From the NCBI GenBank assembly GCA_907163375.1, contig CAJQUW010003203.1, positions 62,001 to 126,000 of the forward strand: a DNA stretch of 64,000 nt. The letters run 5' to 3'. The position numbers and the translations under genes are program-made. Source of the DNA: Prostheceraeus crozeri (Eukaryota > Platyhelminthes > Polycladida > Euryleptidae). The notes under the pieces were generated by a model. The model was not told the DNA's origin, made no database searches, and saw only the letters and a program-made list of their open reading frames with translations. Of this stretch, positions 1-64,000 are shown one piece after another; within the stretch, counting starts at the first letter, position 1; each line of letters starts with the position of its first letter.

Positions 1-1311
1 AATATCAATTTGTGGGATGTAGTTTGATTTCAGCTTTGTATAATGCACTTTCTTGAAAGTATGCTCAGATAAAATACTGCAGCTTTTTGGCTGGTATGGT
101 ATCATTGCTATCAATGGAGCTTCAACATCTCCCACACGTACATCTTCACCAATATTGGAATATATCTGAAAATAGTTAATACGACGCGATAGTGACATGT
201 CTGCGCTAGCTTTGGTTACAGTACCACTTTTAAAGATATTTTGATCAAAACCCAAAATGTCCATTAGAGTTTTATTCATAATTAGTTCAATACCTTTTCC
301 ACTTATAGTGAGAGACAAAGTACCTTCTTTTTCAGAAAATGAAATATGTTGCTCATTAATCACTTCATTTAAATAATCTACAACCAATTTAACTGAAGTA
401 ATAATGCGAGGCATCAACACTCTTGTTTCATGTAAGATACCACCTAAAGGCTCTACACACTTTTTGTGTAAAGATACGGTCCATTCTGTATCAAATTGAT
501 TTGACCTTTCACATGGTAAATGTTGCATATCAAATTTTCCATGAACAGCTGCAGAACGATGTCGTAAGAACTGATGAAAATCTTTTGAACAAACTAATAC
601 TAGATCATCATCATTTAATTTACTTATTGCAATATGATTAGATGATTTGATATAAGTCAATATTGCCACTTGTTTACCATCAACTCGAAGGAGATAATTA
701 AATTTCTTCAATAATGTTTCAGGAGTCATGTTTGTCTTTCTTGGCTTAATCACAATCTTCTTCACCAACGTCTTCTCATTTTTTGGAATAAGATCTACAT
801 AATAAGCTTCCTCTCGATATATTAACTGTTTATGACCACTTGGGTGGTAATTAACGTTATAATTATCATAGCTTGTTAAGGCGCTAGCGAGGTAACCTAA
901 ATCATTTCTTAAACTTGGACTTAAACCAACAATCCAATCTTTCTCAACTCCATGATGTACATAATTATGATCATCATTGTGCGGAGTAAATTGGACAATA
1001 TGTTTACACGCTTTATTCAGGAAATCATATATAAACTTTTTACATGATAAGAGATCTTTCTTTGGCCACTGTGGAATGTATACTCGGCAGCTCTTTTCAC
1101 ATTGGTAAGCAGCTGTGCGTCTCATATTAATAGTCATCACCTCATGATCAAAAGTATAGACACAGTTGCTATGAACAAGTTGAGTGACACCCACTTCCCA
1201 CTTTCAATTTAGCTGTTGTGTATGATCAATGGGAGTAGAAAAGAGTGCGGCTCGATTACTAGCAAATCTCTTTGTAGCCGCATTGCTAAGCAAAATATGA
1301 TAAAACGACAT
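1..1311 (-). pseudogene. WEVGV-family late protein B, partial, one nonsense codon
   Basis: Long reading frame running off the left edge of the window; about 430 codons are visible or inferable from the Polinton 2 copy. I start it at the ATG at 1311 because the first 35 codons resemble the N-terminus of the neighbouring WEVGV protein A (27434-28984): a short hydrophobic stretch, an N-A-A/S-x-K/N-x-F pattern, then the shared motif WEVGV. An in-frame TGA at 1204-1206 lies just before WEVGV, and the same TGA is in Polinton 2. Downstream this copy stays open where Polinton 2 has two frameshifts and a SINE. Such proteins accompany Polintons in many animals. A virion-surface or vertex role is plausible but unproven. 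Confidence 0.6.
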
Positions 1312-1346
1312 TTTGATATTGCTGATCTCCGGCTTTGCACAACATC

Positions 1347-1694
1347 ATGAAGACTTGGATTTTGGACTCTCTACAATATATCAGAGTTGATCGTAATGGA
1401 AACGTACATTTCAAAAATTCTCATGGTCATACATCAAATGGTATTACATTAACATGGCGACAATTTGTCAACCTCAATGATATCATGAGGGATTTGGAAT
1501 ATTTTGAAACATTAAGATTGGGTGATCAAGTTTGGCTTCAACATTACAGAAATGAAATTCAAATCTGCCATTCTCATTCCGCAAACTGTTTCTCATTTCG
1601 CAAATACAATTGGGAGAAGTATAGAAGATACATACATCGCTCCATCATGACATTTATTCGTCGTGAGTTCATCGCCCTACTATGCAAATCTTAA
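1347..1694 (+). CDS. PC4-like small nucleic-acid-binding protein a
   Basis: 115 residues from the ATG at 1347, chosen over an upstream TTG because the paralogue at 1717 starts at the matching position (both have W-x-LDSLQ near the start). It reads like a double PC4/p15 fold. Residues about 12-45 have basic strands followed by GITLTWRQF and a helix, resembling the PC4 'GI-L-x-x-x-QW' pattern. A second, weaker unit ends in NWEKYRRYIHRSI. PC4 is a single-stranded DNA-binding transcription cofactor. The assignment is by eye and uncertain. The start lies only 35 bp from the divergent ATG of the WEVGV gene. The reading frame is intact in both Polinton copies. Confidence 0.5.
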   Translation: MKTWILDSLQYIRVDRNGNVHFKNSHGHTSNGITLTWRQFVNLNDIMRDLEYFETLRLGDQVWLQHYRNEIQICHSHSANCFSFRKYNWEKYRRYIHRSIMTFIRREFIALLCKS

Positions 1695-1716
1695 TCAGAC
1701 ATGACTACCACACACC

Positions 1717-2367
1717 ATGAGTTGGAAATTAGATTCCCTACAACGTATTGAAACGGATCATGATCGAAACGTCTATTTCAAAGATTCAACTGGAAATGTG
1801 AGAAGAGAGTTTGCTTTATCTTATCGTCATTTTCAATCTCTACATCATATCATGAAGGATTTGAAATACTTCTATATGAAAAGACATTCACGTATTGGTA
1901 ATCGCATCTGGTTGCGCGTCAACAAACGGCGAATTCAACTCTATCATTCCCAACTCCATACTAACTTCACATTTCATCAAGGTAGTTGGGAAAAGTATAA
2001 AAGGAAGGTACATCGCTCAATTTACTCATTTTTTCATCATGAAGCGCCATCGCTACACAATCGTCAACATTCTCCGTCGCTTCAGACTCTACACCAAAAT
2101 CGATCTCACAACATTACACCAACACCTTCCAAACAGCAAGTATTACCCGGGCCGACCTCAAATGTTAGTGGTGAAGATGAACAATTCACGGAATCTTCAA
2201 CTCTTCCCAAATGGGACTGTACAGATTCTCGGCGCCCTTTCTCATTCATCGGCGCAGTCAATGCGCTTAGAGCTACAGAGACTACTACGTCGGATATGGA
2301 AGAGGGAGAGGTGTGTGATGTCGAATCTGAGTGTGGACAATATGGTGATCTCTACTCAATTGAGTGA
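1717..2367 (+). CDS. PC4-like small nucleic-acid-binding protein b
   Basis: 216 residues; the first 110 are clearly paralogous to the protein encoded at 1347-1694 (shared W-x-LDSLQ, NVxFK, IMxDLxYF, WEKYxRxxHRSI), so the pair arose by tandem duplication. The same tentative PC4-like reading applies. The C-terminal 100 residues are Ser/Thr/Pro/Glu-rich and lie over the first 329 bases of the TBP-like gene in another frame, so this tail may have arisen by overprinting. The gap from the upstream gene is 22 bp. The protein is identical in Polinton 2. Confidence 0.5.
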   Translation: MSWKLDSLQRIETDHDRNVYFKDSTGNVRREFALSYRHFQSLHHIMKDLKYFYMKRHSRIGNRIWLRVNKRRIQLYHSQLHTNFTFHQGSWEKYKRKVHRSIYSFFHHEAPSLHNRQHSPSLQTLHQNRSHNITPTPSKQQVLPGPTSNVSGEDEQFTESSTLPKWDCTDSRRPFSFIGAVNALRATETTTSDMEEGEVCDVESECGQYGDLYSIE

Positions 2368-2584
2368 AAGTGTATCATTTTTGAAGATTCGTACCAGCAG
2401 TTACAATTTGTGTTATGAACCCGAACTTTTTCCTGCAGCTCTCAGTAGTTGTTGGTTACCTGTGCATGTTGCACTCTTTCATAATAGTAAAGTGATCATT
2501 ACTGGACTAAAATCTCATGTACAAGCAAATGTGATCCTAGACTATCTCATCGAGTATCTACGCACCCAGCGGATTGTAAAATAA
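2039..2584 (+). CDS. TATA-binding-protein-like transcription factor
   Basis: 181 residues, about the size of the TBP core alone. It shows the two-fold repeat of TBP. Repeat 1 (about 7-88) contains IVN, KIDL, N-x-x-Y-x-P and LFPNGTVQILGA. Repeat 2 (about 97-175) contains DNMV, the TBP hallmark YEPELFP at 126-132, and LFHNSKVIITGLK. Of the four phenylalanines that kink DNA in TBP, three appear kept (F56, F131, F147) and the first is replaced. I start at the ATG at 2039 because homology begins there; the longer upstream frame is only the PC4-like gene read out of frame. An AATAAA signal overlaps the stop codon. A role in directing the element's own TATA promoters is inference. Confidence 0.88.
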   Translation: MKRHRYTIVNILRRFRLYTKIDLTTLHQHLPNSKYYPGRPQMLVVKMNNSRNLQLFPNGTVQILGALSHSSAQSMRLELQRLLRRIWKRERCVMSNLSVDNMVISTQLSESVSFLKIRTSSYNLCYEPELFPAALSSCWLPVHVALFHNSKVIITGLKSHVQANVILDYLIEYLRTQRIVK

Positions 2585-2615
2585 AAAACAATTTTTCCAA
2601 CATGATGTTTTTATT
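2580..2615. terminator. Back-to-back polyadenylation signals
   Basis: AATAAA at 2580-2585 serves the + strand TBP-like gene and overlaps its TAA stop. TTTATT at 2610-2615 is AATAAA on the - strand, after the late genes. The arrangement fits convergent transcription units meeting here; it repeats in Polinton 2 near 31899-31934. Confidence 0.6.
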
Positions 2616-3071
2616 TCAAATCATGATAGAACTTACAAATCATTTTTTCATTAGAGGATGGATTACATGAAAAGTTTTGAATAACAGATACAAATCGAGA
2701 TACATGTAAACGTTTTAAGATGAAGTACAGTACAAAGCACCACACGTTGATGAAAGTGGATGTTGTAGTATGCGTTCATTTCGCTGATATTGACGCGTAT
2801 GTTTTCTCAACCACTGCTGTGTTGGTATATTTGCAGGTTGAGCAAGAGAGTCAAATAGCTCACCACGTCGGTCTTCTCCAATAAAGATCGCTTTCCAATG
2901 CTCACCGCCTAAATTCTGCGAATGAGTGTTTAGCACAATAAAGATGGGATAGTGATTTACTGCAGGTGGTAAGGTATCGAGCGAATAGACATTATCGAAA
3001 GCTTTCAACGTCACTTCGTCTGCATTACGCTGTACTTTAGTTTTAATATCGTCAGCAGTCAACCAACTCAT
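2611..3071 (-). pseudogene. Adenain-type cysteine protease (PRO), frameshifted near its C-terminus
   Basis: Maturation protease that in adenovirus-like particles cleaves capsid precursors. From the ATG at 3071 (overlapping the capsid-gene stop as TAATG), 118 residues stay open. They hold the catalytic-type His in GGEHWKAIF, an acidic residue in LFDSL and the Cys in STCGALYC. The frame then stops at 2715. A second frame, ending at 2611, continues with family-like C-terminal sequence, so one frameshift lies at about 2720-2735. The same break is in Polinton 2. Either both copies derive from an already broken gene or the site is recoded; a mutation is the simpler view. Confidence 0.75.
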
Positions 3072-4349
3072 TAACGATTATACTGAAGAATCACGTCACG
3101 ATACTTTGTAATTTCAATATTTGAATCGAAGACTGCATAAATTAATACATTGATCGTCTCAGGTAGTGTTCTTTTGAACGTCAAATCCAAACGAATATTA
3201 TGAGGCACGTTCGCTTGATGATAGGGTGCACTAATATCGCTGTCAGCAGTCAAATCAAATGCATAAATAGTATATCCACTCTTAAACTCTTTCATAGTGA
3301 GTCCGTTGGTGTCATCCGTATTGTAAAAGCCAAAGACATCCATAGAATCAACATAACTGCGCATAAATTGATCCGAAGCAAAATCTGGTTTGTAGGGTGG
3401 ACCAGGATGACTCACACCATTTACACGTAAAGCAATTTCACTTAACTGATTGTGTTTAAAATTGAAAGGATTCTTCTTTATATTACCATTAAATGCAGCA
3501 TTTTCAACCATTGCCACCATGAGGAGCTTCGGTGCTTCCGATGGAAAGAGGCCATCTTTCATGAAACTCTTTTGATCTTTCGGAATTGTAAAGGTAAGAA
3601 GCTTTGTATGCTGAACGGGGTAAATGGCATTTTGGCGGTTAAGACCTTCAGCATGTCCCTCTAATGACACTTGGTTTCGGTACTACTCAACGAATGCAAA
3701 GTGCAATATCTTCCACATGAATTCTAAAATTGTCAACTTTAGCAAATGCATTCAGCGCAAATTCAGGCTTATTCAATGTCAGCTTGAGTCGCATGCTGGT
3801 ATTACAGAGTAAAAACTTTGACTGTCTAAAGAAGTCTAAATTCAGCGGACCATATAGCTGACATACTTTACTAACTTTAATCATAGCAGATCGCTTTACA
3901 AAGCCACTGTTTGTTTCAGCATCAAATTTTCCTGCTTCATCTCTGTACCATCCCATGGCTTCCATATAACTTTTTTGTGCTGCTGGATGAAACTGTGATA
4001 CATGATTGAAATATGATTTATAGGGATAATCGCTTTGACCACCTTCCACCTGCTGCTCTCCAATCGTTAGAGAAACATCGCGAAGTAATGTAGTCAATGG
4101 TAAATTGTTCAGTCCAACTTTATGTGTATCGTCAATAGCAGTTCCATCTGCTTGCTGAATTCTAAACCTCAAATCAACCATCGCATAACTCAAATCTATG
4201 TAGTCATCACTACCACCAGGAATAACAAATTCAATGGGGCCAGCATTCTCAGCTGTTCGAGGATGATAATCTACAATACTTGAACTAAGAATATCTGTCT
4301 GTATGGCTTGTTGATCAAACAAACAAAACCCGGAAGTTTTACACTCCAT
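3071..4349 (-). pseudogene. Capsid protein of the F54H12.2-like family (probable major capsid), broken
   Basis: Member of the F54H12.2-like family that accompanies Polintons in many animals and is the likely jelly-roll major capsid protein. The N-terminal half (from 4349) has GPIEFVIPGG and DDYIDL near residues 37-55; the C-terminal half (3071-3670) has KNPFNFKHN and YAFDLT. The halves are in different frames, separated by a one-base shift near 3660, also present in Polinton 2. This copy has in addition a CGA-to-TGA stop at 3687-3689. It starts 2 bp after the stop of the pVI-like gene and its stop overlaps the protease start. The family identity is firm; the structural role is from family knowledge. 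Confidence 0.75.
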
Positions 4350-4351
4350 GA

Positions 4352-4807
4352 TTAGAAGTTATAGCAGCGTCGTCGTTTAGCGCCTGGTGAATGATCAGAG
4401 CCTCTGCGACGTTTGCGTGAATGCCTTTTGACTGAAGATCGCACCTTACCAGCTCCGCGATGTTTCCTTCTTCCTTTTTTCATTCGTTTAGGCGATTTCT
4501 TTCCTTGAGTAACACCAGCAAAGGTCTGCTTCAATGTTTTTAAACCGCGTTCCTTCCCACGATTCAACAAACTGCTCTTAAAACTTCTACCTCTGGAAAG
4601 ATCACTAGCAACATCACCAGCAAAGCCAACGGCATTACTTAAAACATTTCGTTTTAAAGATCTTCCGACATTGGATATGAGAGGTGCCACAGCAGATTTC
4701 AGTGCACCAAGTATGCTACCTCCACGTTGGCGGCGAGCGCCGATGTAAATTTGTCCTCCACCACTTACATAGGAAGGTCCTGAAAAAAATGAGGCAGTTG
4801 GATTCAT
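4352..4807 (-). CDS. pVI-like minor virion protein
   Basis: 151 residues. The N-terminus is Gly-rich (SGGGQIYIG, then RQRGGSILGAL), followed by an amphipathic helix (about 30-75, ending in G-F-A-x-D-V-A-x-D), then a very basic tail with runs of K and R. Proteins of this build sit next to the F54H12.2-like capsid gene in Polintons and resemble adenovirus pVI in layout: an amphipathic membrane-active helix plus a basic, nuclear-targeting tail. The function is inferred from build and position only. Confidence 0.55.
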   Translation of the reverse strand: MNPTASFFSGPSYVSGGGQIYIGARRQRGGSILGALKSAVAPLISNVGRSLKRNVLSNAVGFAGDVASDLSRGRSFKSSLLNRGKERGLKTLKQTFAGVTQGKKSPKRMKKGRRKHRGAGKVRSSVKRHSRKRRRGSDHSPGAKRRRCYNF

Positions 4808-4848
4808 AGCTCAAACCCTAAACATTGATAGTTACAACTTTGCATGAA

Positions 4849-5939
4849 TCACTGTCGATCACTTAGATGAAAGATGTCGGCACGACGCATCCAAGAGTTC
4901 ATACTTGAAAGATAACCAGTCCATTTAACAAGACACCATTCTTCACCTTGTCGTTTTTTACATCGGATGATTTTCTCTACCAAATATGTTTCACTTTCAG
5001 TGACTACCTCAATCTCATCGCGGTAAAAGCTACCCTCAATTTCTTCATTATCGTAATCTTTCAACTTGTAGGTGGTCGGAGAGTCTTTTTGATTAATCCT
5101 TGATACTGTAAATACCTCCTCTGTCCAATTCGGAAGGTACCCTTTAGCAAAAACACTTTTCACTTTTGAGATACGAACTTTATCGCCAATTTTCACATCA
5201 CTTTTCACATGAGTGCGTTTACGTTGGAATGATTCGCGCACTTTATCTACATTGTCAGCATTTACATCTACTGGTCTGAGTCCAATAGAACGATGGATAG
5301 AGTGATTGTAGGCATGGAGTGTATCTTGTAGAACCTTTGTCCAATTTTGTGTCAAGTTGGCAGTAAAATGTAGCGACAAGCGATTTTTTAATGTGCGATT
5401 AAAACGTTCAACGAGAGCAGCTTTATAAGCACTCTTTACACTAAACAACTCAATGTCATGCCTCTCAAATAATCTTCTCACATGCTGATTTTCAAACTCT
5501 TTTCCTTGATCACTCTGAATTCTTTTTGGAATGCGACCCTCGAAAAAAAATTGTTTGGAAATTTTTTGCTACTCCTTTCCCTTTTTTAGTTTTTTATTTG
5601 AGCCAGCATAACGCGCGGAAAATAAAAATATCAATACGGTTAAAAAAAAAAATTGCCCGAGTTTTTGTTTTTGATCGAGGCAACATCACACAAATCTGCT
5701 TGCCACTGTTCATCGATGTCATGAACAATATAATGGGGGGTGCGGTACTTCTTTTTCGCTTGTTTGTGGAGTGTATAGGTAGCCTGACCCTTTAACCATC
5801 GTTTCACTTGTGATTGTGGAAGACCACTCGCTTTTGATAATTTCTTGATCGATGCAAATCCTTCCGGATGTTTTACATCATAATAGATTGACTTCAAACG
5901 TTCAGTCGATGACGACTGACTCTTTTTCCTCCTTCTCAT
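4849..5939 (-). pseudogene. Polinton integrase with chromodomain, centre decayed
   Basis: Retrovirus-type DDE integrase that inserts the element. Start chosen at the ATG at 5939, where helix-turn-helix-like N-terminal homology begins; frames upstream shadow the Cys-rich gene. The N-terminal zinc-less domain and first Asp (QADLCDV) are readable, as are the C-terminal catalytic core (ALVERFNRTL with the Glu) and the chromodomain (YLVEKIIRCK to SSMNSWMRRAD). Between about 5540 and 5690 there are many small indels and T-runs absent from Polinton 2, destroying the segment with the second catalytic Asp region. This clustering is odd for neutral decay and could also be a low-quality consensus. Confidence 0.85.
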
Positions 5940-6117
5940 CTTTTTGTTTTCTTGCCTTTCTACATTTACAACAACTGCAGCATTTAGCTTTAGCGGTTTT
6001 GCGATCGTGTTCACATTGCTTAGGGGTTTCAATATGAGAGCTGGCGCAGCAAGTGCAAGTGACAACGACATTCACCTCTGGCGGCTCATTACATGGCAAG
6101 CAACACATCTGCTTCAT
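5902..6117 (-). CDS. Small Cys-rich protein overlapping the integrase start
   Basis: 71 residues starting MKQMCCLPC, with 14 Cys arranged mostly as CC, CxxC and CxC groups (MCCLPC, TCTCC, KCCSCCKCRK), then a charged K/E-rich tail. The same protein is encoded in Polinton 2, while the overlapping integrase frame above the integrase ATG is featureless, so this frame is the better candidate for being translated. It could bind zinc. No family recognised. It begins 1 bp after the stop of the 232-aa gene and overlaps the integrase N-terminus by 38 bases. Confidence 0.55.
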   Translation of the reverse strand: MKQMCCLPCNEPPEVNVVVTCTCCASSHIETPKQCEHDRKTAKAKCCSCCKCRKARKQKDEKEEKESVVID

Positions 6118-6118
6118 A

Positions 6119-6817
6119 TTAATAGTCTGAGAACATGTATTTCTTGGGAGGAGCTGTTTTACGTTTTCCTTTTACTAGTTTTAGTGGTGGCGTAGATCTA
6201 CGTCGAGTTCTTCCTCTTGTTTGCTTAGTGAGTGTGGGAGGGGATGTAGCAGGTGACGTCTTAAACCAATTTGTTGGCATTTTCATCGTCTGAAGCATTG
6301 GAGCAGTAGCCACTGTTGAATCAAGTTCTTTCAATGTCTCATTATTCAAAGCAAATTTTGGCACATTATGCTTTTTCAATAGTTTAAGAAAGTACGTGTA
6401 TGTCCAACCAGGTGGAACATAGCCCTGACGGCGCTTTCTACGTGTCGCATACTGAATCAAGTCTTCATAACGTGAAGCATCAATCACTTTATTTTCATCT
6501 GTAATGATTTCTCCTCTATCATTTACATTGAGATGGGGTTCAATACTATTGAAAAGAGATATGGCATGTGCGCGAGATGCTAAAGGTGTAGCAGTCGATA
6601 CAGAGTCACGCATCTTATTCTTCAAGTTTTTCAATTGCTCAACAGTTTCCGATTGTAATAATACAGCACGATGTGGATCTTTGATGTGAACATTTTGCTG
6701 AAATTCTATTTCTTTCCTATACATTTGATTTGCAAGAGGTTGCTTTACTTGCTGCATGGCAGTCAATTGTACATATTCATCCTGAGGAATAACAATCATG
6801 CGAGAATAAGAACTCAT
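6119..6817 (-). CDS. Conserved Polinton late protein, 232 aa
   Basis: Mostly helical N-terminal half (MIVIPQDEYVQL near the start), a central segment around residues 130-165 with VPPGWTYTYFLKLLK, and a basic Arg/Lys-rich C-terminus. Proteins of this type lie between ATPase and integrase in animal Polintons; their function is unknown to me. The ATG overlaps the stop of the ATPase gene as ATGA, suggesting coupled translation or a shared transcript. Intact in both elements. Confidence 0.55.
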   Translation of the reverse strand: MSSYSRMIVIPQDEYVQLTAMQQVKQPLANQMYRKEIEFQQNVHIKDPHRAVLLQSETVEQLKNLKNKMRDSVSTATPLASRAHAISLFNSIEPHLNVNDRGEIITDENKVIDASRYEDLIQYATRRKRRQGYVPPGWTYTYFLKLLKKHNVPKFALNNETLKELDSTVATAPMLQTMKMPTNWFKTSPATSPPTLTKQTRGRTRRRSTPPLKLVKGKRKTAPPKKYMFSDY

Positions 6818-7479
6818 AGTTTGTAGATAATCATGGGAGTTTTCAAAATATCACTTCGAAATCTAAATTCTTCCGGACACTCTTGCGTAAAGTCAATGAA
6901 TAAGTAACCGTGTGGTTTTTCAGTAGCCGCTTGAAAAATTTCAATCAAGGCTTTTGATCCTCTTGGTGCAACTTGTCGCGCTAAAATTTCAAATTGACTT
7001 TTATCTCGCGGATTCTTGAAAATAGCATAATAGTGTGTATTCAGGTTTCGTGTACGAGCTTCTTTTCCATCAGGAAACAAATTTTGTGTGATATAGATGA
7101 TAAAGCACCTTTTATGATGTGCTGCGCGAGTGAACATATCTGTAACATCTTTTGAATTCTTACTTTCTTTTAATAAATCATCCAATACAACAACATCATT
7201 AGACTGAAGTTTATCCACTGGAATAATTCCTTCATGTCGAATAAAGTTGCGACTTTGCAATTCCTGAAACAGCGACGGTTGATAAATACCATAACACCAA
7301 ATCACTCGATTGATGGGTTCCTTAAACAACTCCCTTCTTTTATCCAATAAATTCAGCGTGAAAATAGTTTTACCTGCATGAGATGGACCTGATACAGTCA
7401 GAACTTTATCACATTGAAGTCTGAAATCCATTATAATACTTTGAGATTCAACATTTGCATAATTAACGCTTAGAGCCAA
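6814..7479 (-). CDS. A32/FtsK-type genome-packaging ATPase
   Basis: 221 residues. Walker A GPSHAGKT at about 31-38 and Walker B VVVLDDLL at about 94-101; a later ITQNLF matches the sensor-like strand of A32/FtsK-HerA packaging ATPases. Such enzymes pump viral DNA into the capsid and are a Polinton hallmark. Overlaps the core-protein gene upstream by 17 bp and the 232-aa gene downstream by 4 bp. Intact in both elements. Confidence 0.9.
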   Translation of the reverse strand: MALSVNYANVESQSIIMDFRLQCDKVLTVSGPSHAGKTIFTLNLLDKRRELFKEPINRVIWCYGIYQPSLFQELQSRNFIRHEGIIPVDKLQSNDVVVLDDLLKESKNSKDVTDMFTRAAHHKRCFIIYITQNLFPDGKEARTRNLNTHYYAIFKNPRDKSQFEILARQVAPRGSKALIEIFQAATEKPHGYLFIDFTQECPEEFRFRSDILKTPMIIYKL

Positions 7480-7819
7480 AGATATTACCCAATACGTTGC
7501 CCACGATAGGAGCTAGCATCGGTAGTAACGCTGGAAGGAAACCGACCTTTTGTGTTAGAGTTTCCCTCTTTATTTGAAGGGTGACTTTAGGATTGGAGAT
7601 GAAACGCAATTTCGTAGCATATCGCTTAAGTAACTTTCGTTGTTTTGGCGCTAATTTCTTCGTCCTCAACTTCCTCACATGAGAAATAATTTCACGAATG
7701 AATTTATCGTTAGCATGTCGTATAGCATTGTATCGCTGATTTGCTTTCATTCGTCGGAGAGCTTGAATGGCTGAAGAAAACTTTTGACTTTTACGTTTCG
7801 CCATTTTACGTTTCGCCAT
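7463..7819 (-). CDS. Basic virion core protein with hydrophobic C-terminus
   Basis: 118 residues. The first 90 are rich in Lys/Arg; the C-terminus is a hydrophobic segment GFLPALLPMLAPIVGN followed by a short basic end. This build matches the pX/mu-like DNA-condensing proteins reported in Polintons and adintoviruses. The start repeats the motif MAKRK twice here (MAKRKMAKRK), where Polinton 2 has one unit and an ATG further in. Confidence 0.6.
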   Translation of the reverse strand: MAKRKMAKRKSQKFSSAIQALRRMKANQRYNAIRHANDKFIREIISHVRKLRTKKLAPKQRKLLKRYATKLRFISNPKVTLQIKRETLTQKVGFLPALLPMLAPIVGNVLGNIFGSKR

Positions 7820-7870
7820 TTTCCGTGTTAGTCTTTGCTAAAACCTATCTTTACCACATTTGCATAGGTA

Positions 7871-8200
7871 CTAACTATTGCGGCATAAGTGACACTCGAA
7901 ATGAGCAATATCACAGTGGTTACATTTGAAAAGTTGAATGCAATTACGTATGAAACAGCGTTGACAAAAAGCATGCTTACATCTCTTGAAGATGCGCTTT
8001 TCATTTCCATCCTTTCGCTTACATACATCGCAACACATAGTTTCACCGTTACTGATGTCCATAGCAAGTCTTTTTGAAGATGTGAATTTGCTAGCCTTTT
8101 CTAAATAATAGACACATGTACAGAAGGAATATACTTCGAGAGTGAGCAGGCATAGCTCGAAAACCAGTTGTGCTACAATCAAGTACCACTGCATTTTCAA
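7871..8200 (-). CDS. RING-finger-like protein with N-terminal membrane segment
   Basis: 109 residues. A hydrophobic stretch at about 5-32 could be a membrane anchor. From about residue 56 there is a Cys/His array: CCDVC, RCKHAFCQRC, CNHC and CHLC. The C-x-H-x2-C-x2-C core is that of RING-HC ubiquitin ligases. A role in modifying host proteins is possible but inferred. Its 5' end overlaps the next gene by 4 bp. Confidence 0.6.
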   Translation of the reverse strand: MKMQWYLIVAQLVFELCLLTLEVYSFCTCVYYLEKASKFTSSKRLAMDISNGETMCCDVCKRKDGNEKRIFKRCKHAFCQRCFIRNCIQLFKCNHCDIAHFECHLCRNS

Positions 8201-8607
8201 TTTTTCTTTATAGAAAGTTGAATGTGAATATCTGAAATCGCTTCAATCACTAGACTGCTACCATGATGGTTAAATGCGTTAAGACGTTCAGCAATTTTTA
8301 TCATATGTCTTTTAAAAAATTCTTCGGGGTGATCTACCACTTCCTTTGAATAAGAAGCAAAATGGAAAGAGCGACTTTCCACCTCCTCCTTTCCAAAATG
8401 ACTAAACTTAATTTTCGCAACTAATCGCGCCATGACAATGCTATCAGAGAATGTATTCATTAACTCTAGAAATAGAGTGCTAGCATCATCGACCACTGCT
8501 TCGATGTCGGTCTCATCTTTATGAAAATTTATCACATAATCTTGAACAGCTCCTTTTAAACTTTGCCTATGAAAATGTAATGTTCCGCAGTCGTTTGAGA
8601 AAGACAT
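8197..8607 (-). CDS. Free-standing relative of the PolB N-terminal domain
   Basis: 136 residues. The pattern of a beta-rich block, ending in a helix with RLNAFNHHGSSLVIEAISDI, resembles the region before the exonuclease domain of Polinton PolB (compare KFNQRDSALIFDGVDSAMF in the PolB of this window). It seems to be a separate copy of that domain. Its job is unknown; it could act with PolB or the terminal protein. The opening bases of this gene reappear in inverted orientation at the centre of Polinton 3. Polinton 2 has lost the 5' half. Confidence 0.5.
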   Translation of the reverse strand: MSFSNDCGTLHFHRQSLKGAVQDYVINFHKDETDIEAVVDDASTLFLELMNTFSDSIVMARLVAKIKFSHFGKEEVESRSFHFASYSKEVVDHPEEFFKRHMIKIAERLNAFNHHGSSLVIEAISDIHIQLSIKKN

Positions 8608-8691
8608 GATCGCCCTCTATCTAACCCATCCATTGCATGAAAACAACTCTTCTCATAGTAACATTTATTGAATAACTGTAACAAGCATGCA

Positions 8692-9399
8692 TTATAAATC
8701 AATGGTTTGAAACAGATAAAATAGATACAGCTGGTAACTATCATACAGCGAGCAATGATGACCATACAGGACTTTGGCAGTGTTGAAGTAAGGAGGAAAG
8801 AAGCATTGGTTATGAACATAGCTACTACAGCGAACAGACAAAATAGGAACACACAAATCCTTAAAACGTTTCGTGACTTCATGGTAGTGTTGATTCACTC
8901 TACTATCCCAAGGCGGGAGCAAAATATCATCAATGATTAGATTGGGAAATACTTTCCTCTCCTTACCAGGATTATTACAAAAGATGCGTATAACATTGAA
9001 AGCAGCTAACCATCGTTTAAAGTCAATAAGAAGAGCACTCTCACAAGAAAAGCCATAGTCTTGCAAATATTTCAGATTAAGTCCATGAATGTGTTTTCTC
9101 GCCCATTGATCAACATTGGGATCGCAGTTGGCATGTTGATGATAGACACTAACAATCTGATATGTCCAATTGTTCACAGCAATAGCACTGAGCTCTTGTA
9201 CAGGTTCACCCTCACAATCCATAAAAATGATGATAGAAGCCTAAAACGGAAATTTACACATCTAAGGAAACGTTCTATAACATATTGCAAAATGAAGAAT
9301 TACATCGATGCTTATCACGACAAAATACACAAATGATTGATGGCAACGAAGAAGTAAACTGTATCTAATAAGACCACGTCTACAACACTCAAAGCACAT
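8692..9399 (-). CDS. DEDD exonuclease-like protein, probably two exons
   Basis: Main frame 8692-9222 begins FMDCEGEP, a D-x-E pattern like motif I of DEDD exonucleases, followed by a WARKHIHGL segment, FKRWL and NNP. I propose an upstream exon at 9331-9399: 23 codons with CFECC and RCHQSF, a mini zinc finger. It joins in phase through a 90-bp intron (donor GTGTAT, acceptor TTTTAG) to 9240. The same exon length is kept in Polinton 2, despite two compensating indels. Exonuclease assignment is by eye only; the splice model is inference. Confidence 0.4.
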
Positions 9400-9433
9400 A
9401 AGCGAATTGTCATAGGGTAGAGTTAGGAAAGGA

Positions 9434-9979
9434 CTAGTAATTCTCCTTCTTTGATTTGCGTTTTGAGGCAGCATTCTTCTCCGACTTGCGCTTCGCACCA
9501 CTGCTGTTAAGGATTTGATCAATTATGTCATCCACGTTGGGTGGTTTTGGAATATATAGGATGGATTCCATATGCATGGAGAGCGAGGCTATTTTATTAT
9601 CCTTGTGCCGACCATAATATAGCCCATTCACTTTGAAAAGGATATCCCAAGTACCTTCTCCGAGCTCGTCGTATGTGATGGATGTTGAATGATCTCCCTC
9701 CTTCTTATAGTAAGTACACCAATGTGATACCGGTAGGCAAATTTGATTACCATCCCAAATCTTTCTATAGGGAGTATCCTTGTCATCTCTCGCCTTCCAC
9801 TCTTGAGCAAGAGGAGTAGGAATGTCCATATTTAATGTCACGCACTCCTCAATAATATCAAGTTGGCGGCGAATGTACGGACTCACGGGGATCAGTATGT
9901 AGTCCCCATACTGATTGCGCATTATCTTGACATCCGTGATCCGTGATCCTTGATGATCCTCATTGGACAATAACATCAA
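9434..9979 (-). pseudogene. Basic-tailed late protein, 5' end deleted
   Basis: About 170 residues align with the C-terminal part of the gene at 38488-39261 in Polinton 2 (shared GDYILIPVSPYIR, YKKEGDHSTS, and a Lys/Arg/Ser-rich tail typical of nuclear or DNA-binding proteins). Upstream of codon 'VKIM' homology stops, because about 390 bp with the promoter and first exon are missing. The breakpoint carries a repeated ATCCGTGATCC scrap. No family recognised. Confidence 0.6.
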
Positions 9980-11022
9980 GCTGATTCCAAATCTGGCCTC
10001 CGTTTACCAATCAGAGCCTTCGTTCGCCCGCTGGAGCTGTTTCTTGGGAAATTCTAACTCTGTCGTTTTTCGCCAATCTCCCAAAATTTTCAATGGCGTC
10101 TGACATCTAAACGAAGACAGATATGAACAAGCCGTTTCTTTCACTGAATTTGTCTCACTTAGCTTTCAAACGAGCTATTGCACGACTTTCTACGATCACT
10201 AGAAGCAAAATTGGAAGTTTGGTGCCGAGGGGGGGGGACGTCAGCGAAAATTTTTCTCTCCGATTGACTTGAAACTCACCATACAGATGCAGAATTTCAC
10301 GCTGAATCCGAATCTGGCGTCCGTTTTCCCATCCGATGCTTCGTTTTGACGCTACAGCCGAAAACGTCCAAAATTTTACCTCTGTCGTTTTTTTGAAAAA
10401 TGTTGAAAATTTTTTCTCTCCGATTGACTTGAAACTCACCATGTTGATAGAGAATTTGACGCTGATTCCAAATCTGAAATCCGTTTTCCCATCCGATGCT
10501 TCGTTTTGGCGCTACAGCCCAAAACGTCCAAAATTTTACCTCTGTCGTTTTTTCGAAAAATGTTGAAAATTTTTTCTCTCCGATTGACTTGAAACTCACC
10601 ATGTTGACAGAGAATTTGACGCTGATTCCAAATCTGAAATCCGTTTTTCCATCCGATGCTTCGTTTTGGCGCTACAGCCCAAAACGTCCAAAATTCTAAC
10701 TCTGTCGTTTTTCGCCAATCTCCCAAAATTTTCAATGGCGTCTCACATCTAAACGAAGACAGATATGAACAAGCCGTTTCTTTCACTGAATTTGTCTCAC
10801 TCTTAGCTTTCAAACGAGCTATTGCACGACTTTCTACAATCACTAGAAGCAAAATTGGAAGTTTGGTGCCGGGGGTGGGGGGACGTCAGCGAAAATTTTT
10901 TCTCTCCGATTGCTGTCAACGATGGGAGCGGCCAACCTGGCCGGCACACCACGACAGACCGCAACCTCTCACGTTCCAGAGGGGGGGGGCGCCGGTCGGG
11001 TGTTCGCCGTTTTATTACTACT
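9980..11022. repeat. Right subterminal and terminal repeat region of Polinton 1
   Basis: No gene. It is built from the same modules as the ends of the other elements: segments with G7-9 followed by ACGTCAG, blocks reading 'TTTCAAACGAGCTATTGCACGA', and a terminal GC-rich block ending in TACTACT. Frames that stay open here are products of the repeats. Confidence 0.8.
10246..10690. repeat. 160-bp tandem repeat, nearly 3 copies
   Basis: Units begin with AATTTTTTCTCTCCGATTG and run through 'CCATCCGATGCTTCGTTTT' to 'AAAACGTCCAAAATT'; starts at about 10246, 10406 and 10566. Related single units occur at 62840-63060 in Polinton 3. Confidence 0.85.
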
Positions 11023-11425
11023 TCCAATCAATCAGGGTTTGTCGAGGTTGTGCTTCTTTGTTGAATTCAATGCGAAATCGTCGCCTACAGTCCTCTACAG
11101 AACAGTTGCAGCAATTACCCAAGAGGTAATCAGATCTCACTCTTTAATCTCTTACATCTCTTATCACACTACATTAGAAATGAAAAATTGTTAGACAGAT
11201 TGACTTACTTTCAATACGAATCGATCACGCAGTCATGGGAATGATGATTCATCTCTGTTTACAACTGTTAGTGATGCAAAACTTGCTAAGCATGAAAGAA
11301 AACCTTTGTTTTTTGTTCACGGCTAATTTTGACTCACCCTGTATCAATAAGCTTTTGAACGGTATAGAATTTGTGTCGGTTCTATTTTTTTTTATTAATC
11401 AGGTCAATCTGGACCACCGTGCACA

Positions 11426-12462
11426 ATGTCTTCCCTGTCGAGCTTGATACGGCAGCGTGCCGGTCACCGCGCGTACTTTACGAAGTCATTTTCTAAGGTT
11501 AAGACGTCAATTTCTAGTGAATCACCAGATACAGACAGTATTAACTTCAATCTTACATTTCTCAAGACGAAACTTGAGGATATTAGGAATCTGTTGATCA
11601 CGGAGTCTTACTCTGACGACTTCATCGAAAGCGATGAATTTTTGACTCAGCTTGACTTAGACAGCGAGTTTATGAAGGAAAGTCTGAGAAAAATTCACGA
11701 GGCAGAGTCATATTTGTCAAAACATAGGTTCGCACACTCTAGTAATTCATGTGACATGTCAGCTTCCGGTACAATCTCATCCAAGCCCACACATTTTGCC
11801 AAGTTACCGAAGCTGAAGTTAATTCACTTCGATGGATCTGATGTAAGAAAGTGGTCTGAGTTTTATGACAGTTCCATTCTGAAATAGAGTCAAGACGTGA
11901 CATTGATGACGTAACCAAGTTCCACTACTTGAACAGTCTACTGCACTGTTAAGCTAATGAACGAATAAACCATATCCGTCCTTCGAATGCGTCGTTTCAG
12001 CTTGCCATCGACAAATTGAAATGTGAATTCGGTGAAAGAGGGAAAATAAAGAACGCTCACATTGACTCTATGAACTCAATTTCCACACCAAGTGATTGCT
12101 CAACTGATCTGAGACGATTTCTTAATCAATTGAATTTTGACGTAAGTGCACTTAGACACTTATCATACGATTCCATGATGTACGGTCTCTTTATCACATC
12201 ATCTCTATTACGGAAACTTCCTCGTGCTTTACAAATGAACATTCTCGATGAAACCAGGAGAGATTATCCATCTTTAGATGAGTTCATTAAGCTGTTAGAG
12301 CTGGAAGTACGCAAGCGTGAAAACATGGACTCTCTACATTATCGTGACGACAGTCAAGATTTCTTTGTTTCTGATGATCATATTAGCACAATGACAGTGA
12401 CTAATTTTCCAAAACAGTCTGACGCTCAGCACAGTGTGAAGAATGCACATTTTGTAAAGTGA
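11426..12462 (+). pseudogene. BEL/Pao Gag
   Basis: First part (11426-11887) ends in KLPKLKLIHFDGSD, the typical start of the DUF1759 Gag domain. After a stop and a degraded stretch, 12016-12462 continues with helical Gag sequence (LLRKLPRALQ, ending in an acidic region). Broken by at least one stop and one frame change, hence a pseudogene. Confidence 0.75.
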
Positions 12463-15400
12463 CAGATCACTCAACATTTCAATGTTCCAAGAGTATTGAA
12501 GGTATGATAGATTTCATCAAGCGTAACAAATTGTGCTTCAATTGTCTTGGCTCACATTTGAAAAAAATTGCAAGTCAAAAGGTAGATGTGCTAAATGCAG
12601 CAAACCACACCTCATCTCGATTCACTCATCGTTCGACAGAGACAGATATTCACAGATAGGTCAGAACCAAAGTCAAACAAACGTTCCTTCCATTAACAAA
12701 AAAGTGTTTAGTATTGAAGCATCTCGCCGTACAGGACTTCCAGTAAATGGTCGCGAGACAACTTGCATGTCTGTAGGATCTCAAGGTAGCAACCTCTCAA
12801 CCGTCATGTTGAAAACCGCAAGGTCTAACATTGTTTCCGGTGAAAATAGATCAAATGCAAATATTCTCATAGACGAGGGATCTCAAATGAGCTACAAACA
12901 AAGTACAGCTGAAACTTTAAGACTGCCTGTTCAAAAACGCTTCACCATTCGAAACAAAGTGTTTGGTGGTAGCTCGTCGGTCATACGGGTGACGTTGTCA
13001 GTTTGACCATAGAAACTATGGAAAATCCGATCACGATCCAGTGTCTAGTGGTACCAGAGATAGTTAAGATCGATCAAACAGGTTGGTGTAGATACAAACT
13101 CTCAAAGAAATTACCCAACAGACAGCTCGCCGATTCTTTTGGTGAAGCTCAGTTTGACGTTGAAGTTCTAATCGGAGCTGACTTTGCTTGGTGCTTTCTG
13201 AAGTCCTCTATTCATCTGTTCAATTCAGATGGACCTGTCGCTCAAGACAGTGTGCTTGGCGTTTTGCTATCAGGTCCTGTACAAAGAATATGTTCTTCTC
13301 TTCCAAAATTGTCATGCCTACTGAATACTCATTCCCTCATTAAGCAGATCAGAACAGAATTACCTTTCGAAAGTATTCATTGTGATGAATTGAAAACTGT
13401 TGATTCCCTTGTGAAAGATTCTTTGATCATTGACTCGATAGGTTTGAGCAATCCAACTCCAGACATAACGAATGACGTGTTTCATAGGAATTACTGCACA
13501 GGTATCAAATTTGATGATCACCGTAGCCAATATATCGCTCCATTACCTTGGCATGAAAATCACACACCCTTACCATCAAATCTCAAAACCAGTAGATCAC
13601 GTTTACTACAAGTGAAAAGGCGATTGACTGAAATAGGATTATTTGATGCCTACGCCAATGTCATTCAAGAACATATCAGAATAGGCTTTGTTGAAAGCAT
13701 GCCTGATGATGAAAATATGTTTGAGGAAAACAATTGTCACTATTTGCCCCACTTTTTTGTGTTGAAAGATGATAATTCAACAACTCCTTTGCGAATAGAT
13801 TTTGATGCGAGTTCTGGACGTGTATCCTTGAATGACAGCCTTGAAACCGGACCATGTCTATTAAATTTCGAGTTCATCCATATGCCTTCTGCGCTGACAT
13901 AGAGAAATCTTTCTTATCTATTCAAGTTGCGGAAGAAGATAGCAACTTTCTTCGATTCTTGTGGTTTAAAAATGATGATCCAGACGATGCAGTAATTAGT
14001 CTTCGATACCGTTGCTTAGCATTTGGTCCAACGTGTTCTCCATACATCCTAAATGCAATATTGAGAAATCATCCGAAAATCGATGACTCAGTCATTTCAA
14101 AGGACATTACTGAGAAAGTCTACGTTGACAACTTAGTTTCAGGTTTTAGGTCTGAACAAGAGGCAGAAGAGTATTTTCACAAGTCGCGATCCATCCTCAG
14201 CTCAGCCAAAATGAACTTAAGACAGTGGAATAGTAACACCAAAGTCCTTCAAGATGCTGCCAAGAGTCAAAATGTGTATGAGAATTCAGAAAAAGCGCAT
14301 CTCTGCTAAGGATGGAATGGAATAGTGAATCCGATGTACTTAAGTTCCGCTGTAAATTAATCAGACAGGGAAAATCAGTTTCTAATAAAATAGCGCTTTC
14401 AGTTGCCTCATCAGTGTTCGACCGTTTCAGTTTAGCGTCCGCAGTAACTGTGAAATTGATATACTTTATTTCGAAGCTTTGGAAATCTTCTTTTACTTGG
14501 GACGAGACACTTCCTGATAATCTATCACGAGAATTTCAAGAGTAAAAGTCTGAATTAGATGATATCCGTCAGAATCTGAGCATTCCAAGATTCTTCAAAT
14601 TGAATCCCCCTGGTCCCGTCGTGATACATTTATTCTGTGGTGCAAGTTTCATCGCAATGTGCAGCGTGATTTATTTTTTTCAAAACAACATATCTACGAT
14701 CTTTGTATGTGCTAGATTCAGGATAGTACCACAAAAGAAAGAGATTTTATGGACTATTCCTAAGCTTGAATTGAATGCGATGGTTATAGGTGCTCGACTA
14801 GTTAAGCACATTATTGAAATCTACAAAGATGATTTCACCTTCAGCTCCATTCATGCTTGGACAGTTTCTGAAATATGCTTACATAGGTTGAACAACAATA
14901 AGTTAAAACGCGGAAAAGCATTTGTCAACAATCGAGTTGCAGAGATCAAGAGTCATATTCCAAAAACTTCATGGCTTCATGGTTACACGTTCCTTGGATG
15001 AAAATATGGCTGATTTGATGACTAGAGGCTGTTCGTCTAGGGACTTGTTGAAATCAGACATTTGGAAGTTTGGACCTCGGTGGATTACATCGAAAGAAAC
15101 GTGGCCGAAATGGCAGTACATGAAAGGTGAGATCGATAATGAGATTCCAGAGGATATTTGTGCTCTTCCTGTCAGCCTGTCTGATAACTGTTCAAAATTA
15201 TCTGAAGTAGTTGACATTAAGAGATTCAGTTCCTATTCAAAGCTAGTGCGAACAATGACATACGTTCTAGGATTTATCAGAAAATTGAAATCACCAGGTA
15301 CACGTTTTTCTCCTTCTCTTTCGTCAGAAGAAATATACTCTGCAGAAACTGTTCTAATACAGCTTCATCAAAGAGATAATTTTCCAAAAGAGTATGAATT

Positions 15401-15991
15401 TCTTGAATCACGTTCTTGTGACTCTATCGCGTAAAAGAAACCTGATCTCGTTCGGTCTTTGAACTTAATTCTTTATGATAACATAATCAGAACTGCTGGT
15501 CGATTTCAGACAGTAAAGATTGATGACAGCCGGAAGCTTCCGATATTGATTCCTAAAAATGATATTCTCACAAAAGTCATCGTGTTACATTACCATGATG
15601 TCACCTTTCACTCTGGAGTTGCAGGAACAGTGAATGCATCGAGACGCAAGTTCTGGATGCCATCTGCTAAATCACAGTGCCAAAAGGTTATCAGACATTG
15701 TATTACATGTCGAAAATTCAATGGCAATCCTTTCAGATGTCCTACCTCGCCAGACCTTCCAGATTTTTGAGTGAATGACACTGTTCCTTTCTCATCCATT
15801 GGAGTAGACTTTCAGGTAGTCTTATAGTAAAGAGTGGCCGTCATGCTTTCAAAAAGTACTACATCTGCATATTTTCCTGTTGCACTACCAGAAACTTGAA
15901 TCTTGAGTTATTGTCTGATATGTCTACTGAATCGTTTCTTCTCGCGCTTCGTTGCCACTGTGCCGATTATGGAACACCAAACTTTGTTGTA
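12463..15991 (+). pseudogene. BEL/Pao Pol: zinc knuckle, protease, RT, RNase H, integrase start
   Basis: In order: a zinc knuckle (CFNCLGSHL, about 12530); an aspartic-protease-like segment with NILIDEGSQ in place of the usual D-S/T-G (about 12860); RT beginning near 13540 with IDFDASSG and the active-site motif YVDNLVSG (about 14125); an RNase H-like part with LELNAMVIGARL (about 14770); MADLMTRG (about 15005); and the integrase H2C2 zinc module (YHDVTFHSG to HCITCRKF, about 15590-15710). Several frameshifts. The integrase frame is cut at 15985-15991, inside NFV, by Polinton 2. Confidence 0.8.
15986..15991. repeat. Target-site duplication of Polinton 2, left copy
   Basis: GTTGTA directly before the element's AGTAGTAAG start; identical to 40746-40751. 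Confidence 0.95.
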
Positions 15992-16985
15992 AGTAGTAAG
16001 TAAATCTACACCACTGGACCGCGCAAGATGGCCGCCGTCGCTGACGTCCCCCCCCTGTCAGACGAGTTGGTCGTGGTCCGCCGCCGTGTTGCTTCGAGTC
16101 TGACGTTCCCCCGCCTGTCTGACGAGTTGGTCGTGGTCCGCCACCGTGTTGCTTCGAGTCTGACGTCCCCCCTCCTGTCAGACGAGTTGGTCTTGGTCCG
16201 CCACCGTGTTGCTTCGAGTCTGACGTCCCCCCTCCTGTCAGACGAGTTGGTCGTGGTCCGCCACCGTGTTGCTTCGAGTCTGACGTCCCCCCTTCCTGTC
16301 AGACGAGTTGGTCGTGGTCCGCCACCGTGTTGCTTCGAGTCTGACGTCCCCCCCTCCTGTCAGACGAGTTGGTCGTGGTCCGCCACCGTGTTGCTTCGAG
16401 TCTGACGTCCCCCCCTCCTGTCAGACGAGTTGGTCGTGGTCCGCCACCGTGTTGCTTCGAGTCTGACGTCCCCCCCTCTGGCCCGACGACGTAGCGAGAG
16501 GTGGTTTGTGATGCGCTCTCCAGGTTGGCGTGGTGTGCCGGCCAGGTTGGGAGGGTGGAATGTCGGTGTCGGAGCTCACCTGAAATAGTCCTAAGTGTCA
16601 GAGTGACTTTGTATGGACAAAATTTTCAAAATTTTCCAAAGTGTGGCATTTCGACCTGGGACCCTGACCAAAGTTTGTTTCATCAAATTTCACTGACCCC
16701 CCCCCGACAGCTATCTTCTAATTTTGGTTCTAGTGGATGGATTCTGTCTTATAGATACTCGTTTGAAAGAGGAGAAATACTGCTCGGTGACATTTTTGTT
16801 GCGAGTCAATCGGACCAGTCGTTCAAAAGTTAGAGCTGTTACAAGATTTCACGTCGGAGCTCACCTGAAAAAATCCTAAGTGTCAGAGTGACTTTGTATG
16901 GACAAAATTTTGAAAATTTTCCAAAGTGTCGCATTTCGACCTGGGACCCTGACCAAAGTTTGTTTCATCAAATTTCTCCGAACGG
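15992..16985 (+). repeat. Left terminal inverted repeat of Polinton 2
   Basis: Pairs with about 39660-40745. First 50 bases: AGTAGTAAGTAAATC, then ACCGCGCAAGATGGCCGCC, then GCTGACGTC and a C-run. This is followed by a 60-bp array (16040-16490) and modules with TTTGTATGGACAAAATTTT and 'CTTATAGATACTCGTTTGAA'. No gene in it. Confidence 0.9.
16040..16490 (+). repeat. 60-bp tandem array, about 7 units
   Basis: Unit contains CGTGTTGCTTCGAG, TCTGACGTCCCCCC and CAGACGAGTTGGTCGTGG. The matching array at the right end (40494-40690) has only about 3 units, so copy number changes independently at the two ends. Confidence 0.92.
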
Positions 16986-17178
16986 TAGGGGGGAGGGGGA
17001 GGGGGGCTCAGTAAAAAGTGATGAAAAAAGTTTTGGTAAGGGTCCCAGATTGAAATTCGGAAGTTTTAAATTTTTTCAAAATTTTCACCACACTGGAGCT
17101 CCCACACTTAGGAACTTTTTCACTTGTGGCATGTTACATGGCCATGTGCTGACGGACCAACTTCCCGTGGTCACATGA

Positions 17179-17294
17179 GAATGGTTCAGGAGTCATATGA
17201 TAGAGAATGATGAGACGAATCGTTTGCAACAAACCGCATGTCGCTACGATGAATACTTTCGGAGATAGAGCCATTTTAAGTTTTCTTCCCAGCA
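17179..17294. other. Short unique stretch before the early promoter
   Basis: AT-rich, non-repetitive sequence between the terminal repeat and the TATA box; no gene seen. It may hold enhancer sites, but none was recognised. Confidence 0.3.
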
Positions 17295-17302
17295 TATATA
17301 AA
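17295..17302 (+). promoter_or_regulatory. TATA box of the left early transcript, Polinton 2
   Basis: TATATAAA preceded by CAGCA and followed by a C-run. A likely leader exon begins about 30 bp downstream. Polinton 3 has CTATATAA at the matching place (44502). Confidence 0.6.
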
Positions 17303-17343
17303 CCCCCGGCAACGTAAGTCTGATCACTTCATCGAAAGACGAG

Positions 17344-17920
17344 GTAAGCGACGGTCGTCGCTCTGAGCTCCAGATGTCGGGTGTTTCAAAGGACTCTTAT
17401 CTTTTGAAGTAGGCAAGCTATCTTCTTACTTCAAAGTTTGTGTGATAGAGTTTGAGTTTATAGTGTTTACTTATGATAGAGTTTATCAGTCTTTACTACT
17501 GATAAAATTTTTTAAAAGTAGTATGAGTAGTAAAATGCGGAATTTTTTAAAAATTCTTAATTTTCAGTTTTTTCAAAGTTTTAACATGTAGTCTAAGGTT
17601 TTCAAGTATGCTGAGGTCAAATGTGCTATCAGATTTGAAATTTAACTAAGTCTAAGGCAGCTTTGAGGGGTTAGATCCCAGCTACTGATCACTACCTTTG
17701 ACTCGGCGTTGCTGTTACCACTTCGGGGCAGTGACAATGATGTGTTCAGCTGTAAATAGCGGGTATCGGGGAAGATCTCTCACTTCCCTAGTGATCAGTA
17801 CAAGGCCTTCGGGCTGTGACTCACTACACTCAAATCTATCATTCCTCACTAAGTGTAATGCTTTAGGAATATGACTGTACTACATGATTCCAAACTTATA
17901 CAAATTTCATTATCTTACAG
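17344..17920 (+). other. Proposed leader intron, Polinton 2, with a conserved 270-bp block
   Basis: Donor GAG|GTAAGC at 17344 and acceptor TATCTTACAG ending at 17920, just before ATGGCAAAC. No coding sequence. Bases 17596-17860 match 45288-45560 of Polinton 3 well, including TAGATCCCAGCTACTG and a TTCGG-capped hairpin (AAGGCCTTCGGGCTGT), unusual conservation for an intron. Confidence 0.5.
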
Positions 17921-17926
17921 TTAGCC

Positions 17927-18960
17927 ATGGCAAACGATAAGAACCGAAAATTTCACATCAAGATGTGCACATGTTGCTGAATCAATCGCAGTGCGGACGC
18001 CAAGGCGCATGTAAAGAAGGCGGGCACTGACCACATGATTATCCTGAATAGGGTTGCGTGTGTGAAGTGTAGATTGTTGAAGGGAGTTGAGGATGAGGCA
18101 CAGTTCTACCGAGTGCATGCAGATTGTAGTGGAGGTTTGGTGAATGACCTGAGATTCACACAGTTGATTGTTGAAGAGAGGGAGCGAATGCTGGCGATAG
18201 AGCGAGACGGCAAGGTGGAGAATGTTGTTGAGAATGATGAGTTGGCGAAAGCAGTTGCTTCGTTGGAGGTTGAGATTGAGCGAAAGAGAGTGCTTGAGAG
18301 TGATGTTGAGGATGATGTGGATTTAGATAGGGAGCGTGTGAGGAAGCGTGTGAGGAAGTTGAGCTCTTCTTCCTCGGAGGTGTCGAACATAGTTGTTGAA
18401 GACCCCCCGCAGACCTCATCTTCCCCAAAAGTGAAGAGTGGTGGGATTCGTGTGCAGTCGGCGAGGTGGTTGAAGGATGAAGAGAAAAAGCATGTGTCGC
18501 AGCAGATGGCGCATGATTTGTTGATAAATAAGTATGAGAGTTTGAAGAAGGTGAAGGACGAAGTCGTGAATGAGTTGGATGAGTTGAAAAAGAAGGAACT
18601 GAAGTCGAAGGAGATAGCGGATGAGAATATTCGAATGATCGAATGAGGAGTAGTGTGACTGATTTGAAGAAGAAGACGCGAGAGTTGGAAGAGAAGAATG
18701 ATGACTGTGAGAAGAGGGCGAGTGCTGCAGAGAGAAGAATGAGAGATGCAGAAGCGAAGTTTGAGATGATGAAGGAGATGGGTGTTGAGAGCGAGGAATG
18801 TTGAGTTGGAGAGGAATGTGGCTCGGCGGGGTGATGAGAGACAGGCGTTTGAGAAGTTGTAGCGCATGAGGGATGAGTGGAATCGTTTGAATGAGGATAG
18901 GTTGTTTGAGTTTCACATTCCTATTCGGGATAATCATTTGGACGGGCAGGTCATAGTGAA
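17927..18960 (+). pseudogene. Early coiled-coil protein, broken
   Basis: ATG at 17927 right after a splice acceptor. The frame opens with a Cys-rich piece (KMCTCC), is cut by TGA at 17978-17980 and continues in the same frame to 18646 with VACVKCRLL, a long acidic/basic coiled coil (heptads, E/K-rich, 18130-18640) and an SSSSS stretch. After a frame change the coiled coil continues to about 18950. Base use is unlike the neighbours: GTG, GAG and GATGAG dominate and it is much more G-rich. It is absent from Polinton 3, so it looks like an acquired accessory gene. No family recognised. Confidence 0.5.
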
Positions 18961-19088
18961 CAAAAACTTAGATGAGTCTATAATTTGTTATAACGGCCAT
19001 CCACAGAAGAAATGTCTCCACGCCACACTCCGGATGCGTGGCCACTTAACCGCCTTTTCTGTTAGGAAGCGCGCGAGACTGCCTAAGG
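18961..19088. other. Short spacer before early gene X1
   Basis: 128 bp with a weak run-on reading frame; nothing recognisable. Confidence 0.3.
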
Positions 19089-19349
19089 ATGGCTAACTTG
19101 GTAAGTGAAAAGCAAATAAGATAGTATATCCTATTCTAATACATATCATTTTCATTGCAGATCTTTTCCCTGCCTTCACCACCCCATCAATTCACTCCCG
19201 AGAACGAACCATCGGCTCTCTTAAGGGCCACCTAGGGGCAAGACATGATAGAACCTCCACGCGGTTTGCCCTGGGCAGTCTTTAGACTGGCGAATGCCAT
19301 CATTAAGTTGAATCTTCTATCAGTGAACTTGAACGTTGCGTCGCGTTAG
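19089..19349 (+). pseudogene. Early small protein X1, two exons, one stop codon
   Basis: Exon 1 (19089-19100) encodes MANL; a 60-bp intron (GTAAGT to TTGCAG) follows; exon 2 starts at 19161. The reading frame then gives a Pro-rich piece, FTPENEPSALLRAT and the X-family core (GQDMIEPPRGLPWAVF, then IIKLNLLSVNLNV), ending at 19349. A TAG at 19233-19235 stands where the other family members have ATG. In the Polinton 3 arms the core alone survives with its ATG. Function unknown; the core could form an amphipathic helix. Confidence 0.5.
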
Positions 19350-19354
19350 AGGGG

Positions 19355-19362
19355 TATATAAA
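19355..19362 (+). promoter_or_regulatory. TATA box of early gene Y, Polinton 2
   Basis: TATATAAA 32 bp upstream of the Y start codon and only 5 bp after the X1 stop. Conserved at 46153 in Polinton 3. Confidence 0.6.
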
Positions 19363-19393
19363 TCACTACCTCTCATTTCATTTCATTTCAATC

Positions 19394-19669
19394 ATGCAGA
19401 TGCCGAACAGTCAAGTCAGCTCTCCTCGCGGAGCGCAGTTACGACCGCGAAATTTATTTGATGAATTTCTTAGAATAGAGGAGCAAGACAGAGTACACAA
19501 CAATCTTGCTCGGATTGGCAATGCGATGACAGCAAGTGTTACCAATCCAATGGAATGGCGCTACATTTCACCCTCCACTCACATACCAACTAGCGTGGAA
19601 GTCGACACTGCTACCATGGAGAGAGTCAAAGACTCTCTCAGCAGAATCGGTAGGCTGTACGATGACTGA
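19394..19669 (+). CDS. Early small protein Y
   Basis: 91 residues, starting MQMPNSQVSSPRG; Ser/Pro/Arg-rich head, then a helical body (LFDEFLRIEEQDRVHNN). Conserved with changes in both arms of Polinton 3. Its stop TGA overlaps the ATG of X2 as TGATG, a hint of stop-restart translation on one mRNA. No family recognised. Confidence 0.5.
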   Translation: MQMPNSQVSSPRGAQLRPRNLFDEFLRIEEQDRVHNNLARIGNAMTASVTNPMEWRYISPSTHIPTSVEVDTATMERVKDSLSRIGRLYDD

Positions 19670-19851
19670 TGACGACCCCCGAGAACAAACCACCGGCCCT
19701 GATAAGGGCCACCATGGGGGAAGATTTGATAGAACCTCCTCGCGGTTTGCCCTGGGCAGTCTTCAGACTGGCGAATACTATCATTAAGTTGAATCTGCTA
19801 TCAGTCAACTTGAACGTTATTCAGTCGATTGCTATCCCTGAAGCATTCTGA
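19669..19851 (+). CDS. Early small protein X2
   Basis: 60 residues: MTTPENKPPALIRAT, then the X-family core (IEPPRGLPWAVFRLANTI), then a short private tail. One of three X copies in this element. In the family the tails differ while the core stays, as in repeated-module gene families. Function unknown. Confidence 0.45.
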   Translation: MTTPENKPPALIRATMGEDLIEPPRGLPWAVFRLANTIIKLNLLSVNLNVIQSIAIPEAF

Positions 19852-19883
19852 TTCGCTGTTGAGCAATTCATTGTTGAAAACCC

Positions 19884-19890
19884 TATATAA
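19884..19890 (+). promoter_or_regulatory. TATA box of early gene Z
   Basis: TATATAA 42 bp before the Z start codon. Confidence 0.5.
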
Positions 19891-19931
19891 GCCAGAAGAT
19901 TGTAGCGCTTCTCATTCAATTTTAAGTCACG

Positions 19932-20204
19932 ATGGAAGCAACGTCTCCTGCCAACAGCATTCCCGACTTCATCATCCTCGACGAGTGGGATGAAGACAAC
20001 GCCATTCCCGACTTCATCATCCTCGACGAGTGAGATGAAGAGGATGAGAAGAAGGAGAAGATCAAGAAGATCGTTTGGACGGATGGGGTGTGGACTCCAA
20101 ATACCACCCGCATCCGAAAGGTGCCAGATGCACCACCACGGCTTAGGCGGCACAGGGTTTATGACAACCTAACTGTCATACCTATTGACTATTCAAGCCA
20201 ATAG
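19932..20204 (+). pseudogene. Early small acidic protein Z with an internal duplication and a stop
   Basis: 90 codons from ATG at 19932. A stretch coding IPDFIILDEWDED is duplicated in tandem (about 42 bp); in the second copy the Trp codon TGG has become TGA (20031-20033). Beyond it the frame stays open with EEDEKKEKIKK, GVWTPNT and a basic Pro/Arg stretch. Absent from Polinton 3, where X2 and X3 appear fused instead. Confidence 0.4.
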
Positions 20205-20541
20205 TCAACTTGTCGCCGAGAACGAACCACCTAAGGTTCACCATGGGGCAAGACATGATAGAACCTCCACGCGGTTTGCCCTGGGCAGTCTTCGGACTGG
20301 CGAATACTATCATTAAGTTGAATCTGCCATCAGTCAACTTTAGCGTTGCAAATGAAGTTCGGTGTAATACTTCCTTTCGACGGGCGTTCCTGTAAAGGGC
20401 GGCGGTGAAACCCGTAGCTATGTATACCGCAAGGGACATTCGGCAATGGTCAATCTTGTTAAACCTCTCTGCGTCATGTTTGCAAGTGATTGCCTCTGTC
20501 TTAACGTAGTATGCATTCGCGCCAGGGCGACATTTAGCCAA
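20182..20541 (-). CDS. Hypothetical antisense reading frame
   Basis: Starts without ATG next to a possible splice acceptor. The first 75 residues include KCRPGANAYY, ITCKHDAERF and HCRMSL, with regular Cys/His, and are kept in both Polinton 3 arms. The rest runs antisense through X3 and is probably spurious. It could be exon 2 of a gene whose exon 1 is at 20598-20795, but I could not find junctions that keep the frame. Confidence 0.22.
   Translation of the reverse strand: MAKCRPGANAYYVKTEAITCKHDAERFNKIDHCRMSLAVYIATGFTAALYRNARRKEVLHRTSFATLKLTDGRFNLMIVFASPKTAQGKPRGGSIMSCPMVNLRWFVLGDKLTIGLNSQ
20243..20395 (+). CDS. Early small protein X3
   Basis: 50 residues from ATG at 20243: the X-family core followed by ANEVRCNTSFRRAFL. 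The upstream TPENEPP part is present in the DNA but out of frame. The same tail ends X2 in Polinton 3, pointing to recombination between X copies. Confidence 0.4.
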   Translation: MGQDMIEPPRGLPWAVFGLANTIIKLNLPSVNFSVANEVRCNTSFRRAFL

Positions 20542-20597
20542 CTGTCGAAGGTTGCCTTATAAACTTTCCATTGCATACGTTATGAGAACCATGAGTT

Positions 20598-20795
20598 CTA
20601 CCTGTCTCTATCAATGAGACGAATTGATGAATGGAATGAAATGGGAGGACACTCACGCGCCACACGCAACATAACACACTTTTCTCTTCCGTAGTCTAAC
20701 AAGCTCTTTACACATGGATCGCAGTCGATTGCTATCCCTGTATCAGAAGTGTAAGCTATCTTAATTTTATCTAACACTATTTCATCTACCATCAT
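20598..20795 (-). CDS. Hypothetical small Cys-containing protein
   Basis: 65 residues starting MMVDEIVLDKIKI, with DCDPCVKSLL and EKCVML. The frame ends near CAG|GTAGAA, a good splice donor, so it may be a first exon. Conserved open at 59931-60131; frameshifted in the left arm of Polinton 3. Its 5' part is repeated at 20895-21010. No family recognised. Confidence 0.3.
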   Translation of the reverse strand: MMVDEIVLDKIKIAYTSDTGIAIDCDPCVKSLLDYGREKCVMLRVARECPPISFHSSIRLIDRDR

Positions 20796-21010
20796 CGCCC
20801 ATATGAAATGTTATAAGATTTACAAGTTAGACTAAGCGTGCAACTATTTCCAAATGAAGAAGTATACATGGTTAAATCATCCACTTAAGCCCATCCGTAG
20901 TCTAACAAGCTCTTTACACATGGATCGCAGTCGATTGCCATCCGAGAATCATGTAAGCTATCTGAATTTTATTTAACACTATTTCATCTACCATCATCAC
21001 CCATATGAAA
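20687..21010. repeat. Tandem duplication of about 200 bp
   Basis: Two copies of a block containing CCGTAGTCTAACAAGC, CACATGGATCGCAGTCG and TTCATCTACCATCATC, plus the following AAACTAAGCGT-type segment (starts at 20691 and 20895). The Polinton 3 arms have one copy. Confidence 0.8.
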
Positions 21011-21144
21011 TGTTATAGGATTTACAAGTTAAACTAAGCGTGTTACTATTTCCAAATGAAAAAGTATACATGGTTAAATCATCCACTGAAGCCCCATTCA
21101 AGTAAGTCAGTATGAAAGCAAAGATAATACGAAATAAAAATTTA

Positions 21145-21594
21145 TTATGGTATGTATTTCAAAAGGTCTTCATCGTCAATATCGTCCCAGAGTCTGGCTT
21201 CACACAGATCACAAAAACAGTTCACTTGCTTCAATCGTTCTTCTACCGCGAGCCTCACTTTGTCGATGTACTCCCACTCCGCCATAGTTCGTGGCTGGGA
21301 GTTAGGGATGTACCATTCCCATAATTGGTGGAGGAATTTGATGCTGGTGATCTCCATCACATCATCAGTATCGTACTGCAGATACTTCCACCTCACGCCT
21401 GTTAAGTCGGGACACTCCTTCTCACATACACTCTCCTTTTCGTCATCCGCTGGTAATGGCAACTTTCTGATATTGTCGAGTCGGTATATTTTCCCCACCT
21501 TCCCCTTCGTTGGAGCGTTTGGTGCAACGAGCGCCTTTGGTGATGAGCATGGAGAAGAGAATTTTGTGTTCGGTGTTTTTGGAGGGCTTGTCAT
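21145..21594 (-). CDS. Acidic early protein, 149 aa
   Basis: Intact in all three copies in the window. N-terminal 40 residues are Ser/Pro/Lys-rich and likely disordered; then DADDE-type acidic patches, VRWKYLQYDTDD, WEWYIPNSQ, a helix, and a C-terminal CFCDLC followed by DDIDDEDLL. The CxCxxC could bind metal. It is divergently transcribed from PolB across a 215-bp promoter region, which suggests early expression. No family recognised. Confidence 0.6.
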   Translation of the reverse strand: MTSPPKTPNTKFSSPCSSPKALVAPNAPTKGKVGKIYRLDNIRKLPLPADDEKESVCEKECPDLTGVRWKYLQYDTDDVMEITSIKFLHQLWEWYIPNSQPRTMAEWEYIDKVRLAVEERLKQVNCFCDLCEARLWDDIDDEDLLKYIP

Positions 21595-21810
21595 GTTGAC
21601 TGTGAATAATAACTTTGAAATGTTTTCTAATTCTTAAGTATAAACAAGCAACCAATCAGAATGAACAGCCAATGAATGATGAATATGAAAGTATATATGT
21701 AAAGTGACATCCGTGTCATTTCACCCTGTCTTTGAGACTTGTAAGTAAACTGTTCTCTAGTGAAGTCTCTATCTTGTTGAAGAATCAACCTTAAACATAA
21801 TTTCCTTGAA
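21595..21810. promoter_or_regulatory. Divergent promoter of the acidic early gene and PolB
   Basis: TATATAT at 21692-21698 faces PolB; a TATA-like TTTATACTTA (complement of 21635-21645) faces the acidic gene. CCAAT boxes lie between (AACCAATCAGA near 21650, GCCAATGAA near 21669). In Polinton 3 the PolB leader has extra tandem copies of a 45-bp GAGACGTATAAGTGAA-type unit. Confidence 0.55.
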
Positions 21811-23704
21811 ATGGTAAGTTGAAGATTTCCTCTCTCATCTCCCTCAAACGTGTGGCTAATAGCATCTTCCTCAATTTCGAGCATCTACTTCATCACCAAA
21901 GCCCTCCCTTCTCGAGAAAAGTTTAGAGTTGTTGAGTGAAGGTAGGTTGTAACAATACACTGAGACTTAAACAGAGATGATAGAATGATTTCTCTTTCAG
22001 GTGATGTTAGTTCCAGCTCAGGACTCTCGCGACAAGGCAACGAGTGGGAATGTGCTGACTGCGGACATATTTTTACAAGGAAGCACAGTCTCCTTCGACA
22101 CATCAAACAACGTGTGTGTCAACGCAAAGCGGCATCAATCTCCGGAGGTGAAGTTGATTTTGACGATGACATCTCCTTTCCTTGCGATTTGTGCCCTCTT
22201 TCTTTCGATAGCCCCTTTCAGCGATCTTCACACAGACTTCAACACACGCATGCAAATGATCACTACACCAACGGCACCTCTACAATCTCCCTCATTAACG
22301 TTTCCCATAGTCATTTAGTACGCGACAACTGCATGGAGTCCAATACTCAAATAGTAGATTTTCCTGAGTGGCTCCTTCAAAATTCAAACATTATCGAAGC
22401 GCTCTTCAACAATTTAGACAATTTTAGAATGAAGGCGCTCATCTACCTCAAACTAAAATATATTAAAATAGATTTTCAAACGGGTCAAGTGACGGATAGA
22501 ATACAGTTTCATGTTCCTTCCTCTTCCGCAACCGAAGTTGTAGACTGCGAGTCTTGGCTAAATTTTCACATTCAATGTTTAAAATCAAATGTAGATAAGT
22601 TCAATCAACGCGACAGCGCTCTCATTTTTGATGGCGTGGACTCAGCCATGTTCAAAATTTCCCTATTAGAAAGTCATGCAGCTCGAGGCACATTTAAACT
22701 ACCAAAAACGTTGTATAATAAGAAAGCTGTCATCAATGTCGATTGTAAATCACAGTGTTTCAAATATGCCGTCCTATCCATTCTCCACTATAATGATATC
22801 AACGCGCATCGAGATCGCACCTATAGCTATAGACAGTTGTAGGATGAACTAGACTTTGAAGGTTGTGATAGTGACAACATGAAAATCAAAGATGTAGAAA
22901 CGTTCAAGAAACATAATAAGATTAAAATTGTCGTTCACGTGTGGGAGAAGGGGTTGAAGGGTGCCCGCTATAATTCACGTTCAACTTGTTATGAACGTGT
23001 AGTCAACCTCTTATTAGTAAAACAAGATGATAACGAGGAATAGCAATACTGTGGTATTCCCAAAATCTCTCGCTTGTATACACACTTGGGACACTCTAAA
23101 AGTGGTGAACATTTTGTATGCGACCGCTGCATCCGCTCCTTTTGGAGTAAAGATAAATTTGAAACTCACTATGAATGGTGCAAGCGGGGTAAATTACAAA
23201 TGGAACGCATGCCCAAAGATAAAATATTTTCACATAGGGATAATGGTGACGAATTAAGTCCCCTGCGCATCATTTACGCAGACATAGAATGCTACATTGA
23301 TGATATCATCCACAAGCCAGCAGCCATATCCTGCTATGAAGTATGGCATGACCACTTTAGGAATAGACAAAACAAAATGCATACTTGGCAAGGTGAGGAT
23401 TGTATTTACCAATTCCTACAATTCCTCGAACAGGCTGTAAAATTTCAACAATCATATGATTCCCAATTGCAGCGTAAGTCACTACATATGTCAGATGAAG
23501 ACAAACAGAAATTTGAAAGTTGCACATCGTGCCCTAAATGTCATAAAACGTTTGATGATGATAAAATTAAGAAAGTGCGTGATCATGATCACATCACTGG
23601 TAAATTTAGAAACGCACTCTGCTCCAAATGTAACTTTTCACTTAGGTTGAGACGTCGTGTACTACCCGTCATTTTTCATAACTTTAAGGGCTATGAGGGT
23701 CATA

Positions 23705-25170
23705 CAGTACTGTGCAGAAAGATTGCCCCACCCACAAGTATTCTATGAAAACAGCTCTTTTACATGTATAGGTAATTATAATGATATTTGGTCAAAATCA
23801 ATGGCTCTACTTATCAATTTCATCATTTCCTCATTCAGTTACAGTCCTTTGCATGCGTTGTATATGGCCTGTGACACTAACAGTTATGAAATCTACCAAA
23901 TAGAGGAGTAGGCCGGAAGGAAAAGACAAACATTTATTATGTTGTTCGACACGTTTAATCAGCAAAGCTGCTTTGCGATAATGCGTCATGTTTGGTTGAA
24001 TCAAGTCAGCGGCCAATCATTGCGGGAATAGAGACAACAGTCGTCATCATTTTAACTGCTTTGCGATAATGCTGGTTGAATCAAGGCAGCAGCCAATCAT
24101 TGCGGAATCGAGACAACAGTTGTCATCAATGCTATCAATGACATTTGTTTTCACTGTGCGCTGATAATGGCAACGCGAGTTCGATTCGGGAAATTGCAGC
24201 TGCAGTGGGAAAAGATCGTCGCACTGTGAATCGTATCATTCAAGATTTTGAGGAAAGAGGTAACACGGAAGCTGAGGGCCGCCCTACGATTGTAAAGTTA
24301 TCAAAAGCCGCTCCTAGAGCATCATCCAGAGAATTGGCTGAAGAGCTTGCGACCGATTATGGTGTGCAACTTGGCTCTTCTACTTTTCGGAGAAGAAACT
24401 CTTGGAGGCAGGACGGCCAGCTTATCGGCCAATTAATAGTCCAGTATTAACGCCAGCAATGCGAGAAAAAAAAGACTTCGATGGGCAAAAGATCACAGGC
24501 ACTGGGATATGGTGACTGGTCACCGATGAAACATGCATAGAGATCCAACCACTTCAGACGCGCTTCGTGAGACGCACGGTTGGTGAGATTCCAAAAGCAG
24601 ATCACTTCGCTGCTCGATTTCGTCATCCTTTAAAGCTAATGATATGGGGTTGCATGTCAATACGGGCGCTTCCACGTCGTAGATGGATCAATGAATAAAG
24701 AGTTCTGGAAAGCAGAGTGTTACCGCAGGCGCGATTGGAAGGTGAGGCGTGGATCCTTCAGCAAGACTTGGCACCTTGCCATACCGCCAAAGTGTGTAAG
24801 GAGTTCTTGCGTTTGAATAGAGTGCGGCTTTTGGAATGGCCGGGGAACAGCTCGGACCTGAACGTTATAGAGAACTTATGGTTCATCTTGAAGCAAAAAA
24901 TTAATAAACATGAAGTGAAGACGAAGCAAGACATCATCAAGCAATGCCTGGACATCTTGATGATATTTGCAAAAAATCGATGCCTAGAAGAGTAGCAGAA
25001 TGCATTAAGGCGTGTGAATTAAGTTTGTTTCTAATTGATAAATGTATACATGGTTTTGCATTTTACCAACAGAATAAAGGAAATCAGAACCATTTACAAA
25101 TTTTGCAAAGTCATAATTCGCCGATATCTTCATAAAATTTAGGGTGGGGCAATCTTTTTGCACAGTACTG
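23705..25170 (+). mobile_element. Tc1/mariner transposon, 1466 bp
   Basis: Inverted ends start CAGTACTGTGCA and continue AAAGATTGCCCCACCC on both sides; flanked by the TA duplication (23703-23704 and 25171-25172). The Polinton 3 PolB, uninterrupted, shows the empty site CATATGCTC. Confidence 0.97.
24145..24995 (+). pseudogene. Tc1-type transposase (DD34E), frameshifted
   Basis: N-terminal paired helix-turn-helix (SIREIAAAVGKDRRTV) to 24450. Then a region around 24515 with the first catalytic Asp in VTDETC. The 24717-24995 frame has QQDLAPCHTA (second Asp) and DLNVIENLW (Glu); 34 residues separate Asp and Glu, the Tc1 signature. Frame changes between the parts make it inactive. Confidence 0.9.
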
Positions 25171-27410
25171 TATGCTCATAAAAGGAGGGTTGAGCCAGAT
25201 GAAATCGTGGCAGTTCAATGTTATAGCACAAACGAGAGAAAAATTCATGGCAATGACAGCAAAAGTACCAGTAGATAAAACTAAAGAAAATAAGACAGTC
25301 TTCTTCGAAATAAAATTTTTAGATTCATTTCAATTCATGTCAGCGTCACTAGCTTCTCTCGCTCGTAATCTCAAGTTTCTTCCCCATAGTCAAACTTTGA
25401 AGAAACACTATCCAAACTTAACGGATGACATGATCACTCACAAAGGAGTCTTTCCTTTTGCGTATTTTAGCTCAATGTCTAAACTAAATGAAACAACCCT
25501 TCCTTCCATTGACAAATTCCAAAACAATTTGACGGGTGAAGATTGTCCAGTAGAAGATTATGAGCATGCTCAAGAGGCATGGACAAAATTTGATTGTAAA
25601 ACGTTTGGCGATTATATGATCGCTTACTTAGAATTAGATGTCATTTGGCTGGCTGATGTCTTTCAGGAAATTCGACGAGTGGCATTAGAAGAAGATAAGT
25701 TAGATCCCGTCCACTTTGTCAGTCTGCCAGCCATGTCCTTTAAATCAGCCTTTAAAATGACTGGTGAGACCATTCATCTCTTACAAGACCCCGAGATGTA
25801 TAACATATTTGAGCGCGGAATACGCGGTGGTCTCACATTTGTAAATAAACATAGGTTAAAATCAAAATTAGTAGGCAATGATCAGACTCATCTTAAGTAT
25901 TATGACCAAAATAATTTATATGGTAGTTCACTATCCAAACCACTCCCTCACTTTGACTTTAGCTGGTTAGATGATAGTCAAATTCAGCATCTCTCCAACC
26001 CTTCTAACATACTAGCAATTCCAGATGAAGGTGATTGGGGATATTATTTTGAAGTGGATTTAATTTATCCAAATAGTATCAAAAATAAAACTGCTGATTT
26101 CCCACTCGCACCTGAATCTGGTGAAGTGACTGAAGATATGTTTTCACCATTCATGTCACAATTTCATGATAACTTAAGAGAGTGTGGACAGCCAAGGTAT
26201 AAACCATGTCGCAAACTTTTACTCACCCAATATGATAAGAAAAATTTTCTCGTGCACTTCTGCATACTAAAATTCTATTTAGAAATCGGCATGCTTCTAA
26301 AGCCAGTTCACCGCATTATCAAATTTAGACAGAAAGCCTTCCTCAAACCTTACATAGATAGTAACAGTCAAAAACGTGCACTAGCCCAAAATAATTTTGA
26401 AAAGGATTTTTATAAATATAAGAATAACAGTCTTTTCGGAAAGACCATGGAGGATGTTAGAAAACGTATGAACTACAAACTAGTCATTGATGATCAAAAA
26501 TATCACAAATTGACCTCATCACCTCTTTTCATTGATAGAGACATTATCGATGAGGATCTTGTAGGTGTTAAAATGATAAAATCAGAAGTTGAGTTGTGCA
26601 AACCCATCTATATTGGGAAAGCCGTTTTAGATTATTCGAAGCTTGAAATGTATCAACTCTTCTACAAAATATTAAAACCGTGCCCTCTTGTAAAAGAGAT
26701 TCGCTTGCTGGGTGGTGATACAGACAGTTTCTTTTTAGGAATTACCACTCAAAAAGATTTAAATTTTAATGAAGTAGGTAAGTCATTAGAAAAATATTTC
26801 GACACATCTAATTACAATCCCACTCATCCACTCTATTCCATACAGAATAAAGCCGAACTTGGTTGTTTTAAGGATGAAACAGCAGGAAAGGAAATAGATG
26901 AAATGATTCTCCTCCGTCCTAAAATGTATTCCATGAAATTAAAAGAATGTGCAGATAGTATTAAGCGTGCTAAAGGTATATCAAAATCCATTGTTCACAA
27001 AATGAAACATCGGTCCTATAAGAAGGCCTATAAAAATAAAACTATAACGTTTGTCAATATGACAATCTTAAAATCTCAAGTTCATACTGTGAAAACGCAC
27101 ACGTTCAAGAAACGAGCGCTTTCAGCATGGGAGGATAAGAGGTGTTGGATAGGACATAACACATCTCTTCCACATGGACATCCTGACACAAACATACCTC
27201 CACCCAAAAGAATAAAACTCACGCTACCACATTCAGGAGATGTATTGACATAATCAACTTTAACTCAGTATTTTGATGTTGTTTTTTGTAGATATACATG
27301 GTTGTTTTACGTATCGCATGAGATCGTTTCTTCCTTGTGAATATATGCCTACAGTCAGCCCATTCCCCCTATATCTGTTAAAAGACTTTTTTCATACACA
27401 TATTTTTATT

Positions 27411-27416
27411 TCAATA
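27411..27416 (+). terminator. Polyadenylation signal of PolB
   Basis: AATAAA in CAATAAACAT, about 160 bp after the PolB stop and just before the convergent late gene's end. The nearby TTTTTATTTC gives AATAAA on the other strand. Confidence 0.55.
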
Positions 27417-27433
27417 AACATATCACAATGACT

Positions 27434-28984
27434 TCACTTTGTTTTCCGAAACACTAAAGTTACGAGGGATTTAGTATCTTTCACATGGATGCACTCTCGT
27501 AAACCATTGGTAATTTTGATAGCAATAGAGGGTATAGTTTGTTTGACGACGGGATGATAGAAAATAGATTCAAACATCTTCTCGACTATTCCATATGAAG
27601 CGTCTTTATCATGAATGAAATCACGTAAAATGTATTCTTTTTTCTCACCAACAGAAATAGGTAGAATCAAATCACTTTGAATGTAAAGGTGCTGTTCATG
27701 TTTATCAAGTGTCATTGGTGTTTCTATACCAATCGTATGCGCAGCAGTAAACACAGTTTGTAGCATTGAAAAACCAAAGAGTTTTTTCAAATTTTTACTC
27801 AATTGACATTGAATGTCATCACCCAGTTTCAGAACAACGCGTTGATTTTCAATTGAAAACGAAATGTAGTGTGTCTTTACATCACATTTACTTTTCATCA
27901 CATGCTTCAACTTCTGTTGTATATAAGGATTTACTACATGAATGAAGCTTTCAACTGTATGATATAGACGCGGCATTATATTGATATCAACTTTAGATTC
28001 TTCATAAGACTGGTAAATTTTCTTGATGCGATCACCATAGATGTCCACCCACCATTCATCATTAACTGAATCAGCTTTAGTGTGATATTCATGGGAAGCA
28101 TACACCACACCGCTTCCAATAATAGATGTATAATGTCTTACAAAATGACGCAAGGTTGGAGAGAAATAAACTGTAAGTTTGTCATTATATTTCTGAATGA
28201 CCAACTTATTTTTGTTCGCCATAATTTTCTCTCCATACTTCTTACCCACAGTTGCATTCCATCGTTTTACTAACTCAATAAGGGATAAAGGTTGAACACC
28301 ACGCTTTTTCAAAATGATGCGTTCTTCACATTCTACAACATCTTCATCAAATATTTTAAATTTATAATGAAATTTGTTGATTCGATTTGAATAAACTTTT
28401 TTAACATTTGCAGTAGCAATTGACGTTAGATGTAGTCCATGGCCAAAACCGAGATGTGGATAGAATTCATTATCCAACCTCAGTGTAAGACCTTTAGTAA
28501 AAGAATGAAAGCGAAGGAACTGTCTCCCACTCCAATGATAGATAGTAAACTCATAAACTTTCTGATCCTTATTCTTCATGATGGAAGTATTACCACTGTT
28601 GAATGCCTTAATAATTTTCTCATTCCCAAATGGACCATAATAATCTGATTTTATCTGAATCCATTCATAGTTCCACTTTCCATCTGATGTTAAATTGTAT
28701 GGGAACTGGAATGCATTATTCATCGTTATTCCATCATGGGTGCGAGGAGTCAATATCATTTCTTCCAAATCATTCACATTCTGAATATTGCTATCATAAA
28801 AAATACTAGAAACGCCAACCTCCCATTCACCTTCTAAATGTAGTGGGCGATTTAATTCTACTCGATAGTCTGATGGTTTATTTTTGGGAAATTTATTCAT
28901 AGAAGCATTACTGGGCAAGTAGATTAGAAACGAGTCCTTATTTTCACTTTCCATATTATTCACATTGGAAAAATATATTAGCAT
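27434..28984 (-). CDS. WEVGV-family late protein A, 516 aa
   Basis: Intact. A second ATG at 28954 (MESENKDSF) may be the real start, since homology to protein B begins there. N-terminal domain with LPSNASMNKFPKNK and HLEGEWEVGVSS; the rest is beta-rich with no recognised motif, no signal peptide and no membrane segment. Proteins with this N-terminus occur beside Polinton late genes in many animals. The size and paralogue suggest a structural, possibly vertex or fibre-type protein, but that is inference. Only the last 77 codons survive in each arm of Polinton 3. Confidence 0.6.
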   Translation of the reverse strand: MLIYFSNVNNMESENKDSFLIYLPSNASMNKFPKNKPSDYRVELNRPLHLEGEWEVGVSSIFYDSNIQNVNDLEEMILTPRTHDGITMNNAFQFPYNLTSDGKWNYEWIQIKSDYYGPFGNEKIIKAFNSGNTSIMKNKDQKVYEFTIYHWSGRQFLRFHSFTKGLTLRLDNEFYPHLGFGHGLHLTSIATANVKKVYSNRINKFHYKFKIFDEDVVECEERIILKKRGVQPLSLIELVKRWNATVGKKYGEKIMANKNKLVIQKYNDKLTVYFSPTLRHFVRHYTSIIGSGVVYASHEYHTKADSVNDEWWVDIYGDRIKKIYQSYEESKVDINIMPRLYHTVESFIHVVNPYIQQKLKHVMKSKCDVKTHYISFSIENQRVVLKLGDDIQCQLSKNLKKLFGFSMLQTVFTAAHTIGIETPMTLDKHEQHLYIQSDLILPISVGEKKEYILRDFIHDKDASYGIVEKMFESIFYHPVVKQTIPSIAIKITNGLRECIHVKDTKSLVTLVFRKTK

Positions 28985-28993
28985 ACTTTTGCA

Positions 28994-30630
28994 TTAACTC
29001 TTCATTCGGAAATGGAGTGTGATACTTGTCACAGCATCTTTATGAAAAGGAATCAACGCACCAGCATCGTCATAAATGGCAATATCAATTTGTGGGATGT
29101 AGTTTGATTTCAGCTTTGTATAATGCACTTTCTTGAAAGTATGCTCAGATAAAATACTGCAGCTTTTTGGCTGGCATGGTATCATTGCTAGCAATGGAGA
29201 TTCAACATCTCCCACACGTACATGTTCACCAATATTGGAATATATCTGAAAAAAAGTTAATACGACGCGATAGCGACATGTCTGCGCTAGCTTTGGTTAC
29301 AGTACCACTTTTAAAGATATTTTGATCAAAACCCAAAATGTCCATTAGAGTTTTATTCATAATTAGTTCAATACCTTTTCCACTTATAGTGAGAGACAAA
29401 GTACCTTCTTTTTCAGAAAATGAAATATGTTGCTCATTAATCACTTCATTTAAATAATCTACAACCAATTTAACTGAAGTAATAATGCGAGGCATCAACA
29501 CTCTTGTTTCATGTAAGATACCACCTAAAGGCTCTACACACTTTCTGTATAAAGATAAAATAAATGAACGTTGTTTATACTCGGAAGCACATTAGGCACG
29601 GAGCCTTTCTTCCATGTGGCCGAGTTGTCATTTACCACTCTCATTCTTTTTCGTGCTGAGTGTTTAGCAAGACCGCAGAGTGTACCTATTTTAAAAGTCT
29701 TAGGTTTGACCCGACCAAGATTTGAGCCAAGGTCTCCCGGACGCAGAGCAAACACTCTACCACAAGGCCACAGAGCCGGTGGCCTGATGACAGATACGGT
29801 CCATTCTGTATCAAATTGATTTGACCTTTCACATGGTAAATGTTGCATATCAAATTTTCCATGAACATCTGCAGAACGATGTCGTAAGAACTGATGAAAA
29901 TCTTTTGAACAAACTAATACTAGATAATCATCATTTAATTTACTTATTGCAATATGATTAGATGATTTGATATTTGTCAATGTTGCCACTTGTTTACCAT
30001 CAACTCGAAGGAGATAATTAAATTTCTTCAATAATGTTTCAGGAGTCATGTTTGTCTTTCTTGGCTTAATCACAATCTTCTTCACCAACGTCTTCTCATT
30101 TTTTGGAATAAGATCTACAAATAAGCTTCCTCTCGATATATTAACTGTTTATGACCACTTGGGTGGTAATTAACGTTATAATTATCATAGCTTGTTAAGG
30201 CGCTAGCGAGGTAACCTAAATCATTTCTTAAACTTGGACCTAAACCAACAATCCAATCTTTCTCAACTCCATGATGTACATAATTATGATCATCATTGTG
30301 CGGAGTAAATTGGACAATATGTTTACACGCTTTATTCAGGAAATCATATATAAACTTTTTACATGATAAGAGATCTTTCTTTGGCCACTGTGGAATGTAT
30401 ACTCGGCAGCTCTTTTCACATTGGTAAGCAGCTGTGCGTCTCATATTAATAGTCATCACCTCATGATCAAAAGTATAGACACGGTTGCTATGAACAAGTT
30501 GAGTGACACCCACTTCCCACTTTCAATTTAGCTGCTGTGTATGATCAATGGGAGTAGAAAAGAGTGCGGCCCGATTACTAGCAAATCTATTTGCGGCCGC
30601 ATTGCTAAGCAAAATATGATAAAACGACAT
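28994..30630 (-). pseudogene. WEVGV-family late protein B, broken (Polinton 2)
   Basis: Same gene as 1-1311. Lesions: the shared TGA before WEVGV (about 30523), a one-base loss near 30115, a SINE at 29558-29796, and a one-base gain near 29250 (an A-run). The C-terminal 73 codons end 10 bp before the ATG of protein A. Polinton 1 shows that all but the first lesion are private to this copy. Confidence 0.7.
29558..29796 (-). mobile_element. tRNA-derived SINE
   Basis: 239 bp missing in Polinton 1, flanked by AGATA duplications (29553-29557 and 29792-29796). Read on the - strand it begins with a tRNA-like head: TGTGGTAGAGTG resembles an A box and GGCTCAAATC a B box. It ends in CATTTATTTTA. A short pol III-driven retroposon fits well. 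Confidence 0.8.
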
Positions 30631-30665
30631 TTTGATATTGCTGATCTCCGGCTTTGCACAACATC

Positions 30666-31013
30666 ATGAAGACTTGGATTTTGGACTCTCTACAATATAT
30701 CAGAGTTGATCGTGATGGAAACGTACATTTCAAAAATTCTCATGGTCATACATCAAGAGGTATTACATTAACATGGCGACAATTTGTCAACCTCAATGAT
30801 ATCATGAGGGATTTGGAATATTTTGAAACATTAAGATTGGGTGATCAAGTTTGGCTTCAACATTACAGAAATGAAATTCAAATCTGCCATTCTCATTCCG
30901 CAAACTGTTTTTCATTTCGCAAATACAATTGGGAGAAGTATAGAAGATACATACATCGCTCCATCATGACATTTATTCGTCGTGAGTTCATCGCCCTACT
31001 ATGCAAATCTTAA
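30666..31013 (+). CDS. PC4-like protein a (Polinton 2)
   Basis: Copy of 1347-1694; differs by two residues (N to D and N to R before GITLTW). Intact, which is notable next to many broken neighbours. Confidence 0.5.
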   Translation: MKTWILDSLQYIRVDRDGNVHFKNSHGHTSRGITLTWRQFVNLNDIMRDLEYFETLRLGDQVWLQHYRNEIQICHSHSANCFSFRKYNWEKYRRYIHRSIMTFIRREFIALLCKS

Positions 31014-31035
31014 TCAGACATGACTACTACGCACC

Positions 31036-31686
31036 ATGAGTTGGAAATTAGATTCCCTACAACGTATTGAAACGGATCATGATCGAAACGTCTATTTCAA
31101 AGATTCAACTGGAAATGTGAGAAGAGAGTTTGCTTTATCTTATCGTCATTTTCAATCTCTACATCATATCATGAAGGATTTGAAATACTTCTATATGAAA
31201 AGACATTCACGTATTGGAAATCGCATCTGGTTGCGCGTCAACAAACGGCGAATTCAACTCTATCATTCCCAACTCCATACTAACTTCACATTTCATCAAG
31301 GTAGTTGGGAAAAGTATAAAAGGAAGGTACATCGCTCAATTTACTCATTTTTTCATCATGAAGCGCCATCGCTACACAATCGTCAACATTCTCCGTCGCT
31401 TCAGACTCTACACCAAAATCGATCTCACAACATTACACCAACACCTTCCAAACAGCAAGTATTACCTGGGCCGACCTCAAATGTTAGTGGTGAAGATGAA
31501 CAATTCACGGAATCTTCAACTCTTCCCAAATGGGACTGTACAGATTCTCGGCGCCCTTTCTCATTCATCGGCGCAGTCAATGCGCTTAGAGCTACAGAGA
31601 CTACTACGTCGGATATGGAAGAGGGAGAGGTGTGTGATGTCGAATCTGAGTGTGGACAATATGGTGATCTCTACTCAATTGAGTGA
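31036..31686 (+). CDS. PC4-like protein b (Polinton 2)
   Basis: Copy of 1717-2367 with an identical protein. Its 3' half overlaps the TBP-like gene. Confidence 0.5.
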   Translation: MSWKLDSLQRIETDHDRNVYFKDSTGNVRREFALSYRHFQSLHHIMKDLKYFYMKRHSRIGNRIWLRVNKRRIQLYHSQLHTNFTFHQGSWEKYKRKVHRSIYSFFHHEAPSLHNRQHSPSLQTLHQNRSHNITPTPSKQQVLPGPTSNVSGEDEQFTESSTLPKWDCTDSRRPFSFIGAVNALRATETTTSDMEEGEVCDVESECGQYGDLYSIE

Positions 31687-31903
31687 AAGTGTATCATTTT
31701 TGAAGATTCGTACCAGCAGTTACAATTTGTGTTATGAACCCGAACTTTTTCCTGCAGCTCTCATTAGTTGTTGGTTACCTGTGCATGTTGCAATCTTTCA
31801 TAATAGTAAAGTGATCATTACTGGACTAAAATCTCATGTACAAGCAAATGTGATCCTAGACTATCTCATCGAGTATGTACGTACCCAGCGGATTGTAAAA
31901 TAA
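31358..31903 (+). CDS. TBP-like transcription factor (Polinton 2)
   Basis: Copy of 2039-2584, intact, with a handful of substitutions (such as AALSS to AALIS and YLRT to YVRT). All TBP landmarks are kept, including YEPELFP. AATAAA overlaps the stop as in Polinton 1. Confidence 0.88.
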   Translation: MKRHRYTIVNILRRFRLYTKIDLTTLHQHLPNSKYYLGRPQMLVVKMNNSRNLQLFPNGTVQILGALSHSSAQSMRLELQRLLRRIWKRERCVMSNLSVDNMVISTQLSESVSFLKIRTSSYNLCYEPELFPAALISCWLPVHVAIFHNSKVIITGLKSHVQANVILDYLIEYVRTQRIVK

Positions 31904-31929
31904 AAAACAATTTTTCCAACATGATGTTT

Positions 31930-32390
31930 TTATTTCAAATCATGATAGAACTTACAAATCATTTTTTCATTAGAGGATGGATTACATGAAAAGTTTTGAA
32001 TAACAGATACAAATCGAGATACATGTAAACGTTTTAAGATGAAGTACAGTACAAAGCACCACACGTTGATGAAAGTGGATGTTGTAGTATGCGTTCATTT
32101 CGCTGATATTGACGCGTATGTTTTCTCAACCACTGCTGTGTTGGTATATTTGGAGGTTGAGCAAGAGAGTCAAATAGTTCACCACGTCGGTCTTCTCCAA
32201 TAAAGATCGCTTTCCAATGCTCACCGCCTAAATTCTGCGAATGAGTGTTTAGCACAATAAAGATGGGATAGTGATTTACTGCAGGTGGTAAGGTATCGAG
32301 CGAATAGACATTATCGAAAGCTTTCAACGTCACTTCGTCTGCATTACGCTGCACTTTAGTCTTAATATCGTCAGAAGTCAACCAACTCAT
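31930..32390 (-). pseudogene. Adenain-type protease, frameshifted (Polinton 2)
   Basis: Copy of 2611-3071, with the same C-terminal frame break after STCGALYC (open part 32034-32390). The catalytic-type His and Cys are present. Few substitutions. Confidence 0.75.
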
Positions 32391-33668
32391 TAACGATTAT
32401 ACTGAAGAATCACGTCACGATACTTTGTAATTTCAATGTTTGAATCGAAGACTGCATAAATTAATACATTGATCGTCTTAGGTAGTGTTCTTTTGAAAGT
32501 CAAATCCAAACGAATATTATGAGGCACGTTCGCTTGACGATAGGGTGCACTAATATCGCTGTCAACAGTCAAATCAAATGCATAAATAGTATATCCACTC
32601 TTAAACTCTTTCATAGTGAGTCCGTTGGTGTCATCCGTATTGTAAAAGCCAAAGACATCCATAAAATCAACATAACTGCGCATAAATTGATCCGAAGCAA
32701 AATCTGGTTTGTAGGGTGGACCAGGATGACTCACACCATTTACACGTAAAGCAATTTCACTTAACTGATTGTGTTTAAAATTGAAAGGATTCTTCTTTAT
32801 ATTACCATTAAATGCAGCATTTTCAACCATTGCCACCATGAGGAGCTTCGGTGCTTCCGATGGAAAGAGGCCATCTTTCATGAATCTCTTTTGATCTTTC
32901 GGAATTGTAAAGGTGAGAAGCTTTGTATGCTGAACGGGGTAAATGGCATTTTGGCGGTTAAGACCTTCAGCATGTCCCTCTAATGACACTTGGATTCGGT
33001 ACTACTCGACGAATGTAAAGTGCAATATCTTCCACATGAATTCTAAAATTGTCAACTTTAGCAAATGCATTCAGCGCAAATTCAGGCTTATTCAATGTCA
33101 GCTTGAGTCGCATGCTGGTATTACAGAGTAAAAACTTTGACTGTCTAAAGAAGTCTAAATTCAGGGGACCATATAGCTGACATACTTTACTATCTGTAAT
33201 CATAGCAGATCGCTTTACAAAGCCACTGTTTGTTTCAGCATCAAATTTTCTTGCTTCATCTCTGTACCATCCCATGGCTTCCATATGACTTTTTTGTGCT
33301 GCTGGATGAAACTGTGATACATGGTTGAAATATGATTTATAGGGATAATCGCTTTGGCCACCTTCCACCTGCTGCTCTCCAATCGTTAGAGAAACATCGC
33401 GAAGTAATGTAGTCAATGGTAAATTGTTCAGTCCAACTTTATGTGTATCGTCAATAGCAGTTCCATCTGCTTGCTGAATTCTAAACCTCAAATCAACCAT
33501 CGCATAACTCAAATCTATGTAGTCATCACTACCACCAGGAATAACAAATTCAATGGGGCCAGCATTCTCAGCTGTTCGAGGATGATAATCTACAATACTT
33601 GAACTAAGAATATCTGTCTGTATGGCTTGTTGATCAAACAAACAAAACCCGGAAGTTTTACACTCCAT
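32390..33668 (-). pseudogene. F54H12.2-like capsid protein, frameshifted (Polinton 2)
   Basis: Copy of 3071-4349. It lacks the private TGA of Polinton 1 but has the same one-base frame change near 32980, so the N-terminal 220 codons run on into a short wrong-frame tail. Stop and protease ATG overlap as TAATG. Confidence 0.75.
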
Positions 33669-33670
33669 GA

Positions 33671-34126
33671 TTAGAAGTTATGGCAGCGTCGTCGTTTAGC
33701 GCCTGATGAATGATCAGAGCCTCTGCGACGTTTGCGTGAATGCCTTTTGACTGAAGATCGCACCTTACCAGCTCCGCGATGTTTCCTCCTTCCTTTATTC
33801 ATTCGCTTAGGCGATTTCTTTCCTTGAGCAACACCAGCAAAGGTCTGCTTCAATGTTTTTAAACCGCGTTCCTTCCCACGATTCAACAAACTGCTCTTAA
33901 AACTTCTACCTCTGGAAAGATCAGTAGCAACATCACCAGCAAAGCCAACGGCATTACTTAAAACATTTCGTTTTAAAGATCTTCCGACATTGGATATGAG
34001 AGGTGCTACAACAGATTTCAGTGCACCAAGTATGCTACCTCCACGTTGGCGGTGAGCGCCGATGTAAATTTGTCCTCCACCACTTACATAAGAGGGTCGT
34101 GAATAAAATGAGGCAGTTGGATTCAT
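33671..34126 (-). CDS. pVI-like minor virion protein (Polinton 2)
   Basis: Copy of 4352-4807, intact, 151 residues; the amphipathic helix and basic tail are kept. Confidence 0.55.
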   Translation of the reverse strand: MNPTASFYSRPSYVSGGGQIYIGAHRQRGGSILGALKSVVAPLISNVGRSLKRNVLSNAVGFAGDVATDLSRGRSFKSSLLNRGKERGLKTLKQTFAGVAQGKKSPKRMNKGRRKHRGAGKVRSSVKRHSRKRRRGSDHSSGAKRRRCHNF

Positions 34127-34167
34127 AGCTCAAACCCTAAACATTGTTAGTTACAACTTTGCATGAA

Positions 34168-35256
34168 TCACTGTCGATCACTTAGATGAAAGATGTCGGC
34201 ACGACGCATCCAAGAGTTCATACTTGAAGGATAACCAGTCCATTTAACAAGACACCATTCTTCACCTTGTCGTTTTTTACATCGAATGATTTTCTCTACC
34301 AAATATGTTTCACTTTCAGTGACTACCTCAATCTCATCGCGGTAAAAGCTACCCTCAATTTCTTCATTATCGTAATCTTTCAACTTGTAGGTGGTGGGAG
34401 AGTCTTTTTGATCAATCCTTGATACTGTAAATACCTACTCTGTCCAATTCGGAAGGTACCCTTTAGCAAAAACACTTTTCACTTTTGAGATACGAACTTT
34501 ATCACCAATTTTCACATCACTTTTCACATGAGTGCGTTTACGTTGGAATGATTCGCGCACTTTAACTACATTGTCAGCATTTACATCTACTGGTCTGAGT
34601 TCAATAGAATGATGGATAGAGTGATTGTAGGCATGGAGTGTATCTTGTAGAACCTTTGTCCAATTTTGTGTCAAGTTGGCAGTAAAATGTCGCCACAAGC
34701 GATTTTTTAATGTGCGATTAAAACGTTCAACGAGTGCAGCTTTATAAGCACTCTTTACACTAAACAACTCAATGTGATGCCTCTCAAATAATCTTCTCAC
34801 ATGCTGATTTTCAAACTCTTTTCCTTGATCACTCTGAATTCTTTTTGGAATGCGACCTTCTCGAAAAATTGTTTGGAATGCTTTTGCTACTCCTTTCCCT
34901 TCTTTAGTTTTTAAAGGTTGAGCCCACGCATAACGCGAGAAAATATCAATGACGGTTAAAATAAAATTATTGCCCGAGTTATGTTTTGAAATGGAGGCAA
35001 CATCACACAAATCTGCTTGCCACTGTTCATCGATGTCATGAACAATATAATGGGGGGTGCGGTACTTCTTTTTCGCTTGTTTGTGGAGTGTATAGGTAGC
35101 CTGACCCTTTAACCATCGTTTCACTTGTGATTGTGGAAGACCACTCGCTTTTGATAATTTCTTGATCGATGCAAATCCTTCCGGATGTTTTACATCATAA
35201 TAGATTGACTTCAAACGTTCAGTCGATGACGACTGACTCTTTTTCCTCCTTCTCAT
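34168..35256 (-). pseudogene. Polinton integrase with chromodomain, one nonsense codon (Polinton 2)
   Basis: Best integrase copy here. The catalytic triad is visible: Asp in QADLCDV, Asp in RIQSDQGKEF and Glu in ALVERFN. The core continues to GYLPNWTE, where GAG has become TAG (34435-34437); the chromodomain (YLVEKIIRCKKRQGEEW to NSWMRRAD) follows in frame. In Polinton 1 this codon is GAG. The start is the ATG at 35256, as reasoned for Polinton 1. Confidence 0.92.
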
Positions 35257-35434
35257 CTTTTTGTTTTCTTGCCTTTCTACATTTACAACAACTGCAGCAT
35301 TTAGCTTTAGCGGTTTTGCGATCGTGTTCACATTGCTTAGGGGTTTCAATATGAGAGCTGGCGCAGCAAGTGCAAGTGACAACGACATTCACCTCTGGCG
35401 GCTCATTACATGGCAAGCAACACATCTGCTTCAT
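35219..35434 (-). CDS. Small Cys-rich protein (Polinton 2)
   Basis: Identical protein to that at 5902-6117; same overlap with the integrase start. Confidence 0.55.
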   Translation of the reverse strand: MKQMCCLPCNEPPEVNVVVTCTCCASSHIETPKQCEHDRKTAKAKCCSCCKCRKARKQKDEKEEKESVVID

Positions 35435-35435
35435 A

Positions 35436-36134
35436 TTAATAGTCTGAGAACATGTATTTCTTGGGAGGAGCTGTTTTACGTTTCCCTTTTACTAGTTTTA
35501 GTGGTGGTGTAGATCTACGTCGAGTTCTTCCTCTTGTTTGCTTAGTGAGTGTGGGAGGGGATGTAGCAGGTGACGTCTTAAACCAATTTGTTGGCATTTT
35601 CATCGTCTGAAGCATTGGAGCAGTAGCCACTGTTGAATCAAGTTCTTTCAATGTCTCATTATTCAAAGCAAATTTTGGCACATTATGCTTTTTCAATAGT
35701 TTAAGAAAGTACGTGTATGTCCAACCAGGTGGAACATAGCCCTGACGGCGCTTTCTACGTGTCGCATACTGAATCAAGTCTTCATAACGTGAAGCATCAA
35801 TCACTTTATTTTCATCTGTAATGATTTCTCCTCTATCATTTACATTGAGATGGGGTTCAATACTATTGAAAAGAGATATGGCATGTGCGCGAGATGCTAA
35901 AGGTGTAGCAGTCGATACAGAGTCACGCATCTTATTCTTCAAGTTTTTCAATTGCTCAACAGTTTCCGATTGTAATAATACAGCACGATGTGGATCTTTG
36001 ATGTGAACATTTTGTTGATAATCTATTTCTTTCCTATACATTTGATTTGCAAGAGGTTGCTTTACCTGCTGCATGGCAGTCAATTGTACATATTCATCCT
36101 GAGGAATAACAATCATGCGAGAATAAGAACTCAT
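35436..36134 (-). CDS. Conserved Polinton late protein, 232 aa (Polinton 2)
   Basis: Copy of 6119-6817, differing by two adjacent residues near position 38. ATGA overlap with the ATPase kept. Confidence 0.55.
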   Translation of the reverse strand: MSSYSRMIVIPQDEYVQLTAMQQVKQPLANQMYRKEIDYQQNVHIKDPHRAVLLQSETVEQLKNLKNKMRDSVSTATPLASRAHAISLFNSIEPHLNVNDRGEIITDENKVIDASRYEDLIQYATRRKRRQGYVPPGWTYTYFLKLLKKHNVPKFALNNETLKELDSTVATAPMLQTMKMPTNWFKTSPATSPPTLTKQTRGRTRRRSTPPLKLVKGKRKTAPPKKYMFSDY

Positions 36135-36796
36135 AGTTTGTAGATAATCATGGGAGTTTTCAAAATATCACTTTGAAATCTAAATTCTTCCGGACACTCT
36201 TGCGTAAAGTCAATAAATAAGTAACCGTGTGGTTTTTCAGTAGCCGCTTGAAAAATTTCAATCAAGGCTTTTGATCCTCTTGGTGCAACTTGTCGCGCTA
36301 AAATTTCAAATTGACTTTTATCTCGCGGATTCTTGAAAATAGCATAATAGTGTGTATTCAGGTTTCGTGTACGAGCTTCTTTTCCATCAGGAAACAAATT
36401 TTGTGTGATATAGATGATAAAGTACCTTTTATGATGTGCTGCGCGAGTGAACATATCTGTAACATCTTTTGAATTCTTACTTTCTTTTAATAAATCATCC
36501 AATACAACAACATCATTAGACTGAAGTTTATCCACTGGAATAATTCCTTCATGTCGAATAAAGTTGCGACTTTGCAATTCCTGAAACAGCGACGGTTGAT
36601 AAATACCATAACACCAAATCACTCGATTGATGGGTTCCTTAAACAGCTCCCTTCTTTTATCCAATAAATTCAGCGTGAAAACAGTTTTACCTGCATGAGA
36701 TGGACCTGATACAGTCAGAACTTTATCACATTGAGGTCTGAAATCCATTATAATACTTTGAGATTCAACATTTGCATAATTAACGCTTAGAGCCAA
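36131..36796 (-). CDS. A32/FtsK-type packaging ATPase (Polinton 2)
   Basis: Copy of 6814-7479; GPSHAGKT and VVVLDDLL intact; four substitutions, none in the motifs. Confidence 0.9.
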   Translation of the reverse strand: MALSVNYANVESQSIIMDFRPQCDKVLTVSGPSHAGKTVFTLNLLDKRRELFKEPINRVIWCYGIYQPSLFQELQSRNFIRHEGIIPVDKLQSNDVVVLDDLLKESKNSKDVTDMFTRAAHHKRYFIIYITQNLFPDGKEARTRNLNTHYYAIFKNPRDKSQFEILARQVAPRGSKALIEIFQAATEKPHGYLFIDFTQECPEEFRFQSDILKTPMIIYKL

Positions 36797-37121
36797 AGAT
36801 ATTACCCAATAGGTTACCCACGATAGGAGCTAGCATCGGTAGTAACGCTGGAAGGAAACCGCCCTTTTGTGTTAGAGTTTCCCTCTTTATTTGAAGGGTG
36901 ACTTTAGGATTGGAGATGAAACGCAATTTCGTAGCATATCGCTTAAGTAACTTTCGTTGTTTTGGTGCTAATTTCTTCGTCCTCAACTTTTTCACATGAG
37001 AAATAATTTCACGAATGAATTTATCGTTAGCATGTCGTATAGCATTGTATCGCTGATTTGCTTTCATTCGTCGGAGAGCTTGAATGGCTGAAGAAAACTT
37101 TTGACTTTTACGTTTCGTCAT
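36780..37121 (-). CDS. Basic virion core protein (Polinton 2)
   Basis: 113 residues; starts MTKRKSQ because the first repeated AKRK unit of Polinton 1 is altered upstream. Hydrophobic C-terminus GGFLPALLPMLAP kept. Confidence 0.6.
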   Translation of the reverse strand: MTKRKSQKFSSAIQALRRMKANQRYNAIRHANDKFIREIISHVKKLRTKKLAPKQRKLLKRYATKLRFISNPKVTLQIKRETLTQKGGFLPALLPMLAPIVGNLLGNIFGSKR

Positions 37122-37187
37122 TTTTCATTTCGCCATTTGCCGTGTTAGTCTTTGCTAAAACCTGTCCTTACCACATTTGCATAGGTA

Positions 37188-37517
37188 CTAACTATTGCGG
37201 CATAAGTGACACTCGAAATGAGCAATATCACAGTGGTTACATTTGCAAAGTTGAATGCAATTACGTATGAAACAGCGTTGACAAAAAGCATGCTTACATC
37301 TCTTGAAGATGCGCTTTTCATTTCCATCCTTTCGCTTACATACATCGCAACACATAGTTTCACCGTTACTGATGTCTATAGCAAGTCTTTTTGAAGATGT
37401 GAATTTGCTAGCCTTTTCTAAATAATAGACGCATGTACCGAAGGAATATACTTCGAGAGTGAGCAGGCATAGCTCGAAAACCAGTTGTGCTACAATCAAG
37501 TACCACTGCATTTTCAA
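37188..37517 (-). CDS. RING-finger-like protein (Polinton 2)
   Basis: Copy of 7871-8200; all Cys/His positions kept, with one extra Cys (F to C) in the segment between metal sites. Confidence 0.6.
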   Translation of the reverse strand: MKMQWYLIVAQLVFELCLLTLEVYSFGTCVYYLEKASKFTSSKRLAIDISNGETMCCDVCKRKDGNEKRIFKRCKHAFCQRCFIRNCIQLCKCNHCDIAHFECHLCRNS

Positions 37518-37742
37518 TTTTTCTTTATAGAAAGTTGAATGTGAATATCTGAAATCGCTTCAATCACTAGACTGCTACCATGATGGTTAAATGCGTTAAG
37601 ACGTTCAGCAATTTTTATCATATGTCTTTTAAAAAATTCTTCGGGGTGATCTACCACTTCCATTGAATAAGAAGCAAAATGGAAAGAGCGACTTTCCACC
37701 TCCTCCTTTCCAAAATGACTAAACTTAATTTTCGCAACTAAT
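37514..37742 (-). pseudogene. PolB N-domain relative, 5' half deleted (Polinton 2)
   Basis: Only the C-terminal 75 codons of the 136-codon gene remain. About 280 bp, reaching into the end of the exonuclease-like gene, are replaced by a 14-bp scrap (AACAACTAGCAACT). Confidence 0.7.
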
Positions 37743-37748
37743 CAACAA

Positions 37749-38453
37749 CTAGCAACTGGTTTGAAAGAGATAAAATAGATACAGCTGGTAACTATCATAC
37801 AGCGAGCAATGATAACCATACAGGACTTTGGCAGTGTTGAGGTAAGGAGGAAAGAAGCATTGGTTATGAACGTAGCTACTACAACGAACAGACAAAATAG
37901 GAACACACAAATCCTTAAAACGTTTCGTGACTTCATGGTAGTGTTGATTCACTCTACTATCCCAAGGCGGGAGCAAAATATCATCAATGATTAGATTGGG
38001 AAATACTTTCCTCTCCTTACCAGGATTATTACAAAAGATGCGTATAACATTGAAAGCAGCTAACCATCGTTTAAAGTCAATAAGAAGAGCACTCTCACAA
38101 GAAAAGCCATAGTCTTGCAAATATTTCAGATTAAGTCCATGAATGTGTTTTCTCGCCCATTGATCAACATTGGGATCGCAGTTGGCATGTTGATGATAGA
38201 CACTAACAATCTGATATGTCCAATTGTTCATAGCAATAGCACTGAGCTCCTGTACAGGTTCACCCTCACAATCCATAAAAATGATGATAGAAGCCTAAAA
38301 CGGAAATTTACACATCTAAGGAAACGTTCTATAACATATTACAAAATGAAGAATTACATCGATGCTTTTCACGACAAAATACACAAATGATATGATGGCA
38401 ACGAAGAAGTAAAATGTATCAATAAGACCACGTCTACAACACTCAAAGCACAT
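37749..38453 (-). CDS. DEDD exonuclease-like protein (Polinton 2)
   Basis: Copy of 8692-9399; the last codons are changed by the adjacent deletion (ending QTSC). Proposed exon 1 at 38385-38453 keeps its 69-nt length though two indels alter its inner residues, so the finger seen in Polinton 1 is not preserved. Confidence 0.4.
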
Positions 38454-38487
38454 AAGCGAATTGTCATAGGGTAGAGTTAGGAAAGGA

Positions 38488-39261
38488 CTAGTAATTCTCC
38501 TTCTTTGATTTGCGTTTTGAGGCAGCATTCTTCTCCGACTTGCGCTTCGCACCACTGCTGTTAAGGATTTGATCAATTATGTCATCCACGTTGGGTGGTT
38601 TTGGAATATATAGGATGGATTCCATATGCATGGAGAGCGAGGCTATTTTATTATCCTTGTGCCGACCATAATATAGCCCATTCACTTTGAAAAGGATATC
38701 CCAAGTACCTTCTCCGAGCTCGTCGCATGTGATGGATGTTGAATGATCTCCCTCCTTCTTATAGTAAGTGCACCAATGTGATACCGGTAGGCAAATTTGA
38801 TTACCATCCCAAATCTTTCTATAGGGAGTATCCTTGTCATCTCTCGCCTTCCACTCTTGAGCAAGAGGAGTAGGAATGTCCATATTTAATGTCACGTACT
38901 CCTCAATAATATCAAGTTGGTGGCGAATGTACGGACTCACGGGGATCAGTATGTAGTCCCCATACTGATTGTGCATTATCTTGACATCCGTGGAAGGAAG
39001 CATTCCCGTTTGGAGTACTACGCCATGATCGTCATAACGCAAGACTTGTTTAAATTTACGCTGTAGCGGTGTAGGATTATGTACCTTGGTTGTTTCTTCC
39101 ACTGGCTCAGCTGTAGATGATCTTATCGTAGTGAACCTTGTAACGTTTGACCGCAATTGTGTCCTACTAGTGCAGCAGATGGAGTAGATGCCTGAAAATG
39201 AAAAAGATTGTATTAAGTTTACGTTCAAGGGAGGAGAGGGAGGGAAGTAGCGACTTACCAT
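38488..39261 (-). CDS. Basic-tailed late protein, two exons (Polinton 2)
   Basis: Exon 1 is the lone ATG (39259-39261), followed by a 67-bp intron (ATG|GTAAGT to TTTTCAG|GCATC, 39192-39258). The reading frame that is open to the end (RSSTAEPVEETTK, GDYILIPVSPYIR, basic tail) is not the one reached by this splice; the spliced frame stops after 24 codons. So either a frameshift lies in exon 2 or another acceptor is used. The exon 1/intron module copies that of PolB. Function unknown. Confidence 0.45.
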   Translation of the reverse strand: MVSRYFPPSPPLNVNLIQSFSFSGIYSICCTSRTQLRSNVTRFTTIRSSTAEPVEETTKVHNPTPLQRKFKQVLRYDDHGVVLQTGMLPSTDVKIMHNQYGDYILIPVSPYIRHQLDIIEEYVTLNMDIPTPLAQEWKARDDKDTPYRKIWDGNQICLPVSHWCTYYKKEGDHSTSITCDELGEGTWDILFKVNGLYYGRHKDNKIASLSMHMESILYIPKPPNVDDIIDQILNSSGAKRKSEKNAASKRKSKKENY

Positions 39262-39278
39262 TTTAGTTGGATAATAGA

Positions 39279-39298
39279 ATAGAGAGAGAGAGAGAGAA
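39279..39298. repeat. GA microsatellite in a 5' leader
   Basis: (GA)n on the + strand, that is CT-repeats just upstream of the late gene's ATG on the - strand; likely transcribed in the 5' UTR. Confidence 0.8.
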
Positions 39299-39358
39299 AA
39301 TGTGCGTCCGTCACTCGTGTGATTCAACGATGGAATGATTCTCACTGTGGAAGGCTCG

Positions 39359-39370
39359 CTATTTATATAG
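39359..39370 (-). promoter_or_regulatory. TATA box at the right end of Polinton 2
   Basis: CTATATAAATAG on the - strand, about 100 bp before the late gene's ATG. The first late promoter inward from the right terminal repeat. Deleted in Polinton 1. Confidence 0.6.
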
Positions 39371-39399
39371 AAATGCTTGATTCTCATTGGATGATGATC

Positions 39400-40745
39400 C
39401 TCATTGGACAATAACATCAAGCTGATTCCAAATCTGGCCTCCGTTTACCAATCCGAGCCTTCGTTCGCCCGCTGGAGCTGTTTCTTGGGAAATTCTAACT
39501 CTGTCGTTTTTCGCCAATCTCCCAAAATTTTCAATGGCGTCTTACATCTAAACGAAGACAGATATGAACAAGCCGTTTCTTTCACTGAGTTTGTTTCACT
39601 CTAAGCTTTCAAACGAGCTATTGCACGACTTTCTACGATCACTAGAACCGAAATTGGAAGTTCGGTGCCGAGGGGGGGGTCGATGAAATTTGATGGAAGC
39701 TGTTTTGGTAAAGGTCCCAGGTCGAAATGCAACACTTTGGAAAATTTTCAAAATTTTGTCCATACAAAGTCACTCTGACACTTAGGTTTTTTTCAGGTGA
39801 GCTCCGACGTGAAATCTTGTAACAGCTGTAACTTTTGAACGGCTGGTCCGATTGACTCGCAACAAAAATGTCACCGAGCAGTTTTTTCTCCTGTTTCAAA
39901 CGAGTATCTATAAGACAAAATCCATCCACTAGAACCAAAGTTAGAAGATCGCTGTCGGGGGGGGGAGGGTCAGCGAAATTTGATGAAAAATGTTTTGGTA
40001 AAGGTCCCAGGTCGAAATGCGACACTTTGGAAAATTTTCAAAATTTTGTCCATACAAAGTCACTCTGACACTTAGGATTTTTTCAGGTGAGCTCCGACGT
40101 GAAATCTTGTAACAGCTCTAACTTTTGAACGGCTGGTCCGATTGACTCGCAACAAAAATGTCACCGAGCAGTATTTCTCCTCTTTCAAACGAGTATCTAT
40201 AAGACAAAATCCATCCACTAGAACCAAAATTAGAAGATCGCTGTCGGGGGGGGGGGGTCAGTGAAATCTGATGAAACAAACTTTGGTCAGGGTCCCAGGT
40301 CGAAATGCGACACTTTGGAAAATTTTGAAAATTTTGTCCATACAAAGTCACTCTGACACTTACGATTTTTTCAGGTGAGCTCCGACACCGGTATTCCACC
40401 CTCCCAACCTGGCCGGCACACCACGCCAACCTGGCCGGCATACCACGCCAACCTGGAGAGCGCATCACAAACCACCTCTCGCTACGTCGTCGGGCCAGAG
40501 GGGGGGACGTCAGACTCGAAGCAACACGGTGGCGGACCACGACCAACTCGTCTGACAGGAGGGGGGGACGTCAGACTCGAAGCAACACGGTGGCGGACCA
40601 CGACCAACTCGTCTGACAGGAGGGGGGGACGTCAGACTCGAAGCAACACGGCGGCGGACCACGGCCGACTCGTCTGACAGGGGGGGGGGACGTCAGCGAC
40701 GGCGGCGATCTTGCGCGGTCCAGTGGTGTAGATTTACTTACTACT
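39400..40745 (-). repeat. Right subterminal and terminal inverted repeat of Polinton 2
   Basis: No gene. The first 250 bp match the subterminal part of Polinton 1; from about 39660 it mirrors 15992-16985. Two nearly identical 300-bp modules (39690-39960, 39970-40250) each hold a G-run, CCAGGTCGAAATGC and ACAAAGTCACTCTGACAC. Confidence 0.88.
40494..40690 (-). repeat. 60-bp tandem array, about 3 units
   Basis: Inverse of the array at 16040-16490, with fewer units. Confidence 0.9.
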
Positions 40746-40751
40746 GTTGTA
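40746..40751. repeat. Target-site duplication of Polinton 2, right copy
   Basis: GTTGTA directly after ...TTACTTACTACT. Confidence 0.95.
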
Positions 40752-41648
40752 TCAGAATGCCAAGACGTACAAAAAAGGCTGACCATAAAATTCAGAAATT
40801 GTATTCTCTTCTTTGGACAGCAGACACTGACTCATCTTTCTCCAAGAAAGGAATACAAAAGAAATGTTGGAATGCGCCGACGTTCACAAACATTCCTATC
40901 AAAGCACCGTGGTGGGTGGATTTTATGAACGCTTCGTAGGATTCAATGGGGCTTCAATGCATTACATTTGACCAATTACGTGTGTTTCTGAAAGAAATTA
41001 AATGTTTTCTGAACACTCGTCCTCTCACGCCTCTAGAAAATTCGCCAAACGAATTAGAACCTCTAACTCCTGCTCATATGCTTTACGGATATAATCCCAC
41101 TTTATTTCCTCATCCACAAATCTGTTATGACTATGAAGACGTAGATGACACCTATAGCTCTGATATGCATTAATTTGATAAATCGCATGAGTAAGCGCCG
41201 CACCCTACTTCAGCGCCATTTCATTCAACGTTTCCAATCAGAATATTTCTCCGTCCTCCGTGAACGCCACTCATATCAAATAAGTAAGATGAAAGCCCTA
41301 AATGATACTTCCCCTTCAGTAGGTCAGCTGGTCTTGATACATGATGATATTTTACCACGGCTGAAGTGAAAGGTTGGTATCATCGAAAATCTGATTGTCG
41401 GTGAAGATGGACAATGTCGTGCCGCACATCTCCGAACCTCAACCGGAAAGACGAACCGTGCAATATCGAAGCTCAACCCACTGGAGCTGTCGCCATCTAC
41501 CCGTCTTCCAATGTCCGCACCAGGTGTGGAAGAAGCTGAACTCAATACAAGACGATTTCCTGGTGAAACTGAACGTGCCAATCGTCCTCGTCGAAGACGA
41601 GCAGCTGATGTCGCAATGAGGGGGATGGATGCTTTCATGAATCACTGA
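40746..41648 (+). pseudogene. BEL/Pao integrase C-terminal part and DUF5641-like tail
   Basis: Continues the integrase interrupted at 15991: FLKEIKCFLNTRPLTPLE and EPLTPAHMLYGY are typical BEL integrase sequences, followed by a DUF5641-like part (LLQRHFIQRF, VGQLVLIHDD). Frame changes at several places; last readable stop near 41648. Confidence 0.8.
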
Positions 41649-42435
41649 CTACTTTCCCGCATGCCATTGCTGCTAGAGCTCTCTCCTAAGCAGCACTTCC
41701 TTGCCCCGGACTTAGGCCTATGCTGAATCCTATTGCTGTAAATCCTACTCCGTAAATGTGACCTTGACTTTGTTTGTCTGCACTAGCGCAAGCTACGTGT
41801 AATTGCCTTCAAATACGAATGAATAACGCTTGTTAAAAATGAAAAGGTAACAATTAAATATCTTTGAGATACTCCGGTTATTTTGTACGGCTACAAATCC
41901 GACAGTAATAACATAGAGTTACTTACCCCAGGACAGAGTAGGAAACATAATACATATAACGGCTAGCCGACCCAACTTTTACAGGGACGGGAAATAAAGT
42001 AAAGCTTATAATCAATTTTATAATAATAAACTAAAATAAGAACTGGGCATGAAACATGACGAGAAGCTAACTAATAAATACAAATGATGAGAACCAAGAA
42101 ACAGAAGAAATCAAAATAAGTATCAGTGAAGTACGGAGTCATCAGGGAAGAACCATGTGGCTGCAGAAAGCAAGGTTTCGGCCCTTAAACTCCAACCTGT
42201 ACCACATGACGGGGCCAGGCCAACCATATCGAACGAACGATGAGGAAGGTCGGTCTCTCCAAACCTAAGGAAACATAGCTAAAGCTTAAAGTTAGATATA
42301 AGAGAACAAAAGGATGCATAAGAACATGGATAATATCTTTAAGTCTAACATTCCTATAATGGAAGGTATTTGCCGAGGTGAAAAACTTATAAACGAGGTA
42401 CCTGTTTCTAGGGAATGATTTTATGGAAGAATTTA
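41649..42435. other. Non-coding sequence, possible BEL 3' end
   Basis: AT-rich, no open frames of interest and no recognised repeat. The 3' LTR of the BEL element should lie here, but I found no match to 11023-11425. Confidence 0.35.
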
Positions 42436-43686
42436 CCGTAAATCCTCGAAGTTAAACCGCCCACAAAGTTAAACCGCACGTCAGGCAAAACTTCGCGGTT
42501 CGTTTATGTTAAACCGCATCCCTTTAAGTTTAACCGCACCTCAAAACACTTGTTCATTTCGTTATGTATGAGATATGGAATACAGTGAGGTCATAAGGTG
42601 AAAAAAACTTTGACCAAATCGGGCGCTTCGATGCAAGTCAAACATTCAAAGCAGAATAGAGGTAAGTTCTCATCGAATGTAGACCGCGCGCAATTGCTGA
42701 GGTCGCGTCTCAAATCTACCCTACCGGCGGTAGGCTGACTTCGTTCGTCAGATGCTATATATAGCAATCATACTCAGCGCAACTCTTCCGCAGTAGCGGA
42801 CCAATCATATTCGGCGTAGTTTTTGTACTGACAGCGAGTTGAAAGTGTTTTCGTTTTCATTCCTGATGCGATGGCTCCCAAGCGGCGTACGCAGTACTCT
42901 GTTCATTTTCGGCTTGAGGTTCTCGCTTACTCTACAGACCATGGTTTTCGGTCAGCTGCTCGACATTTTGGAATCGATGAGTCAATCATTCGACGATGGA
43001 AAAAGAAGGAACAGGATCTAGCGATTCAAGGTAATCGAGATGTTACCCGGGTGGGTACGACGGGACGGCCTGTGATTAGTGATGATATGGAGACTGAGCT
43101 GAGTGCGTTCATTCAAGAAAAGCGAGAGCGTCGACTGCGGGTAACACGAAAAGAGCTGATGGTCAAAGCACGGTCGTACAATATTCCAAACTTCAAAGCA
43201 AGTCACGGATAGTTGGATAGATTTCTTGCCCTAATGGTTTCACTTTGCGTCGTAAGACAACTGACGCACAAAAGGAAGCTCCTCAGATGACTCGAAAGTT
43301 GGTTTCGTTCGTCAAGCACGTCCGACGACTTCGTAAGGAGCTGAAACTGTCCGAATCAGATATTTTCGCCATGGATGAAACTGCTGTTTGGTTGGACTGC
43401 CCGGGTAATAATAATCGCTAAGAAAGGCGAAAAGACAATCTCGATGAAAACTACAGGCCATGAAAAACTCAACATTACGGTCGCCCTGACAGTTCGAGGG
43501 GATGGTACAAAACTCCCACCATCTATCGTGTTCAAAGGAGCGGTCAAAGATGCAAATCGTCTTAATGAAGCGTGCCGCCCACGAGCGTTCATCACCACGA
43601 CAGCGAACGGGTGGATGAATGATAGCACTTCTGAAGAATACGATATTGATGCTAATTTTCTTAAATGGGATTTTTACTGGAAAGAC
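42436..43686 (+). mobile_element. pogo/Tigger-type DNA transposon, 5' part
   Basis: Likely 5' inverted end CCGTAAATCCTCGAAG after a TA dinucleotide, then short repeats of GTTAAACCGC. The transposase gene follows. The element is cut at 43686 by Polinton 3, and its 3' end is not in the window. Confidence 0.65.
42871..43686 (+). pseudogene. pogo-type transposase, broken
   Basis: N-terminal CENP-B/psq-like helix-turn-helix (MAPKRRTQYSVHFRLEV, AARHFGIDESIIRRWK), a stop at about 43210, then the DDE domain with FAMDETAVWLD (first Asp) near 43370 and LNITVALTVRGDG and PPSIVFKG. Several frame changes. Ends at DFYWKD, where Polinton 3 begins. Confidence 0.85.
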
Positions 43687-44500
43687 AGTAGTAAGTAAAA
43701 CTCCACTTCTGGACCGCGCAAGATGGCCGCCGTCGCTGACGTCCCCCCCCCTCTGGACCGGCAGAGTGTCGTGGTCGGCCGCCGTGGTGCTTCGGGTCTG
43801 ACGTCCCCCCCTCTGGAACGGCAGAGTGTCGTGGTGTGCCGGCCACGTGCGTCCGTCAGGTTCGCTGACGTCGTCGTCCTCCCCCCCCTCTGGCCGACCG
43901 TCGTATAGCGCGCGGTGATGTGGTGTCTAGGTTGGCGTGGTGTGCCGGCCAGGTTGGCGTGGTGTGCCGGCCAGGTTGGGAGGGTGGACTGTCGTAGCTC
44001 ACCTGAAAAAATCCTAAGTGTCAGAGTGGCTTTGTATGGGTAAAATTTTGAAAATTTTCCAAAGTGTGGAATTTCGACCTGGGACCGTCACCAAAACATT
44101 TTTCATCAAATTTCACTGACCTCCCCCCCTCGGGAGAGCTGGCTTCGATCTTGGCTTCCAGTGGACGGATTTTGTCGTGCCATAGCTCGTTTGAAAGCTA
44201 AGAGTGAGACAAATTCACTGAAAGAATCGGCTTGTTCCTATCTGTCTTCGTTTAGATGTGAGACGCCATTTAAGATTTTGGGACATTGGTGAAAAACGAG
44301 TTAGAATTTTTGCGATGGCTGCCTACTGTAGAGCCAAAACGAAGCATCGGATTGGAAAACGGAGGCCAGATTCGGATTCAGCGTCAAATTCTACATGGAA
44401 ATGGTGTATTTCCTGCTCAATCGGAGCACTAGAACTGCAGATAGACAGGTTTTTTAGTGTTTGGATGATGGGTATTACGTCATCAGCTGATCGCCACACA
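43687..44500 (+). repeat. Left terminal repeat of Polinton 3
   Basis: Shares GGACCGCGCAAGATGGCCGC and GCTGACGTCC with Polinton 2; then two degenerate units of the GTCGTGGT-type array (43740-43880), a GGTTGGCGTGGTGTGCCGGCC duplication (43930-43970) and a TTTGAAAGCTAAGAGTGAG module. No gene. Confidence 0.85.
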
Positions 44501-44501
44501 C

Positions 44502-44508
44502 TATATAA
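44502..44508 (+). promoter_or_regulatory. TATA box of the early leader, left arm of Polinton 3
   Basis: TATATAA; a splice-donor-like CAGAG|GTAGGT lies at 44558. Confidence 0.55.
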
Positions 44509-45014
44509 GCTGGGAACCGAGAGAGACTTGTCATTCAGACGAGAGCGATTGTCAGAGGTAGGTCGTCTCTCTGAGCTCCGATGATAGCTTCGGACATTCC
44601 AAATTCCGGGTTTCTGTAAATTAGAAAATTAGTACTTAGAAAATTTCATTGCTGATATCAGCTAAGGCGTCAGACTTAGAGGTTCGCCAGGAGATGGCCT
44701 TCGTCTCCAGGCCATAAAAGACTCCAAAACTTTAAAGGCTTGTAACTTTGCTTCTACAAGTCCGTTTGACTTGATTCAAAAAAGGTTCGGTCGCTATTGA
44801 CCTGCCCTAAGTGATAGACTACTTATAAAATTTCATAAGTAGTGCTAAAAAGTTGAAAAAAATAAATGCACTAGTTTTGGAGGTTTTCTGGGGTTTTCGA
44901 CCCTGCTGAAGTCAATGAAAGCATTTTTAATGATGTCTGAGCCAGTCTTCTCATGCTATAAGCGGCTTTTCACTGAAAGCGAGCAAAACACGGAGAGTTT
45001 TGCTGTAATATTCC

Positions 45015-45160
45015 ACTGACAGGGTGTTCCTTCGGGACGGCGGACGATGCCGTAGTGATAAGTGTGGCAAGGGAGTGTGTCATAGTTTAGACCGTAACCG
45101 CTGGGACAACTCATGTCTCATGTTGGCATTTGACACAGTTCTCAACGTAGCACTTTGAAC
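45015..45160 (+). ncRNA. Candidate structured RNA module A
   Basis: Hairpin GTTCC-TTCG-GGAC, then ACGGC...GCCGT stem, GTTTAGACCGTAACC, and a closing ATGTTG...CAACGT pairing. Similar in plan to module B (45680), which keeps the stems but changes the loops. Mirrored at 61837-61982. No known RNA family recognised. Confidence 0.35.
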
Positions 45161-45679
45161 GCCAATCGGTTGAGTCTTAGCTATCTTGTCATGGGTGACC
45201 TCTAAACATCTCCATTGCAAAACGCTGGTGAATCAAGCTCTCTACGGCTTGCTATCAAGCTGATCAAAGCAACAACTTAGGATGTTTCCTCAAGGTTTTC
45301 AAGTATGCTAAGTTCAAATGTGCTATCAGATTTCAAATTTAACTAAGTCTAAGGTAGCTTTGAGGGGTTAGATCCCAGCTACTGTTCACTACCTTTGACT
45401 CGGCGTTGCTGTTACCACTTCGAGGCAGTGACAATGATGTCTTAAGCTGTAAATAGCGGGTATCGGTGAAGATCTCTCACTTCCCTAGTGATCAGTACAA
45501 GGCCTTCGGGCTGTCGACGGGATCGAGTGCCACTCACTACACTCAAATCTATCATTCCTCACTAAGTGTAAATTACTGACTATACATTTGTCCTGCTATC
45601 AGCTTATTTTTGACTTGCTATCTAGGTGAATAGTCTCTTGCTATCAAGAGATTCACTTCTGCTCATAAAGCACATCATC

Positions 45680-45840
45680 GCTGTAATACCTCCTTTGCTC
45701 GAGCGTTCCTTCGGGACGGCGGGTACTGCCGTAGAGGGATTGTGTTGCACGGGTTGTTCGTCGTTTGTTAGACCGAAACCTCTGAGCCGTTGCTCATGTT
45801 GGGCGTTCGACTTCATACTCAACGTGACGCTTTCTCTCGC
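45680..45840 (+). ncRNA. Candidate structured RNA module B
   Basis: GTTCC-TTCG-GGAC hairpin, ACGGC(GGGTACT)GCCGT stem, GTTAGACCGAAACC and ATGTTG...CAACGT. Loops differ from module A while the stems match. Mirrored at 61157-61317. Confidence 0.35.
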
Positions 45841-46030
45841 CAGGTCAGAGTACTTCAGCCATTCGACAAAGGTTAGTCTTTATGATATGGAGTAGAGTGA
45901 AATGTAATTCATTAGATGCCCCTTCAATGATTGCTCCCATGATAAACGTTGATGAGACAAATGAAATAATTCTCATCTTCCCTTTTCAGTGATTGAAATC
46001 TACTAACACACTACCGTATAATCGTCCAAT

Positions 46031-46147
46031 ATGGGGCAAGACATGATAGAGCCTCCACGCGGTTTGCCCTGGGCAGTCTTTAGACTGGCGAATACTATCA
46101 TTAAGTTGAATCTGCTATCAGTCAACTTGAACGTTGCGTCGCGTTAG
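46031..46147 (+). CDS. Early small protein X1, left arm
   Basis: 38 residues, starting at the core ATG (MGQDMIEPPRGLPWAVF) and ending VASR. The MANL exon of Polinton 2 is absent; this is the first ATG after the proposed leader acceptor. Confidence 0.45.
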   Translation: MGQDMIEPPRGLPWAVFRLANTIIKLNLLSVNLNVASR

Positions 46148-46152
46148 AGGTG

Positions 46153-46160
46153 TATATAAA
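46153..46160 (+). promoter_or_regulatory. TATA box of gene Y, left arm
   Basis: TATATAAA, 32 bp before the Y ATG, same spacing as Polinton 2. Confidence 0.6.
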
Positions 46161-46191
46161 TCACTACCTCTCATTTCATTTCATTTCAATC

Positions 46192-46458
46192 ATGCAGACG
46201 CCGAACAGTCAAGTCAGCTCTCCTCGCGGACCGCAGTTAAGGCCGCGAAATTTATTTGATGAATTTGCTAGAATAGAGCAGCAAGACAGAGTCCACAACA
46301 ATCTTGCTCAGATTGGTAATGCGATGACAGCAAGTGTTGTCAATCCAACGGAATGGCGCTACATTCCACATTTCAGTCACATACCAATTAGCGTGGAAGT
46401 CGACACTGCTACCAAGGAGAGAGTCAAAGACTCTCTCAGCAGAATCGGTAGGCTGTAA
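46192..46458 (+). CDS. Early small protein Y, left arm
   Basis: 88 residues, MQTPNSQVSSPRG; about a dozen substitutions against the Polinton 2 copy. One base separates its stop from the X2 ATG. Confidence 0.5.
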   Translation: MQTPNSQVSSPRGPQLRPRNLFDEFARIEQQDRVHNNLAQIGNAMTASVVNPTEWRYIPHFSHIPISVEVDTATKERVKDSLSRIGRL

Positions 46459-46803
46459 GATGACGACCCCCGAGAACGAACCACCGGCTCTCTTAAGGGC
46501 CACCATGGGGCAAGACATGATAGAACCTCCACGCGGTTTGCCCTGGGCAGTCTTCGGACTGGCGAATACTATCATTAAGTTGAATCTGCTATCAGTCAAC
46601 TTGAACGTTGCAAATGAAGTTCGGTGTAATACTTCCTTTCGACGGGCGTTCCTGTAAAGGGCGGCGGTGAAACCCGTAGCTATGTATACCGCAAGGGACA
46701 TTCGGCAATGGTCAATCTTGTTAAACCTCTCTGCGTCATGTTTGCAAGTGATTGCCTCTGTCTCAACGTAGTATGCATTCGCGCCAGGGCGACATTTAGC
46801 CAA
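46252..46803 (-). CDS. Hypothetical antisense reading frame, left arm
   Basis: 183 codons with no ATG start. The N-terminal 75 (KCRPGANAYY, HCRMSL) match the frame at 20182-20541; the remainder lies antisense to X2 and Y and is not open in Polinton 2, so it is probably spurious. Confidence 0.18.
   Translation of the reverse strand: MAKCRPGANAYYVETEAITCKHDAERFNKIDHCRMSLAVYIATGFTAALYRNARRKEVLHRTSFATFKLTDSRFNLMIVFASPKTAQGKPRGGSIMSCPMVALKRAGGSFSGVVILQPTDSAERVFDSLLGSSVDFHANWYVTEMWNVAPFRWIDNTCCHRITNLSKIVVDSVLLLYSSKFIK
46460..46657 (+). CDS. Early small protein X2/X3 fusion, left arm
   Basis: 65 residues: the head of X2 (MTTPENEPPALLRAT), the core, and the tail of X3 (ANEVRCNTSFRRAFL). Gene Z is missing between them, as expected from recombination between two X copies. 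Confidence 0.5.
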   Translation: MTTPENEPPALLRATMGQDMIEPPRGLPWAVFGLANTIIKLNLLSVNLNVANEVRCNTSFRRAFL

Positions 46804-47202
46804 CTGTCGAAGGTTGACTTATAAACTATCCATTGCATACGTTATGAGAACCATGAGTTCTACCTACCTCTATCAATGAGATGAATTGATGAATGGAATG
46901 AAATGGGAGGACACTCACGCGCCACACGCAACAACACACTTCTCTCTTCCGTAGTCTAACAAGCTCTTTACACATGGATCGCAGTCGATTGCTATCCCTG
47001 TATCAGAAGTGTAAGCTATCTTAATTTTATTTAACACTATTTCATCTACCATTATCATCCATATGAAATGTTATAAGAATTGCAAGTTAAACTAAGTGTG
47101 CTACTATTTCCAAATGAAAAAGTATACATGGTTAAATCATCCACTGAAGCCCCATTCAAGTAAGTCAGTATGAAAGCAAAGATAATACGAAATAAAAATT
47201 TA
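46804..47202. other. Spacer with a frameshifted small reading frame, left arm
   Basis: Single copy of the block that is duplicated in Polinton 2 (20687-21010). The small Cys protein frame is disrupted by a 2-bp loss near 46931. Confidence 0.4.
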
Positions 47203-47658
47203 TTATGGCATGTATTTCAAAAGGTCTTCATCGTCAATATCGTCCCAGAGTCTGCCTTCACACAGATCACAAAAACAGTTCACTTGCTTCAATCGTTCTT
47301 CTACCGCGAGCCTCACTTTGTCGATGTACTCCCACTCCGCCATAGTTCGTGGCTGGGAGTTAGGGGTGTACCATTCCCATAATTGATGGAGGAATTTGGT
47401 GCTGGTGATCTCCATCACATCGTCAGTATCGTACTGCAGATACTTCCACCTCACGCCTGTTAGGTCGGGACACTCCTTCTCACATACACTCTCCTCTTCG
47501 TCATCCGCTGGTAATGACAACTTTCTAATGTTGTCGAGTTGGTATAATTTCTCCACCTTCCCCTTCGTTGGAGCGTTTGGTGCAACGAGCGCCTTTGGCG
47601 ATGAGCATGGAGAAGAGAACTCCAATTTTGTGTTCAATGTTTTTGGAGGGCTTGTCAT
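47203..47658 (-). CDS. Acidic early protein, 151 aa, left arm
   Basis: Intact; two extra residues (LE) near position 11 compared with Polinton 2. CFCDLC and the acidic C-terminus kept. Confidence 0.6.
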   Translation of the reverse strand: MTSPPKTLNTKLEFSSPCSSPKALVAPNAPTKGKVEKLYQLDNIRKLSLPADDEEESVCEKECPDLTGVRWKYLQYDTDDVMEITSTKFLHQLWEWYTPNSQPRTMAEWEYIDKVRLAVEERLKQVNCFCDLCEGRLWDDIDDEDLLKYMP

Positions 47659-47756
47659 GTTGACTGTGAATAATGACTTTGAAATGTTTTCTAATTCTTA
47701 AGTATAAACAAGCAACCAATCAGAATGAACAGCCAATGAATAATGAATATGAAAGT

Positions 47757-47763
47757 ATATATG
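47757..47763 (+). promoter_or_regulatory. TATA box of PolB, left arm
   Basis: TATATAT in GAAAGTATATATGC, between CCAAT-like motifs and the PolB leader, which carries three tandem 'GAGACGTATAAGTGA'-like units. Confidence 0.5.
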
Positions 47764-47946
47764 CAAAGTGACATTCGTGTCATTTCACTCTGTCTTTGAG
47801 ACGTATAAGTGAAGTGTTCTCTAGCGAATTCTATATTTGAGGCGTACAAGTGAACTGCTCTCTCGTGAATTCCAAATTTGAGACGTATTATTTGAGTGAA
47901 GTCTCTATCTTGTTGAAGTATCAACCTTAAACTTGATTTCGTTGAA

Positions 47947-50900
47947 ATGGTAAGTTGAAAATTTCTTCACTCATCTCCCTCAAACGTGTGGCTAATAGCA
48001 TCTTCCTCAATTTCAGGCATCAACTTCATCACCAACGCCCTCCTTTCTCGAGGAAAGTTTAGAGTCGTTGAGTCAAGGTAGGTTGTAACAATACACTGAG
48101 ACTTGAACAGAGATGATAGAATGATTTCTCTTTCAGGTGATGTGAGTTCCAGCTCAGGACTCTCGCGACAAGGCAACGAGTGGGAATGTGCCGACTGCGG
48201 ACATATGTTTACAAGGAAGCACAGTCTCCTTCGACACATCAAACAACGTGTGTGTCAACGCAAAGCGGCATCAATCTCCGGAGGTGAAGTTGATTCTGAC
48301 GATGACATCTCCTTTCCTTGCGATTTGTGCCCTCTTTCTTTTGATAGTCACTTCAGCGATCTTCGCACAGACTTCAACACACGCATGCAAATGATCACTA
48401 CACCAACGGTACCTCTACCATCTCCCTCATTAATGTTTCACATAATAATTTAGTACGCGACTACTGCATGGAGTCCAGTACTCAAATTGTAGATTTTCCT
48501 GAGTGGCTCCTTCAAAATTCTAACATTATCGAAGCGCTCTTCAACAATTTAGACAATTTTAGAATGAAGGCGCTCATCTACCTTCAACTAAAATATATTA
48601 AAATAGATTTTCAAACGGGTCAAGTGACGGAGAGAATACAGTTTCATGTTCCTTCCTCTTCCGCAACCGAAGTTGTAGACTGCGAGTCTTGGCTAAATTT
48701 TTACATTCAATGTTTAAAATCAAATGTAGATAAATTCAATGAACGCGACAGCGCTCTCATTTTTGATGGTGTGGACTCAGCCATATTCAAAATTTCCCTA
48801 TTAGAAAGTCATGCAGCTCGAGGCACATTTAAACTACCAAAAACGTTGTATAATAAGAAAGCTGTCATCAATGTTGATTGTAAATCACCGTGTTTCAAAT
48901 ATGCAGTCCTATCCATCCTTTACTATAATGATATCAACGCGCATCGAGATCGCACCTATAGCTATAGACAGTGGTAGGATGAACTAGACTTTGAAGGTTG
49001 TGATAGTAACAACATGAAAATCAAAGATGTAGAAACGTTCGAAAAACATAATCAGATTAAAATTGTCGTTCACGTGTGGGAGAAGGGGTTGAAGGGTGTC
49101 CGCTATAATTCACGTTCAACTTGTTATGAACGTGTAGTCAACCTCTTATTAGTAAAACAAGATGATAGCGAGGAATGGCACTACTGTGGTATTCCCAAAA
49201 TCTCTCGCTTGTACACTCACTTGGGGCACTCTAAAAGAGGTGAACATTTTGTATGCGACCGCTGCATCCGCTCCTTTTGGAGTAAAGATAAATTTGAAAC
49301 TCACTATGAATGGTGCAAGCGAGGTAAATTACAAATGGAACGCATGCCCAAAGATAAAATATTTTCACATAGGGATAATGGTGACGAATTAAGTCCCCTG
49401 CGCATCATTTACGCAGACATAGAATGCTACATTGATGATATCATCCACAAGCCAGCAGCCATATCCTGCTATGAAGTATGGCATGACCACTTTAGGAATA
49501 GACAAAACAAAATGCATACTTGGCAAGGTGAGGATTGTATTTACCAATTCCTACAATTCCTCGAACAGGCTGTAAAATTTCAACAATGATATGATTCCCA
49601 ATTGCAGCGTAAGTCACTACATATCTCGGATGAAGACAAACAGAAATTTGAAAGTTGCACATCGTGCCCTAAATGTCATAAAACGTTTGATGATGATAAA
49701 ATTAAGAAAGTGCGTGATCATGATCACATCACTGGTAAATTTAGAAACGCACTCTGCTCCAAATGTAACTTTTCACTTAGGTTGAGACGTCGTGTACTAC
49801 CCGTCATTTTTCATAACTTTAAGGGCTATGACAGTCATATGCTCATAAAAGGAGGGTTGAGCCAGATGAAATCGTGGCAGTTCAATGTTATAGCACAAAC
49901 GAGAGAAAAATTCATGGCAATGACAGCAAAAGTACCAGTAGATAAAACTAAAGAAAATAAGACAGTCTTCTTCGAAATAAAATTTTTAGATTCATTTCAA
50001 TTCATGTCAGCGTCACTAGCTTCTCTCGTTCGAAATCTCAAGTTTCTTCCCCATAGTCAAACTTTGAAGAAACACTATCCAAACTTAACGGATGACATGA
50101 TCACTCGCAAAGGAGTCTTTCCCTATGCGTATTTTAGCTCAATGTCTAAACTAAATGAAACAACCCTTCCTTCCATTGACAAATTCAAAAACAATTTGAC
50201 GGGTGAAGATTGTCCAGTAGAGGACTATGAACATGCTCAAGAGGCATGGTTAAAATTTGATTGTAAAACGTTTGGCGATTATATGATCGCTTACTTAGAA
50301 TTAGATGTCATTTTGCTGGCTGATGTCTTTCAGGAATTTCGACGAGTGGCATTAGAAGAAGACAAATTAGATCCTGTCCACTTTGTCAGTCTACCAGCCA
50401 TGTCCTTTAAATCAGCCTTTAAAATGACTGGTGAGACCATTCATCTCTTACAAGACCCCGAGATGTATAATATATTTGAGCGCGGAATACGCGGTGGTCT
50501 CACATTTGTAAATAAACATCATATAAAATCTGAAACAGTAGGTGATGATCATATCCACCTAAAGTACTATGACCAAAATAATTTATATGGCAGTTCACTG
50601 TCTAAACCACTACCTCATTCCGAGTTTAGTTGGTTAAAACAAGATGAGCTTGAGTATTACTCCAACCCTTCAAACATACTGAAGATTCCAGATGAAGGTG
50701 ATTGGGGATATTATTTTGAAGTGGATTTGATTTATCCGAATAGCATTAAAAATAAAACTGCTGATTTCCCACTCGCACCTGAATCTGGTGAAGTGACTGA
50801 AGATATGTTTTCACCATTCATGTCACAATTTCATAATAACTTAACAGAGTGTGGACAGCCAAGGTACAAACAATGCCGCAAACTTTTACTCACCCAATAT

Positions 50901-51920
50901 GATAAGAAAAATTATCTCGTACACTTCTGCATACTAAAATTCTATTTAGAAATGGGCATGCTTCTAAAGTCAGTTCACCGCATTATCAAATTTAGACAGA
51001 AAGCCTTCCTCAAACCCTACATAGATAGTAACAGTCAAAAACGTGCACTAGCCCAAAATAATTTTGAAAAAGATTTTTATAAATATAAGAATAATAGTCT
51101 TTTCGGAAAGACCATGGAGGATGTTAGAAAACGCATAAACTGCAAACTAGTCACTGATGATCAAAAATATCACAAATTGGCCTCATCACCTCTTTTCATT
51201 GATAGAGACATTATCGATGAGGATCTTGTAGGTGTTAAAATGATAAAATCTGAAGTTGAGTTGTGCAAGCCCATCTATATTGGCCAAGCTGTACTAGATT
51301 ACTCTAAGCTTGAAATGTACCAACTCTTTTATAAAATACTAAAACCATGTCCTCTCGTAAAAGAGGTTCGTTTGTTGGGTGGTGATACAGATAGTTTCTT
51401 CTTAGGTATTACCACTCAAAAAGATTTAAATTTTAATGAAGTAGCTAAGTCATTAGAAAAATATTTCGACACATCTAACTACAATCCCGCTCATCCACTC
51501 TTTTCCATACAGAATAAAGCCAAACTTGGTTGTTTTAAGGATGAAACAGCAGGAAAGGAAATAGATGAAATGATTCTCCTCCGCCCTAAAATGTATTCCA
51601 TGAAATTAAAAGAATGTGCAGATAGTATTAAGCGTGCTAAAGGAATATCAAAATCAATTGTCCAAAAAATGAAACATCGGTCCTATAAGAAGGCCTATAA
51701 AAATAAAAGTATAACGTTTGTCAATATGACAATCTTAAGATCACAAGTTCATACTGTGAAAACGTACACATTTAAGAAACGAGCGCTTTCTGCATGGGAG
51801 GATAAGAGGTGTTGGATAGGACATAACACATCTCTTCCACATGGACATCCTGATACAAACATACCTCCACCCAAAAGAATAAAACTCACGCTACCACATT
51901 CAGGAGATGTATTGACATAA
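47947..51920 (+). pseudogene. DNA polymerase B, spliced, left arm
   Basis: Best view of the gene's 5' structure: exon 1 is the ATG alone (47947-47949); intron 1 is 67 bp (GTAAGT...TTTCAG); exon 2 is 48017-48077; intron 2 is 59 bp; exon 3 is from 48137. The joined frame runs straight into the C2H2 finger WECADCGHMF. Lesions: a frame change near 48350 (both arms), TAG at 48975 (shared with Polinton 2) and a private TGA at 49587-49589. All polymerase motifs follow. The 772-codon open part starts at 49602. Confidence 0.93.
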
Positions 51921-52084
51921 TCAACTTTAACTCAGTATTTTGATGTTGTTTTTTGTAGATATACATGGTTGTTTTATGTATCGCATGAGATCGTTTCTTC
52001 CTTGTGAATATATGCCTACAGTTAGCCCATTCCCCCTATATCTGTGAAAAGACTTTTTCATACGCATATTTTTATTTCAATAAA

Positions 52085-52342
52085 CATATCACAATGACTT
52101 CACTTTGTTTTCCGAAACACTAAAGTTACGAGGGATTTAGTATCTTTCACATGGATGCACTCTTGTAAACCATTGGTAATTTTGATAGCAATAGAGGGTA
52201 TAGTTTGTTTGACGACGGGGTGATAGAAAATAGATTCAAACATCTCGACTATTCCATATGAAGCGTCTTTATCATGAATGAAATCACGTAAAATGTATTC
52301 TTTTTTCTCGCCAACAGAAATAGGTAGAATCAAATCACTTTG
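52085..52342 (-). pseudogene. WEVGV protein A, last 77 codons, left arm
   Basis: Matches 27434-27690 apart from a 3-bp loss (VEKMF to VEMF). Homology stops at 52342, at CAAATCACTTTG. Confidence 0.8.
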
Positions 52343-52400
52343 GAGCGATCATATCTTTTTCAAATGACTGTGGAACATTGATTTCCATGATGAAGATTTA
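52343..52400 (+). pseudogene. Inverted start of the PolB-N-domain gene at the junction
   Basis: About 35 bp (CGATCATATCTTTTTCAAAT onward) match the start of the gene at 8607 (SFSNDCGTL), in opposite orientation to that gene's place in Polintons 1 and 2. It marks the rearrangement that made the palindrome core. Confidence 0.6.
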
Positions 52401-53400
52401 AACAGTTAGATTCGATGACGAACAAGATTTACTAGTTTGCAAGTTAAACTAAGCGTTCTATTATTTGTAAATGAAAGATATAGTTTCAACAGTTTACAGA
52501 TTACAAAATAAAGTTTCAATAGTGTTTATGTTAAAAATAAAGTTTAAGCTGTTTGTATGTTAGAAATAAAATAAATTTCAAGAGTTTACAACTTAAAAAT
52601 AAAGTTTCAACAGTGTGTACGTTAGAAATAAAGTTTTATCTGTTTGTAAAATGAGATTGTAGGATTTGCTAGTTTGCAAGTTAGACTAAGCGTTCTACTA
52701 TTTGTAAACGAAAGATATAGTTTCAACAGTTTACAGATTAAAAATAAAGTTTCAACAGTGTGTACGTTAGAAATAAAGTTTTAGGCGTTTGTGCGTTAGA
52801 AATAAAATAAAGTTTCAACCGTTTACAAGTTAAAAATGAAGTTTCAATAGTGTGTATGTTAAGAATAAAGTTCTATCTGTTTATATGTTAGAAATAAAAA
52901 TGAAGGTTCACCAGTTTGCAAGTTAAGAATAAAGTTTTATCTGCTTGTATGTCAGAAATGAAATAAAGTTTCACCAGTTTAAAAGTTAAAAATAAAGTTT
53001 CAATAATGTGTACGTTAGAAACAAAGTTTCAATAGTTTGCAAGTTAAGAATAAAGTTTCAATAGTGTGTATGTTAAGAATAAAGTTCTATCTGTTTATAT
53101 GTTAGAAATAAAATAAAGTTTCACCAGTTTACAAGTTAAGAATAAATTTTATCTGCTTGTATGTTAGAAATGAAATAAAGTTTCACCAGTTTACAAGTTA
53201 AAAATAAAGTTTCAATAGTGTGTACGTTAGAAATAAAGTTTCAATCGTTTACAAGTTAAAAATAAAGTTTCAACAGTGTGTACGTTAGAAATAAAGTTTT
53301 AGCTTTTTATATGTTAGAAACAAAATAAAGTTTCAACAGTTTACAAGTTGAAAAATAAAGTTTCAACAGTGTGTACGTTAGAAATAAATGAAAGTAAGAA
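52400..53400 (+). repeat. Degenerate ~30-bp tandem array, left arm
   Basis: Units like AATAAAGTTTCAACAG followed by TTTACAAGTTA or TGTGTACGTTAGA. Most carry AATAAA on this strand, so the array looks like dozens of polyadenylation signals. Every few hundred bases a longer TTAAACTAAGCGTTCTA unit occurs, related to sequence near 20830 in the early region. No gene. Confidence 0.85.
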
Positions 53401-53459
53401 CTTCATCGTATAAGTATTCAAAGCATGTTTTGTAAATCAAATGTGTGTAGTCCTGACAT

Positions 53460-53510
53460 GATAGAATCAAGCTTAACAAACGCGTTTGTCAAGTTCATTT
53501 GATTCTATCA
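53460..53510. other. Centre of the palindrome
   Basis: The arms meet around ACAAACGCGTTTGT, itself a palindrome, with only about 4 unpaired bases (TTCA) to one side. There is practically no spacer. Confidence 0.9.
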
Positions 53511-53568
53511 TGTCAGGACTACACACATTTGATTTACAAAACATGCTTTGAATACTTATACGATGAAG

Positions 53569-54560
53569 TTCTTACTTTCATTTATTTCTAACGTACACAC
53601 TGTTGAAACTTTATTTTTCAACTTGTAAACTGTTGAAACTTTATTTTGTTTCTAACATATAAACAGCTAAAACTTTATTTCTAACGTACACACTGTTGAA
53701 ACTTTATTTTTAACTTGTAAACGGCTGAAACTTTATTTCTAACGCACAAAGCGCTTAAACTTTATTTCCATCATACACACTATTGAAACTTTATTTTAAT
53801 CTGTAAACTGTTGAAACGATATTTTTCATTTACAACTAGTAGAATGCTGAGTCTAACTTGCAAATTAGTAAATCCTACGATCGTACTTTACAAACAGATA
53901 AAACTTTATTTCTAACGTAGACACTGTTGAAACTTTATTCTTAACTTGCAAACTATTGAAACTTTGTTTCTAACGTACACATTATTGAAACTTTATTTTT
54001 AACTTTTAAACTGGTGAAACTTTATTTCATTTCTGACATACAAGCAGATAAAACTTTATTCTTAACTTGCAAACTGGTGAACCTTCATTTTTATTTCTAA
54101 CATATAAACAGATAGAACTTTATTCTTAACATACACACTATTGAAACTTCATTTTTAACTTGTAAACGGTTGAAACTTTATTTTATTTCTAACGCACAAA
54201 CGCCTAAAACTTTATTTCTAACGTACACACTGTTGAAACTTTATTTTTAATCTGTAAACTGTTGAAACTATATCTTTCGTTTACAAATAGTAGAACGCTT
54301 AGTCTAACTTGCAAACTAGTAAATCCTACAATCTCATTTTACAAACAGATAAAACTTTATTTCTAACGTACACACTGTTGAAACTTTATTTTTAAGTTGG
54401 AAACTCTTGAAACTTTATTTTATTTCTAACATACAAACAGCTTAAACTTTATTTTTAACATAAACACTATTGAAACTTTATTTTGTAATCTGTAAACTGT
54501 TGAAACTATATCTTTCATTTACAAATAATAGAACGCTTAGTTTAACTTGCAAACTAGTAA
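53569..54560 (-). repeat. Degenerate ~30-bp tandem array, right arm
   Basis: Mirror of 52400-53400, here with AATAAA on the - strand; net about 20 bp longer, and individual units differ. Confidence 0.85.
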
Positions 54561-54655
54561 ATCTTGTTCGTCATCGAATCTAACTGTTTAAATCTTCATC
54601 ATGGAAATCAATGTTCCACAGTCATTTGAAAAAGATATGATCGCTCCAAAGTGAT

Positions 54656-54900
54656 TTGATTCTACCTATTTCTGTTGGCGAGAAAAAAGAATACATTTTA
54701 CGTGATTTCATTCATGATAAAGACGCTTCATATGGAATAGTCGAGATGTTTGAATCTATTTTCTATCACCCCGTCGTCAAACAAACTATACCCTCTATTG
54801 CTATCAAAATTACCAATGGTTTACAAGAGTGCATCCATGTGAAAGATACTAAATCCCTCGTAACTTTAGTGTTTCGGAAAACAAAGTGAAGTCATTGTGA
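54656..54900 (+). pseudogene. WEVGV protein A, last 77 codons, right arm
   Basis: Mirror of the left-arm scrap, with the same 3-bp loss, so the truncation came before the inverted duplication. Confidence 0.8.
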
Positions 54901-55068
54901 TATGTTTATTGAAATAAAAATATGCGTATGAAAAAGTCTTTTCACAGATATAGGGGGAATGGGCTAACTGTAGGCATATATTCACAAGGAAGAAACGATC
55001 TCATGCGATACATAAAACAACCATGTATATCTACAAAAAGCAACATCAAAATACTGAGTTAAAGTTGA

Positions 55069-57975
55069 TTATGTCAATACATCTCCTGAATGTGGTAGCG
55101 TGAGTTTTATTATTTTGGGTGGAGGTATGTTTGTATCAGGATGTCCATGTGGAAGAGATGTGTTATGTCCTATCCAACACCTCTTATCCTCCCATGCAGA
55201 AAGCGCTCGTTTCTTAAATGTGTACGTTTTCACAGTATGAACTTGTGATTTTAAGATTGTCATATTGACAAACGTTATATTTTTATTTTTATAGGCCTTC
55301 TTATAGGACCGATGTTTCATTTTTTGGACAATTGATTTTGATATTCCTTTAGCACGCTTAATACTATCTGCACATTCTTTTAATTTCATGGAATACATTT
55401 TAGGGCGGAGGAGAATCATTTCATCTATTTCCTTTCCTGCTGTTTCATCCTTAAAACAACCAAGTTTGGCTTTATTCTGTATGGAAAAGAGTGGATGAGC
55501 GGGATTGTAGTTAGATGTGTCGAAATATTTTTCTAATGACTTAGCTACTTCATTAAAATTTAAATCTTTTTGAGTGGTAATACCTAAGAAGAAACTATCT
55601 GTATCACCACCCAACAAACGAACCTCTTTTACGAGAGGACATGGTTTTAGTATTTTATAAAAGAGTTGGTACATTTCAAGCTTAGAGTAATCTAGTACAG
55701 CTTGGCCAATATAGATGGGCTTGCACAACTCAACTTCAGATTTTATCATTTTAACACCTACAAGATCCTCATCGATAATGTCTCTATCAATGAAAAGAGG
55801 TGATGAGGCCAATTTGTGATATTTTTGATCATCAGTGACTAGTTTGTAGTTTATGCGTTTTCTAACATCCTCCATGGTCTTTCCGAAAAGACTATTATTC
55901 TTATATTTATAAAAATCTTTTTCAAAATTATTTTGGGCTAGTGCACGTTTTTGACTGTTACTATCTATGTAGGGTTTGAGGAAGGCTTTCTGTCTAAATT
56001 TGATAATGCGGTGAACTGACTTTAGAAGCATGCCCATTTCTAAATAGAATTTTAGTATGCAGAAGTGTACGAGATAATTTTTCTTATCATATTGGGTGAG
56101 TAAAAGTTTGCGGCATTGTTTGTACCTTGGCTGTCCACACTCTGTTAAGTTATTATGAAATTGTGACATGAATGGTGAAAACATATCTTCAGTCACTTCA
56201 CCAGATTCAGGTGCGAGTGGGAAATCAGCAGTTTTATTTTTAATGCTATTCGGATAAATCAAATCCACTTCAAAATAATATCCCCAATCACCTTCATCTG
56301 GAATCTTCAGTATGTTTGAAGGGTTGGAGTAATACTCAAGCTCATCTTGTTTTAACCAACTAAACTCGGAATGAGGTAGTGGTTTAGACAGTGAACTGCC
56401 ATATAAATTATTTTGGTCATAGTACTTTAGGTGGATATGATCATCACCTACTGTTTCAGATTTTATATGATGTTTATTTACAAATGTGAGACCACCGCGT
56501 ATTCCGCGCTCAAATATATTATACATCTCGGGGTCTTGTAAGAGATGAATGGTCTCACCAGTCATTTTAAAGGCTGATTTAAAGGACATGGCTGGTAGAC
56601 TGACAAAGTGGACAGGATCTAATTTGTCTTCTTCTAATGCCACTCGTCGAAATTCCTGAAAGACATCAGCCAGCAAAATGACATCTAATTCTAAGTAAGC
56701 GATCATATAATCGCCAAACGTTTTACAATCAAATTTTAACCATGCCTCTTGAGCATGTTCATAGTCCTCTACTGGACAATCTTCACCCGTCAAATTGTTT
56801 TTGAATTTGTCAATGGAAGGAAGGGTTGTTTCATTTAGTTTAGACATTGAGCTAAAATACGCATAGGGAAAGACTCCTTTGCGAGTGATCATGTCATCCG
56901 TTAAGTTTGGATAGTGTTTCTTCAAAGTTTGACTATGGGGAAGAAACTTGAGATTTCGAACGAGAGAAGCTAGTGACGCTGACATGAATTGAAATGAATC
57001 TAAAAATTTTATTTCGAAGAAGACTGTCTTATTTTCTTTAGTTTTATCTACTGGTACTTTTGCTGTCATTGCCATGAATTTTTCTCTCGTTTGTGCTATA
57101 ACATTGAACTGCCACGATTTCATCTGGCTCAACCCTCCTTTTATGAGCATATGACTGTCATAGCCCTTAAAGTTATGAAAAATGACGGGTAGTACACGAC
57201 GTCTCAACCTAAGTGAAAAGTTACATTTGGAGCAGAGTGCGTTTCTAAATTTACCAGTGATGTGATCATGATCACGCACTTTCTTAATTTTATCATCATC
57301 AAACGTTTTATGACATTTAGGGCACGATGTGCAACTTTCAAATTTCTGTTTGTCTTCATCTGACATATGTAGTGACTTACGCTGCAATTGGGAATCATAT
57401 GATTGTTGAAATTTTACAGCCTGTTCGAGGAATTGTAGGAATTGGTAAATACAATCCTCACCTTGCCAAGTATGCATTTTGTTTTGTCTATTCCTAAAGT
57501 GGTCATGCCATACTTCATAGCAGGATATGGCTGCTGGCTTGTGGATGATATCATCAATGTAGCATTCTATGTCTGCGTAAATGATGCGCAGGGGACTTAA
57601 TTCGTCACCATTATCCCTATGTGAAAATATTTTATCTTTGGGCATGCGTTCCATTTGTAATTTACCTCGCTTGCACCATTCATAGTGAGTTTCAAATTTA
57701 TCTTTACTCCAAAAGGAGCGGATGCAGCGGTCGCATACAAAATGTTCACCTCTTTTAGAGTGCCCCAAGTGAGTGTACAAGCGAGAGATTTTGGGAATAC
57801 CACAGTAGTGCCATTCCTCGCTATCATCTTGTTTTACTAATAAGAGGTTGACTACACGTTCATAACAAGTTGAACGTGAATTATAGCGGACACCCTTCAA
57901 CCCCTTCTCCCACACGTGAACGACAATTTTAATCTGATTATGTTTTTCGAACGTTTCTACATCTTTGATTTTCAT
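55069..57975 (-). CDS. DNA polymerase B, longest open copy (968 aa), right arm
   Basis: Family B, protein-primed type. Positions in this frame: zinc finger FVCDRC at about 79-84; Exo I IIYADIECY at 131-139; an endonuclease-VII-like Cys/His insert (CPKC, RDHDHITGKF, CSKC) at about 212-255; Exo II FKGYDSH at about 273; Exo III YLELDVILL at about 428; motif A YYDQNNLYG at about 520; motif B NNSLFGK at about 697; motif C GGDTDSF at about 791; LRPKMYS at about 857. All catalytic residues seem kept. Upstream parts (next entry) are out of frame or behind a TAG, so the full protein is not made by normal decoding. Confidence 0.93.
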   Translation of the reverse strand: MKIKDVETFEKHNQIKIVVHVWEKGLKGVRYNSRSTCYERVVNLLLVKQDDSEEWHYCGIPKISRLYTHLGHSKRGEHFVCDRCIRSFWSKDKFETHYEWCKRGKLQMERMPKDKIFSHRDNGDELSPLRIIYADIECYIDDIIHKPAAISCYEVWHDHFRNRQNKMHTWQGEDCIYQFLQFLEQAVKFQQSYDSQLQRKSLHMSDEDKQKFESCTSCPKCHKTFDDDKIKKVRDHDHITGKFRNALCSKCNFSLRLRRRVLPVIFHNFKGYDSHMLIKGGLSQMKSWQFNVIAQTREKFMAMTAKVPVDKTKENKTVFFEIKFLDSFQFMSASLASLVRNLKFLPHSQTLKKHYPNLTDDMITRKGVFPYAYFSSMSKLNETTLPSIDKFKNNLTGEDCPVEDYEHAQEAWLKFDCKTFGDYMIAYLELDVILLADVFQEFRRVALEEDKLDPVHFVSLPAMSFKSAFKMTGETIHLLQDPEMYNIFERGIRGGLTFVNKHHIKSETVGDDHIHLKYYDQNNLYGSSLSKPLPHSEFSWLKQDELEYYSNPSNILKIPDEGDWGYYFEVDLIYPNSIKNKTADFPLAPESGEVTEDMFSPFMSQFHNNLTECGQPRYKQCRKLLLTQYDKKNYLVHFCILKFYLEMGMLLKSVHRIIKFRQKAFLKPYIDSNSQKRALAQNNFEKDFYKYKNNSLFGKTMEDVRKRINYKLVTDDQKYHKLASSPLFIDRDIIDEDLVGVKMIKSEVELCKPIYIGQAVLDYSKLEMYQLFYKILKPCPLVKEVRLLGGDTDSFFLGITTQKDLNFNEVAKSLEKYFDTSNYNPAHPLFSIQNKAKLGCFKDETAGKEIDEMILLRPKMYSMKLKECADSIKRAKGISKSIVQKMKHRSYKKAYKNKNITFVNMTILKSQVHTVKTYTFKKRALSAWEDKRCWIGHNTSLPHGHPDTNIPPPKIIKLTLPHSGDVLT

Positions 57976-58011
57976 GTTGTTACTATCACAACCTTCAAAG
58001 TCTAGTTCATC

Positions 58012-59042
58012 CTACCACTGTCTATAGCTATAGGTGCGATCTCGATGCGCGTTGATATCATTATAGTGAAGGATGGATAGGACTGCATATTTGAAACACG
58101 GTGATTTACAATCAACATTGATGACAGCTTTCTTATTATACAACGTTTTTGGTAGTTTAAATGTGCCTCGAGCTGCATGACTTTCTAATAGGGAAATTTT
58201 GAATATGGCTGAGTCCACACCATCAAAAATGAGAGCGCTGTCGCGTTCATTGAATTTATCTACATTTGATTTTAAACATTGAATGTAAAAATTTAGCCAA
58301 GACTCGCAGTCTACAACTTCGGTTGCGGAAGAGGAAGGAACATGAAACTGTATTCTCTCCGTCACTTGACCCGTTTGAAAATCTATTTTAATATATTTTA
58401 GTTGAAGGTAGATGAGCGCCTTCATTCTAAAATTGTCTAAATTGTTGAAGAGCGCTTCGATAATGTTAGAATTTTGAAGGAGCCACTCAGGAAAATCTAC
58501 AATTTGAGTACTGGACTCCATGCAGTAGTCGCGTACTAAATTATTATGTGAAACATTAATGAGGGAGATGGTAGAGGTACCGTTGGTGTAGTGATCATTT
58601 GCATGCGTGTGTTGAAGTCTGTGCGAAGATCGCTGAAGTGACTATCAAAAGAAAGAGGGCACAAATCGCAAGGAAAGGAGATGTCATCGTCAGAATCAAC
58701 TTCACCTCCGGAGATTGATGCCGCTTTGCGTTGACACACACGTTGTTTGATGTGTCGAAGGAGACTGTGCTTCCTTGTAAACATATGTCCGCAGTCGGCA
58801 CATTCCCACTCGTTGCCTTGTCGCGAGAGTCCTGAGCTGGAACTCACATCACCTGAAAGAGAAATCATTCTATCATCTCTGTTCAAGTCTCAGTGTATTG
58901 TTACAACCTACCTTGACTCAACGACTCTAAACTTTCCTCGAGAAAGGAGGGCGTTGGTGATGAAGTTGATGCCTGAAATTGAGGAAGATGCTATTAGCCA
59001 CACGTTTGAGGGAGATGAGTGAAGAAATTTTCAACTTACCAT
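58012..59042 (-). pseudogene. DNA polymerase B, 5' exons, right arm
   Basis: Exon 1 59040-59042, exon 2 58912-58972, exon 3 from 58852. Same frame change near 58630 and same TAG (58012-58014) as the left arm. Includes both C2H2 fingers and the conserved N-domain ending LPKTLYNKKAVINV. Confidence 0.85.
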
Positions 59043-59330
59043 TTCAACGAAATCAAGTTTAAGGTTGATACTTCAACAAGATAGAGACTTCACTCAAATA
59101 ATACGTCTCAAATTTGGAATTCACGAGAGAGCAGTTCACTTGTACGCCTCAAATATAGAATTCGCTAGAGAACACTTCACTTATACGTCTCAAAGACAGA
59201 GTGAAATGACACGAATGTCACTTTGCATATATACTTTCATATTCATTATTCATTGGCTGTTCATTCTGATTGGTTGCTTGTTTATACTTAAGAATTAGAA
59301 AACATTTCAAAGTCATTATTCACAGTCAAC

Positions 59331-59786
59331 ATGACAAGCCCTCCAAAAACATTGAACACAAAATTGGAGTTCTCTTCTCCATGCTCATCGCCAAAGGCGC
59401 TCGTTGCACCAAACGCTCCAACGAAGGGGAAGGTGGAGAAATTATACCAACTCGACAACATTAGAAAGTTGTCATTACCAGCGGATGACGAAGAGGAGAG
59501 TGTATGTGAGAAGGAGTGTCCCGACCTAACAGGCGTGAGGTGGAAGTATCTGCAGTACGATACTGACGATGTGATGGAGATCACCAGCACCAAATTCCTC
59601 CATCAATTATGGGAATGGTACACCCCTAACTCCCAGCCACGAACTATGGCGGAGTGGGAGTACATCGACAAAGTGAGGCTCGCGGTAGAAGAACGATTGA
59701 AGCAAGTGAACTGTTTTTGTGATCTGTGTGAAGGCAGACTCTGGGACGATATTGACGATGAAGACCTTTTGAAATACATGCCATAA
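59331..59786 (+). CDS. Acidic early protein, 151 aa, right arm
   Basis: Mirror of 47203-47658 and identical in protein. Confidence 0.6.
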   Translation: MTSPPKTLNTKLEFSSPCSSPKALVAPNAPTKGKVEKLYQLDNIRKLSLPADDEEESVCEKECPDLTGVRWKYLQYDTDDVMEITSTKFLHQLWEWYTPNSQPRTMAEWEYIDKVRLAVEERLKQVNCFCDLCEGRLWDDIDDEDLLKYMP

Positions 59787-59930
59787 TAAATTTTTATTTC
59801 GTATTATCTTTGCTTTCATACTGACTTACTTGAATGGGGCTTCAGTGGATGATTTAACCATGTATACTTTTTCATTTGGAAATAGTAACACGCTTAGTTT
59901 AACTTGCAATTCTTATAACATTTTATATGG

Positions 59931-60131
59931 ATGATAATGGTAGATGAAATAGTGTTAAATAAAATTAAGATAGCTTACACTTCTGATACAGGGATAGCAA
60001 TCGACTGCGATCCATGTGTAAAGAGCTTGTTAGACTACGGAAGAGAGAAGTGTGTTATGTTGCGTGTGGCGCGTGAGTGTCCTCCCATTTCATTCCATTC
60101 ATCAATTCATCTCATTGATAGAGGTAGGTAG
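59931..60131 (+). CDS. Hypothetical small Cys-containing protein, right arm
   Basis: 66 residues; same as 20598-20795 with few changes. Ends beside a possible splice donor. Confidence 0.3.
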   Translation: MIMVDEIVLNKIKIAYTSDTGIAIDCDPCVKSLLDYGREKCVMLRVARECPPISFHSSIHLIDRGR

Positions 60132-60187
60132 AACTCATGGTTCTCATAACGTATGCAATGGATAGTTTATAAGGCAACCTTCGACAG

Positions 60188-60745
60188 TTGGCTAAATGTC
60201 GCCCTGGCGCGAATGCATACTACGTTGAGACAGAGGCAATCACTTGCAAACATGACGCAGAGAGGTTTAACAAGATTGACCATTGCCGAATGTCCCTTGC
60301 GGTATACATAGCTACGGGTTTCACCGCCGCCCTTTACAGGAACGCCCGTCGAAAGGAAGTATTACACCGAACTTCATTTGCAACGTTCAAGTTGACTGAT
60401 AGCAGATTCAACTTAATGATAGTATTGATAGTATCCAGTCCGAAGACTGCCCAGGGCAAACCGCGTGGAGGTTCTATCATGTCTTGCCCCATGGTGGCCC
60501 TAAAGAGAGCCGGTGGTTCGTTCTCGGGGGTCGTCATCTTACAGCCTACCGATTCTGCTGAGAGAGTCTTTGACTCTCTCCTTGGTAGCAGTGTCGACTT
60601 CCACGCTAATTGGTATGTGACTGAAATGTGGAATGTAGCGCCATTCCGTTGGATTGACAACACTTGCTGTCATCGCATTACCAATCTGAGCAAGATTGTT
60701 GTGGACTCTGTCTTGCTGCTCTATTCTAGCAAATTCATCAAATAA
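60188..60745 (+). CDS. Hypothetical antisense reading frame, right arm
   Basis: Mirror of 46252-46803 with two extra codons from a 6-bp insertion. Same doubts apply. Confidence 0.18.
   Translation: MAKCRPGANAYYVETEAITCKHDAERFNKIDHCRMSLAVYIATGFTAALYRNARRKEVLHRTSFATFKLTDSRFNLMIVLIVSSPKTAQGKPRGGSIMSCPMVALKRAGGSFSGVVILQPTDSAERVFDSLLGSSVDFHANWYVTEMWNVAPFRWIDNTCCHRITNLSKIVVDSVLLLYSSKFIK
60334..60537 (-). CDS. Early small protein X2/X3 fusion, right arm
   Basis: As 46460-46657 but with two residues inserted in the core (FGLDTINTII) by a 6-bp gain that duplicates GATAGT-like sequence. Confidence 0.45.
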   Translation of the reverse strand: MTTPENEPPALFRATMGQDMIEPPRGLPWAVFGLDTINTIIKLNLLSVNLNVANEVRCNTSFRRAFL

Positions 60746-60805
60746 ATTTCGCGGCCTTAACTGCGGTCCGCGAGGAGAGCTGACTTGACTGTTCGGCGTC
60801 TGCAT
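60539..60805 (-). CDS. Early small protein Y, right arm
   Basis: Mirror of 46192-46458, identical protein; TATA box mirrored at about 60837-60844. Confidence 0.5.
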   Translation of the reverse strand: MQTPNSQVSSPRGPQLRPRNLFDEFARIEQQDRVHNNLAQIGNAMTASVVNPTEWRYIPHFSHIPISVEVDTATKERVKDSLSRIGRL

Positions 60806-60849
60806 GATTGAAATGAAATGAAATGAGAGGTAGTGATTTATATACACCT

Positions 60850-60966
60850 CTAACGCGACGCAACGTTCAAGTTGACTGATAGCAGATTCAACTTAATGAT
60901 AGTATTCGCCAGTCTAAAGACTGCCCAGGGCAAACCGCGTGGAGGCTCTATCATGTCTTGCCCCAT
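60850..60966 (-). CDS. Early small protein X1, right arm
   Basis: Mirror of 46031-46147; 38 residues beginning MGQDMIEPP. Confidence 0.45.
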   Translation of the reverse strand: MGQDMIEPPRGLPWAVFRLANTIIKLNLLSVNLNVASR

Positions 60967-61156
60967 AGTGGACGATTATACGGTAGTGTGTTAGTAGATT
61001 TCAATCACTGAAAAGGGAAGATGAGAATCATTTCATTTGTCTCATCAACGTTTATCATGGGAGCAATCATTGAAGGGGCATCTAATGAATTACATTTCAC
61101 TCTACTCCATATCATAAAGACTAACCTTTGTCGAATGGCTGAAGTACTCTGACCTG

Positions 61157-61317
61157 GCGAGAGAAAGCGTCACGTTGAGTATGAAGTCGAACGCCCAACA
61201 TGAGCAACGGCTCAGAGGTTTCGGTCTAACAAACGACGAACAACCCGTGCAACACAATCCCTCTACGGCAGTACCCGCCGTCCCGAAGGAACGCTCGAGC
61301 AAAGGAGGTATTACAGC
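61157..61317 (-). ncRNA. Candidate structured RNA module B, right arm
   Basis: Mirror of 45680-45840. Confidence 0.33.
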
Positions 61318-61836
61318 GATGATGTGCTTTATGAGCAGAAGTGAATCTCTTGATAGCAAGAGACTATTCAACTAGATAGCAAGTCAAAAATAAGCTGATA
61401 GCAGGACAAATGTATAGTCAGTAATTTACACTTAGTGAGGAATGATAGATTTGAGTGTAGTGAGTGGCACTCGATCCCGTCGACAGCCCGAAGGCCTTGT
61501 ACTGATCACTAGGGAAGTGAGAGATCTTCCGGATACCCGCTATTTACAGCTTAAGACATCATTGTCACTGCCTCGAAGTGGTAACAGCAACGCCGAGTCA
61601 AAGGTAGTGAACAGTAGCTGGGATCTAACCCCTCAAAGCTACCTTAGACTTAGTTAAATTTGAAATCTGATAGCACATTTGAACTTAGCATACTTGAAAA
61701 CCTTGAGGAAACATCCTAAGTTGTTGCTTTGATCAGCTTGATAGCAAGCCGTAGAGAGCTTGATTCACCAGCGTTTTGCAATGGAGATGTTTAGAGGTCA
61801 CCCATGACAAGATAGCTAAGACTCAACCGATTGGCG

Positions 61837-61982
61837 TTCAAAGTGCTACGTTGAGAACTGTGTCAAATGCCCAACATGAGACATGAGTTGTCCCAGCGGT
61901 TACGGTCTAAACTATGACACACTCCCTTGCCACACTTATCACTACGGCATCGTCCGCCGTCCCGAAGGAACACCCTGTCAGT
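61837..61982 (-). ncRNA. Candidate structured RNA module A, right arm
   Basis: Mirror of 45015-45160. Confidence 0.33.
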
Positions 61983-62434
61983 GGAATATTACAGCAAAAC
62001 TCTCCGTGTTTTGCTCGCTTTCAGTGAAAAGCCGCTTATAGCATGAGAAGACTGGCTCAGACATCATTAAAAATGCTTTCATTGACTTCAGCAGGGTCGA
62101 AAACCCCAGAAATTTTATAAGTAGTCTATCACTTAGGGCAGGTCAATAGCGACCGAACCTTTTTTGAATCAAGTCAAACGGACTTGTAGAAGCAAAGTTA
62201 CAAGCCTTTAAAGTTTTGGAGTCTTTTATGGCCTGGAGACGAAGGCCATCTCCTGGCGAACCTCTAAGTCTGACGCCTTAGCTGATATCAGCAATGAAAT
62301 TTTCTAAGTACTAATTTTCTAATTTACAGAAACCCGGAATTTGGAATGTCCGAAGCTATCATCGGAGCTCAGAGAGACGACCTACCTCTGACAATCGCTC
62401 TCGTCTGAATGACAAGTCTCTCTCGGTTCCCAGC

Positions 62435-62441
62435 TTATATA
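62435..62441 (-). promoter_or_regulatory. TATA box of the early leader, right arm
   Basis: TATATAA on the - strand, mirror of 44502-44508. Confidence 0.55.
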
Positions 62442-62746
62442 GTGTGTGGCGATCAGCTGATGACGTAATACCCATCATCCAAACACTAAAAAACCTGTCT
62501 ATCTGCGGTTCTAGTGCTCCGATTGAGCAGGAAATACACCATTTCCATGTAGAATTTGACGCTGAATCCGAATCTGGCCTCCGTTTTCCAATCCGATGCT
62601 TCGTTTTGGCTCTACAGTAGGCAGCCATCGCAAAAATTCTAACTATGTCGTTTTTCACCAATGTCCCAAAATCTTAAATGGCGTCTCACATCTAAACGAA
62701 GACAGATAGGAACTAAGCCGATTCTTTCAGTGAATTTGTCTCACTC

Positions 62747-64000
62747 TTAGCTTTCAAACGAGCTATGGCACGACAAAATCCGTCCACTGGAAGCCAAAAT
62801 CGAAGCTAGCTCTCCCGAGGGGGGGACGTCAGCGAAAATTTTTTCTCTCCGATTGCTTTCAAATTCACCATACCGATGCAGAATTCCACGCTGAATCCGA
62901 ATCTGGATTCCGTTTTCCCATCCGATGGTTCGTTTGGGCGCTACACACCAAAACGTCCCAAATTCTAACTCTGTCGTTTTTTCGAAAAATGTTGAAAATT
63001 TTTTCTCGCCGATTGCCTTGAAACTCACCATACAGATAGAGAATTTCACGCTGATTCCAAATCTGAAATCCGTTTTCCAATCCGATGCTTCGTTTTGAAG
63101 CTAGAGCCCAAAACGTCCCAAATTCTAACTCTGTCGTTTTTCGCCAATCTCCCAAAATCTTAAATGGCGTCTCACATCTAAACGAAGACAGATAGGAACA
63201 AGCCGATTCTTTCAGTGAATTTGTCTCACTCTTAGCTTTCAAACGAGCTATGGCACGACAAAATCCGTCCACTGGAAGCCAAGATCGAAGCGAGCTGTCC
63301 CGAGGGGGGGGAGGTCAGTGAAATTTGATGAAAAATGTTTTGGTGACGGTCCCAGGTCGAAATTCCACACTTTGGAAAATTTTCAAAATTTTACCCATAC
63401 AAAGCCACTCTGACACTTAGGATTTTTTCAGGTGAGCGAGCTCCGACCTAAAATCTTGTAACCGCTATAACTTTTGAACGAAGACAGATATGAACAAGCC
63501 GTTTCTTTCACTGAATTTGTCTCACTCTTAGCTTTCAAACGAGCTATTGCACGACAAAATCCGTCCACTGGAAGCCAAGATCGAAGCCAGCTCTCCCGAG
63601 GGGGGGGAGGTCAGTGAAATTTGATGAAAAATGTTTTGGTGACGGTCCCAGGTCGAAATTCCACACTTTGGAAAATTTTCAAAATTTTACCCATACACAG
63701 TCACTCTGACACTTAGGATTTTTTCAGGTGAGCGAGCTCCGACCTAAAATCTTGTAACCGCTATAACTTTTGAACGAAGACAGATATGAACAAGCCGTTT
63801 CTTTCACTGAATTTGTCTCACTCTTAGCTTTCAAACGAGCTATTGCACGACAAAATCCGTCCACTAGAAGCCAAGATTGAAGCTAGCTGTCCAGAGGGGG
63901 GGGGAGGTCAGTGAAATTTGATGAAAAATGTTTTGGTGACGGTCCCAGGTCGAAATTCCACACTTTGGAAAATTTTCAAAATTTTACCCATACACAGTCA
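62747..64000 (-). repeat. Right subterminal repeats of Polinton 3, incl. 296-bp tandem units
   Basis: Not a simple mirror of the left end. Two related blocks of the 160-bp type (62840-63110) are followed by tandem units of 296 bp (starts at 63481 and 63777, with a partial earlier one). Each holds AAGACAGATATGAACAAGCC, a G-run with GGTCAGTGAAATTTG, and CACTTAGGATTTTTTCAGG. The left end has only one such unit. No gene; the true terminus lies beyond the window. Confidence 0.85.

Follow-up and report, generated by a model that had tools for sequence, protein, structure and literature searches.

A divergent TATA-binding protein gene and its overlapping neighbour in Polintons of the flatworm Prostheceraeus crozeri

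Introduction

Why would a Polinton carry a gene for a TATA-binding protein (TBP), and what might such a protein do there? Polintons are regarded as linking transposons with adenovirus-like viruses and giant viruses. The question is raised by a 64,000-nucleotide stretch of DNA from the polyclad Prostheceraeus crozeri (the window), part of a 2.05-Gb assembly, for which a preliminary description made from the sequence had reported a TBP gene in two Polintons and had known of no other Polinton gene of this kind. Our literature searches agree: in the open-access papers covered (the PMC set, for some queries the best-ranked of the matches), we found no description of a TBP in Polintons. The terms TBP and TATA are absent from PMC10120064, PMC11071308, PMC9952930 and PMC12721341, and TATA occurs in the reference list of PMC12220804.

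TBPs encoded by viruses are an established theme. According to excerpts of the respective papers, a TBP is present in 59% of mirusvirus genomes (PMC10132985), a megavirus TBP co-clusters in expression with viral RNA polymerase genes (PMC11464507), and an alga has mirusvirus-like mobile elements that carry TBPs sporadically (PMC10675990). Excerpts of PMC12529657 describe ORF24 of KSHV, a TBP mimic of beta- and gamma-herpesviruses that directs host Pol II to viral promoters, requires its C-terminal domain for DNA contacts and has a predicted structure incompatible with direct TFIIB binding. Among those found, the virus-encoded TBPs already described belong to large viruses.

Results

The TBP gene and its product

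An open reading frame of 181 codons plus stop lies exactly at 2039-2584 on the plus strand (copy A), and a second copy, also of 181 aa, lies at 31358-31903 on the same strand (copy B). The Pfam TBP profile PF00352 matches the protein at 8.1e-20, with 70.9 bits against a cut-off of 22.9, in two stretches that represent both repeats, and the predicted structure is the TBP saddle fold. The preliminary description had read both repeats and a YEPELFP hallmark from the letters and had proposed a profile search and a structure prediction as checks; the hallmark is present, and both checks came out in favour of a TBP. The protein consists of the two repeats only, with no extra C-terminal domain.

The DNA contacts of TBP are, we assume, an Asn pair and four DNA-kinking Phe residues. 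As previously claimed, three of these four Phe are kept in the window protein (F56, F131 and F147); the fourth position is Pro40, and the set of four that marks the TBP family is to that extent incomplete. The equivalents of human F214, F288 and F305 (339 numbering, derived from the numbering of structure chains) are Phe in 27 of 27 aligned sequences, and that of F197 is Pro in 27 of 27. All 27 sequences have N101 of the Asn pair, and at least 90% of them have N10. In the E-x-E-L loop of repeat 2, which we take to be the TFIIB contact, the second E never varies, and the first E and the L are kept in at least 90%. The position of E191, presumably part of the TFIIA contact, is mostly Lys in Polinton-type TBPs. 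Because of the Pro at one kink position and the frequent Lys at E191, the DNA and TFIIA contacts may differ from those of other TBPs, and the residue pattern suggests that the TFIIB contact is kept while DNA bending and the meeting with TFIIA are possibly altered. The divergent TBP of Giardia also lacks key Phe residues and prefers single-stranded DNA, according to an excerpt of PMC12209930; we therefore rest membership of the TBP family on profile and fold.

The element and its other genes

Copy B of the gene lies in a complete element of 24,754 bp at 15992-40745 (element B), with ends AGTAGTAAG...CTTACTACT that were placed by terminal pattern, alignment of the terminal inverted repeats (TIRs) and homology between copies A and B. 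A target site duplication, GTTGTA, flanks it at 15986-15991 and 40746-40751. The left TIR (15992-16976), which contains short tandem repeats, has about 94-96% inverted identity to stretches of the right TIR (39975-40745). An rve-type integrase is encoded on the minus strand at 34435-35388 (rve, 7.4e-11; 5.5e-14 for an integrase of lineage II, see below), and a chromodomain was found on the integrase fragment of copy A. The ends, the 6-bp duplication and the integrase identify element B as a Polinton. Copy A shows homology to this element and continues to the left of the window, where an upstream piece (L017) encodes relatives of three element proteins: the PolB-like one, P0064 and one other.

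The remaining Polinton genes are candidates of varying strength. A protease candidate of the adenain/Ulp1-like type (2718-3071, minus strand) was recognised by its motif by eye and has no Pfam match itself; its lineage II orthologue matches Peptidase_C48 weakly, at 0.033, below the cut-off. The adjoining frame at 3071-4349 (minus strand) is putatively the major capsid gene, a name that we assign from gene order, and the candidate matches no Pfam profile. It is split into two frames in both window copies (3071-4349 and 32390-33668) and is a single 425-aa ORF in other copies. The splitting suggested a programmed frameshift, a reading rejected because elsewhere, in further copies and lineages, the gene is undivided. 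A packaging-ATPase candidate at 6814-7479 (minus strand) has two weak matches below the cut-off, AAA_14 at 0.011 and Pox_A32 at 0.04. The PolB-like gene of element B (23074-27253, plus strand), with an Endonuclease_7 domain and with PolB motifs seen by eye, is interrupted by an insertion. An uninterrupted relative, P0063, at 55069-57975 on the minus strand is a 968-aa ORF with PolB-type motifs by eye and an Endonuclease_7 domain. The PolB-like protein matched no Pfam polymerase family at E<=10, and a PolB profile search of the PDB gave no polymerase match. Among the part of the window ORFs that was scanned with Pfam, no RNA polymerase family appeared.

The preliminary description held that the TBP gene stays intact while its neighbours are broken. 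This is so in both window copies, where the capsid candidate is split in each, copy A has its integrase in two pieces and copy B has an interrupted PolB-like gene; it does not extend to the genome, in which other copies have a disrupted TBP.

Two further features of the window can be recorded here. P0064 and a 379-aa fragment are neighbouring minus-strand proteins, at 27434-28984 and 1-1137, common to lineages I and II, and a weak match of P0064 to the stretch beside the 379-aa fragment indicates that the two proteins may be related. A 17.2-kb near-perfect palindrome at 44885-62112 (98.8% overall) is made of two halves of this element family that bear PolB and stand head to head; it is either a genuine inverted dimer or an artefact of fold-back in the assembly.

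Copies in the genome

A search of the host genome gave 11,845 first-look TBP candidates, and the 150 that were scored, a list biased to intact copies, were all full length without stops. A second sample comprised 20 protease-anchored copies, hand-picked from one equal-scoring group among 150 listed matches and biased to young copies. In it, the full 181-aa TBP and the strict TATA/initiator pattern described below were each found in 18 of 20, and the overlapping frame was 216 aa long in 18, 288 aa in one and 43 aa in one. The 161-nt spacer DNA had no match in the host genome in a search that skips very common words. The COX1 gene of the host gives a sensible translation when AGR is read as Ser, an invertebrate-type code.

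We also compared 15 stretches of 10 kb around TBP matches, chosen from the genome search lists, with the window proteins. All 15 carry Polinton genes, and they fall into three lineages: I (L027, L028, L030, L032, L033, L034), II (L022, L023, L024, L035) and III (L025, L026, L029, L031, L036). Over the matched stretches, identity to the window TBP is 38-59%, mostly about 39-43%, for the TBPs of lineages II and III. Full-length TBP frames were present in three of six lineage I loci, three of four in lineage II and one of five in lineage III, the lineage I losses being a lost stop in L033, an interruption in L028 and an internal stop in L030. Since the full-length frame is found in only part of these loci, older copies decay.

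Between copy A and L030, which are 81% identical, dN/dS of the TBP gene is 0.32, probably an over-estimate because L030 carries an internal stop. Among 22 young copies pN/pS is 0.51 for the whole gene, 0.34 within the overlap with the neighbouring gene and 0.73 outside it. These values would fit many differences having arisen after insertion and, taken alone, are weak support.

In the protein database, 61 proteins, which come without genomic context, are 35-81% identical to the TBP P0001. A family profile search of the protein database gave 1009 matches, of which the best 120 were listed; those beyond may include cellular TBPs. Scans of IMG/VR with P0001 and with the family alignment returned no relative.

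Origin of the gene

One conceivable source is a retrocopy of a host TBP or TBP-related gene, acquired recently; several TBP paralogues exist in animals, and gene capture by Polintons is known. The host TBP is of animal type, split by introns and 87% identical to the human protein over the exons found; its last exon was not found in the assembly search. With that exon missing, the Polinton TBP is just 27% identical to it over 150 columns. A tree was built from 23 Polinton-type TBPs (P0001, a representative of each of lineages II and III, and 20 database proteins without context), the TBPs of host, human and a microsporidian, a TBPL1-like fragment of the host, 12 archaeal TBPs (nine of them from a set of 80 loci) and 10 of 12 IMG/VR TBPs; no sequences labelled mirusvirus were taken in. 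The Polinton-type proteins group as a single clade (support 100/100) whose stem measures 2.95 substitutions per site, and the 10 IMG/VR TBPs fall outside it.

The depth of that stem, the low identity to the host protein, the spread over three lineages in one genome and the 61 database relatives together refute a recent host retrocopy in our reading of the sequences, and we give this origin next to no credence. The preliminary description had offered a tree as a way to expose a recent retrocopy confined to the two window copies, and tree and distribution both speak against one. The attachment point of the stem is not fixed by the tree and long-branch attraction is possible. An ancient cellular origin may still apply, the stem being long and without fixed placement.

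Elements without detectable capsid genes

The AGTAGTAA end of element B recurs in two lineage III elements of 16-18 kb. One, at C6670:507453-523774 (L150/L026/L151), has a TIR of 968 bp at 96.6% and the target site duplication ATCATA; the other, at C1819:315038-332726 (L153/L031/L152), is flanked by TCTATG. Both carry a PolB-like gene, the TBP gene with its overlapping partner and several shared small genes. Searched by sequence with tblastn (E 1e-3), neither matched the integrase, capsid, protease or ATPase of lineages I and II, nor P0064 and the 379-aa protein of lineage I. The TBP frame is intact in the C6670 element and disrupted in the C1819 element. Both are presumably mobilised by full-length Polintons. 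TBP thus stands beside PolB where virion genes appear to be lost, which points to a role in the expression of replication genes rather than of late virion genes only; from these two elements, a small sample, early or replication-linked expression seems the more likely role.

A gene overlapping TBP

TBP codons 1-108 double as the C-terminal half of a 216-aa protein, up216, whose N-terminal half lies upstream. The gene runs at 1717-2367 in copy A and at 31036-31686 in copy B (both plus strand), its N-terminal domain being followed by a tail that is read in another frame over TBP. It is preceded by up122 (1347-1694, plus strand), a paralogue of the up216 N-terminal domain at 41% identity, so that up122 and up216 form tandem paralogous genes before TBP (1347-2367) with no significant Pfam family. 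A JGI metagenome protein on a 10,296-base contig, P0138, is 98% identical to up216, which places this or a very close element in that metagenome.

The overlap frame was compared with chance in four representatives chosen with open frames, holding the TBP protein fixed and redrawing synonymous codons 20,000 times. The frame ends at nt 326 in copy A and in L030 (both lineage I), at 308 in L023 (II) and at 323 in L026 (III), and the chance of its being open is 1e-4, 2.5e-4, 7e-4 and 5e-5, respectively. The third frame stops at nt 1 in copy A, L030 and L026 and at nt 49 in L023. In the wider set, L022 closes at 308 and L025 at 323, in agreement with the representatives; the frame is closed early in L024 (at 143) and in L035 (within the region), and is changed by indels in L029, L031 and L036. 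By these measures the overlapping open frame is shown to be conserved beyond chance.

There are six database relatives of up216. The five of them that include the tail have SFIGAVxAL in common, as well as an acidic stretch that ends in SIE or TIE; the overlap frames of L023 and L026 keep FSFxxA and SVCSIE. Among young copies, pN/pS of up216 is 0.12 in the N-terminal half and 0.66 in the overlapped half. The family has nothing significant in PDB or Pfam. An AF2 model is weak (pLDDT 50) and shows strands plus a helix twice, then a disordered tail. Foldseek gave no match to this model at E 0.001, the best being a dioxygenase at 0.083, and 10 of the first 14 rows are Whirly-type chains, among which we count PBF-2, or PURA chains. 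As a lead only, we regard up216 as a likely DNA-binding partner of TBP, possibly with Whirly/PUR/PC4-like modules.

TATA boxes in the element

The TBP gene has a TATA box of its own, TATAAAAG, at 1996-2003 in copy A, followed by an initiator-like TCATT at 2026 and the ATG at 2039; the box of copy B is at 31315-31322 (both plus strand). The preliminary description missed it. The five boxes it did name, at 17295, 19355, 21692, 39359 and 44502, all exist, that at 39359 being on the minus strand. A similar TATA/initiator arrangement stands 5' of TBP in 14 of 15 loci, across lineages I, II and III; only L035, a lineage II copy in decay, has no TATA box there. In some homologues from the database, S-I-K (or Y-I-K or D-I-K) stands 12 residues before a Met, residues that can be read as TATAAAA translated through.

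Element B contains five distinct TATAWAD-N20-25-TCAYT sites (six starts), against 0.46 expected under a dinucleotide model with a maximum of 3 in 300 runs. They include sites at 17295-17301 (plus strand) and 39361-39369 (minus strand), each lying inward of a TIR and pointing inward, and at 19355-19361 and 19884-19890 (both plus strand). The C6670 element has three TATA/initiator sites. In host-type sequence such sites are roughly one third as dense, with three in 49.5 kb compared with five in the 24.75 kb of the element. The plain TATAWAW motif shows no enrichment in element B (19 observed, 19.05 expected), and lies within 120 nt of a start codon in one of 22 cases listed, TBP itself. TCAYT follows 20-39 nt after TATA in 28 instances for 88 element sites and nine for 40 host-type sites; the excess in spacing is broad, with a hint of it in host-type sequence too. 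The element-wide enrichment of TATA/initiator sites is modest, and our argument does not lean on it. Polinton TBP may bind these boxes, and host TBP could bind the same ones.

Discussion

The gene described here is a genuine, anciently diverged, Polinton-owned TBP, and as such it is a new variant on the known theme of virus-encoded TBPs. Like cellular TBPs (human, yeast, archaeal), it has two repeats, the saddle, the Asn pair, Phe at three of the four kink positions and an E-x-E-L loop, at 19-26% identity to solved structures. It differs from them in the Pro at F197, the frequent Lys at E191, the lack of an N-terminal extension, and an uninterrupted frame overlapped by a gene in another frame. 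Mirusviruses and giant viruses also encode a TBP, but are large, and several have their own RNA polymerase; identity to BFVD proteins is at most 20% among the 50 matches listed. KSHV ORF24 is likewise a viral TBP-like protein, unlike which the Polinton protein is a minimal two-repeat TBP that keeps the E-x-E-L loop and has no C-terminal extra domain. The window element resembles Polintons/Mavericks and adintoviruses in its TIRs, 6-bp target site duplication, rve integrase, PolB-like protein and candidates for protease, ATPase and capsid; its TBP and overlapping partner gene set it apart from those described in the papers covered.

We propose a model where the Polinton TBP directs initiation at element promoters together with host TFIIB and polymerase, and we consider it the probable explanation of the whole. 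The protein would bind the TATA boxes of the element, its own box included, and the retained E-x-E-L loop of repeat 2 would recruit host TFIIB and RNA polymerase II. Initiation would then shift toward element promoters, and TBP could autoregulate. The up216 protein, with a putative DNA-binding domain and a disordered acidic tail, would probably be a co-expressed partner of TBP.

A different use of the same contacts is conceivable, in which TBP occupies host TFIIB or TATA boxes as a decoy or dominant negative and damps host or defence transcription. A kept E-x-E-L loop beside an altered repeat 1, with its invariant Pro and mostly Lys at E191, would suit partner binding without productive initiation. 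Yet the protein retains the Asn pair and three kink Phe, a TATA/initiator motif precedes its gene and further such sites lie in the element, and TBP also occurs where capsid genes were not detected, in elements that would have little to gain from host suppression; we think a decoy unlikely. Those same elements, in which TBP sits beside PolB, lend some appeal to the view that TBP bends DNA or binds single strands in replication, at the ends of the element or together with PolB, and that transcription is secondary, as does the single-strand preference of the Phe-deficient Giardia TBP (excerpt of PMC12209930). Against this view, three of four kink Phe and the E-x-E-L loop are retained, and no TATA/initiator match of element B falls inside the aligned TIRs, the nearest lying inward of them. 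This, too, seems to us an improbable account.

Within the model of initiation at element promoters, it is tempting to speculate further that an old, autoregulated TBP and its overlapping partner make up a private promoter-selection module, so fundamental that derivatives which seem to lack the capsid, protease, packaging ATPase and integrase genes have kept it along with PolB. We advance this more tentatively, as a possibility that falls short of an even chance. If true, a polymerase and its own initiation factor would constitute a minimal replicating unit.

In a broader context, an element of 25 kb with its own TBP, and with no RNA polymerase gene seen, offers a compact natural test of how a host polymerase may be redirected. 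It raises the question of whether viral TBPs arose in small elements. The overlapping conserved genes, and the elements without detectable capsid genes, lead to testable predictions on which genes a Polinton needs for persistence.
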